DNA from: a virus
Length of the DNA: 33,875 nt
Reading direction: 5' to 3' (one strand)
IMG/VR virus record: IMGVR_UViG_3300050133_000054
Location: 1 to 33,875 of that record
The notes under the pieces were generated by a model, which did no database searches, was not told the DNA's origin, and saw only the letters and a list, made by a program, of their open reading frames with translations. Positions 1 through 33,875 of the stretch are shown here, in pieces (positions within the stretch are counted from its first letter, which is position 1; the number at the start of each line of letters is the position of its first letter). Both the position numbers and the translations under genes were made by a program.

Positions 1-54
1 CATTTTTTAAACGGCGGTAGGGATAACGGTCATACAATCGTTGACAAATAGCGA

Positions 55-90
55 TTTCGACACCCCCTACCCCACCAACCGCGCCATTGT
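55..90. other. GC-rich island, candidate cos/packaging region
   Basis: A short C-rich tract (for example CCCCCTACCCCACC at about 63-76) stands out in very AT-rich flanks. It lies downstream of a phage HNH gene, where the small terminase subunit would be expected just beyond the window. In many cos phages of Gram-positive hosts the HNH gene, the cos site and terS are adjacent. That position is the only argument; no terminase sequence is visible and no cleavage site can be read directly. Confidence 0.25.
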
Positions 91-117
91 ATCATTTCTA
101 TAACACTTTAACACACT

Positions 118-146
118 AACGCAGTACCTTGGTAACGCAGTACCTT
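118..146. repeat. Two direct copies of AACGCAGTACCTT, 16-bp period
   Basis: The 13-mer AACGCAGTACCTT occurs at 118-130 and 134-146. It sits in the gene-free stretch between the HNH gene and the left edge. It could be a binding site for terminase or a regulator; nothing in the sequence decides this. Confidence 0.6.
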
Positions 147-180
147 AATACAGTCCCTAAATATTAATTTAAAAATAAAA

Positions 181-295
181 CTATACTTATTTATCTATAC
201 TTATTTATATCTATACTTAATTGATACATAGTTATTATGTATATAGTTATTTGTTATATAGTTATTATGTCTATACTTATTTGACTATACTTATT
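181..295. repeat. AT-rich iteron-like cluster (CTATACTTA x5)
   Basis: CTATACTTA begins at 181, 195, 211, 271 and 285, usually followed by TTT or TT. A second unit, ATAGTTATTATGT, occurs at 228-240 and 258-270, exactly 30 bp apart. No credible ORF covers 1-452, so this stretch is noncoding except possibly for the start of a leftward gene at the very edge. The arrangement is like an iteron array or operator cluster next to a packaging or replication site; its function is unknown. Confidence 0.6.
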
Positions 296-452
296 CACTG
301 TATATATATACACTATCTACATAGTTATATACATTAGAATATATCATCACTATCGTTCATATAACCATTGATTGGAATACATATCCAATATAACAACATC
401 ATCCATAAGTCAGTTATAACGTTGATTAATAGATCATATAAGAAGTATAATA

Positions 453-803
453 TCATCGCCCAAAACCTCCATCACACGTCGATGTCTTGATATCATGACA
501 GTGTTTACATAATGCTTGATGATTGTTACTATCCCAGAATAATATAGTATTACCTTTGTGAGCAATCACATGATCAACTACAGTTGCAAGTGTAGTTATA
601 CCATGTTTAAGACACTCGACACATAGTGGATTGTTACGTAGATATATGAGTCTATACTTACGCCAGTTCGCATTATATCCGCGATCTCCTGCGTTGTCTC
701 TATAACTGTCTTTAACTTTCTTATGTTTATCACAATATGATCCGACTGATATTAGTTCGCCACAATGCGGATGTAAACATTGTCTCATACTTCTTTTAGG
801 CAT
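453..803 (-). CDS. HNH endonuclease, phage packaging-associated type
   Basis: A 116-aa HNH nuclease. Zinc-binding cysteines frame the fold: C9, C14, C24 and H27 near the N-terminus, then the C61/C64 pair, the DH dyad (D77-H78), N94 and the C99-x2-C102-H103 knuckle. HNH proteins of this size commonly sit beside the terminase small subunit and help cos cleavage or packaging, and in this operon it is the last gene before the left edge. I chose the ATG at 803 because AAAAGAGG lies 9 nt upstream; an in-frame start at 842 would begin inside a transcription terminator. That terminator means the gene probably has its own promoter or depends on read-through. The nuclease call is firm; the packaging role is inferred from position and family. 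Confidence 0.85.
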   Translation of the reverse strand: MPKRSMRQCLHPHCGELISVGSYCDKHKKVKDSYRDNAGDRGYNANWRKYRLIYLRNNPLCVECLKHGITTLATVVDHVIAHKGNTILFWDSNNHQALCKHCHDIKTSTCDGGFGR

Positions 804-823
804 AATACAAAACCTCTTTTCAG

Positions 824-860
824 AATAAAAAAAGACTCGCATTATTTTGACAAGCGAGTC
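824..860 (-). terminator. Rho-independent terminator upstream of the HNH gene
   Basis: The stem GACTCGC/GCGAGTC (854-860 with 834-840) is followed on the minus strand by a run of seven T and further AT. It would end transcripts arriving from the accessory operon (1006 and rightward) before the HNH gene. Confidence 0.8.
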
Positions 861-1005
861 TATACGTGGATAACATAAAGAATAAAAAGAGTGAATAAAT
901 AAAATCTACTCTCTAATAATAACATATTAAAAAGAATAAAACTGTGCGAAAACTGTGCAATATCTGTGTAATTTATGGCCGTTTGGGATTATATGGAATT
1001 TATGA

Positions 1006-1311
1006 TTAATGTTCACCTCTTATATGCAATTTATCGCTATATGTCCAGCCACGATCCAGCAGTTTCATATTATGAGTATAAACTGCATTATGTAAGTCTA
1101 TACCATCATTTTTAAATTTATTTAATAATCCAATAATAACTTGCTGAGTATCGAACGCCTCTTCTAAAATATGATTAATATTATTTTCATTAATTGCGTC
1201 CAAAAGTTCGCCTGCCTCTTCCTGAAATTTATCGAATATATCCGAAAGTGTTTCGTCGCTTTTTCTTGTTTCTGTTATCATATTTGTATCTAAAACTAAA
1301 AATGTAAACAT
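1006..1311 (-). CDS. MazG-like nucleotide pyrophosphohydrolase-related protein
   Basis: A 101-aa, mostly alpha-helical protein. It carries an EEAGELLDAI segment and then an EEAFD segment about 20 residues later, matching the EExxE...ExxD metal-binding pattern of all-alpha NTP pyrophosphohydrolases (MazG/dUTPase-like). Phage members hydrolyse nucleotides, may cleanse the pool or act on alarmones, and are common in accessory regions. AAGGAGGT lies 6-7 nt upstream of the ATG at 1311, so the start is secure. It is the last gene of the accessory operon before the terminator at 824-860. The fold is likely; the substrate cannot be read from the sequence. Confidence 0.6.
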   Translation of the reverse strand: MFTFLVLDTNMITETRKSDETLSDIFDKFQEEAGELLDAINENNINHILEEAFDTQQVIIGLLNKFKNDGIDLHNAVYTHNMKLLDRGWTYSDKLHIRGEH

Positions 1312-1352
1312 GTTATTACCTCCTTTATTAAATCTTAATTTTGAAAGCCGAA

Positions 1353-2111
1353 TTAACTCACTAATCTTGAATTAGTAATATCTACTGCTTTTTGTCCTAT
1401 ATCACAACCAATATAATTTCTTTTAAGTTCTTTTGATTTTATGATAAAACCTCCACTACCTATGAAGAAATCTGCACATAAATCTCCTTCTATACTACTA
1501 GCCTTAATTATTCTGTCCATAAGTTGTAATGGCTTTTGTGTTTTATATCCTGTATATTCTTTGTTTGCTGGATTTGCTATACATTTAATATCTGTCCACC
1601 AATCAGTCATTGGAGTTCCTATAAGCAAATTGCTTGACTTGTCTTTACCCTTATGTTTACTCAAAAATCTCTTTGCTGTATTGTCGTTATAAGGTTGATA
1701 TTGAGTGTTAAATTTGAAATTATTAGTTTTGCTGTAAAATAATATATCGTCATGTTTTTTATTAAATTGCTTTTTAGTAACTCCACCACCGTTATAGCAC
1801 CAAACAATATCATTTCTAAAATTCTTAATTCCAAAAATATTATCCATTTCTACTTTTAAATAATGAACTAACCTATAATCACATTGCAAATAAATGCTTC
1901 CAGTATCTTTTAATGTTCTTCTCATCTCTAATAATCTTGGTTTATACCAACTCATAGCTTCTTGAGGGGTACCTAAATTGTCATCATAATCTTTGAATTT
2001 TTTTCCCGTATTATATAAAATATCTGAATAAATAAGATTAATATAATCATTTGGAATTTGTTTCAAGTATTCTAAATTATCCATGCAAACTACTTTATTT
2101 ATCTCTAACAT
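1353..2111 (-). CDS. DNA methyltransferase (beta-class N6-adenine/N4-cytosine type), atypical motif IV
   Basis: A 252-aa amino-methyltransferase. Motif IV comes first (S29-D30-I31-L32-Y33 followed by NTG), and the SAM-binding motif I (DFFIGSGGF) lies near the C-terminus, the beta-class order also seen in type III Mod subunits. The usual (D/N/S)PP(Y/F) core is changed to DILY, so either the family tolerates this or activity is altered. The start is the ATG at 2111, which overlaps the TGA of the 47-aa gene upstream (TGATG), suggesting coupled translation; a TTG one codon earlier is less likely. No cognate restriction enzyme is visible, which suits an orphan phage methylase protecting against host restriction or regulating phage genes. 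Confidence 0.8.
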   Translation of the reverse strand: MLEINKVVCMDNLEYLKQIPNDYINLIYSDILYNTGKKFKDYDDNLGTPQEAMSWYKPRLLEMRRTLKDTGSIYLQCDYRLVHYLKVEMDNIFGIKNFRNDIVWCYNGGGVTKKQFNKKHDDILFYSKTNNFKFNTQYQPYNDNTAKRFLSKHKGKDKSSNLLIGTPMTDWWTDIKCIANPANKEYTGYKTQKPLQLMDRIIKASSIEGDLCADFFIGSGGFIIKSKELKRNYIGCDIGQKAVDITNSRLVS

Positions 2112-2254
2112 CAATTTTTCTTAGAGTTTACAAATTTATCTATTGTTGCATCTTGTCTTTGAATTACTGCGATTGCTAATAAGCATAGTTCTGACATTCT
2201 ACCTTCGTATCTGTCTGATGTTTCATATAGTTCTTTTATTAATCTTTCATTCAT
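2111..2254 (-). CDS. Small 47-aa protein coupled to the methyltransferase
   Basis: Starts at an ATG preceded by GAAAGGGG and ends in a TGA that shares one base with the ATG of the methyltransferase gene. The protein begins MNERLIKELYETSDRY and is predicted to be largely helical, with no membrane segment or cysteine motif. I do not recognise the family. The overlap suggests it is translated to feed ribosomes into the methylase gene, or that the two products act together. Confidence 0.6.
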   Translation of the reverse strand: MNERLIKELYETSDRYEGRMSELCLLAIAVIQRQDATIDKFVNSKKN

Positions 2255-2427
2255 AATGTTTCCCCTTTCACTTGTTTCGGCTTTTTCTCAAAATCCTAAA
2301 TTATAGCGACTTCGCCAGTAAAAAAAGCGGCCAGTCCGAAGTTTTCGATATATTTGTCAAGCTGCATAGTTACAAAATAAGGCGTTACATTTATTACATC
2401 GCCTGAGACGATTCTATTATTTTCACC

Positions 2428-2799
2428 TTATCCCCTGCGCTCATCCGAATCTATTGCAAGTCGTAAGCGTCCTGACGCCTGGAATGTCTTTTTAAATTCA
2501 ATTAGTTTATTTTGGACAATCATAGCTTTTACATAATTATGATAAGCATTGACAGCATGATTTGAGTCGCTGCGTGGTATACATTGCATTATTCGAGGGC
2601 TGTCCACCTCTTGCTTGCTCCACTCTCTTTTTGCCGTGAATGGCGCAGGCCCTGGCTTTTTATGTGGTAGTTTCAATAACATAGCGTGAATGCTGATCGT
2701 TCGACTTGTCTTATGTAATGCGATTCCGAGTGATATATTCCCCATTTTTGTCCAATTTTCTTTTAAAAATTCCGTGTCTAAAGTTGTCCACATCGGCAT
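2428..2799 (-). CDS. Hypothetical protein with N-terminal helix-turn-helix-like segment
   Basis: A 123-aa basic protein. The N-terminus (MPMWTTLDTEFLKENW, then helices ending around residue 45) resembles the Trp-containing Myb/GcrA-type helix-turn-helix found in small phage proteins; the proline-rich linker KKPGPAP follows. The rest is not recognised. AAAGGGG lies 8 nt before the ATG at 2799, so that start is preferred to an in-frame TTG at 2817. It is possibly a DNA-binding regulator, with modest confidence in that role. Confidence 0.55.
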   Translation of the reverse strand: MPMWTTLDTEFLKENWTKMGNISLGIALHKTSRTISIHAMLLKLPHKKPGPAPFTAKREWSKQEVDSPRIMQCIPRSDSNHAVNAYHNYVKAMIVQNKLIEFKKTFQASGRLRLAIDSDERRG

Positions 2800-2853
2800 A
2801 TTTTTAACCCCTTTCAATTTTTCAATTAGGTCGTCTTATATTTGAAAGCCGAC

Positions 2854-3012
2854 TTATTGTTCTTTCTTTGCAACAAGACTATAATTAGTAAGTTTTTCTT
2901 CTAATTCATTTCTAATATTGCCCGTAAGTGCTTTGTTAGTAAGTCTTAGAGATAATATAATCTCGTCTAATTCTACCCAATCTAAAGGCACGTATATTTT
3001 ATTGTAGTACAT
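2854..3012 (-). CDS. Small 52-aa hypothetical protein
   Basis: ATG at 3012 with AAAGGGGA upstream. The product begins MYYNKIYVPLDWVELDEI and is charged and helical, without membrane segments. It is flanked on both sides by the recurring junction sequences of this region (the TCGGCTT motif after its stop, the 44-bp repeat before its start). No family recognised. Confidence 0.6.
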   Translation of the reverse strand: MYYNKIYVPLDWVELDEIILSLRLTNKALTGNIRNELEEKLTNYSLVAKKEQ

Positions 3013-3030
3013 AAAATTCCCCTTTCAATG

Positions 3031-3074
3031 TTTCGCCTTTTTCTCATAAGCCATTTTGTGACATTTATTTACAA
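3031..3074. repeat. 44-bp intergenic junction repeat, copy 1
   Basis: Matches 4099-4142 at 39 of 44 positions by direct reading, including the shared core CATTTTGTGACAT. On the minus strand it covers the end of one gene (TGTAAATAAATGTCA) and the leader of the next. A shorter third version, GACATTTATTTACAA, is at 3274-3288. Confidence 0.75.
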
Positions 3075-3223
3075 GTAGTTATTAAGTAACTTAATAAATT
3101 TGCCCTAAACTTACGCATCTCGTCACTTTCTCCAACACAAGTAATATCTAGTAATTTAATTAATCTACGTGCTTCTCTTTCTTGAAGTTCTATTTTAATT
3201 GTTTTATCAATTCTCACTTCCAT
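3065..3223 (-). CDS. Small 52-aa hypothetical protein
   Basis: The start is the ATG at 3223, because GGGAGGT lies 4-5 nt upstream; a longer frame starting at 3295 has no such site and would overlap the end of the neighbouring gene. The protein begins MEVRIDKTIKIELQEREA, is strongly charged and probably helical. The last codons lie inside the 44-bp junction repeat. Function unknown. Confidence 0.6.
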   Translation of the reverse strand: MEVRIDKTIKIELQEREARRLIKLLDITCVGESDEMRKFRANLLSYLITTCK

Positions 3224-3278
3224 AGTTACCTCCCATATTTTTACATCTAAATTGTTTTTGTAATCCCTACCATGACAT

Positions 3279-3536
3279 TTATTTACAATTATCATATATA
3301 TTGCAATCAGTACATTGTTTTGTAACTCCTAATTTGCACTTACTACAAGCTAATTTATATTCCTTTTCTTCTTTTTCTAATTTAATTGCTTCTGAATCAG
3401 TTTCTATACTGGCTTTAGTTTCGTATGCTTTATCATCAGCTATACTGTCTATAAGCATTGTTATAGCTATTATTTTAAATCTTCGTGAAAGTCCGAATAA
3501 TTCTTTTACTTTATAATCTAATATTTGCTTTTCCAT
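3279..3536 (-). CDS. Small protein with C-terminal four-cysteine zinc-finger-like motif
   Basis: An 85-aa protein with AAGGAGGAG just before its ATG. The first 45 residues are helical and charged. The C-terminus has CSKCKLG...CTDCNIYDNC, two CxxC-type knuckles that probably bind zinc. Such small knuckle proteins in phages are usually nucleic-acid or protein adaptors. Its stop lies in a copy of the junction sequence TGTAAATAAATGTCA. The zinc-binding reading is inferred from the cysteines alone. Confidence 0.6.
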   Translation of the reverse strand: MEKQILDYKVKELFGLSRRFKIIAITMLIDSIADDKAYETKASIETDSEAIKLEKEEKEYKLACSKCKLGVTKQCTDCNIYDNCK

Positions 3537-3548
3537 ATTTTCTCCTCC

Positions 3549-3773
3549 TTAAGTTTTTCTTATACTGGTACACCCATTATTAATAGCTTTTATATAACTC
3601 TTTTTTATATTATTTTTAGATTTACACACTTCAATTAATGCAAATGTCAAACCACTTACAACGTTCATTTTACTATCGTTTGCCATATCAATAGTTGTTC
3701 TAAATGTATTATCTGTTTGATATAGTTCTAATAAATCATCATCATTAAAAACAAAACTTCTAATATCATTCAT
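3549..3773 (-). CDS. Small 74-aa hypothetical protein
   Basis: ATG preceded by GAAAGGAGA, so translation is likely. The product starts MNDIRSFVFNDDDLLELY and ends in a basic segment. No motif recognised. It lies 12 bp downstream of nothing but its neighbour's ribosome binding site, so it belongs to the same operon. Confidence 0.55.
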   Translation of the reverse strand: MNDIRSFVFNDDDLLELYQTDNTFRTTIDMANDSKMNVVSGLTFALIEVCKSKNNIKKSYIKAINNGCTSIRKT

Positions 3774-3832
3774 ACTTTCTCCTTTCTATTGGTAAATATT
3801 TACATTAGTATTATTTTTGTAAGCCGAACTAA

Positions 3833-4078
3833 CTACTTTAAATACTCAATTATTCTTTTGATGCTTTCAACTCTATAAGGCAAACAATTATCCTCCCAAT
3901 TTGTACGATATTCTTTTTCTAATTCACTCATTGTTTTAGTTAAATACATTATTGCTATAGCCATATCACTATGGTCATAGGTTTTATCATTTTTATGAAT
4001 TTGTATATAAATTTCTTGAACTACTACACCACCTATAACAAAACCAATAAACCAACATAAAATATATATCCAATACAT
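3833..4078 (-). CDS. Small membrane-anchored protein
   Basis: An 81-aa protein with AAAGGAGA before the ATG. Residues 3-22 (YWIYILCWFIGFVIGGVVVQ) form one transmembrane helix at the extreme N-terminus; the remaining 55 residues are charged and helical and would face the cytoplasm or the outside. Small anchored proteins in phage accessory regions often act in superinfection exclusion, but nothing here proves it. Confidence 0.6.
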   Translation of the reverse strand: MYWIYILCWFIGFVIGGVVVQEIYIQIHKNDKTYDHSDMAIAIMYLTKTMSELEKEYRTNWEDNCLPYRVESIKRIIEYLK

Positions 4079-4098
4079 AACATTTTCTCCTTTACTTG

Positions 4099-4142
4099 TT
4101 TCGCCTTATCTTCATAAGACATTTTGTGACATATATTTACAA
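4099..4142. repeat. 44-bp intergenic junction repeat, copy 2
   Basis: Second copy of the sequence at 3031-3074, again placed between two genes in the same orientation. It separates the radical SAM gene from the membrane-anchored gene. Confidence 0.75.
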
Positions 4143-4145
4143 TTA

Positions 4146-5123
4146 TTACGCAACTAATTTGATATTTTCTTTATAAATTCTTAAACTCTCGCTGATACGC
4201 TCATTATTGATATGTCTTTTATATAAAAATGTTTCAAAATCTATCTTTTTAAAGAAACTAGGTTGGTTACAGTAAGCTGCGTAGTCAATGTAAAAGTTTT
4301 TATTAATACTATCCCAACAATTAATATCTCGCATTACATAGGGTAAGCAGTGATTACTACGACACCATTCAACTCTTTCTATTAGCTGTGATATTTCCAT
4401 ATCTTTATTTTGATAAACATAAAATTTTAATTGCCAATCTTTCTGGATATACATTTTAATAATTTTCAATTTTGCTTCAAGTAATGGCTTGTATTTAATA
4501 TCATCAAACGCAAATATATAATTACCATCATAATTTAACTGTGATAAAAGACTTGCATTTTTATTATTTATTAATCTAAAATCTAAGCCTTGATTGAAGT
4601 CACACCTTATATTCCTATCTATCAAGTATTGGAATACTTCACAATGTTTACTATATGCAAGAATATTATTATCAAAGAATTTAACTTTTTTATGTTTTAT
4701 GATTGACTCTACTGTATTATAAAATTTCAACTTACCTTCAAACTTTGGAACCTTACAAAAATAACAATTCCTTATGCAACCTCTTGTAATAAAACCGTAA
4801 CTTGTATCTTCATCCTCATAATAAAAAGGATCTGTTTTTTCTATTGCTTCAGATAACTTTATATCTGGATTTTTGGAACCAATACCGGCAATTATTACAT
4901 CATCACAATTTATTACTCTGTACTTTTCCTTATTTACATCAAAAATGTTACTGACATAAACTCGATCGTAATCACTACCATCAATTACCTTATATTTTTT
5001 ACTCGGATAACCTTTGAATTTTAAATCTATCATAGAAACATCATTTTCATTTTTATAGAAGTTATATATTCTACGGATAGCAATATTAAACTTTGAGTCT
5101 ACATTTACTAATAACATTTTCAT
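4146..5123 (-). CDS. Radical SAM protein
   Basis: A 325-aa protein with the radical SAM [4Fe-4S] signature CxxxCxxC at C116-C120-C123 (RGCIRNCYFCKVPKFEG). About 110 residues precede it, recalling the reduced cobalamin-binding-like domain in front of many B12-type or MiaB-like radical SAM enzymes, but no clear B12 motif (DxHxxG) is visible. The enzyme would cleave SAM to a 5'-deoxyadenosyl radical; its substrate is unknown. It sits between two DNA methyltransferases, so modification of nucleic acid or a nucleotide is a reasonable idea, as is anti-defence; both are inference. AGGGGG precedes the ATG at 5123; an adjacent in-frame TTG at 5126 is less likely. Confidence 0.8.
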   Translation of the reverse strand: MKMLLVNVDSKFNIAIRRIYNFYKNENDVSMIDLKFKGYPSKKYKVIDGSDYDRVYVSNIFDVNKEKYRVINCDDVIIAGIGSKNPDIKLSEAIEKTDPFYYEDEDTSYGFITRGCIRNCYFCKVPKFEGKLKFYNTVESIIKHKKVKFFDNNILAYSKHCEVFQYLIDRNIRCDFNQGLDFRLINNKNASLLSQLNYDGNYIFAFDDIKYKPLLEAKLKIIKMYIQKDWQLKFYVYQNKDMEISQLIERVEWCRSNHCLPYVMRDINCWDSINKNFYIDYAAYCNQPSFFKKIDFETFLYKRHINNERISESLRIYKENIKLVA

Positions 5124-5214
5124 CAAATTTCCCCCTATTTAATATTTTAATGGTAAATATTTACATTCGTATTTTAGTCAAAAGCCGACCTAACTTACAT
5201 TTATTCTAAATTAA

Positions 5215-5958
5215 CTAACTCGCTTCATTTTCAATATTTCTATTAACTGCAATATTGAAGTATTTCTCATCTTTTTCTATTGCTATATAATTCCTGTTAA
5301 TTGTTTCAGCAACTTTTATAGTTCCACTACCACAGCAGTTGTCTAAAACTGTTTCATTTTCATTGGTATACGTTGAAATGAGGTATTTGTACAGATTTTT
5401 TGGCTTTTCCGTTGGGTGAAGCTTTTCTCTATCTCTTTTAAAATACTGTATTGTTACTGGGTATCTGCCACAATATTCAGACTTAGCAGGTTCTACAAAG
5501 TTACAAAGGTAATCAACTGATTTTGATATGTTACCACTTCTCTTAACTTTTCTAATTTCATCACCTACCATTTGAGGATTATATGTTGGAGGTTTCTTAT
5601 AAAATACTAATATATTTTCATGGTTTCTCAATGGCATTCTCTTAGCATTTAAAAATCCCGTTCCTTGTTCTTTTTCCCAAATCCATTCATATTTAAACTG
5701 GTCATAATTACACGCTATAAGCTGGCTGGCAAAAGGTTGCATTGCAAATAATACAATAGCACCATTTTCTTTTATAACTCTCCTATACTGCTTAAACAAT
5801 GCTTCTAAATCTATTTCGTTATCCCAATTATTCCATGTTATTTTTCTTTTTTTAGTTGTATATGGTAAATCACAAAGTATCATATCTATAGTTCCAGTTT
5901 CTATTTGTTGCATTAATTCTAAGCAATCCCCTAAATAAATTGTATTTAGTTCTAACAT
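5215..5958 (-). CDS. DNA methyltransferase, beta-class, motif IV DLPY
   Basis: A 247-aa amino-methyltransferase. D30-L31-P32-Y33 is the catalytic motif IV, HPTEKP lies in the second half, and VLDNCCGSGT near the C-terminus is the SAM-binding motif I. It is the common phage adenine or N4-cytosine methylase architecture and, unlike the copy at 1353-2111, has an intact motif IV. It lacks a partner nuclease. AGGGGG lies 8 nt before the ATG. Two different orphan methylases in one element suggest protection against more than one restriction specificity, or epigenetic control of the phage's own promoters. Confidence 0.88.
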   Translation of the reverse strand: MLELNTIYLGDCLELMQQIETGTIDMILCDLPYTTKKRKITWNNWDNEIDLEALFKQYRRVIKENGAIVLFAMQPFASQLIACNYDQFKYEWIWEKEQGTGFLNAKRMPLRNHENILVFYKKPPTYNPQMVGDEIRKVKRSGNISKSVDYLCNFVEPAKSEYCGRYPVTIQYFKRDREKLHPTEKPKNLYKYLISTYTNENETVLDNCCGSGTIKVAETINRNYIAIEKDEKYFNIAVNRNIENEAS

Positions 5959-6031
5959 AAATTCCCCCTATTTATTATTAACTGTTAATATTTGTATTGT
6001 TACGGATTTTTATCATAAGCCTTACTAATAA

Positions 6032-6541
6032 TTACATATTAAAATGTTTATAAAATTGATCTAAAATATCTTTTAAAATCCTGAGTGCGTCTTTGTTATA
6101 TCGGCGCAGGCCATCCGAAGTAATATATTCTCTATGTTTGCAAAATGTATCATTGAAATTTCTTTCAATTTCTCGCCAGGTCCAAGTCTTTTGAAAATAT
6201 TTCAAATCTATAATGAAGCGCTGCTCACCACTTAAACATTTATAAGCGAGCTCAATTTGTTCACATTCAAGTTGTTTTAAAAATATTCGGCTCTCATCGT
6301 CCTGGATCCACTGTTTGACTTGATCCTCATTAACTAACGACTTAATAACTAACCTCTCGACCGGAGACGCTGAGCTCATCGGAGCCCGAGGCATTCCGAG
6401 CGTACTTGCTGGGCTATCAATGAACCGCCACAACTCGCCCTTATTAAGTACGTCCTGCCATGTAGATATTCTTTGATTTGTTGTTTCAACTTCGGCTTTC
6501 ATTTTTTTATATAATCTCAGGCGCTCTTCTATATTAACCAC
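6032..6541 (-). CDS. ArpU/RinA-type phage late transcription regulator (sigma-70 region 4-like)
   Basis: A 169-aa protein. Its second half (LSGEQRFIIDLKYF, TWREIERNF, then DGLRRYNKDALRIL) matches the sigma-factor region-4-like helix-turn-helix of ArpU/RinA family regulators, which sit near the end of the early operon and activate late genes in many Firmicute phages. The start is GTG at 6541 with GGAGG 9 nt upstream, overlapping the end of the VRR-NUC gene by 8 bp, so the two are probably translationally coupled. The regulator role follows from the fold and place in the genome; the target promoters are not identified. Confidence 0.65.
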   Translation of the reverse strand: MVNIEERLRLYKKMKAEVETTNQRISTWQDVLNKGELWRFIDSPASTLGMPRAPMSSASPVERLVIKSLVNEDQVKQWIQDDESRIFLKQLECEQIELAYKCLSGEQRFIIDLKYFQKTWTWREIERNFNDTFCKHREYITSDGLRRYNKDALRILKDILDQFYKHFNM

Positions 6542-6869
6542 GTTTGAATACCTCCAAATTTAAAATTGTTTGAACCTCTTCGACCGAGTGGACCACAAAG
6601 GCATAACCCCCGGCAGCTCTTATTTTCTCTATTGCCCTACATTGTAAATTTGTGACTTTTCCACCTTTGGGCCTCTTAACCTCGAAGGCTATAAAATTCC
6701 CCCTGAAAATTGTTATTATATCCGGAATGCCCGCGGTGCCGTACATTCCGCCGTGCTCTTTCCATAAAAACATTTCTCCTAACTTTTTGTATTTCTCTAA
6801 ATAAGTAAATATTTTATTAGTAACTATACTTTCGGTAGGATTTGGTTCAATCGCTATTCTATTTGACAT
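6534..6869 (-). CDS. VRR-NUC domain nuclease
   Basis: A 111-aa stand-alone VRR-NUC protein of the PD-(D/E)XK superfamily. The core KEHGGMYGTAGIPDIITIF and FIAFEVKRPKGGKVT gives the GxPD and ExK catalytic residues, followed by the QxxxIxxixxaGG helix usual in this family. Phage copies are thought to be structure-specific nucleases acting in replication or recombination. AAGGGG lies about 11 nt before the ATG. It is downstream of the primase-helicase across a 345-bp noncoding gap rich in GTTAC repeats. Confidence 0.88.
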   Translation of the reverse strand: MSNRIAIEPNPTESIVTNKIFTYLEKYKKLGEMFLWKEHGGMYGTAGIPDIITIFRGNFIAFEVKRPKGGKVTNLQCRAIEKIRAAGGYAFVVHSVEEVQTILNLEVFKRG

Positions 6870-7214
6870 TTTATATACAACCCCTTTACAACCTAATTTT
6901 TAACATTTATATACTTATTTGTATATTCTGGGTGTAAAATATCGTAAATTATCTAATTTTGTTACCTAAATTAAAAATGAGTTACCCATTTCATAAAACC
7001 CTGTACGCCAGTTATAGCACCGTCTACAACCTATTGTTAACCGTGTTACCCTTTTTGAAAAACACACACCAATATTATATACAACAGTAACAACCTTAAC
7101 TTTGTTGTTGTTGCTCTTGCTATAACCTATATAAATATAGGTAACTTGGGTAACATATCTATATAGGAGGTATGGAACCCAGTGACTGTCTAATTTGTAG
7201 CCGTTACCTATATT
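6870..7214. repeat. Noncoding region with many GTTAC/GTAAC repeats, possible lytic origin
   Basis: No credible ORF lies here. GTTAC or its complement GTAAC, mostly with extra G or C, appears at about 6961, 6981, 7044, 7087, 7141, 7150, 7203 and then inside the end of the primase gene at 7226, 7236 and 7247. The units at 7225-7243 form a hairpin (GTGTTAC, 5-base loop, GTAACAC). Clustering just after the primase-helicase gene is typical of phage replication origins, but regulator sites are equally possible. Confidence 0.4.
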
Positions 7215-9797
7215 CTAAAATTCTGTGTTACTTTGTGTAACACGGGTAACACCTGAGATTGTCGTCTCTTTGTCGCTCATATCGATAACAATATAGCGGC
7301 TGACTTTACCCTCAAATCTCTTTACAACTGTATATTTCATGCGGCCATCTGTTTCAATCTTTGTCTCGCATTTGCCACGGTCCGCAAATCCTCTCATTGT
7401 TTTTTTATAAGAATAACCAGCGTCCTCGAGGGCCTTCTGCATTATTTGAGGGAATATATAATATATTTCGGATTCAACTGATCCAAACCTCGGAGCGTGA
7501 GCGTCTATCGAAAATTGACTACTATTAGAATGTAACCAACCCGTTACAAATTCAAAGGCTCTCTCAACCACGTCCGCCTCTTCAGTACCCTCTAATTTAT
7601 CTAATATCTCGGCGCCCATATCATAAGACTCAGCCGGATCACTCTTGAATATCCACTTTGAAATTAACATATCGGCTATTGTAACAAGTGAGACGGCTGA
7701 AACATGAGATCCCAGTTTGTCAGGAAACTGCGTTTGAAACTTTTCTTGCAATGTTTTATGACTCTTTCTGAGGGGCTCGTAATCTTTTCCGAAAGTATCA
7801 ACTAATTTATTGATAAACTCAGCCCCCGCGGTCCCGAAGTAACTCGTCGAGATATCGTGCATATTTCGGGCGCCCTCTTCAGCGTCAAAGGGTGAGCCAC
7901 ATATCTCGATTGCCCTCGTTGCGACGCCTGTTTGACTTGAGAGCGTCGTGAGCGGCTCTTCTCCGGTAGTTAATGCAATTGTGCGCCAGCTCTTACTTGC
8001 TTGAACACCGCCGGCCTTAGCCCCTCGTAATTTACTTGTACCGTTACTTATCATATATACTAAATTGTCGATAAAATCCTGTTTACCTGAAGCGACTTGA
8101 CGCTCATCAATTCCGAGGGGTAAGTCATTAAAAAATCCAGCTATCCGCTCGAGACCGACTTTTGTTGCATTGAATGAAGTCATTAATTCGTCAGGATCGC
8201 CCCAAACTGAGAGAGCTGCTTTGAGTGCTGCTGTCTTTCCGCCTCTACTATCGCCCCAGTTATGAACGAAAAACGTTCTATGTTTAAGTGGCTTGAGTAG
8301 TGGAGCTGCAAAACTGGCCGCGAGTATAAATCTAAATGTATAATTATTTCGGTAAGGCTGAATTTTCTCGGTCCACTGTGCCATGGTACCGCATGCCCTG
8401 TAAGCATTTACCCACTTTTGAGCGCTGCGGTCCACGTCAACGACGATTTTGCCGGGACGCGTTGGCATGAAGTTGTTAGAATACCAACCGAGTTGACTTA
8501 CTGTCTTTTTAATAGGCATAATTTCAATATTTTCGGCTTCAAGTGCTCCTAAAAATGAAACTATCCCCCGAGCGTTCTCGCTTGTAACTGTGACGCCCAT
8601 ATCTGCGAGCATTGTTATTGTCCGAGATTGAAATATAATTGATCTTTGGACCGATATTGTCTGCCACTTCTTATCTCTGAAAAATGCAACTTCCATCTTT
8701 TCGTCTTCAAAGTCTAAGGATTTCATTCTTGAAGTCAACAAAATAGGCGTTCGACAAACCTGAGCCAAAATTCCAGTTTTATCATCGACTTTATAAATTC
8801 CACTTTCATTTATTCTAAATCCGATAGGTGATCTTAATTGTATTGGAGCACCTGGGATAAGCTCTTCGACTTGTACTGCCATAGATTTCAAATCTATCGG
8901 TTGAGCTGCTTCAAATACTGCGTTCCACTTATCCTCGAAATCACTCGCATATTTTATATGTAAGTCTGACGGATCCTTAACGCCTTGAGTCTTACAACTA
9001 AGGGTATAAACTTCGCCCACAAATTTCTCGGAATAAAGGCCATCACATATTTTTTTAATAAAATTCTCGGAACCTGAGGGAGAGTCGGGTGTTTCCGGCT
9101 TTCTCAAGTCCCGCTCATCATGTATATAAATTGTTAATCCTTGAAGTTGCTCGGTCCATGACGCCTGAAATGTAGTGGCCCCCGGTACACCCAGTGCAGG
9201 AATGCCGTATAATGTCAGTGTTTGATTGTCACTCTCGCCCTCGACTAAAATACAATATCCCTTTTTCTTAATTGCTGGGAGCTGCTGAAGGCCATATAAT
9301 GACATTTTTGATCCTTTGGACCACCTGAATATTTTATTTATATATCGGAGGCGAGTTGCTGTGATTTCGCCCTCTGAATTTAAGTAAGGCATTGAAATAC
9401 CGAGTCTAACATTTCTTAATTTCCAGTTATTTTTTAAATAATCTATAGGAAAATGTTTTGCGGCTGCGTACTCTTCAAGTGTGTAAGATTTTAAAGTCTT
9501 TTCAACCTTCTTTATTACAGGTTCATCATATTCCCCGGCCAGCTTCAAAAGTTTTTTATATGCCGTCGAGCCGTCTATATTCTCAATCTCTTGGAGAAAA
9601 ACTTGTCCATTTCCTGATTTTCCGCATGTCTCACATTTAAAAAGTCCCTTCTCGGTATTAAACCAAAAACTCGCGTGTTTGTCGTTATGGAATGGGCACG
9701 GGCCGACCATTTTGTCGGAGCCCGTCTTCTTTAATCCCTTAATATATCCGCCGTAAAATTGCGGCCAGTTTATTTTATTGTCAATCTCTTTAAACAT
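7215..9797 (-). CDS. Primase-helicase: CHC2 zinc finger, TOPRIM and DUF927-like ATPase
   Basis: An 860-aa replication protein. The zinc-binding site is C34-PF-H37...C55-ET-C58 (CHC2 type). A TOPRIM fold follows with VEGESD near residues 185-190 and the acidic IHDERD near 226-230. The C-terminal half is a DUF927-type ring ATPase with Walker A GDSRGGKT at 515-522 and an acidic LGIDERQ segment as likely Walker B. Together these make primers and unwind DNA at the phage fork. The start ATG has AAGGTGA upstream and overlaps the preceding nuclease gene by 8 bp. The last codons coincide with the GTTAC repeat array. The family call is firm. Confidence 0.9.
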   Translation of the reverse strand: MFKEIDNKINWPQFYGGYIKGLKKTGSDKMVGPCPFHNDKHASFWFNTEKGLFKCETCGKSGNGQVFLQEIENIDGSTAYKKLLKLAGEYDEPVIKKVEKTLKSYTLEEYAAAKHFPIDYLKNNWKLRNVRLGISMPYLNSEGEITATRLRYINKIFRWSKGSKMSLYGLQQLPAIKKKGYCILVEGESDNQTLTLYGIPALGVPGATTFQASWTEQLQGLTIYIHDERDLRKPETPDSPSGSENFIKKICDGLYSEKFVGEVYTLSCKTQGVKDPSDLHIKYASDFEDKWNAVFEAAQPIDLKSMAVQVEELIPGAPIQLRSPIGFRINESGIYKVDDKTGILAQVCRTPILLTSRMKSLDFEDEKMEVAFFRDKKWQTISVQRSIIFQSRTITMLADMGVTVTSENARGIVSFLGALEAENIEIMPIKKTVSQLGWYSNNFMPTRPGKIVVDVDRSAQKWVNAYRACGTMAQWTEKIQPYRNNYTFRFILAASFAAPLLKPLKHRTFFVHNWGDSRGGKTAALKAALSVWGDPDELMTSFNATKVGLERIAGFFNDLPLGIDERQVASGKQDFIDNLVYMISNGTSKLRGAKAGGVQASKSWRTIALTTGEEPLTTLSSQTGVATRAIEICGSPFDAEEGARNMHDISTSYFGTAGAEFINKLVDTFGKDYEPLRKSHKTLQEKFQTQFPDKLGSHVSAVSLVTIADMLISKWIFKSDPAESYDMGAEILDKLEGTEEADVVERAFEFVTGWLHSNSSQFSIDAHAPRFGSVESEIYYIFPQIMQKALEDAGYSYKKTMRGFADRGKCETKIETDGRMKYTVVKRFEGKVSRYIVIDMSDKETTISGVTRVTQSNTEF

Positions 9798-10419
9798 TTA
9801 TTTTCACCTTGCCATCTAAACTATTATAGAAATCATCATATTTTTTTATTAAGTCCCATTTATTTATATAAATGTTATAAATACTTTCTTTTCCGAAACT
9901 CATTGAAACAATTTTCAACTCATAGCCCGGCACTATAAAAATTCTTTCGATATTGTCCAATTCATCAAGCGCATATACCAAATACAAATCACAGACCGCA
10001 TACTTTTTGTTAATACCTATCATATGGACACGTGAGCCATTACACATATGAGGCCTGCTTGTCTTGACATCAATTTTTATTTTATTATTTATCAATAAGT
10101 CGAAGGGATATCCTACTTTCATTCTTTGTATTGTATATCCCATATCCTCTAAGACTTTCATTGATTTTTCTTCATATAAACGACCTAACGAAGTCTCACA
10201 ATTTTTACTTTTAACATTCAATTTATTAGCCCAGAAGTAAAATCCGCCATGTTTCATAATTGCGTCACCTAACGAGTAATTTCCCGTTACTGCTATTGTT
10301 TCCCGGCTGCTCGGCATTCTATTTAAATCTAAAACTCTCATAACTTCAATTATTTTGTTTTTAATAGAATTTTCATCCCATTTAATACATTTAGAATACT
10401 CGGATTTTGAACAACTCAA
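9790..10419 (-). CDS. PD-(D/E)XK endonuclease, possibly homing type
   Basis: A 209-aa protein. Residues FDLLINNKIKIDVKTSRP give the D...DxK catalytic signature of PD-(D/E)XK nucleases. The N-terminal part (NRMPSSRETIAVTGNYSLGDAI) resembles the DNA-reading repeat domain found in free-standing and intron-linked homing nucleases. No intron is apparent in the neighbours, so it is probably free-standing. It starts with TTG at 10419, with AAGGAGG 8 nt upstream; no ATG occurs before residue 27. The 8-bp overlap with the primase gene suggests insertion into, or recruitment by, the replication operon. Catalytic family likely, homing role speculative. Confidence 0.65.
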   Translation of the reverse strand: MSCSKSEYSKCIKWDENSIKNKIIEVMRVLDLNRMPSSRETIAVTGNYSLGDAIMKHGGFYFWANKLNVKSKNCETSLGRLYEEKSMKVLEDMGYTIQRMKVGYPFDLLINNKIKIDVKTSRPHMCNGSRVHMIGINKKYAVCDLYLVYALDELDNIERIFIVPGYELKIVSMSFGKESIYNIYINKWDLIKKYDDFYNSLDGKVKINV

Positions 10420-10443
10420 TTTTAAAACCTCCTTAACCTCTTA

Positions 10444-11190
10444 TCAAAAAGGTGTTTCATTTGAAACCTGGTCCGTATCCTCGGGCGTCTTCTCTTCATT
10501 GTCTGCCTCATTTATCTCGAATTTACGGCTTATCTTTTTAATATTTTCGGAAAAATATTTCATTTTTATAATTTCATCGGGTGTAAGTGTCTCAAGTAAA
10601 GTGAATTGAGCTTGAGAGTAAGTGATCCCACCTGAACTTAATGCCTTTTTAAGAGTTATTTTTGTAAGTACACCATAAGATTTATGACCTTTTGTTAATA
10701 TCCTTTTTGCCATATAATCACTAAAAGGACGAAGACTTGCAGGTGATAAAGTAATTAATATTGGAAACATTTCTCCGGATCTTAAAATATAAATTCTAAA
10801 CATATTTTTGCAGGCCTTACCTTTTCCATTTTCACCGGATCCATATTGATTAAACTCGCAATCCTTACAATAACAACCAGGATTACCGGTCCCGACTTTC
10901 CCGTCCATGCTTGAGCAGTCCGGCGCAACGTTGTTACCATCAAAACTACTCACCCAGTAAGCATTAACCGCATGTTTATCGACGATTACCCCTGTTATAG
11001 CTTTTTCAATATCAGGGCTTTCAGGATCATCCCCCGGAACCTCGAAGGCAGTCGAACCACCTGAAGGAATTTTCACTCTATCAAAATTTATCTCGAGGCC
11101 TTCCATCTCTTCCGACATATCCTCACTTTCACTTTCCGATAATATAGGTAATATAAAACTTTTCTCAATTTTTGCTATTTCTTTTGACAT
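10444..11190 (-). CDS. Probable phage single-stranded-DNA-binding protein
   Basis: A 248-aa protein. The middle holds a zinc knuckle of the kind CYCKDC...GKGKACKN (around residues 106-128), followed by a beta-rich segment. The C-terminus is an acidic tail rich in E and D ending in Pro-Phe, the hallmark of SSB proteins that recruit partners through their tip. It lies between replication genes. I recognise the zinc-knuckle family as frequent in Clostridium-type phages beside SNF2 helicase and primase genes, but its biochemical role is not established from memory, so the SSB call is inference. AAAGGGTG precedes the ATG. Confidence 0.5.
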   Translation of the reverse strand: MSKEIAKIEKSFILPILSESESEDMSEEMEGLEINFDRVKIPSGGSTAFEVPGDDPESPDIEKAITGVIVDKHAVNAYWVSSFDGNNVAPDCSSMDGKVGTGNPGCYCKDCEFNQYGSGENGKGKACKNMFRIYILRSGEMFPILITLSPASLRPFSDYMAKRILTKGHKSYGVLTKITLKKALSSGGITYSQAQFTLLETLTPDEIIKMKYFSENIKKISRKFEINEADNEEKTPEDTDQVSNETPF

Positions 11191-11213
11191 TTATAATTAC
11201 ACCCTTTCATAAT

Positions 11214-11618
11214 TTATTTGGATTTTCTCATTCTTACAGTTGTTGGCTCATATACATTGACGATTCCCTCTAAATATTCCGGTAAAATGTCGTTATTATT
11301 GCCTTTTTGTTCTTTGACGAAGGCTTTGAGCGTTTGCGCGTTGACGTTTTCCTGAATTAAATTTCCGAAACCGTAATCTTTTAAACTTTTGTAAAGTGTT
11401 TCTTTGTCCTCAGCTTTGACGCTTGCTTGAAAATTTGTTGTTAAATAAAATGTAATGCCTTCACGATTGAAATTGTCGACCTCTTCGTCGATCATCGCCT
11501 TAGAAAGTCCCTCGATTACCTGTTCAATTTGTTTGTTAACTGCCTTAGTGTCTTCAGCTAAGCCTTTTTTTACATTGTCCAAGCCTTTCAATTTATCCGC
11601 CATTTTAAACATTTCCAT
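11214..11618 (-). CDS. Conserved phage replication-region protein, function unknown
   Basis: A 134-aa acidic protein, helical at the N-terminus (MEMFKMADKLKGLDNVKK and the following 30 residues) with a C-terminal segment ending in EPTTVRMRKSK. It is encoded between the SSB-like and SNF2 genes, a place where phages often carry nuclease inhibitors or helicase partners; no motif supports a specific choice. The first ATG (11618) is favoured because AGGGGG lies 10 nt upstream, while the next ATG is 16 nt away. Confidence 0.6.
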   Translation of the reverse strand: MEMFKMADKLKGLDNVKKGLAEDTKAVNKQIEQVIEGLSKAMIDEEVDNFNREGITFYLTTNFQASVKAEDKETLYKSLKDYGFGNLIQENVNAQTLKAFVKEQKGNNNDILPEYLEGIVNVYEPTTVRMRKSK

Positions 11619-11640
11619 TTAATAATTTCCCCCTATTTAA

Positions 11641-11769
11641 TTAAATTTTGACCGCAACCCTGATTAACCACCAAATCATAAAAGCTATTGAAATTATCAC
11701 GAATACCCCGCAGCCGATTGCCTCGACTTTCTCGGATTTCTCGACTGCTCTGTCTGACCTTGTTAACAT
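11641..11769 (-). CDS. 42-aa single-pass membrane peptide
   Basis: Residues 19-36 or so (GCGVFVIISIAFMIWWLI) form one transmembrane helix after a charged N-terminus. The ATG at 11769 overlaps the TAA of the 38-aa ORF upstream, and no separate ribosome binding site is evident, so translation probably depends on coupling. Coding status is likely but unproven. Confidence 0.45.
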   Translation of the reverse strand: MLTRSDRAVEKSEKVEAIGCGVFVIISIAFMIWWLIRVAVKI

Positions 11770-11879
11770 TGCTTTGCTGCATTACACATTTTCTTTATTA
11801 ATAAGAAGGCCATTGAATTTGTTATCCCCATTGATCCTTTTAATTTTTTTACTGCTGTTATTCTTAATTTGTAATTCAT
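11763..11879 (-). CDS. 38-aa basic peptide upstream of the membrane peptide
   Basis: ATG with AGGGGG 10 nt upstream and no gap to the SNF2 gene. The product begins MNYKLRITAVKKLKGSMG and is basic and hydrophobic. It ends where the 42-aa membrane ORF begins (shared bases 11763-11769). No family recognised; it may serve mainly to couple translation. Confidence 0.4.
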   Translation of the reverse strand: MNYKLRITAVKKLKGSMGITNSMAFLLIKKMCNAAKQC

Positions 11880-11899
11880 TAATAATTTCCCCCTAATAA

Positions 11900-13558
11900 T
11901 TAATCAAAATAGAATTTCCAGTTATCAACGATCTCGGCTGCAATATTCTTTTTGGCTGCCAAGGCGCTCATTATTTTCTCATCAACAGAATTTTTTACTA
12001 ATAAATGAATATAAGTACAGTTGAATTTTTGTCCTATTCGATGGATCCTTGCTCTTGCCTGAGAGTAATTCGCATAATTAAAATCGAGTGAGTAAAAAAC
12101 TGCTGTGTCTGCTGCTGTTAAAGTAATTCCGAGCCCTGCTGTCTGAATTTGAGCTAAAAACACTTTACAATCAGGATCATTCTGAAATGTTTCAACCTCT
12201 TGCCCACGGTCCGAGATCTTAACCTCTCCGGCTATGAAGCTATAATCGAGATCTTTTCCCTCAAGTAAAACTCTAATTGCTTTCATCTCTTCAACAAACC
12301 TGGCAAATATTACAATTTTCTTTCCTGCGCTCATAACATCGTCAATAATTTCGGATAGTGCCTCGAGCTTAGCTTTTGAAATATTGTCGACGTTGCCGTC
12401 GTCGTCTGCTACAAACCCGCCTGTTATTTGAGAAAGTCTCAATAATCGTGTTAATACATTAGTAGTAGAAATTTCACCCTTACTTAATTCAGCGAAATTC
12501 TCGCGCCTGATATTTTCATAAACCCTCTGAGCCTTCGGCTCTAATTTGCAGTATCTCTTTTCGTCTATTTGCTCAGGTAGATCGAGCGCCTCTTCCTTCG
12601 TGACTCTGTAAGCAATGCTATGAGCCTTAATAATTAACTCGTCTTTGTGTATATATCCCATAACTTTATGATTCCCATATCCGCCCATAACTGCATAGTG
12701 TGCCTTGAATGCGAAGTAACTCATTCCGAAAATATTCTTATCTAAAAACCTCCATTGTGAGAAAGTATCGAGCGGGGAATTTTGAACCGGCGTTCCTGTA
12801 AGTATCAATTTATATTTTGCGTTGTCGCCCAGTTTATGAAGTGCCTTAGACTGCGCGGCGTTATGAGTTTTGATCCTTTGACTCTCATCACAAATCACCA
12901 TGTCCGGCTGAAAAGTCAAGAGCTCGTCTTCAATTCTCCATGTAGACTCATAATTGATTACTGCGATTTGGAGCGCTTCAGGGAAATAAGTGTTTTTAAA
13001 TTCATTTAATGAGGCGATTCTCTTTATCCTTGTTCCCTCTAAAACTTTAATTTCATACCTGAAGGCTGCATAACTTTGAAATTCATTCGGCCATACACTT
13101 ACAACTGAGCTCGGGGCTACGATCAAAAGTCTTTTAACTTGACCATCTAAAAACCTCCTGCCAGCAACCGCGACGGCTGCAAGTGACTTTCCGGTTCCCA
13201 TATCCATTAAAAAAGCGAAGGCTGGATTTCTAAGGGCCATGTTATACGCCTTAACTTGATGATCGAAGGGCTTGACGCCTGCTTTTAGTGGCATTGGTTC
13301 GATCTGTTTAATAATAGTAGCGAATTTTTCGGCCGTTGTTGCGTCTCGAACTTCTTTAATACTTTTATATTTTAGAAGTATTTCATCGTCGAGTCTGCAA
13401 TCTAAATTTTGAAGAGCTTCAATTGACTCAAGCGTCGCAGGTATAGTCCATACTTTCTCAATGCTTTTGTATTTATATCCTGGGATCTTTTTAATATCAA
13501 ATATTTGGTCATATGCTCCGAATAATACGATCCGGTCGTTAATTATACTGGCTTTCGT
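11900..13558 (-). CDS. SNF2-family DNA helicase/translocase, non-ATG start
   Basis: The core has Walker A MGTGKS, a DESQ box, TGTP (motif III) and ARIHRIGQ (motif VI), giving a complete two-lobed SNF2 ATPase as found in phage replication operons. The first ATG in frame (13294) would give 464 aa, but the frame stays open upstream for 88 codons with clearly coding sequence (for example VLFGAYDQIFDIKKIPGYKY). There is no ATG, GTG or TTG in that stretch. An ACG at 13558 sits 9 nt after GGAGG and would give about 552 aa. This suggests a rare ACG start, a mutated ATG, or a sequencing error; the protein core itself is intact. It overlaps the Spo0E-like gene by 20 bp. Confidence 0.82.
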   Translation of the reverse strand, partial: TKASIINDRIVLFGAYDQIFDIKKIPGYKYKSIEKVWTIPATLESIEALQNLDCRLDDEILLKYKSIKEVRDATTAEKFATIIKQIEPMPLKAGVKPFDHQVKAYNMALRNPAFAFLMDMGTGKSLAAVAVAGRRFLDGQVKRLLIVAPSSVVSVWPNEFQSYAAFRYEIKVLEGTRIKRIASLNEFKNTYFPEALQIAVINYESTWRIEDELLTFQPDMVICDESQRIKTHNAAQSKALHKLGDNAKYKLILTGTPVQNSPLDTFSQWRFLDKNIFGMSYFAFKAHYAVMGGYGNHKVMGYIHKDELIIKAHSIAYRVTKEEALDLPEQIDEKRYCKLEPKAQRVYENIRRENFAELSKGEISTTNVLTRLLRLSQITGGFVADDDGNVDNISKAKLEALSEIIDDVMSAGKKIVIFARFVEEMKAIRVLLEGKDLDYSFIAGEVKISDRGQEVETFQNDPDCKVFLAQIQTAGLGITLTAADTAVFYSLDFNYANYSQARARIHRIGQKFNCTYIHLLVKNSVDEKIMSALAAKKNIAAEIVDNWKFYFD

Positions 13559-13688
13559 GTTTCATCACCTCCAAAATGATTAAGTCTAATTCTTGACTTT
13601 TTTTAATTGTTTGCTCATCGCTTAAACCCAGGCTCTCAATAGTTATGTATAATTCATTTTTTAAATTCTTTAATTTCTCTCTTAACAC
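13539..13688 (-). CDS. Spo0E-like aspartyl-phosphate phosphatase
   Basis: A 49-aa helical-hairpin protein beginning at GTG (13688), 6 nt after AAGGAGGG. The second helix contains SLGLSDEQTIKKSQELDLII, with the SQELD signature of Spo0E family phosphatases. In Bacillus and Clostridium these remove phosphate from Spo0A~P and so hold back sporulation. The protein is shorter than Bacillus Spo0E (about 85 aa) but similar to the compact clostridial-type members. It is second in the early operon after the Cro-like gene, so it would be expressed on induction. Its role in the phage (preventing entry of an infected cell into sporulation, or delaying it) is inference. Confidence 0.8.
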   Translation of the reverse strand: MLREKLKNLKNELYITIESLGLSDEQTIKKSQELDLIILEVMKHESQYN

Positions 13689-13700
13689 CTGACGCCCTCC

Positions 13701-13892
13701 TTATTTGTCTGGAAATAATTTGTCCGTGCTTGTACCCAGTTTATGAGCTAACTTTCGGGCGAGTGCCAAAGTTGGCACATTGTTATTATTAATAAGTGAA
13801 TATATGTAACCCCGTGTCACGCCCGTTGTTTTGCTTAATTCTAAAATGCTTAACTGCTTATCCTCTGCGAATTGCTTTATATTGTTTCCCAT
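13701..13892 (-). CDS. Cro-like XRE-family repressor
   Basis: A 63-aa stand-alone helix-turn-helix protein (IKQFAEDKQLSILELSKTTG, then TRGYIYSLINNNNVPTLALARKLAHKLG). It is the first gene of the leftward early operon and is transcribed away from the CI-like gene, the position of Cro. AAGGAGG lies 10 nt before the ATG. It would bind the operators at 13929-13972 and/or 14081-14098 and turn down repressor synthesis. The family is firm, the Cro role inferred. Confidence 0.85.
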   Translation of the reverse strand: MGNNIKQFAEDKQLSILELSKTTGVTRGYIYSLINNNNVPTLALARKLAHKLGTSTDKLFPDK

Positions 13893-13919
13893 GTGTGCAT
13901 GTCCTCCTTCTATGTTTAG

Positions 13920-13948
13920 AGTATATGTTTATATCGGACACTATGCAA
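13920..13948 (-). promoter_or_regulatory. Early lytic promoter of the leftward operon
   Basis: On the minus strand TTGCAT (13943-13948), a 17-bp spacer and TATACT (13920-13925) make a good sigma-A-type promoter. The operator repeat 13929-13940 lies inside the spacer, so a bound repressor would block polymerase. Transcription would start just before the Cro-like gene and run through Spo0E-like and SNF2. Confidence 0.75.
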
Positions 13949-13972
13949 ATAAGAAATCACTTATATCGGACA
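13929..13972. promoter_or_regulatory. Two operator repeats TTATATCGGACA
   Basis: The 12-mer TTATATCGGACA occurs at 13929-13940 and 13961-13972, 32 bp apart (about three helical turns). The first lies in the early promoter spacer and the second upstream of its -35. They are the expected binding sites of the XRE proteins encoded on both sides. Confidence 0.7.
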
Positions 13973-14052
13973 AGCTAAACTAAAATATCCCATTATATCT
14001 TGCACATATTACTATTTACTGCATATACTGGGAAAACAGCAATAAAAAAGTT

Positions 14053-14098
14053 TTGATATTATGCGTAAATTATGATAAAGTGTCTACTATAAAGGACA
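14053..14098 (+). promoter_or_regulatory. Candidate repressor promoter with third operator
   Basis: TTGATA (14053-14058) with 17 bp to TAAAGT (14076-14081) could drive the CI-like gene. Immediately downstream, TGTCTACTATAAAGGACA (14081-14098) has TGTC/GACA dyad symmetry and shares GGACA with the two operators, consistent with autoregulation. The -10 is weak, so the exact promoter is uncertain. Confidence 0.4.
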
Positions 14099-14161
14099 AA
14101 TATACGTGTGCGTAGAGGTATATTGATATAAAAAAATAATTAGAAAGGAATAATTAAAAAT

Positions 14162-14551
14162 ATGGTGTCAAAAAGAATAAGAGAGATCCGAGTTGCGATG
14201 GGCTTATCTGTCAGAAAACTTGCGATAATGTCCGGAATATCGTCGACAACTATTAGTGACATTGAAAACGCTAAAACAAATCCGTCCGTGATTACTCTAC
14301 AAAAGATTGCCACGGCGATTGACGTCGATCCTGACATATTTTTTCAGAGCGAGCCGTTCGTTCATAAAAAAAATAAATTAATAATTAGCAATGATACGAG
14401 AAAATTTGCTGACGAGTTGATTCAAGAATTGATAAAGAATAATATCATTAAAGATCCTGATAATATTTCACCCGAAATGGTGGACCTGATAATGTCCGCG
14501 GTAAAAAAGGATTTGAAACAAAATTCTTTAATAACAAAAGAGAGCTCCTAA
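14162..14551 (+). CDS. CI-like XRE-family lysogeny repressor
   Basis: A 129-aa protein with an N-terminal helix-turn-helix (residues about 5-60, IREIRVAMGLSVRKLAIMSG and STTISDIENAKTNPSVITLQ) and a helical C-terminal segment, without a LexA-type peptidase domain. It is the only convincing plus-strand gene and faces the leftward early operon, so it is the likely lysogeny repressor. The lack of a self-cleavage domain means induction must work differently from lambda CI, for example through an antirepressor or a metalloprotease partner. AAAGGA lies somewhat far (12 nt) from the ATG. The gene ends in a bidirectional terminator. Confidence 0.85.
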   Translation: MVSKRIREIRVAMGLSVRKLAIMSGISSTTISDIENAKTNPSVITLQKIATAIDVDPDIFFQSEPFVHKKNKLIISNDTRKFADELIQELIKNNIIKDPDNISPEMVDLIMSAVKKDLKQNSLITKESS

Positions 14552-14569
14552 AATTCAGGGCTCTCTTTT
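14536..14569. terminator. Bidirectional terminator between repressor and 41-aa gene
   Basis: The 10-bp stem AAAAGAGAGC/GCTCTCTTTT (14536-14545 and 14560-14569) has T-rich tails on both strands. It ends both the CI-like gene from the left and the 41-aa gene from the right; their stop codons lie in or beside it. Confidence 0.8.
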
Positions 14570-14673
14570 GTTTGTTCTAATATTAAATTAATTATATGAA
14601 GTATGTTCGCATTCTTGAAGTCTGTCTTTATTTTTGCTCGCAGCTCCTCAAGTGGCTTGTCGAGATCAGACAT
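14548..14673 (-). CDS. 41-aa protein convergent with the repressor
   Basis: ATG at 14673 with AAGGA about 10 nt upstream and a strong promoter at 14714-14741. The product begins MSDLDKPLEELRAKIKTDFK and is helical. A longer frame reaching 14805 lacks a ribosome binding site, and the promoter lies inside it, so I reject that start. Its position beside the repressor, with its own promoter, suggests a role in the lysogeny switch (for example a small antirepressor), but no family is recognised. Confidence 0.5.
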   Translation of the reverse strand: MSDLDKPLEELRAKIKTDFKNANILHIINLILEQTKESPEF

Positions 14674-14713
14674 TTTTGACACTTCCTTAAAGACAAAGCG
14701 TTTGTTAGTTACA

Positions 14714-14741
14714 ATTATAACATGGCGAGTTATATTAACAA
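14714..14741 (-). promoter_or_regulatory. Promoter of the 41-aa gene
   Basis: TTGTTA (14736-14741), 16-bp spacer, perfect TATAAT (14714-14719) on the minus strand. The transcript would begin about 35 nt before the ATG at 14673. Confidence 0.7.
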
Positions 14742-14914
14742 ACCCTAAAAGCCGACTCAATTCGACAACTTCTAGAATTGTCAATGTAATATTATGTATT
14801 ATCATAGTATATCGTAGGATTTTCTGAAAACTTTATCCCTAATACATATATTGGGTGTAATTACACGTCTTGGGAATGATTGAATCGTATGTAAATATTT
14901 AGGTTATAAATAAG

Positions 14915-14957
14915 TTATCCACAGACTTGTCCACATTTAATCAACAACTTGTCCACA
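14915..14957. other. Three DnaA boxes, part of the plasmid origin
   Basis: TTATCCACA (14915-14923, the consensus DnaA box), TTGTCCACA (14927-14935) and TTGTCCACA (14949-14957) are all in the same orientation. Together with the repeats at 14989-15033 and the RepA_N gene next door they define a likely theta-type origin. DnaA would help open the origin, while RepA_N gives specificity. Confidence 0.7.
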
Positions 14958-14988
14958 ATTTACATTTTTTGTCAGTATAGATAATCTC

Positions 14989-15033
14989 AGTCTTATTATA
15001 ATAAGTCTTATTAGAGTAAGTCTTATTAGGGCA
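14989..15033. repeat. Three tandem 15-bp direct repeats (iterons)
   Basis: AGTCTTATTA begins at 14989, 15004 and 15019, an exact 15-bp period, with AT-rich filler (TAATA, GAGTA, GGGCA). They lie between the DnaA boxes and the end of the repA-like gene. They could be RepA binding sites or the AT-rich unwinding element. Confidence 0.75.
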
Positions 15034-15120
15034 TTAAATCTATCATTCCGGATAAGCAATATCAATGTATCCGGATACAACGATATAATCATTCCTTGAT
15101 TTATAAGGGTTTGAAGGTAT

Positions 15121-15459
15121 TTATTCATTTATATATATTAAATTAGGTTTATTTATGCCCTGTCTTTCCTCTTCCATTAATTTAAATTCTTTAAGTTGCT
15201 TGACTGCTTTTAATACTGGCGGATTAGTTAATCCTAACATTTCAGCCATTTCGTTTCTTGAATAAATTAAGTATACTTCACCATCTTTATTTTTCCATTG
15301 ATTTTTAATACTTAGGGTATGTCGATCTCTTAATAAGGCATATAGTATTTTAGCGTCATTTGATAAATCTTTAAATTCATCATCAAATAAAAACTTGTAT
15401 AATTTAAAATATTGCTCACGTTCTACATCATCTAATAAAATTCTTCTTCTAATTATCAT
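15121..15459 (-). CDS. RepA_N-family plasmid replication initiator, short form
   Basis: A 112-aa protein. Its body (EQYFKLYKFLFDDEFKDLSN, then DAKILYALLRDRHTLSIKNQ, and IYSRNEMAEMLGLTNPPVLK through NKPNLIYI) matches the RepA_N winged-helix domain of low-GC Gram-positive theta plasmids such as pAD1 and pSK41. Those proteins are usually around 300 aa with a variable C-terminal domain; here the gene stops right after the N-terminal domain, so this is a minimal or truncated form. The ATG overlaps the preceding gene by 4 bp (ATGA) and has AGGTG upstream. The origin elements lie directly downstream. This gene is the best evidence that the element replicates as a plasmid. Confidence 0.85.
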   Translation of the reverse strand: MIIRRRILLDDVEREQYFKLYKFLFDDEFKDLSNDAKILYALLRDRHTLSIKNQWKNKDGEVYLIYSRNEMAEMLGLTNPPVLKAVKQLKEFKLMEEERQGINKPNLIYINE

Positions 15460-15704
15460 TTTTTACACCTATGATTATTCTCATATCTCGCTTTTTCTTC
15501 TTCTATTAAGGTTTCTTTATTAATTTTATTAATCCCCGTTTCTTCATAATGTAATAATGTGAATTGTAACCCTTTGATTAAATTTTCTATTTCTTTTTTA
15601 TCTAAAATAATGCCATTACTTATATTAGATAAGAAGAGTCCTTCAGTTCCTGTCCATTCACGGATAAAGTAAGCCGGTTTGTAGTTTGGTTTTCTAATTA
15701 TCAT
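15456..15704 (-). CDS. 82-aa protein co-transcribed with RepA_N
   Basis: ATG preceded by AAAGGAGA; the stop overlaps the RepA_N start. The protein begins MIIRKPNYKPAYFIREWTG and is compact and mixed alpha/beta in look. Its first codons (ATGATAATTAGA) are identical to those of the RepA_N gene, a small local duplication. It is not recognised. Being first in the rep operon, it may control or help the initiator. Confidence 0.6.
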   Translation of the reverse strand: MIIRKPNYKPAYFIREWTGTEGLFLSNISNGIILDKKEIENLIKGLQFTLLHYEETGINKINKETLIEEEKARYENNHRCKK

Positions 15705-15734
15705 TTTTAGATTCTCCTTTGTGTCTTTATTAAA

Positions 15735-15773
15735 TAAAAAAGCCTTCCGAAGTGTTTTAGCTTCAAAAGGCTT
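15735..15773 (-). terminator. Attenuator hairpin in the rep leader
   Basis: AAGCCTT/AAGGCTT (15740-15746 with 15767-15773) with an inner GAAG/CTTC pair, followed on the minus strand by a T run. It sits only about 30 bp before the first rep-operon gene, downstream of the leader promoter at 15927-15955, so it is placed to act as a conditional terminator (attenuator) in the rep mRNA leader. Confidence 0.7.
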
Positions 15774-15800
15774 GAAATAATTTATTATATTTGTTATAAT
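15772..15800 (+). promoter_or_regulatory. Promoter of the counter-transcript RNA
   Basis: TTGAAA (15772-15777), 17-bp spacer, perfect TATAAT (15795-15800) on the plus strand, pointing away from rep and into its leader. No plus-strand gene follows, so the product should be an antisense RNA. Confidence 0.7.
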
Positions 15801-15926
15801 CTTTTTATAATAAATTCTCTCGAGAGTCTTCTAAAGTGGGTTATCACTTTTTAAGATTGTCTTATACTCGGCGTTGACGCGCAGGGCATAGGAACCGGGG
15901 GAATATTTTTATTTAATTTTATGTTT

Positions 15927-15955
15927 ATAATATACCATAATCCGACATTATACAA
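15927..15955 (-). promoter_or_regulatory. Rep operon leader promoter
   Basis: TTGTAT (15950-15955), 17-bp spacer, TATTAT (15927-15932) on the minus strand. The spacer contains TGTCGGAT, similar to the early-promoter operator (TGTCCGAT on the same strand), so the phage repressors may also act here. It gives a leader of roughly 215 nt before the 82-aa gene. Confidence 0.55.
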
Positions 15956-15977
15956 GCTATATATTTAATTTTGGACA

Positions 15978-16006
15978 TAAAAAAGAGGCCCGGAGGCCTT
16001 ATTTTT
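15978..16006. terminator. Bidirectional terminator between membrane module and replicon
   Basis: Stem AGGCC/GGCCT with CGGA loop (15986-15999). T runs on both strands. It ends the transglycosylase operon and insulates the rep leader promoter; on the plus strand it could end the antisense RNA. Confidence 0.75.
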
Positions 16007-16007
16007 G

Positions 16008-16235
16008 TTATAGCGCTTTTAGTAGAGTCCGAAATGCAAAGCCGCTCGTCGCTAACTTTCCGATTACGCCTGTGATTGGATATGCTGCTTCAATTACTAT
16101 CATACCGCTTGTAGCTGCTAAGAGCCCCACTGTAACCATGCAAACGAGCTCGGCACCCATTAGTAACACTTCATTATTTCCGCCCTCTACGCTTGCGAGA
16201 GCGAGCCCTGCTTGACTAAATTCATAACTTTTCAT
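16008..16235 (-). CDS. Small membrane protein with two hydrophobic segments
   Basis: A 75-aa protein, AAGGGGG before the ATG. After a polar N-terminus, two hydrophobic stretches (about 23-48, rich in V, A, G, and 53-74, PITGVIGKLATSGFAFRTLL) are joined by a short turn. The small size, glycine and alanine content and hairpin layout recall VirB2/TrbC-type pilins and phage coat or channel proteins, but there is no signal peptidase site I can read. It is the last gene of the transglycosylase operon. Family not identified. Confidence 0.6.
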   Translation of the reverse strand: MKSYEFSQAGLALASVEGGNNEVLLMGAELVCMVTVGLLAATSGMIVIEAAYPITGVIGKLATSGFAFRTLLKAL

Positions 16236-16236
16236 T

Positions 16237-16881
16237 TTATAATCCCCCTTTTACTATTGGCCCGAAGTGAGCTATATGCTTAATCATGTTATTAGTGTAT
16301 TCGTATATATGATTCCGGCTTGCGAACCGAGGCAGCGCCTCGACGCCTGCATTCCAAGCGTTCCAAACTTTCCGAGGATTGTCTGGGAATAAAGTGTGTA
16401 AATGTTCCAAGTAGCGCCCCGTGATTTCGGTTAAATAATTACGATCATTTTTCAGAAGTTCAATCGTCGGCTCCTGAAGTATAATTCCTTTGGCCTTGAG
16501 TATTGCGTGAGCTGCCTTCGCAGTGCCGAGTCTCATTTGACTCGCTCCATAGCTCATTATTCCGTCGGCCTCGAGCCTGCTTGCGTGTCCGAGTGAATTT
16601 TCATTAAACATTAGAGATACGAGTTCGCCCTTTTGGAGGTGACATTTCTCTTCTATATCTATTACATACTGGATCCACTTGAGATCGGTACATTTGCTTG
16701 GATCCGCGATTTGGTGGAGCGCTGCGTCCGAAGTTACTGCAATACAATTTTCAGGAAACATCTTTTCTACCAACGTCGCGCCCCAGTGGATAACCTCTTC
16801 GTTATTTATTACTAAAACTGTTACTACGATAACGACTACCACGCCGCAGACGATGATCTTAACGAGTTTACGTTTATTCAT
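16237..16881 (-). CDS. Membrane-anchored lytic transglycosylase (SLT fold)
   Basis: A 214-aa protein: transmembrane anchor at residues 6-25, then an outside SLT-type domain. The catalytic glutamate is E94 in MFNENSLG (equivalent to ES-x-x-GNP), followed by GIMSYGASQMRLGTAKAA (the GLMQxxPxTA motif) and WNAWNAGVEALPRF (the AYNAG motif). It would open peptidoglycan locally, as VirB1-type enzymes do for secretion and conjugation machines or phage P7-type proteins for DNA entry. It is separate from the lysis genes 7 kb away, so it is unlikely to be the endolysin. The ATG at 16881 follows GGAGG by 10 nt and overlaps the stop of the preceding gene (TAATG); a longer frame to 17031 is rejected. Confidence 0.82.
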   Translation of the reverse strand: MNKRKLVKIIVCGVVVVIVVTVLVINNEEVIHWGATLVEKMFPENCIAVTSDAALHQIADPSKCTDLKWIQYVIDIEEKCHLQKGELVSLMFNENSLGHASRLEADGIMSYGASQMRLGTAKAAHAILKAKGIILQEPTIELLKNDRNYLTEITGRYLEHLHTLFPDNPRKVWNAWNAGVEALPRFASRNHIYEYTNNMIKHIAHFGPIVKGGL

Positions 16882-17075
16882 TAGATTAGTACCTCCGTAA
16901 TGTTTGGAAGCGCTGCGTCGTCCATGAGCGATAGATTGAGACCTGAGATAAAATTCCCCTGGACCGAAGCCCAGCTCTTGAAAATATCTTTTGCGATTTG
17001 GATCGTTGGTGCCTGGAAAGTGTAAGAACATATATATAAATTACTTTTACAGTAACTAATTTCAAATTTATTCAT
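16881..17075 (-). CDS. 64-aa soluble protein, first gene of the transglycosylase operon
   Basis: AAGGAGA precedes the ATG. The product begins MNKFEISYCKSNLYICSYTF, has no clear membrane segment and has a mixed alpha/beta look. Translationally coupled to the transglycosylase (TAATG overlap). Unknown family. Confidence 0.6.
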   Translation of the reverse strand: MNKFEISYCKSNLYICSYTFQAPTIQIAKDIFKSWASVQGNFISGLNLSLMDDAALPNITEVLI

Positions 17076-17110
17076 TTTAATATCTCCTTATAAAATATTA
17101 TCTATACGGT

Positions 17111-17150
17111 ATAATATGACTTTATACTGCATAGTGTTACTACAACTTAG
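17111..17150 (-). promoter_or_regulatory. Promoter with CTAAGTTGTAGTAACAC element, copy 1
   Basis: On the minus strand TAACAC (17134-17139), 17-bp spacer and TATTAT (17111-17116). The -35 is part of a 17-bp sequence, CTAAGTTGTAGTAACAC, that is identical at 21483-21499 before the ATPase operon. The poor -35 plus conserved upstream bases suggest an activator or repressor site. Confidence 0.6.
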
Positions 17151-17151
17151 A

Positions 17152-17180
17152 TAATAAAAAATAAGGCCCCGGAGGGCCTT
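17152..17180 (-). terminator. Terminator after the small membrane-protein operon
   Basis: Stem AAGGCCC/GGGCCTT (17163-17180) with CGGA loop and a T-rich tail on the minus strand. It ends the operon 18448-17184 and directly abuts the next promoter. Confidence 0.8.
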
Positions 17181-17183
17181 GAG

Positions 17184-17330
17184 TTATTTGTTTAACATTT
17201 TATTTGCTTTTTTATCTTTTGCGATTTGTATAATTTCTTTAACATTTTTAATTGAACCTTTGATTCCCATACTAATAAATATTATTATTGCGACATCGGC
17301 TGCAAGTAGTGCTATATCATAAACCCCCAT
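17184..17330 (-). CDS. 48-aa single-pass membrane protein
   Basis: GGGAGG lies 8 nt before the ATG. Residues 5-24 (DIALLAADVAIIIFISMGI) form a transmembrane helix; the rest is a basic cytoplasmic tail rich in lysine. Size and layout resemble filamentous-phage coat or small scaffold proteins. Not recognised. Confidence 0.6.
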   Translation of the reverse strand: MGVYDIALLAADVAIIIFISMGIKGSIKNVKEIIQIAKDKKANKMLNK

Positions 17331-17368
17331 TGAGTCCACCTCCCTCTTAATTGCTGCCCTTGAGCCCT

Positions 17369-17452
17369 TTATAACCCTGCTGAGTTAATTTTCTCTATTA
17401 CTAACGTACTTATTGATACGATCGCCATAATGATTATATATTTCATTTCCAT
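17369..17452 (-). CDS. 25-27-aa hydrophobic peptide
   Basis: AGGAGG is followed by two in-frame ATGs (17452, spacing 2; 17446, spacing 8, preferred). The peptide (MKYIIIMAIVSISTLVIEK...) is one transmembrane helix. The strong ribosome binding site makes translation plausible despite the small size. Confidence 0.45.
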   Translation of the reverse strand: MEMKYIIIMAIVSISTLVIEKINSAGL

Positions 17453-17458
17453 AGCCTC

Positions 17459-17674
17459 CTATGCGATTATTAAATTTGCAACTGAGCCGAGGCCCTTACT
17501 AACTAAAAACATGATCGCGATTTCTTTCCCCAGGAACCCGAGGCCCACCATGCCGATTATTACTGCAACGCTTATCACGTCGTTAACTTTTGACTCTTTC
17601 TTTTTTTTGATATCGAAATCCATTTGAACACGTCCGAGATTGCTCATTGGATAAACTTTTTCTTTTTTAAACAT
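17459..17674 (-). CDS. 71-aa small membrane protein
   Basis: AAGGGGG lies 8 nt before the ATG. The first 30 residues are strongly charged (KKKKESK), followed by hydrophobic segments at about 32-49 and 51-70 (VISVAVIIGMVGLGFLGKEI and onward). It sits third in the operon after the two SpoIIIAC/AD-like genes. It could be another channel subunit. No family recognised. Confidence 0.6.
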   Translation of the reverse strand: MFKKEKVYPMSNLGRVQMDFDIKKKKESKVNDVISVAVIIGMVGLGFLGKEIAIMFLVSKGLGSVANLIIA

Positions 17675-17687
17675 TTAATTTGCCCCC

Positions 17688-18011
17688 TTATTTATTTTCT
17701 AATAAATATCTTACAAAGTCAGCACCGCCGCCGACCATCTTACCAACTGCGCCGCCCAAGAACTGAGTCGCCTTTGTTGGATCTCCTTGAAATCCTGAGT
17801 GCTTCATTGCTGCAAGTAGATTAACAACCTGGGCCACTGTTAAGACCATACCACCGAGCCCGACCATATCCGCAATTTCTTTGTTGCCACCTGATTTTAA
17901 AATTAACTTGTAACACATAGTTACTACGAAGGTGATTCCGATTGAAGCGTAATAAGTTTTGTATGCGTTGATGTGAGCCAACGCTATCGCATATAATACG
18001 ACGGTTCCCAT
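17688..18011 (-). CDS. SpoIIIAC/AD-like membrane protein, larger paralogue
   Basis: A 107-aa protein. Residues about 20-70 (SIGITFVVTMCYKLILKSGG, then NKEIADMVGLGGMVLTVAQV) have the two-helix hairpin with a short GNKE turn seen in SpoIIIAC/AD proteins, and they align by eye with the 63-aa protein just upstream. The C-terminal 35 residues are soluble and glycine-rich. SpoIIIAC and SpoIIIAD are ring or channel components of the SpoIIIA-SpoIIQ apparatus joining mother cell and forespore. It starts 2 bp after the upstream stop, so the genes are coupled. The resemblance is by pattern only. Confidence 0.5.
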   Translation of the reverse strand: MGTVVLYAIALAHINAYKTYYASIGITFVVTMCYKLILKSGGNKEIADMVGLGGMVLTVAQVVNLLAAMKHSGFQGDPTKATQFLGGAVGKMVGGGADFVRYLLENK

Positions 18012-18013
18012 AA

Positions 18014-18205
18014 TTAATTACCTAAAGTCCTTACGGCTTTGAATACATTTATTGCCGCAACTACTACCGTACAAGCGAGTATCGAAGTTGTTACCATTGA
18101 GACCATGCCAGCCTCTTCTATCTTTCCAAGTTTTCCGAGTACCTTTTCAATTATTACGCCGCCGACTGCTGTTGTTCCCATTACGACTAAAGTTGTTAAA
18201 TTCAT
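18014..18205 (-). CDS. SpoIIIAC-like small membrane protein
   Basis: A 63-aa protein with AAGGGGG upstream. Two hydrophobic segments flank the charged turn LGKLGKIEEAGMV, closely like the MGKKEYAQWV turn of SpoIIIAC (68 aa); length and helix spacing also fit. In spore formers SpoIIIAC is part of the SpoIIIA secretion complex, but there is no spoIIIA ATPase or spoIIIAE gene here. So it may be an independent two-helix channel protein with a similar fold. Confidence in membrane hairpin is high, in the SpoIIIAC relation moderate. Confidence 0.5.
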   Translation of the reverse strand: MNLTTLVVMGTTAVGGVIIEKVLGKLGKIEEAGMVSMVTTSILACTVVVAAINVFKAVRTLGN

Positions 18206-18228
18206 TTTAATATTCCCCCTTAATTAGA

Positions 18229-18296
18229 GGCCTCTTTGTAATACAAAACCATCGGCGTTGAGCTTTGCATTACAAAGAGTTTAACCTCTTTGTAAT
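18229..18296. repeat. Three-copy repeat able to form alternative hairpins
   Basis: CTCTTTGTAAT occurs at 18231-18241 and 18286-18296, with its complement ATTACAAAGAG at 18270-18280. The middle copy can pair with either flank (stem of 11 bp, loop of 5-6 or about 28 nt). On the minus strand this lies in the leader of the SpoIIIAC-like operon; on the plus strand the right-hand hairpin is followed by TTTTTT and reads as a terminator. A two-state RNA switch is possible. Confidence 0.6.
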
Positions 18297-18448
18297 TTTT
18301 TGGTTAGAAACTTGTCGAGTTTAAACATTAATACAGTTAAAATTTTAAAATATTTTACGACTGGCTTACTACCTTTTTTATAAGACCTTGAAACTTTTCT
18401 CGGGTTCAGTAATTTTTTAAATATTAGTAAACTAAATAATGTATTCAT
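18281..18448 (-). CDS. 55-aa very basic protein
   Basis: AAAGGA lies 9 nt before the ATG. The protein begins MNTLFSLLIFKKLLNPRKVS and is rich in lysine and arginine throughout, so it probably binds nucleic acid or acidic lipid. Its last codons overlap the inverted repeat. It is the first gene of the membrane operon; family unknown. Confidence 0.5.
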   Translation of the reverse strand: MNTLFSLLIFKKLLNPRKVSRSYKKGSKPVVKYFKILTVLMFKLDKFLTKKLQRG

Positions 18449-19066
18449 ATGATCACGTCCTTTAAGTTTATTTTATCCGTAGTATTTAAAGTGTAATAAC
18501 TCATGTTAAAATCTTAGATATTACATACATAATTTGTAGTAACATTAACAAATTCTAAATATTAAATATATCAATCAACTAAGAGCCAAACTCTATCTTA
18601 TAATAATTTCAGAATATCTCTGAAAGATTTCGACATTATCCAAAATTGAAACCATGCTGTATGAGAGCTGCTCCAATTTCGGATTATGCCTCCACCTCTC
18701 AGGGCTATACCGGATTATCATAAAATACAATTTAACGTTAGTTAATCATAAGATAACATTTATCATTCGTTATTGTTACGGCTATTATATACATTATGTC
18801 CAAGTGTTTACATATGCTTTACATATCAATATCACGATATGTAGGGGGGACCGGATGATACTTTCGTGACTTATATCTCCGGCTTAGCCAGCCTGTCAGG
18901 CTTATCCCGTCACTCGCGGCTATTATCGCCGCTCATTACTCCTTTTACACTTTGTTTATAATCAATCTATTGCTCAAATATCATATTGTATGAGTGTATA
19001 TCTGTATGTGTAGTATTCCATTGGCTTATACTTATATACTATGAAGCAGCTCCGAAAGTGTTACTC
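18449..19066. other. 618-bp noncoding region with strong hairpins
   Basis: No ORF with a ribosome binding site is seen on either strand. At 18851-18932 are three hairpins: CCGGA-t-GATA/TATC-TCCGG (18851-18882), AGCCT/AGGCT (18890-18902) and GCGGC/GCCGC (18916-18932). GTGAC in the loop of the first (18866-18870) can pair with GTCAC (18909-18913). A longer stem TGAGAG/CTCTCA encloses 18662-18701. It could be a regulatory RNA, a transfer origin or a replication element. Confidence 0.5.
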
Positions 19067-19705
19067 TTATATAAAGAGCTGCATTATATTACTTAGGTTA
19101 AAATCTAACTGGATCATATTAACGTCGGGAGCTATGTCCAAAGTGTCCTTATGCTTAATATCATCAATTATTACTAATCTCGGGAATAGTTCGCCTTTTC
19201 CGCCTTTTTGGCCTGTAATTTCATTTACAATTTGGTGGCTGAGATCGTGAGCCTCATGGCTTTCGTAGATTTCCTTATATTTTTTAACCTCGATTTGCTT
19301 AGTTCTGACGACTTCTAAAAGATCGAAATAAACCTTTTGTCCAATACTATAAACACAATATCCATCGGAATAATACTTTTTATTGAGCCACTGCTGCTCA
19401 CGTTTGAAATATTTTATTGTCGCGCCTGCCTTCAGAAGTGCCGTGTAATAATCCATGATTAAAATAGTGTGATAGCTGGGCTTTTTATCAATATAATATA
19501 CGTTTCGGTTGAATGCCTCGTCTCTGAAACAATTCAATCGCTCATAGTTTACCAATTTTTTACAATGCCGTCTAGCCATCTCGTAGCCGCCCTTCTGGCG
19601 ATTGTAGTACATGTTTTGCGCTTGTGTAATCGTGATCGAGCCAAATGATTCTACATATAAGAGGATTTCGCGATCCTCGTCGGTCAAATACATTCTTTGT
19701 AACAT
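19067..19705 (-). CDS. Replication-relaxation family protein
   Basis: A 212-aa protein whose N-terminus (YLTDEDREILLYVESFGSIT, ITQAQNMYYN) is the winged helix of the replication-relaxation family, encoded on Gram-positive plasmids and conjugative elements, often beside an FtsK-type ATPase as here. The remaining part is mixed and holds a basic stretch suited to DNA binding. GAGGAG lies 8 nt before the ATG. It is the last gene of the ATPase operon. Family probable; molecular role not well known. Confidence 0.7.
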   Translation of the reverse strand: MLQRMYLTDEDREILLYVESFGSITITQAQNMYYNRQKGGYEMARRHCKKLVNYERLNCFRDEAFNRNVYYIDKKPSYHTILIMDYYTALLKAGATIKYFKREQQWLNKKYYSDGYCVYSIGQKVYFDLLEVVRTKQIEVKKYKEIYESHEAHDLSHQIVNEITGQKGGKGELFPRLVIIDDIKHKDTLDIAPDVNMIQLDFNLSNIMQLFI

Positions 19706-19724
19706 TTATAAGACTCCTCAATTT

Positions 19725-21236
19725 TTATTTTTTGGGTGGTACATACGGCACCCAGTCGGATTTTTCCATACTTTTTTTTAACATATCGTCTCGCGTTTTC
19801 AGTAATTTATAATTAATCTCAGGCGCAGGGGCTACCTTCACGGGCTTTTTATCTTTTATAGGTAGTATTATTGTGCCTGAGTCTTTAATCTCTTTCGGAG
19901 GCTCTGAGGGCGTGCCCTTTTTTAATATTGTGGCCTCTACGAGTTTAATTTCTTGCGGCTCGGATTTCCTTAGATCCGAAAATAATGTTCTATGATTGAA
20001 TTTAATACTCGGAGCGATCAACTTCTTAACCCCGGTCGACATATTGGGCGTATACATGAAACCATCCGTCTCATTATCCGAGTAGAACGCCCGCCAGTGA
20101 GGCAGCTTGAAAGCATTTTTTGCTAAACCCGGGCCGAGTACAATTTCCGCACAAACGAGATCGTCGAATCCGAAACATATTCTCACGCTTGCCATATTTT
20201 TCAGGAAACTCGGCATTAAAACCGCCGAAGGCTTTTGATGAAGTGGCATATAATTGACGCCCATCGAACCGCCAATTTGTCCAATTAGTCGAATATGCTT
20301 CATAATCTTATTTTTTATTTTTTTTGTGTCAGGATCATCGACTCCACTTTCATACATTAACTCGATAAACTCATCAATTACAACGATTATATATGGTAGT
20401 TTATTGCTTGCGTGCTGCTTGTTATAATGCGCGATATTGTCGTTTCCGTCGGCCTGAACTACCATCGGACCGAATAAATTTGTACGGCGCTTCATTTCTT
20501 TGTCTAAGTGCTCGAGAGCTCTTAGAATACTTTCAAGCGTGGCAGCGTAGCAATAGACTTGTTTACAATTTTTATACTTTTCGAGATCATTCTTTGCGCC
20601 TTGCAACATATAAAACATAATTTCCGTTTCGTCACATGAGGCGATCCATGAGGCGATCGCGTGGTCCGCAGCCCCATTTTTGCCCCTCCTTTGCTGGCCG
20701 GCGATTAAAATATGAGGCGTATCATTTAGATTAAATATGATCGGCTCGCCGTCTATTGAGTAGCCCGGGCAGAATTCCCACGGCTTAACTTTGACAGCTA
20801 CGAGCGGCCAGCTATTAATCTTTACTTGATTTGGATAAATAAATTTCACTTTTGCAAATTGGTTATGAGCTGGAATTTTATATAAAAACTTACATTTGCA
20901 GCCCGTCTCAATCATAGGGCTCCTTTTGTCTAAATCATTGAGATCCATCCCCCAGGGCGCGTATACTTTCGCACTCAGGCCGTAATCATGAACCTTGACG
21001 TCTTCAAGTGTAAAACCATTTTTCTCTCTGTTAAAGTCTTTAAGATTTCCGAAGGTATTCATCCAATTACTAACGAGAGTATTTATTTCAGAGCGATTCC
21101 TTTTATTTACGGCCGTTTCAACTTTTTTGAGTTCAAGCGCGGAGGCCTTGTCTATAGTTCTTCTATTTTTTACGCGCTTGATTTCGTCTTTTGTGAGCGG
21201 CTTACTCTTTTTTAGAATACTTTTGAGTGTAAACAT
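19725..21236 (-). CDS. FtsK/SpoIIIE-type DNA translocase with altered Walker A
   Basis: A 503-aa ATPase. The P-loop is G180-QQRR-G185-K186-N187: Asn replaces the usual Ser/Thr that binds magnesium. The Walker B segment IIVVIDEFIELMYE is intact, and later motifs (LIGQIGG, MPLHQKP, FLKNMASVRICFGF) fit FtsK/TcpA-like motors. There is no FtsK-gamma domain and no obvious N-terminal transmembrane region; a 59-aa membrane protein is encoded just upstream and could be its anchor. FtsK-type motors drive dsDNA transfer (TraB), coupling in Tcp conjugation, chromosome pumping, or packaging in membrane-bearing phages. AGGAGG lies 7 nt before the ATG. Activity is uncertain because of N187. Confidence 0.82.
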   Translation of the reverse strand: MFTLKSILKKSKPLTKDEIKRVKNRRTIDKASALELKKVETAVNKRNRSEINTLVSNWMNTFGNLKDFNREKNGFTLEDVKVHDYGLSAKVYAPWGMDLNDLDKRSPMIETGCKCKFLYKIPAHNQFAKVKFIYPNQVKINSWPLVAVKVKPWEFCPGYSIDGEPIIFNLNDTPHILIAGQQRRGKNGAADHAIASWIASCDETEIMFYMLQGAKNDLEKYKNCKQVYCYAATLESILRALEHLDKEMKRRTNLFGPMVVQADGNDNIAHYNKQHASNKLPYIIVVIDEFIELMYESGVDDPDTKKIKNKIMKHIRLIGQIGGSMGVNYMPLHQKPSAVLMPSFLKNMASVRICFGFDDLVCAEIVLGPGLAKNAFKLPHWRAFYSDNETDGFMYTPNMSTGVKKLIAPSIKFNHRTLFSDLRKSEPQEIKLVEATILKKGTPSEPPKEIKDSGTIILPIKDKKPVKVAPAPEINYKLLKTRDDMLKKSMEKSDWVPYVPPKK

Positions 21237-21247
21237 GAATTAACCTC

Positions 21248-21427
21248 CTAAATAATACTTTTCGACTGTTTGCTGAGCGCCTCGTCTATCTGTTTATATC
21301 TAACTTCAAATTTTGAATAATTGTAATACTTTATTTTTTTAGACTTGCCTGACTTATTATATTTGATACGGACGATTCCGATTATAAGTCCTGCGCCGAC
21401 TGGGATTAGAGCGATTAATATTTCCAT
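21248..21427 (-). CDS. 59-aa single-pass membrane protein, possible ATPase partner
   Basis: The start is the ATG at 21427, with GGAG 8 nt upstream; a longer frame to 21550 would run through a promoter and a terminator and is rejected. Residues 2-20 (EILIALIPVGAGLIIGIV) are a membrane helix; the tail is basic (KSGKSKKIKYYN). It lies 12 bp before the FtsK-type gene, so a membrane anchor for that motor is a sensible guess. Confidence 0.6.
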   Translation of the reverse strand: MEILIALIPVGAGLIIGIVRIKYNKSGKSKKIKYYNYSKFEVRYKQIDEALSKQSKSII

Positions 21428-21459
21428 TTTTGCAGCTCCAAATATATTGGTTATACGAT

Positions 21460-21499
21460 ATACTATGTAAGTATAAGATAATGTGTTACTACAACTTAG
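21460..21499 (-). promoter_or_regulatory. Promoter with CTAAGTTGTAGTAACAC element, copy 2
   Basis: TAACAC (21483-21488), 17-bp spacer and TAGTAT (21460-21465) on the minus strand, with the 17-bp element at 21483-21499 identical to that at 17134-17150. As at copy 1, a terminator abuts it upstream. It should drive the membrane protein, ATPase and replication-relaxation genes. Confidence 0.6.
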
Positions 21500-21501
21500 A
21501 A

Positions 21502-21526
21502 AATAAAAAAAGAGCCGCAGCTCTTT
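21502..21526 (-). terminator. Terminator of the parMR operon
   Basis: Stem AAAGAGC/GCTCTTT (21509-21526) with a four-base loop and T run on the minus strand. The stem includes part of the parR stop codon. Confidence 0.8.
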
Positions 21527-21695
21527 AAATATCGAGCTGAAACTCTTCACTGTTAACCTTTGTGACCGGCTTTTTATTAATCATTTTCTCCCTGATTAAT
21601 TGTTTGATATAATAACTTGCTGAGATCTGATCCTCTAAAAAATCAAACATTTCTCTTTCGGATTCTTTAAAACTGATATTAACTTTTATAGCCAT
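21525..21695 (-). CDS. parR: ParR-like ribbon-helix-helix partition adaptor
   Basis: A 56-aa protein. Its start MAIKVNISFKESEREMFDFL is a beta strand then helix, and SASYYIKQLIREKMINKK gives the second helix and basic end, as in small ribbon-helix-helix DNA-binding proteins. It follows parM with a 10-bp overlap, the position of ParR, which binds centromere repeats and caps ParM filaments. GGGGGTG lies just before the ATG. Recognised from position and fold; no close homologue is remembered. Confidence 0.65.
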   Translation of the reverse strand: MAIKVNISFKESEREMFDFLEDQISASYYIKQLIREKMINKKPVTKVNSEEFQLDI

Positions 21696-22546
21696 AACTT
21701 CACCCCCATTTCGCCAAATCCGAGAGCGTTAGCAAATATTGTATCATCAATTAATTCAGCATTCGGAATCCTCTTTTTGAAGGCCCTGACGAGTAGCTGG
21801 GCCCCGCCTCCGATAAGTTTAACTTTTAGAGTCTTAATGCTATAACTGATTTTTAACTCGCTTACGATTGTTTCCACGTAGCTCTTGAAGACGTCCATCG
21901 CGAAATCAATATTTTGTGGCTCTCCATATATCTCGAGGCCCCCTTGTAATATGCGGATCGCGTCGTCGGTCCTGAGATCAAGCCCGTATTTACTATTGAT
22001 TAATTTTATGAAATCCGCGTATAAATTGAGTGTCCCGACTGGCAGTGAGTACGGCTTCATAACTTTGTGCCCCTCAATGACAGCCGCGTCGGTCGTCCTC
22101 CCTCCGATATCACAAATTACACCATTGAAACTCGATCCGATAAGTGCTGCCACGCCTTCGGGGTATACCGAGACGTCTTCGATTATTATTTTACGATCCG
22201 CGCCGCTCATATTTATATCGTGCACTCTATCCGATAAAAGTATATCTTTTAGGGCCGCTTTGTCCTGAGTATATTGTGATAGTGGCAGACCGACTACTAC
22301 TTTGTTATTAACTGACGCGGAACTGAGCGCCACGGCTGCGATGAACATTTCTTTTAGATATTTCTTTTTAATTTTGCGATATTCCCCGTCAAATTCGCCC
22401 TCTCCGAGATAAAAAGTGCCTTCAGAAGTTGTCAAAACTTTTGTATTGGATATCAAATTCCCCTCTTTTGATACTTTGGAGAGAAAATTCACTCTTTCTG
22501 ATGTTTTTACGCTATAATTACCTAAATCAATCCCAGTAATTGCCAT
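21686..22546 (-). CDS. parM: ParM/StbA-like actin-type partition ATPase
   Basis: A 286-aa actin-fold protein: phosphate-1 motif GIDLGNYSVKTS (5-16), phosphate-2 motif CDIGGRTTDAAV (145-156) and adenosine motif LIGGGAQLL (264-272). ParM filaments push sister plasmids apart. It is short for the family (ParM of R1 is 320 aa) but has all nucleotide motifs. The operon promoter reads TTTACG-17-TAGTAT (22572-22600). Together with parR and a RepA_N origin this is strong evidence for a plasmid lifestyle. AAGGAG precedes the ATG. Confidence 0.88.
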   Translation of the reverse strand: MAITGIDLGNYSVKTSERVNFLSKVSKEGNLISNTKVLTTSEGTFYLGEGEFDGEYRKIKKKYLKEMFIAAVALSSASVNNKVVVGLPLSQYTQDKAALKDILLSDRVHDINMSGADRKIIIEDVSVYPEGVAALIGSSFNGVICDIGGRTTDAAVIEGHKVMKPYSLPVGTLNLYADFIKLINSKYGLDLRTDDAIRILQGGLEIYGEPQNIDFAMDVFKSYVETIVSELKISYSIKTLKVKLIGGGAQLLVRAFKKRIPNAELIDDTIFANALGFGEMGVKLWL

Positions 22547-22571
22547 TTTAAATACTCCTTAATATTGTTTT

Positions 22572-22600
22572 ATACTATAATATATTACTGTTTGCGTAAA
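22572..22600 (-). promoter_or_regulatory. parMR promoter
   Basis: TTTACG (22595-22600), 17-bp spacer, TAGTAT (22572-22577). The box TTTACGCAAA recurs as TTTACGTAAA before the gene at 23155 and as TTTACGCAT on the minus strand near the repressor promoter. It may be a ParR or regulator site. Confidence 0.5.
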
Positions 22601-22609
22601 ATGTGACAA

Positions 22610-23155
22610 TTAACTTCTTACTAAATTTTGAGCGATATCAAATAATGTTTTGTTATCATATCCGGCCATGTTTGATCCTGTGGCTCTTGTAAAATCAAAA
22701 GTATAAGCCACTCTTAGAGCTGCGCTTGAGTCAGGAACGGCAATTATAAAATGCAATTTGTTTATATCTGGATTATTAGCATATATTTTTTGAATGATCG
22801 GCGCTAAATATGAGCCCACTTCGTCGTCAGTATTCGATAGCAAATAAGTTATAGATATATTATAAGTGTCAGCGCTTGCAACGACTGCGGTATAGCCTGA
22901 TTGAATTTTAGGAATATCGAGAGCGCCAACTTGAGCCTTTATCTCTGAAAGTGGGAATGAATTTGTTTCGGAAACTGCTTGAGCTGCTGCTGTTGCTGCT
23001 GCTGCCTGCGCCTTGTTATAGTTTGCGTCACTAACATACTCATACCCAGCGCACGCGATTATAATTACAAGACACATATACATTCCCGCTTTGTGTCCCT
23101 TCCCTCTAAAACTAAATAATACAATTACTGCAATAATTAATATTAAAATTGCCAT
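22610..23155 (-). CDS. Membrane protein with outside soluble domain
   Basis: A 181-aa protein: hydrophobic segments at about 1-15 and 25-42 (MYMCLVIIIACAGYEYV), an Ala-rich stretch (AQAAAATAAAQAV), then about 120 residues of soluble domain (SYLAPIIQKIYANNPDINKL is typical). AAGGGG lies 9 nt before the ATG. It is the first gene after the lysis cassette and starts the maintenance module. No family recognised; it may be an envelope component of the ATPase/transglycosylase machinery, or a surface protein for the lysogen. Confidence 0.6.
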   Translation of the reverse strand: MAILILIIAVIVLFSFRGKGHKAGMYMCLVIIIACAGYEYVSDANYNKAQAAAATAAAQAVSETNSFPLSEIKAQVGALDIPKIQSGYTAVVASADTYNISITYLLSNTDDEVGSYLAPIIQKIYANNPDINKLHFIIAVPDSSAALRVAYTFDFTRATGSNMAGYDNKTLFDIAQNLVRS

Positions 23156-23183
23156 TTTTATTAACCCCTTTTTATTTTATATT

Positions 23184-23212
23184 ATAATGTATTATATTCC
23201 AATTTACGTAAA
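23184..23212 (-). promoter_or_regulatory. Promoter before the 181-aa membrane protein
   Basis: TTTACG (23207-23212) with CATTAT (23184-23189) at 17 bp, or ATTATA at 18 bp. It includes the palindrome TTTACGTAAA. Moderate match. Confidence 0.4.
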
Positions 23213-23259
23213 AAGATACACATTTTTAAAAATAAATATAATTATTCCAAAAAATAAAT

Positions 23260-23293
23260 AAAAGCCCCGGAGGATTTCTCCCTCGAGGCTTTT
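23260..23293 (-). terminator. Terminator at the end of the late operon
   Basis: AAAAGCC/GGCTTTT with inner CCTC/GAGG pairing and an AT-rich, T-containing tail on the minus strand. It closes the tail-lysis operon after the holin and separates it from the plasmid module. Confidence 0.75.
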
Positions 23294-23330
23294 AAAAATG
23301 AATATATCTATCTAAATTATTATAGCATAT

Positions 23331-23786
23331 TTAAACTGTTGCTGCTGGTATTATTGGTGCGGGTGCTGCTGCTGGTGCGAGTATAGTTCCGTCGGGTGCT
23401 TTGTAAATTATTTGAGGGCTTACAATTACGGGATCTTTGATCGCTCCAACTACTGCGGCCTTATCCTTGTTATACTCTCCGGCAAGTGATTGTCTAAGAG
23501 TATCGACTGTAGTTGTTGAAATAGCTGGAATTTTAACTCGGATTAATGCGCCAAACGCTGCGGCCTTAGAAGTTACTAAATTTCCGAGACGTCCGTCCTC
23601 TTCTACCTGATAAAATACGTCTGAAGCGATAAGTTGAGCCTTTTGGTATGTTACAAGTCCCACTTTTGCAATAATGAAATCTCTTATTTGAGGATATAAT
23701 TTGACGATAACTTTAACAATTACACCGCCTAAAACTGCAATAAAGAACTGTACTACTGGAATTAATATTGTTATAAATTCACTCAT
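23331..23786 (-). CDS. Phage holin, LLH family
   Basis: A 151-aa protein: one long hydrophobic helix at 4-29 (FITILIPVVQFFIAVLGGVI), then the amphipathic region QKAQLIASDVFYQVEEDGRL...TLRQSLAGEYNKDKA that marks the LL-H holin family. It inserts in the membrane and times lysis. An unusual Ala/Pro/Ile-rich tail (ILAPAAAPAPIIPAATV) ends it. GGAGG lies before the ATG. It is next to the lysozyme and XhlA genes. Confidence 0.82.
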   Translation of the reverse strand: MSEFITILIPVVQFFIAVLGGVIVKVIVKLYPQIRDFIIAKVGLVTYQKAQLIASDVFYQVEEDGRLGNLVTSKAAAFGALIRVKIPAISTTTVDTLRQSLAGEYNKDKAAVVGAIKDPVIVSPQIIYKAPDGTILAPAAAPAPIIPAATV

Positions 23787-23812
23787 TGATAAAAACCTCC
23801 ATTTTTATAATT

Positions 23813-24610
23813 TTATATTTTGAAATAATTATTTTTTAAATCTGTTAATAACATTGTTATTGTTGCCGTGTCTACAAACCCTGTGACTGGCAGGCCCATC
23901 GCTTTTTGATATCTATCTACCAAGGCGAGAGTAATCGGTCCAAAATTGCCATCAATATTTTTTATTGATCCCGTGAATACTACATTTAGGATCGCTTGTA
24001 ATAAGCTTACTCTTCGGCTGCTCTCACCATTTCTCATCATCATACTTGCCACGCTCCCAGCTATATTATTTATTTTAACGCCATCATTGAGCATTAAATT
24101 TGAAAACATATCTATATCAGAATCACCATTAAGTCCATTGACGCAGCCGTGGAAATTTGTTTGTATTGCCGCGTATGTCTTTGTATTAGCTGGGCTTGTA
24201 TTCGGTTCAGCGATCCATATATCAGCGTTTGAAATATTGCAAACGTCGGCGATTGAATGATTTGAATAAAATATTAAATTAGAATTTTGCGCCATAAATT
24301 CTTTTATAAATCCTAAGTCAGGAATTTCGACCTCATAGTCGAGACAAGGCCTGAGATCCTGCTTATAGTCTTTTATTGCGTCTCTGAAATGATTAAATTC
24401 TGCTTGTACTGGATTACTTTTGGCGAAATGATAAAAGCCAACTAATAAGCCCGCCGCCTTCGCGCCCTTATAATGAGCGTCTAATTTATCATTAACATAT
24501 GTCACGCCCTCGGTGGCCTTAATCATTACCGCCTCAACGCCTGCCGCCTTGATACTGGCCCAGCTTGTTATATTAGATCCTGAATAAATGTCAATTCCTT
24601 TCAAATTCAA
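23813..24610 (-). CDS. GH25 lysozyme endolysin with peptidoglycan-binding domain
   Basis: A 265-aa enzyme. The GH25 fold shows GIDIYSG (D7) and the DxE pair in DYEVE (D91, E93), and DSDIDMF near the end of the catalytic domain. The last 60-70 residues (SIKNIDGNFGPITLALVDRY) form a PG_binding_1 domain. It cleaves the glycan beta-1,4 bond between N-acetylmuramic acid and N-acetylglucosamine. No signal peptide, so export depends on the holin. Start at 24610 with TTGAGGGA-like upstream bases. Confidence 0.92.
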   Translation of the reverse strand: MNLKGIDIYSGSNITSWASIKAAGVEAVMIKATEGVTYVNDKLDAHYKGAKAAGLLVGFYHFAKSNPVQAEFNHFRDAIKDYKQDLRPCLDYEVEIPDLGFIKEFMAQNSNLIFYSNHSIADVCNISNADIWIAEPNTSPANTKTYAAIQTNFHGCVNGLNGDSDIDMFSNLMLNDGVKINNIAGSVASMMMRNGESSRRVSLLQAILNVVFTGSIKNIDGNFGPITLALVDRYQKAMGLPVTGFVDTATITMLLTDLKNNYFKI

Positions 24611-24616
24611 TCCCTC

Positions 24617-24850
24617 CTATTTATAAATCTTTGATATTAAAAACATTCCGATATTACTAACGATAAACGCTAAAAATAAATATTTTATAATATTGTAAGT
24701 GTCTGAGATCTGTTTTAATACTGTTTCAATTCGGATATTACCTTTTTCAATATCTATTATTTTATCGGACGCGTCTTTTAAGTCTGTCTTTATAGACATA
24801 GTATCTTTTTCAAGTTGTGCGAGTCTTAAATTAGTTCCCTCTTCTGTCAT
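24617..24850 (-). CDS. XhlA-like holin-associated protein
   Basis: A 77-aa protein: coiled-coil-forming N-terminal half (LRLAQLEKDTMSIKTDLKDA and onward) and one C-terminal transmembrane helix (YLFLAFIVSNIGMFLISKIY). This is the layout of hemolysin XhlA/phage lysis accessory proteins. It precedes the lysozyme gene by 6 bp. AAGGAAG is upstream. Confidence 0.8.
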   Translation of the reverse strand: MTEEGTNLRLAQLEKDTMSIKTDLKDASDKIIDIEKGNIRIETVLKQISDTYNIIKYLFLAFIVSNIGMFLISKIYK

Positions 24851-25158
24851 AGTTATACACTTCCTTGTAATAAATTACCTTTGCCTTTTATATCTGAAGG
24901 AAATATAATTAAGTTGTCCTTCGGGATAATCCCTCACAGTTGGTATTTTGGTGCTGTGGGGGATTTGTTCATTTTATGTTACCAATACCACCACCACATA
25001 ATTACTCACCACACTTTCTCTAAATCTTTATATAACAAAAGCGCCCTTGCGAGCGCCTGAATTGGTCCTATATTCTGTTATTATGCTTGTTATGGATTAT
25101 AATCCTAAGACGTCGTTATCGTAAAACTACGATATAGCAGATTATTTGGTACAAAAAC
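24851..25158. other. 308-bp leader of the lysis cassette with hairpins
   Basis: No gene is seen. A 9-bp stem CCCTCACAG/CTGTGGGGG (24931-24962, one T:G pair) and the near-palindrome GGGATAATCCC (24923-24933) lie before the XhlA-like gene. The strong terminator of the tail-spike gene lies upstream (25036-25058). A separate lysis-gene promoter should lie in 24860-25030; none is clear by eye. Confidence 0.5.
25036..25058 (-). terminator. Terminator after the tail-spike gene
   Basis: AGGCGCTC/GGGCGCTT stem (25051-25058 and 25039-25046, two wobble pairs) with GCAA tetraloop on the minus strand and a T run. Confidence 0.8.
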
Positions 25159-27780
25159 TTAAAGTCCTAACCCTAAATGATATCTTATAGTTTTTGAAGT
25201 TGTTGAATTATTTTGTATTTGTATAAATCCACTTGCCATATACACATTAATTAAACTGGCTGTGTCTTTAACATCACTAAACTGTGTATTAGGATTACTT
25301 ACTAAAGTAACAAATTTACCTCCATTAGCAGTTGAACCAGACACAATATATAAAGCACATGTACCATCACTAGCATTATAGACATATAACATTCCAGTAA
25401 TCGAATTTTGTGCTACATCTGATTGTTGTATAGTTAAAGTATTAACGACATAACTATTTTTATAAGATGGTGTACCTAAACTACGAAAAACAGGTAACGA
25501 TAAGCTAACTACTGCCCCACTACATGTAGCACTTAAATTAATATCTAAAGTAAGTGTTAATCCAGTAATAGCAATAATTTTATATGTTCCTGTTAAACCA
25601 ACTATTGCTATAATACATTCGTTTGTTAACGAAACTGAATTTGTATTAATAGTTAAAGTTGGTGTGCCTATTATTCCACTTCCTGTTATTCCTGTAATAG
25701 TATCCTGTGTACCTCTTGTTGCACATTGGAGTCCTATATTTTTAAGCCCTCCATTACAATTTCTATTAAAAACAATATCACCAGATGTATAATTGCCAGA
25801 AGGAATATTGTCCGTATCTTGCATATATGACCTTAATTTAGTACCTTTAACATTAAAATAATCAGCAGATAGTTCATAGCCATCAAATTTATTACAATTT
25901 ATAACATGATGTATTAATGGAAATATACTATCATGTAATTCAACCCTATTTGAAAAACCAGTTAAACTATTAATTGCTGAATTGCATGTATTATTTATAC
26001 CTATATAATAAGAACCATTACAACCACCTGCGTCAGGATAAATACCACCCGTTGCATAAAAATTATCTTCACATTTTAAATTTATTGCTTTACCTACTAT
26101 AATTTTTTGATTTATTAAATTACCAAAATGTCTACAATTTTTAAAGCATATAACTGGTGTACAATATAACACACCATTACTATTATAAAGACTTATGTCA
26201 AAATTTTGATTGTCTTCAAAATAAATTCCTATACCTAAAAATGCGTATAATATTCCAGTACCTAGCCATTTAATTCCTCCGCCAGCACACGATTCTATAA
26301 GTGATGTCCCTTCAATGGTGACAGCTCCACCTTCCATAGCAACTCCAATACCAGTAAACGTAGTAATATCTAAATCTCTAATTAAATTATTATAAGAGTA
26401 ATTACCATCATATGTGACCGAATATTGATTAAAGTAAATGCCATATGGAGCAGTACAATCATATACAATTGGTCTTTTAATTAAAGTGCCATATCCGCTA
26501 ACATTACGAATTAAACTATGATTAGCTGTAACATGATAAAATTTGCAATCTTCAATTGTTACATTAATAGCATTTTGTATTGTTATATTACCTATTTTAA
26601 TAATTGTATCAAATATATTGGTAGGTGTTGGATAATTAAGACTTGTAAAATTACCCTTTTTAATCTTTGGTGGTAAATAAGTCGCTCTATCACTTGCGTT
26701 AGCTGGTTGATAAGTTAAAAAATCACCAGTACCATTTAATATTATTTCAGCACCATTAAAATCTATAGTTATTTGTTTTGAAATTGTACCAAGTGAAGCA
26801 AGTGTATAAGATTTATTTGCTTTAAATTGTATCGTGCCACCAATAGGACATGCAGTAATTGTTGCTAAAACTGCTTGCGTATCGGTAACATTAATATCGC
26901 TATAAAAATCTTCAACTTGATTTACAATATTAGCGAGTTGTTGCGCATTTTGTGCCAAAGCCGTACTAACCGCAGTATCTGAATATACCGATGTATCAAC
27001 TCCATTTACATTAATATGCCCGTTTGTTACTGACGATGTAACATTACTACCACTGCCAGCTTGCGAAGTCATAATCCAATTTGAAGTTACTGTCGGTAAT
27101 ACGCCCGTACACGCTAAAATGTTTTGATATGTACTGCCGCCATAAGTAACAGAATTTAGAGGTATATAAGCGTTAGTATTACTATAAACTTGTATTGACT
27201 TATACGCCGTATTGTCGTTTACTCTTCCATTTTCAGCTATTACCCTTGAATTTTCTGAAATAACTCTATTATCCTCAGCAGTTACCCTTGAACCTTCGGC
27301 AATGACTCTATTGCCTTCGCTTGTTATTCTCATGCTCTCGCCGCCTGTTATCGCTGCGATCTCTGTATCTATTGAACTAATATAATTTTGACTGATTGTA
27401 TTCCCTGCCCCTATTACTGAGCTTATCGTAAAATAAAAACATTGAGTCATTTTTTGTATTCCGTTTAATGTTCTATGGATTTCACATTTTATAATTCCTG
27501 CTGCTGCGAGAGTATTCGCCTCAAGTGTACACTGAATTATTCCTTCGCTTGCGAGTATGATAGCGACTCCCGTTGTTTCGTCCTGATAAACTATAGTGTT
27601 ATCGGCTTTTAAAAATCGTATTTCTATTGTTTCCCCAGTTATATCAACTGGCACGCCATTATTTAACAAATGCGGTTCAATTACGCTCGCATTAATATCG
27701 CCTTGCGTAAACTGAGGATTAATTATTAAACTGCTATTAATATCAAAGTCGAAAACATAAGCATTCGGCAAACTATCCAA
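25159..27780 (-). CDS. Baseplate upper protein / tail spike (BppU plus beta-helix)
   Basis: An 873-aa modular protein. Residues 1-125 match the BppU N-terminal domain that docks to the baseplate. Residues 157-190 are five heptads of the (N/S)RVxAEx type, a trimeric coiled coil. Then comes a small domain with YIPLNSVTYGGSTYQNILAC, and from about 290 a pectate-lyase-like right-handed beta-helix with repeats of short strands, ending in a C-terminal domain. It probably binds or degrades a host surface glycan and sets host range. The start is TTG at 27780, AGGAGG 9 nt upstream. The C-terminal part is visibly more AT-rich than the N-terminal part, suggesting domain exchange. Confidence 0.78.
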   Translation of the reverse strand: MDSLPNAYVFDFDINSSLIINPQFTQGDINASVIEPHLLNNGVPVDITGETIEIRFLKADNTIVYQDETTGVAIILASEGIIQCTLEANTLAAAGIIKCEIHRTLNGIQKMTQCFYFTISSVIGAGNTISQNYISSIDTEIAAITGGESMRITSEGNRVIAEGSRVTAEDNRVISENSRVIAENGRVNDNTAYKSIQVYSNTNAYIPLNSVTYGGSTYQNILACTGVLPTVTSNWIMTSQAGSGSNVTSSVTNGHINVNGVDTSVYSDTAVSTALAQNAQQLANIVNQVEDFYSDINVTDTQAVLATITACPIGGTIQFKANKSYTLASLGTISKQITIDFNGAEIILNGTGDFLTYQPANASDRATYLPPKIKKGNFTSLNYPTPTNIFDTIIKIGNITIQNAINVTIEDCKFYHVTANHSLIRNVSGYGTLIKRPIVYDCTAPYGIYFNQYSVTYDGNYSYNNLIRDLDITTFTGIGVAMEGGAVTIEGTSLIESCAGGGIKWLGTGILYAFLGIGIYFEDNQNFDISLYNSNGVLYCTPVICFKNCRHFGNLINQKIIVGKAINLKCEDNFYATGGIYPDAGGCNGSYYIGINNTCNSAINSLTGFSNRVELHDSIFPLIHHVINCNKFDGYELSADYFNVKGTKLRSYMQDTDNIPSGNYTSGDIVFNRNCNGGLKNIGLQCATRGTQDTITGITGSGIIGTPTLTINTNSVSLTNECIIAIVGLTGTYKIIAITGLTLTLDINLSATCSGAVVSLSLPVFRSLGTPSYKNSYVVNTLTIQQSDVAQNSITGMLYVYNASDGTCALYIVSGSTANGGKFVTLVSNPNTQFSDVKDTASLINVYMASGFIQIQNNSTTSKTIRYHLGLGL

Positions 27781-27798
27781 AATAAAAACCTCCTAAAA

Positions 27799-27936
27799 TT
27801 AAGATGTAATTTGAGGCGTTGCGAGTATAACGGTCGCCTGCGCCTGAGTAATATAATTCTTTGTTACACATAAATTGACCTGATCCGCTGTGAATAGTAA
27901 CATGATCCACTGTTTTAAAATAAAAGAATACATCAT
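27799..27936 (-). CDS. XkdX family protein
   Basis: A 45-aa protein (MMYSFILKQWIMLLFTADQV and KNYITQAQATVIL) with the pattern of XkdX-type small tail proteins, which lie between fibre and lysis genes in many Firmicute phages. GGGGGTG lies before the ATG; the second ATG, 3 bp on, is equally possible. It begins 1 bp past the stop of the upstream gene. Confidence 0.65.
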   Translation of the reverse strand: MMYSFILKQWIMLLFTADQVNLCVTKNYITQAQATVILATPQITS

Positions 27937-27937
27937 T

Positions 27938-28219
27938 TTACACCCCCATGAGCATTGCAATTGCCGCCGCATTATCGTTAACTTGAGATTGTAACGACGG
28001 CGTTTCTATTGGAATGATTTCCTTAAATAAATTATTATCAGGTGTGTCGTAAACTTTCGTAAAATCCGGGGCAGCTATCGTCCACGGCATTTTTAAAATT
28101 AATAACTGATATAATTCAGGCGTTACCTGAATTATATATTTTGAATGCTCGGGTGCTACTTGATTAATGTCTTTGCAATATGCTGTGAAATTATTGTTTT
28201 CGTTCAATTCAATATACAT
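27938..28219 (-). CDS. Tail fibre-region protein, unknown
   Basis: A 93-aa protein, C-terminus SLQSQVNDNAAAIAMLMGV, a short helix of the type that ends small fibre-linked proteins of Clostridium and Bacillus phages. Placed between the fibre-type gene and XkdX. No enzymatic motif. Assigned to the tail by position. Confidence 0.55.
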   Translation of the reverse strand: MYIELNENNNFTAYCKDINQVAPEHSKYIIQVTPELYQLLILKMPWTIAAPDFTKVYDTPDNNLFKEIIPIETPSLQSQVNDNAAAIAMLMGV

Positions 28220-28230
28220 TTTTAATCCTC

Positions 28231-28953
28231 CTATAATCCTAAATTATTCCAAGGCAAGGCGATACACATCGTCGCGCACTGAGTTGCTATAATCCCCGAT
28301 ATGACCTGCGTTCCGCTTGAGTTCCCGGCGCCGAGTGTTAACCCACTATTTGAATTTATACTTAAACTTTGAGTTGTTCCTGCTCCGCCCTTGTAACCTG
28401 TCGCGAGTAAATGATTTGTTGAGCCCTTATCCCACGCCCACAATATATAAACCGCGTTAATGCAGGAAAACAAGCCAATACCGTTTCCATTTCCGTAAGT
28501 AATTATTAACGGGCTATTTACAGTGAAATCATTTCTTTCATCCGATAAATTTGCGGTATTAATTACGCTTACATTACTTCCGACACTTACTTGATTGAGT
28601 TGGACCTGATTACCGTTGAGCATTGGTGCTGTTGGTGAGCTGCTGGGCGTTCCCATAACATCGACAATACTATTGACGCTTAGATCCACGGCAATTATAT
28701 CGATTCTATTATAACTTGAGACATTTGCTGTTATTATTACATTAAATATTGAGTCATTATTTAAAAATAATCCTGCATTCATAGCCGCGCCTGGTGCGAC
28801 ATTTAGTGACATATTTGGGGACGCAAGCGCACTAACAAGTAATGATCCGCTTTTAACATTAACCACGCCGCCCGAAAACATTGCATTAAATTGATTGACG
28901 AGATCTATTGCGTTATAAGATCCGGGCTGTAGAAAATTTGTTTTCATTGTCAT
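28231..28953 (-). CDS. Tail fibre/baseplate-associated structural protein
   Basis: A 240-aa, Ser/Asn/Val-rich beta protein without catalytic motif. The N-terminal region (TNFLQPGSYNAIDLVNQFNAMF) followed by repeating beta segments resembles phage structural proteins placed after the Gp37-like hub. GAGGTGA lies upstream of the ATG at 28953. Role by position and composition. Confidence 0.6.
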   Translation of the reverse strand: MTMKTNFLQPGSYNAIDLVNQFNAMFSGGVVNVKSGSLLVSALASPNMSLNVAPGAAMNAGLFLNNDSIFNVIITANVSSYNRIDIIAVDLSVNSIVDVMGTPSSSPTAPMLNGNQVQLNQVSVGSNVSVINTANLSDERNDFTVNSPLIITYGNGNGIGLFSCINAVYILWAWDKGSTNHLLATGYKGGAGTTQSLSINSNSGLTLGAGNSSGTQVISGIIATQCATMCIALPWNNLGL

Positions 28954-28957
28954 AAAA

Positions 28958-29989
28958 TCACCTCATATATATTTTTTTAACTGGCCTCTGAGTACGATAG
29001 TTACAAGTCCCGACCACTATGTCGCGTTGACCTGTCGCCTCGTCCTGAGTCATTTCTATTATTCGCATTGGCTGCATAAATTCCCAGTACACAATTAAAC
29101 TCACCATAATAGTGTCACCGAGAGAAATATCCGAAAATGGACATAATACACTATCTTTGACCTTGAGCGTGAGCGTGTCAGTTGCATACGCCATCTTTGT
29201 TAACTCACTATTGCAGCAAGCATTTAGAGTCGTCTGATCTATAACCGTCGACGCCACTGTGAGCGCTTCATCCTCGCGCCCAAATTGTGAAATACTATCG
29301 TTATTAGACGCCGACGCTATGAGCGCAGGCGTTGGAATCTCTGCCCATATTACGTTTGCTGAGTCCTTCAGGCTTTGAGTTAAGTCCGGGCTGACTAAAA
29401 TATTATCAGCCACCCCGCCATACTCTAAAATATATTTTGTAGACTTATCGGATCCCCTACGCGTAAAGAAATTAAACTCTCTATTAGAATCGATTTCAAA
29501 ATCATAATTTCCGATAGCGGTTGCGTTTGTAATTTTATCGAGTGCCATATCAGTGTCGAGCGTTGTGAGTTGCGTTGCGATTGCACCCGTTGAGACGGTC
29601 CCGGCTGTTATGCCAGTAGAGTATTTTACATTTACATCGGTTATCATTTGCATACATAGGGTGCCGACGTCCATGCTCGCGTATGCTTTGTTATTGACTG
29701 TCCTATGCGATAGTAAACTTAAATAACCATACGCCCCTATAACTAACAAAGGACCGGCGAAATCTCTCGTTAATATCTGGCCGCACCATATAATATTATT
29801 AGTCTCGTCTATTACTTCAATATGATTTTTAAAGTTAAAATTTGAGGCGTTAGTTTTTACATTTTCAAGTGGTACCGAGAGCGTGAGGCTCCCGAGGCCG
29901 TCAAGCGTCCACGTATAAGTCAAAGCTGAGATCTCATTTATCTCGTCTAAAATTGTGTGAAATCTATCATATACTCTAATAACTTTCAA
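28958..29989 (-). CDS. Tail hub protein, ReqiPepy6 Gp37-like family
   Basis: A 343-aa protein directly after Dit, in the place of the tail-associated or hub protein. The start (VIRVYDRFHTILDEINEISA, LTYTWTLDGLGSLTLSVPL) and end fit the Gp37-like family known from Gram-positive siphophages. No lysozyme or peptidase domain is visible, so local wall digestion probably comes from the tape measure SLT domain instead. Start is TTG at 29989, abutting the Dit stop, GAGG 9 nt upstream. Confidence 0.75.
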   Translation of the reverse strand: MKVIRVYDRFHTILDEINEISALTYTWTLDGLGSLTLSVPLENVKTNASNFNFKNHIEVIDETNNIIWCGQILTRDFAGPLLVIGAYGYLSLLSHRTVNNKAYASMDVGTLCMQMITDVNVKYSTGITAGTVSTGAIATQLTTLDTDMALDKITNATAIGNYDFEIDSNREFNFFTRRGSDKSTKYILEYGGVADNILVSPDLTQSLKDSANVIWAEIPTPALIASASNNDSISQFGREDEALTVASTVIDQTTLNACCNSELTKMAYATDTLTLKVKDSVLCPFSDISLGDTIMVSLIVYWEFMQPMRIIEMTQDEATGQRDIVVGTCNYRTQRPVKKIYMR

Positions 29990-30790
29990 TTAGTTCCACC
30001 TCGATTGAAGTGAGACGGTGCAATGTCTTGTCGATGTTTCAAGCGTATTTCTTGAAAATACAAAGTTATTGTTACCAATAGCGCAGGAAATCCATGATCC
30101 GCTTTTAAGATCCATCCTCCCGGCGCCATTGAGATATACACCTCGAGTTGCTGGCCTGTTATCTATTATTAAAGTATCACTATCCAAAAGTGTATAATTA
30201 ATAGACATACTCTCGCCCGTGGTGCTATTTGTTATTACTATATTGGAGCACGCGCCGACTATAGATATAATTGGATATGCGATCGCGGTCCCTGAATTTA
30301 AAATAATCCCCGCGCCGCCTGAGTACGCTCCGAAAGTTATCGGAAATGTTAACGGGAACGTTAACGAGTTATCACTTGTAGCACCCAGCAAAATACTTAC
30401 TGCATTGACCGCATACATGAAAGGATCCGGGGCCGTAAGTATAATTACTATTTTTTTACTGTTTGTATTATCCGCGGCCGCTCGGCTCGTAATTTCTACC
30501 TGAAGAGTGACCGGCGTATCAAATTCGAGGATATTGACCGTTAATGTTTTTAATCCATTACCCGCGAGCGCTGCATTTAAATTTATGACATTTTGGAAAT
30601 CCCAGTTTTTAATAAATCCCTGAAGTGTTATCGTTTTACTTTTAATTTTTGAACGATTGAAGCTGGAACCATCCGAAAATAAATCATTTGTTATAATATC
30701 TTTGTCAAAGTCGAAGAGCCCCATCACCTGAAATGTATAGTTATCGGATAATAACTCGAGGCCATTCAAATTTATACTCGTAGTTTTCAA
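29990..30790 (-). CDS. Distal tail protein (Dit)
   Basis: A 266-aa protein of the siphovirus Dit family: N-terminal domain (INLNGLELLSDNYTFQVMG, SKTITLQGFIKNWDFQNVIN) with the LTAPDPFMYAV junction before the C-terminal galectin-like domain. Forms the hexameric ring between tail tube and baseplate. Start is TTG at 30790 with GGGGGTGG upstream. It lies between tape measure and hub genes, the usual order. Confidence 0.82.
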   Translation of the reverse strand: MKTTSINLNGLELLSDNYTFQVMGLFDFDKDIITNDLFSDGSSFNRSKIKSKTITLQGFIKNWDFQNVINLNAALAGNGLKTLTVNILEFDTPVTLQVEITSRAAADNTNSKKIVIILTAPDPFMYAVNAVSILLGATSDNSLTFPLTFPITFGAYSGGAGIILNSGTAIAYPIISIVGACSNIVITNSTTGESMSINYTLLDSDTLIIDNRPATRGVYLNGAGRMDLKSGSWISCAIGNNNFVFSRNTLETSTRHCTVSLQSRWN

Positions 30791-30801
30791 AATTCCACCC
30801 C

Positions 30802-33501
30802 CTAAAACGCTGACAAAAAGTCGAGCATTTGCAGCGATCGAGCTTGATCCCCTGCATTTTGTACAATTACTTTATCAATATGAACATTATTATTTTTATT
30901 ATTAGTATTAGAAGTAGATCCTCCGGCGTTTAACTTTTGCATAGCCGCCGTGATTTGATTAAGTGGTGTAACACTTTCCCCACCTTTGAACCCTAACCAC
31001 TCAGGACCTTTCTCACCAACCCAGGCGCCACCAACTGCGGCGTTTTGAGTGCCGTTGAAATATCCCTTATATGCGCTTGTTCCTAAATTCGGAATATTGA
31101 AGGGCGATCCGTACTCTCCCTGAATGTAACGAGCCGCCGACGCGATATTATCAATCGGGTTCATGATTGAATTTAATCCCCCGACCATATGCGCGCTGAA
31201 AGTTGACGGCATCATTTGCATTATCCCGTGAGCATATGCTCCGCCGTTGCTTACACTCGATATACTATTTGCGTTGCCGCCTGACTCTCTTCCGATTATT
31301 TGCATAATTCCAGGTGCCCAGTTTGCGGGCTCGCCTGCTGCTGCAAGTCCTGCGCTGATCCATCCGGAAATGTCACCACCGCCATTGAATAAAGTCTCAA
31401 TAACGTTGCCGCCTATACCCTTGATCGATCCGAAAACTCCCTTAATATCAGCTATTAAATTTTTGATAAATGAGAGTATATTTGAGCCTGTAAGTCCGTT
31501 CATGAATCCGGTTCCGATATGACCTGATATGTTTTTTGCCCAAACTGAAGGCGAGTGAATATCAAAACCTGTTTTCTTAGTGAAACTTTGTTTAATCTTA
31601 GCGACTAACGTATCGGACGCGGCCGTAACATTTGCGCTTGATGTTCCTGTCATACCACTTGACAAGCCGTCTGTTAATGACTTACTTGTCGTTGCACCAC
31701 TTGCGCCCAGTGTTCCGAGTGCCTTATTTGACTTATTAACTGAATTTTGAATATTATTAGATACATTGGCACTATTTGACGCCACTGTCGCATTAAAATC
31801 AACGAATTTCTTTCCGACCGGTGGGCACGCTGCGCCTAAACTTCCGAGATCCTTTGCTGAGTTCCCTGTTGCTTTATCAATAGTGGCATTCATTCCGTCC
31901 ATCTGCACCTTAGTTTTACTATTTAACGCCGCAATATTATTGCCTGTGTCCTTACAACCTAAACCGAGAGCCGCACAAAATCCTTGCCAGTGTTTTACTA
32001 TTTCATATATGCCTAAACCCAGGATCACCAACGCCGCGACAACTAATCCTACAGTGGCAATCACTGGCAACATAGCGAGATCTCCCGCCACCAGGGCGCC
32101 GTCCTCAACACCTTGAGCAACTGCTGCCTCGCCGGTAACTACTTTCAATATTCCAGTTTTTACTGCAAGTGCTTCGGAGGCAGTCGTTATAAATCCGATA
32201 GCCTTATATACTGCCATCATTGGAACGACTACAAGTTTATAAGCCATGAAGGCCGATCCTATTCCGACAACTAAATCGCTTACAAGTTTTCCATGATTAA
32301 CAACAAAATTCATAAGTCCCGTAACTGCTGGGCTTACCTTAGTTATAATCATATCCCCGACATTAACTATTGCAGTCGTATAGTCTTGAATAGTTTTTTT
32401 ATGCGTTTCTAAATAATTACTTAACGCTAATACCGCACTTAACAACTTCGGGAATACTACAACCGCGATCGGTAATAGTGCCGTCGTCATTTCGACTCCG
32501 AGATCCTTAACCGTCTTTTGTAATACTGTCTGTTCTTTTCCCATATCGACAAGTTCTTTAATTTCTGTGGGTGTGCCTATACTTGGGATCGCTGCGGCCT
32601 TTGCTTTTGCTGCCGCATATTCTGCAAGCATTGGAACCAACGCCGCGCCCCTGGCACCTAAAACTTGAGCTACATATGCGGTCGTCGTCCCGTTTTTGGC
32701 TGATTTCTCATATCCATCGGCCAGCGCTTGGACCTGTGCCGTCATTGGTAATAATTTACCCTTGGCGTCTGATAAACTTACGCCGAACTCTTTCATTGCC
32801 TTAGTTGTTACATTTCCCTTTACGCCTGCGCCCTCGACTGCTTTATCAAGTCGCGCCATTGTAGATATTACTGGCTGAGAATTTGTGTCCGTAACTGTCA
32901 TAATATTAGCGAGTTTTTGTGCCTGATCCGTTCCGATTCCCATTTTTAACGCTAAATCATTGATACTCGTCGCCGCTGTAATTGATGTTTGCATAACTGC
33001 GGTAAGGCCCAGCCCTCCGAGTAATGTCGCCCCGAAACCAATAGCTATATCCTTCGCCGCTGAGAAATGATCCCCGAGGCTCTTTGTGCTATCGCTGGCC
33101 TTTGACGCGTTCGTCTTCCATGAGTCGCCCTGTTTAGTGATTGCCTTGTCCGTATTAGTTACGCTTGTATTTAACTTAGCCATTGCGATGTCAACTTTAT
33201 CCATTTGGACCGCAATTTTTTGAGTTGCCTCACTATCGAGGCCCTTAGTTTTTACACTCTCAGCAAAGGCACTCGTTAACTTCGCCATTTTTGTATTTTG
33301 TAGAGTAATTTGATCCGAAAGTAATCTCGCTTTGAGTGCCTGATCCGCTGTGGATTGTCCGAATTTCTGCATTGATGAGCTCGCACTGGAAAGATTTTCT
33401 TTCATTAATCCGAGCTTTTGTAAAATTCCTTCAACACCTGTATTGAATCGGGATCCATCCAGCCCGACAACTGCATTAATTGCACCCGAATTTTTCGCCA
33501 T
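30802..33501 (-). CDS. Tail tape measure protein with SLT lytic transglycosylase domain
   Basis: An 899-aa protein. The first 140 residues are helical and coiled. Several hydrophobic segments around 150-170, 340-360, 420-450 and 475-500 are typical for membrane-inserting tape measures. A lytic transglycosylase domain lies at about 725-840, with catalytic E739 in IIGRESGGNANS and GIMQMMPSTF. It sets tail length and opens the wall on DNA entry. GAGGTGA precedes the ATG. Confidence 0.92.
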   Translation of the reverse strand: MAKNSGAINAVVGLDGSRFNTGVEGILQKLGLMKENLSSASSSMQKFGQSTADQALKARLLSDQITLQNTKMAKLTSAFAESVKTKGLDSEATQKIAVQMDKVDIAMAKLNTSVTNTDKAITKQGDSWKTNASKASDSTKSLGDHFSAAKDIAIGFGATLLGGLGLTAVMQTSITAATSINDLALKMGIGTDQAQKLANIMTVTDTNSQPVISTMARLDKAVEGAGVKGNVTTKAMKEFGVSLSDAKGKLLPMTAQVQALADGYEKSAKNGTTTAYVAQVLGARGAALVPMLAEYAAAKAKAAAIPSIGTPTEIKELVDMGKEQTVLQKTVKDLGVEMTTALLPIAVVVFPKLLSAVLALSNYLETHKKTIQDYTTAIVNVGDMIITKVSPAVTGLMNFVVNHGKLVSDLVVGIGSAFMAYKLVVVPMMAVYKAIGFITTASEALAVKTGILKVVTGEAAVAQGVEDGALVAGDLAMLPVIATVGLVVAALVILGLGIYEIVKHWQGFCAALGLGCKDTGNNIAALNSKTKVQMDGMNATIDKATGNSAKDLGSLGAACPPVGKKFVDFNATVASNSANVSNNIQNSVNKSNKALGTLGASGATTSKSLTDGLSSGMTGTSSANVTAASDTLVAKIKQSFTKKTGFDIHSPSVWAKNISGHIGTGFMNGLTGSNILSFIKNLIADIKGVFGSIKGIGGNVIETLFNGGGDISGWISAGLAAAGEPANWAPGIMQIIGRESGGNANSISSVSNGGAYAHGIMQMMPSTFSAHMVGGLNSIMNPIDNIASAARYIQGEYGSPFNIPNLGTSAYKGYFNGTQNAAVGGAWVGEKGPEWLGFKGGESVTPLNQITAAMQKLNAGGSTSNTNNKNNNVHIDKVIVQNAGDQARSLQMLDFLSAF

Positions 33502-33517
33502 AATATCACCTCTATAA

Positions 33518-33875
33518 TTACATAACTTGATCTATATACGCGGTCGGCTCGTCAGGATCCTGAGCCTGGTCCGTCAATCCGTTAATAATTTTATGCTCTT
33601 CATATAATGCAAGTAATTTTCGGAGAGTCATTTTCCACGTTTCCGCCTCGGACCTTCTGAGAATTACTGTTCCGATATAAATTAGTCTTGTCCAGTTCCA
33701 GCCGCTATCTTTGTCGCTGTCTTCTTGCCCTTCTTTTCCATTTTCTCGACTAACCGTTTTGTCTCCCGGTTCGGCTCCGGTAATACGTTTTTTGGCTGAG
33801 CATATTCCATCGCTGCCTCAACGATTTTAGATACTTCTTGTAAGTTCTTAAAGTCGATCATATCTCCGACTTGTA
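33518..33875 (-). CDS. Tail assembly chaperone, frameshifted GT product (partial)
   Basis: The frame ending at 33518 has no start of its own within the window. It continues the upstream frame through a -1 slip at A-AAA-AAC (33787-33793), giving sequence such as SGWNWTRLIYIGTVILRRSE and AETWKMTLRKLLALYEEHK, which matches the T part of phage tail chaperone pairs that escort the tape measure. The N-terminal part lies beyond the window edge, so the length is unknown. Confidence 0.75.
33682..33875 (-). CDS. Tail assembly chaperone, G product (partial)
   Basis: The zero-frame product, cut by the window edge, runs to the stop at 33682 (end KTATKIAAGTGQD). It contains the AAAAAAC slip site and would be made in excess of the GT product. 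Position just upstream of the tape measure supports the chaperone call. Confidence 0.75.
   Translation of the reverse strand, partial: QVGDMIDFKNLQEVSKIVEAAMEYAQPKNVLPEPNRETKRLVEKMEKKGKKTATKIAAGTGQD
33787..33793 (-). promoter_or_regulatory. Programmed -1 ribosomal frameshift site
   Basis: The minus strand reads A-AAA-AAC in the zero frame, a canonical slippery heptamer, 6 bp downstream of an in-frame CAG codon. AACCG/CGGTT lie a little downstream and could form the stimulating hairpin. The -1 frame is open to the end of the GT product. Confidence 0.75.

Follow-up and report, generated by a model that had tools for sequence, protein, structure and literature searches.

The window (the whole 33,875-nt stretch of DNA that was analysed) carries an FtsK-type motor gene, a gene for a Replic_Relax-type protein (RR) and a series of small membrane protein genes. 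As shown in an ORF check of the window, every named ORF was present on the minus strand at the position listed here.

21686..22546, minus: ParM/Alp actin-like segregation protein, 286 aa (PF17989, 1.7e-14; PF06723, 5.4e-9; PRTRC_D, 6e-16)
21525..21695, minus: small DNA-binding protein, 56 aa (phrog_4223, 1e-9; RHH-like by reading)
21428..21526, minus: terminator-like site (21526-21509), then FtsK operon upstream region; box GTTGTAGTAACAC at 21483-21495
21248..21427, minus: one-helix membrane protein, 59 aa, opens FtsK operon; homologues in relatives
19725..21236, minus: FtsK/SpoIIIE-family motor, 503 aa (PF01580, phrog_17074)
19067..19705, minus: RR, Replic_Relax-type protein, 212 aa (phrog_9996; fold model; conserved residues)
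18820..18882, minus: window counterpart of an oriT-like element defined on relatives; possible hairpin and TACATATC
18281..18448, minus: 55-aa ORF; candidate counterpart, by position only, of the relatives' 90-99 aa membrane protein
18014..18205, minus: two-helix SpoIIIAC homologue, 63 aa (phrog_6470, 6e-9; TIGR02848; hhalign)
17688..18011, minus: second SpoIIIAC-like protein, 107 aa, paralogue of the 63-aa protein (TIGR02848, 1e-4; hhalign)
17459..17674, minus: small membrane protein, 71 aa; no family match
17184..17339, minus: small membrane protein, 51 aa; no family match
17076..17180, minus: terminator-like site (17180-17163) and LT operon upstream region; box GTTGTAGTAACAC at 17134-17146
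16881..17075, minus: 64-aa ORF, first of LT operon (read as ORF)
16237..16884, minus: lytic-transglycosylase-like (LT) protein, membrane-anchored, 215 aa, ATG at 16884 (SLT-like motifs by reading)
16008..16235, minus: two-helix membrane protein, 75 aa, closes LT operon (ORF reading)

The linked operons proposed in the earlier note were found, separated at terminator-like sites (21526-21509, 17180-17163 and 15999-15986). An inverted GTTGTAGTAACAC box with 2 mismatches was located upstream of the 55-aa ORF (18533-18545). A sigma-70 promoter scan of the AT-rich window was uninformative, and Rfam gave zero matches in the whole window and in the gap after RR alike. The 56-aa protein may be ParR-like or relaxosome-auxiliary-like, and similar proteins adjoin FtsK in L065, L079, L002 and L004. 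The ParM/Alp gene (21686..22546) is a plasmid-partition neighbour of the module.

The motor and the lytic-transglycosylase-like gene

In agreement with the earlier reading of a DNA-motor ATPase, the 503-aa protein contained a single FtsK_SpoIIIE motor domain (PF01580, E 1.8e-15; phrog_17074, 4e-91). Its Walker A sequence, GQQRRGKN, is non-canonical, with N in place of S/T, and Walker B is intact. Hydropathy indicated no transmembrane helix in the motors of the window, L017 and L064-L067, whereas TcpA of pCbo51 has two; the pCbo51 tcp operon was retrieved when the window motor served as query. A homologue of the 59-aa protein lies directly upstream of FtsK in L017 (9945-10118), L065, L067 and L068. 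Identity to the L017 counterparts was 56% for FtsK and 58-61% for RR, and in the Sarcina plasmid L002 the two form one fused protein. A scan of 398 genomes with phrog_17074 at E<=1e-40 gave zero matches and was uninformative.

The protein taken earlier for a lytic transglycosylase was not confirmed as such. The motifs NENSLG, YGASQM and NAWNAG, found by reading, and a membrane anchor suggest a lytic-transglycosylase-like identity at the level of motifs only; searches of Pfam, PHROGs, NCBIfam, PDB, phages and plasmids revealed no homologue, the single-sequence model was poor (pLDDT 47), and the module's relatives have no counterpart of the gene. Its sole genome match, a glutamate-5-kinase-like chromosomal ORF, was rejected as a chance match. 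The LT operon upstream region (17076-17180) is closely similar to that of the FtsK operon (21428-21526), each with the GTTGTAGTAACAC box, and these copied regions link the two operons.

The RR protein and the element that follows its gene

RR, previously read as a replication-relaxation protein, matched phrog_9996 (3e-42). PF13814 (Replic_Relax), which has been classed as MobC (PMC5357655), was matched by 13 of 25 aligned RR relatives (E<=0.1, best 1.2e-8), and the window RR by itself fell below match level. The RR model (pLDDT 75.9, pTM 0.76) comprised a winged helix and a PD-(D/E)XK-like domain with agreeing helix-strand order. Its structural neighbours in the PDB were mostly PD-(D/E)XK nucleases and winged helices, with moderate Z scores of up to 7.8; the RR profile matched PDB sequences at E>0.3 only, winged helices topmost. 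H79, D114 and E131 were invariant in all 26 RR sequences. The usual PD-(D/E)XK lysine is missing at E131 +2, and K142 would stand in for it, position 142 being K in 22 of the 26 sequences and R in 4.

In MOBC relaxases a winged helix is joined to a restriction-endonuclease domain, and the direct repeats bound by TraX lie apart from nic (PMC12857230). RR resembles those relaxases (TraX of pAD1, MobC of CloDF13) in its winged helix and PD-(D/E)XK-type fold, in the family-level PF13814 match and in repeats beside a putative site. Unlike them, it has an FtsK-like partner rather than VirD4 and a lysine in a helix rather than in ExK, and its nickase role is putative. At the level of the family, rather than of the window RR alone, RR is a predicted member of Replic_Relax (MOBC-relaxase), and it is a candidate nickase or a candidate DNA adaptor for the motor. 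The earlier statement that VirB4, VirB6 and a relaxase were lacking held in part: neither VirB4 nor VirB6 was found among the scanned module proteins, with coverage by reading alone for the 64-aa ORF, the 55-aa ORF and all other parts of the window, but RR falls in a MOBC-type family.

In the relatives, the gap after RR contains an inverted repeat, whose arms vary, and after it TACATA[CT]C, often followed by two CAAAA[CG] boxes 19-24 bp apart. TACATAYC was present downstream of RR in 12 of 27 loci (shuffles: mean 0.63, maximum 4). A perfect inverted repeat lay 0-4 nt upstream of it in 8 of 14 cases, against a null mean of 0.48 and 37 of 311 control sites. In roughly half of the loci the site was followed by the box pair, compared with 0 of 306 controls. 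Hairpin, site and boxes of the relatives would make up an oriT-like layout, of which the window form is less canonical: the core TACATATC lies at 18843-18836, with an inverted copy at 18827-18820 and a possible hairpin before the core (18882-18851), and both the long perfect repeat beside the site and the CAAAA[CG] boxes are absent. The gap with hairpin and TACATAYC is found in clostridial relatives, whereas none was seen in the Bacilli-phage loci L085 and L086. A terminator (there is no T-run) or promoter at this spot is less likely because the hairpin directly abuts the site and the arms vary. The 16-mer GTACATAYCACAAAAG had 19 matches in IMG/VR, of which one alone adjoins FtsK-RR (L121, hairpin present), so the bare string is no marker; ACATAYCACAAAAG, with 3 mismatches allowed, was not more frequent in the window than by chance. 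The oriT-like layout had been missed in the earlier note.

SpoIIIAC-like proteins and distribution of the module

TIGR02848 was matched by 9 of 9 members of the 63-aa family and 4 of 7 of the 107-aa family. In profile-profile comparisons (hhalign), host chromosomal SpoIIIAC/AD was matched by the 63-aa family at E 3.7e-13 and by the 107-aa family at 5.1e-8, and the two families matched each other at 4e-8. These results bear out the SpoIIIAC/AD likeness noticed earlier and show the two proteins to be true SpoIIIAC homologues, beyond chance likeness. The pair occurs in fixed order in six loci besides the window; a SpoIIIAC-like gene is also carried by Thermoanaerobacterium pMU3262, and SpoIIIAB accompanies SpoIIIAC in the distant relative L020 only. 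In Bacilli phages (L085, L087), including one Staphylococcus phage, the SpoIIIAC slot is filled by a VirB2-like protein, as reported for the FtsK-Replic_Relax cluster of such phages (TrbC/VirB2; PMC9658697). Profiles of the SpoIIIAC-like and VirB2-like families, the latter of two rows only, did not match, and we therefore regard the common slot as positional and claim no homology.

The order tm55-FtsK-RR-gap-tm90-62aa-70aa was conserved in six loci outside this element, L017 and L064-L068, which range from a 146-kb virus contig to prophage-like loci. The refuting condition of the earlier note, a gene order conserved nowhere else, is thus not borne out. Direct IMG/VR scans with FtsK and RR queries gave no close relatives; an alignment of the FtsK-RR pair gave one, the 146-kb contig. 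The pair recurs across Bacillota phages, phage-plasmids and plasmids, and annotations of sequenced phages of Bacillus, Geobacillus and Staphylococcus list FtsK and Replic_Relax (PMC9658697), which contradicts the view that this is not standard siphovirus content. In clusters of Andromedavirus, Novomoskovsk/Bolokhovo and vB_GthS_PK5.2, as in the window, FtsK, RR and a small membrane protein stand in succession, with a small DNA-binding (RHH) neighbour (PMC9658697); the window small proteins are SpoIIIAC-like, whereas those of Andromedavirus-type clusters are VirB2-like. The module is apparently neither foreign to siphoviruses nor relaxase-free.

Proposed DNA transfer and alternative readings

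Like TcpA systems (pCW3, Tn916/ICEBs1 group), the window has a single FtsK_SpoIIIE domain directly before a relaxase-type gene. Unlike them, its motor is without N-terminal membrane helices and is preceded by a 59-aa membrane protein encoded separately, and TcpC-H genes are absent. With Streptomyces TraB/Spd the window shares an FtsK-like motor and small membrane proteins without a T4SS core (PMC12857230), but RR has no tested counterpart in that dsDNA transfer. We favour, at roughly even chances of being right, the view that a temperate phage-plasmid here carries a DNA-transfer module of the mobilization type (TcpA/MOBC-like), in which an FtsK/TcpA-like pump is combined with a MOBC-like relaxase homologue and with SpoIIIAC-like membrane proteins. 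Of the options raised earlier, TraB-like dsDNA transfer comes closest to this view, which rests on the FtsK/TcpA-like motor, the MOBC-like homologue and the relatives' oriT-like element.

The winged helix of RR would contact DNA, probably at repeats next to the RR gene, and, given the computed fold, residues and site, the PD-(D/E)XK domain of RR may cut or nick at the hairpin-adjacent TACATA[CT]C. The 59-aa protein would hold the FtsK-like hexamer at the membrane, coupled to RR, a coupling suggested because both form one protein in the Sarcina plasmid. The hexamer, by its motor family, would pump the element's DNA, and the SpoIIIAC-like two-helix proteins, by their homology, may form or gate the membrane passage. 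The LT-like protein of the window, with its upstream region of FtsK-operon type, may open peptidoglycan, as its motifs suggest. Since neither VirB4 nor VirB6 was seen among the scanned module proteins, transfer would depend on a helper system or follow a minimal route like that of TraB.

We counted for transfer the conserved order, the RR fold and invariant residues, the PF13814 relatives, the MOBC make-up, the cis-element statistics, the SpoIIIAC homology, the VirB2-like slot, the FtsK-RR fusion and the LT-FtsK upstream regions. Against it we counted VirB4/VirB6 unseen, the atypical window cis-element, the window RR below PF13814, the lysine off E131 +2, the moderate Z, the non-canonical Walker A and an LT-like gene without counterparts. 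FtsK and RR are also present in phages regarded as virulent, for which conjugation would make little sense (PMC9658697), and VirD4 accompanies MobC relaxases but TcpA never does (PMC5357655). Should the transfer reading hold, contact between cells would give some temperate phages a second means of spread, and it would become possible to test where part of the sporulation channel came from. It is possible, though we are doubtful, that clostridial phages and phage-plasmids have a self-contained transfer machine, with SpoIIIAC homologues in the VirB2-like slot, an FtsK motor, a MOBC-like nickase and their own hairpin-TACATAYC origin. If so, such phages could pass between living cells through contact in addition to spreading as virions, and a DNA-transfer channel would have a common ancestry with SpoIIIA subunits.

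A less likely alternative is plasmid maintenance, as already published for Bacillus phages of the Andromeda type (PMC9658697): inside the cell, RHH, FtsK and RR would work with ParM/TubZ in replication, resolution or segregation of the circular prophage, with the complex anchored by membrane proteins. FtsK-RR adjoins ParM-like genes in the window, L018, L070 and L082 and TubZ-like genes in L020 and L081, Replic_Relax and FtsK genes often adjoin plasmid segregation genes (PMC9658697), and RR with the hairpin-site could be an origin. However, the module also lies in large chromosomal contigs (e.g. L068, adjoining a miaB-like gene), where plasmid upkeep is needless, and neither two SpoIIIAC-like proteins nor VirB2-like proteins would be expected.

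It is improbable that the membrane complex serves the infection cycle, in DNA entry, packaging help, lysis timing or superinfection exclusion, expressed between lysis and immunity genes. The site and hairpin point to DNA processing, and FtsK-RR is carried by pMU3262 and the Sarcina plasmid, whose displayed regions are without a full tail module; yet the module follows holin and endolysin in L066-L068 and L085, FtsK-RR is found in probably virulent phages (PMC9658697), and a DNA-injection role was proposed for the SpoIIIE/FtsK protein of phage Pony (PMC3853050).

The forespore channel suggested earlier, in which a SpoIIIE-like motor and SpoIIIAC/AB-like proteins deliver the phage-plasmid to the forespore or hold a path to it open, we consider quite improbable. 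The module contains homologues of small SpoIIIA channel proteins, joined by SpoIIIAB in L020, and the chromosomal spoIIIA operon was present in 6 of 7 hosts tested. Unlike the channel, the window's module proteins include no match to SpoIIIA subunits AA, AB or AE-AH, and FtsK-RR modules of Staphylococcus and other Bacilli phages have the VirB2-like protein instead. In G913, which carries the SpoIIIAC-type module, chromosomal SpoIIIAB, AC/AD and AE were undetected, in an assembly that may be incomplete; forespore import is less likely than transfer because this host has no detectable spoIIIA operon. Small membrane proteins beside an FtsK/HerA-superfamily ATPase might recall a tectivirus- or filamentous-phage-like assembly remnant, but this proposal is very improbable and found no support, as SpoIIIAC homology, the RR neighbour and the conserved order suit neither virus type and no scanned module protein matched a capsid or coat family.

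The FtsK-Replic_Relax genes, long annotated in phages without a function, gain a testable identity, and a candidate target site is added for the predicted RR nuclease. Next to a DNA motor, mobile elements encode homologues of SpoIIIAC and, in one case, of SpoIIIAB.

The FtsK-RR module and its relatives

The virus record (33,875 bases, 36% G+C) showed no end repeats in the window, and nearly all of its genes are carried on the minus strand. They include tape measure and tail, lysis, an actin-like ParM, the module, repressors and replication genes, and the left end carries an HNH gene. Because no capsid, portal or terminase gene was seen on reading the window, it has the appearance of a temperate phage-plasmid fragment. 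The ORFs were located where the earlier note had placed them. The features considered here are as follows.

21441-21510: stretch upstream of the FtsK operon
19725-21236, minus strand: FtsK-type motor gene
19067-19705, minus strand: RR, a Replic_Relax-type gene
18882-18851: possible hairpin
18843-18836: TACATATC, behind the hairpin
18827-18820: inverted copy facing TACATATC
18533-18545: inverted GTTGTAGTAACAC copy with two mismatches, upstream of the operon for a 55-aa and a SpoIIIAC-like protein
17092-17161: stretch upstream of the LT operon
16237-16884: lytic-transglycosylase-like (LT-like) gene

The FtsK-type motor is certain (PF01580, E 1.8e-15; phrog_17074, 4e-91). RR belongs to phrog_9996 (3e-42); Pfam Replic_Relax is matched by 13 of 25 aligned RR relatives, but the window RR alone does not reach it. 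The earlier note took the module for non-standard siphovirus content, a view contradicted by the annotation of both genes in Geobacillus phage PK5.2, Bacillus phage Curly and one Staphylococcus phage. They are also found on a Bacillus plasmid with phage genes, a Clostridiaceae phage-plasmid, and plasmids of Thermoanaerobacterium and Sarcina, the latter encoding an FtsK-RR fusion in a single ORF (L002, 14839-16716). The module is a real, conserved and under-described variant of the phage FtsK-Replic_Relax cluster. The cluster itself was already known; new here are the firm SpoIIIAC homology, the predicted nuclease-type RR and a hairpin-TACATAYC element in relatives.

We searched 207 genomes of one family for relatives and read their neighbourhoods. 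The closest versions were in L017, a 146-kb contig also found in IMG/VR, and in loci L064-L068. There, a gene for a small membrane protein precedes FtsK and RR; after a gap of ~400-560 bases come genes for a membrane protein of 90-99 aa and for two SpoIIIAC-like proteins, the first of 62-69 aa. Identity between the window and L017 was 56% for FtsK, 58-61% for RR, and 44% and 42-43% for the SpoIIIAC-like pair. Holin- and amidase-like genes precede the module in L066-L068, and the L068 copy lies inside a 3.9-Mb contig, adjoining a miaB-like gene. The Walker A motif of the FtsK proteins of the window and L017 (10132-11658), the closest pair, reads GQQRRGKN, with N for the usual S/T; Walker B is intact in both, and GK[ST] is kept in all other members compared.

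More distant versions carry different membrane proteins after RR. In L020, a TubZ-like gene adjoins an operon with SpoIIIAC (2.6e-12) and SpoIIIAB (PF09548, 2.3e-31); here a mobile element encodes a SpoIIIAB homologue (8184-8696) in one operon together with FtsK, RR and a SpoIIIAC-like protein. A VirB2/TrbC-like protein follows RR in two Bacilli phages (L085: PF18895, 1.2e-4 and PF04956, 3.4e-4; L087: 0.015), as in phages Novomoskovsk and Bolokhovo (PMC9658697). A 33-aa one-helix micropeptide (YNDLMANALV / ENNLMANSIV), adjoining FtsK or SpoIIIAC/AB-like genes, is common to a Thermoanaerobacterium plasmid (L003, 13798-13899) and the TubZ-bearing element L020 (8711-8812). Near FtsK-RR, the versions that lack the SpoIIIAC pair often encode a DUF457-like (YdjM-type) membrane metal hydrolase (L018, L020, L069, L070, L081, L082, L003). 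On plasmid pMU3262 (L003), FtsK-RR is followed, a few kb further downstream, by Flp/Tad-like pilus genes (19073-25838), among them CpaB and a secretion ATPase with their neighbours.

SpoIIIAC-like proteins and RR

The proposed likeness of two small proteins to SpoIIIAC/AD was confirmed at the family level. Single 63-aa and 107-aa sequences scored weakly against SpoIIIAC, and TIGR02848 was matched by 9 of 9 members of the 63-aa family and 4 of 7 of the 107-aa family. In profile-profile comparison with chromosomal SpoIIIAC/AD of the relatives' hosts, E was 3.7e-13 for the first family, across 55 aligned columns, and 5.1e-8 for the second; the two are paralogous to each other (E 4e-8). As families, their SpoIIIAC homology is firm. 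Profile comparison detected no homology between SpoIIIAC-like and VirB2-like families, and therefore gene position alone is common to both.

H79, D114 and E131 of RR were invariant among 26 diverse RR sequences, and position 142 was K or R. The AlphaFold2 model (three sequences; pLDDT 75.9, pTM 0.76) predicts a winged helix followed by alpha-beta-beta-beta-alpha-beta, with D114 on strand 2, E131 on strand 3 and K142 on the following helix. PDB neighbours of the model were mainly PD-(D/E)XK nucleases (XisH, EndoMS, Hjc, FokI, the nicking enzyme N.BspD6I, Can2), and those of the N-terminus were winged-helix regulators. RR looks like a nuclease because the neighbour list is consistent and the residues are invariant, rather than from the Z score (up to 7.8), which is moderate on its own. 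MOBC relaxases combine a winged helix with a restriction-endonuclease-type domain, the make-up predicted by the RR model; they bind direct repeats away from nic and form no covalent intermediate (review, PMC12857230). PF13814 has been filed as MobC (PMC5357655).

The cis-element downstream of RR

The earlier note missed a cis-element in the gap after RR. In 6 of 6 close relatives, ACATAYCACAAAAG occurs once in this gap and is absent from the rest of the locus, usually directly behind an inverted repeat whose sequence varies between loci (arms GGGAGG/CCTCCC, TAAGGGG/CCCCTTA, GGAAGG/CCTTCC, GGAGC/GCTCC). As the tests were post hoc to motif discovery, the loci partly related and some shuffles mononucleotide, the following figures are guides: 12 of 27 loci had TACATAYC no more than 350 nt after RR (dinucleotide shuffles: mean 0.63, maximum 4); 18 had TACATAY (shuffles 4.8; reverse strand 4); an inverted repeat without mismatches, 6 bp or longer, ended 0-4 nt before 8 of 14 testable sites (null mean 0.48, maximum 2) versus 37 of 311 other TACATAY sites of these loci (Fisher p 1e-4); and two CAAAA[CG] boxes 19-24 bp apart followed the site in about half of 19 loci versus 0 of 306 control sites. 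The element overlaps the end of RR in L073 and L076. The window copy is the least canonical, and its region gives a more stable fold than shuffled sequences do (z -2.5). The 16-base string alone was rejected as a marker, not being diagnostic in IMG/VR.

Candidate function and the LT operon

The module families, gene order, fold, residues, site and fusion were established computationally; from the module we infer transfer. RR would serve as an element-specific nickase or DNA adaptor and FtsK as a pump coupled to it, anchored in the membrane by the 59-aa protein encoded upstream. The SpoIIIAC-like pair may provide membrane passage, and the LT-like protein may open the wall. The transfer reading is weakened by the lack of a VirB4 or VirB6 match among the module proteins scanned, by the fact that some phages with FtsK and RR are judged to be virulent (PMC9658697), and by the reported rule that MobC relaxases go with VirD4, not TcpA (PMC5357655). 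Plasmid upkeep, the published interpretation (PMC9658697), is consistent with the neighbouring ParM and TubZ genes, though not with the chromosomal module copies, and seems to us rather unlikely. We give little credence to a role in the infection cycle. Of about equally low probability is import of the element into the forespore, which suits the SpoIIIAC/AB homology and the spoIIIA operon of six module hosts, but not the VirB2-like proteins of Bacilli versions or host genome G913, which has the module while chromosomal SpoIIIAB, AC/AD and AE were undetected.

The reading of the LT-like protein as a lytic transglycosylase stands at the motif level: it has a membrane helix and SLT-like stretches (NENSLG, YGASQM, NAWNAG), and library, PDB, phage, plasmid and genome searches found no relative. 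Single-sequence modelling gave no usable structure. The gene has no conserved place beside the module in relatives. The FtsK and LT operons are each preceded by a terminator-like site, and their upstream stretches are 76% identical over 70 nt. Since this stretch and a GTTGTAGTAACAC box, matched exactly at just these two places, are shared by both (3 matches in the window counting the inverted two-mismatch copy, versus 0.44 expected), the LT-like gene is likely tied to the module through regulation. Other upstream sequences of 40-80 nt (TTTGTGACATTTATTTACAA type and others) are repeated ahead of several early genes (3017-3096, 3252-3291, 4085-4164, and further at 3784-3852 and 5145-5213), which suggests a second regulon.
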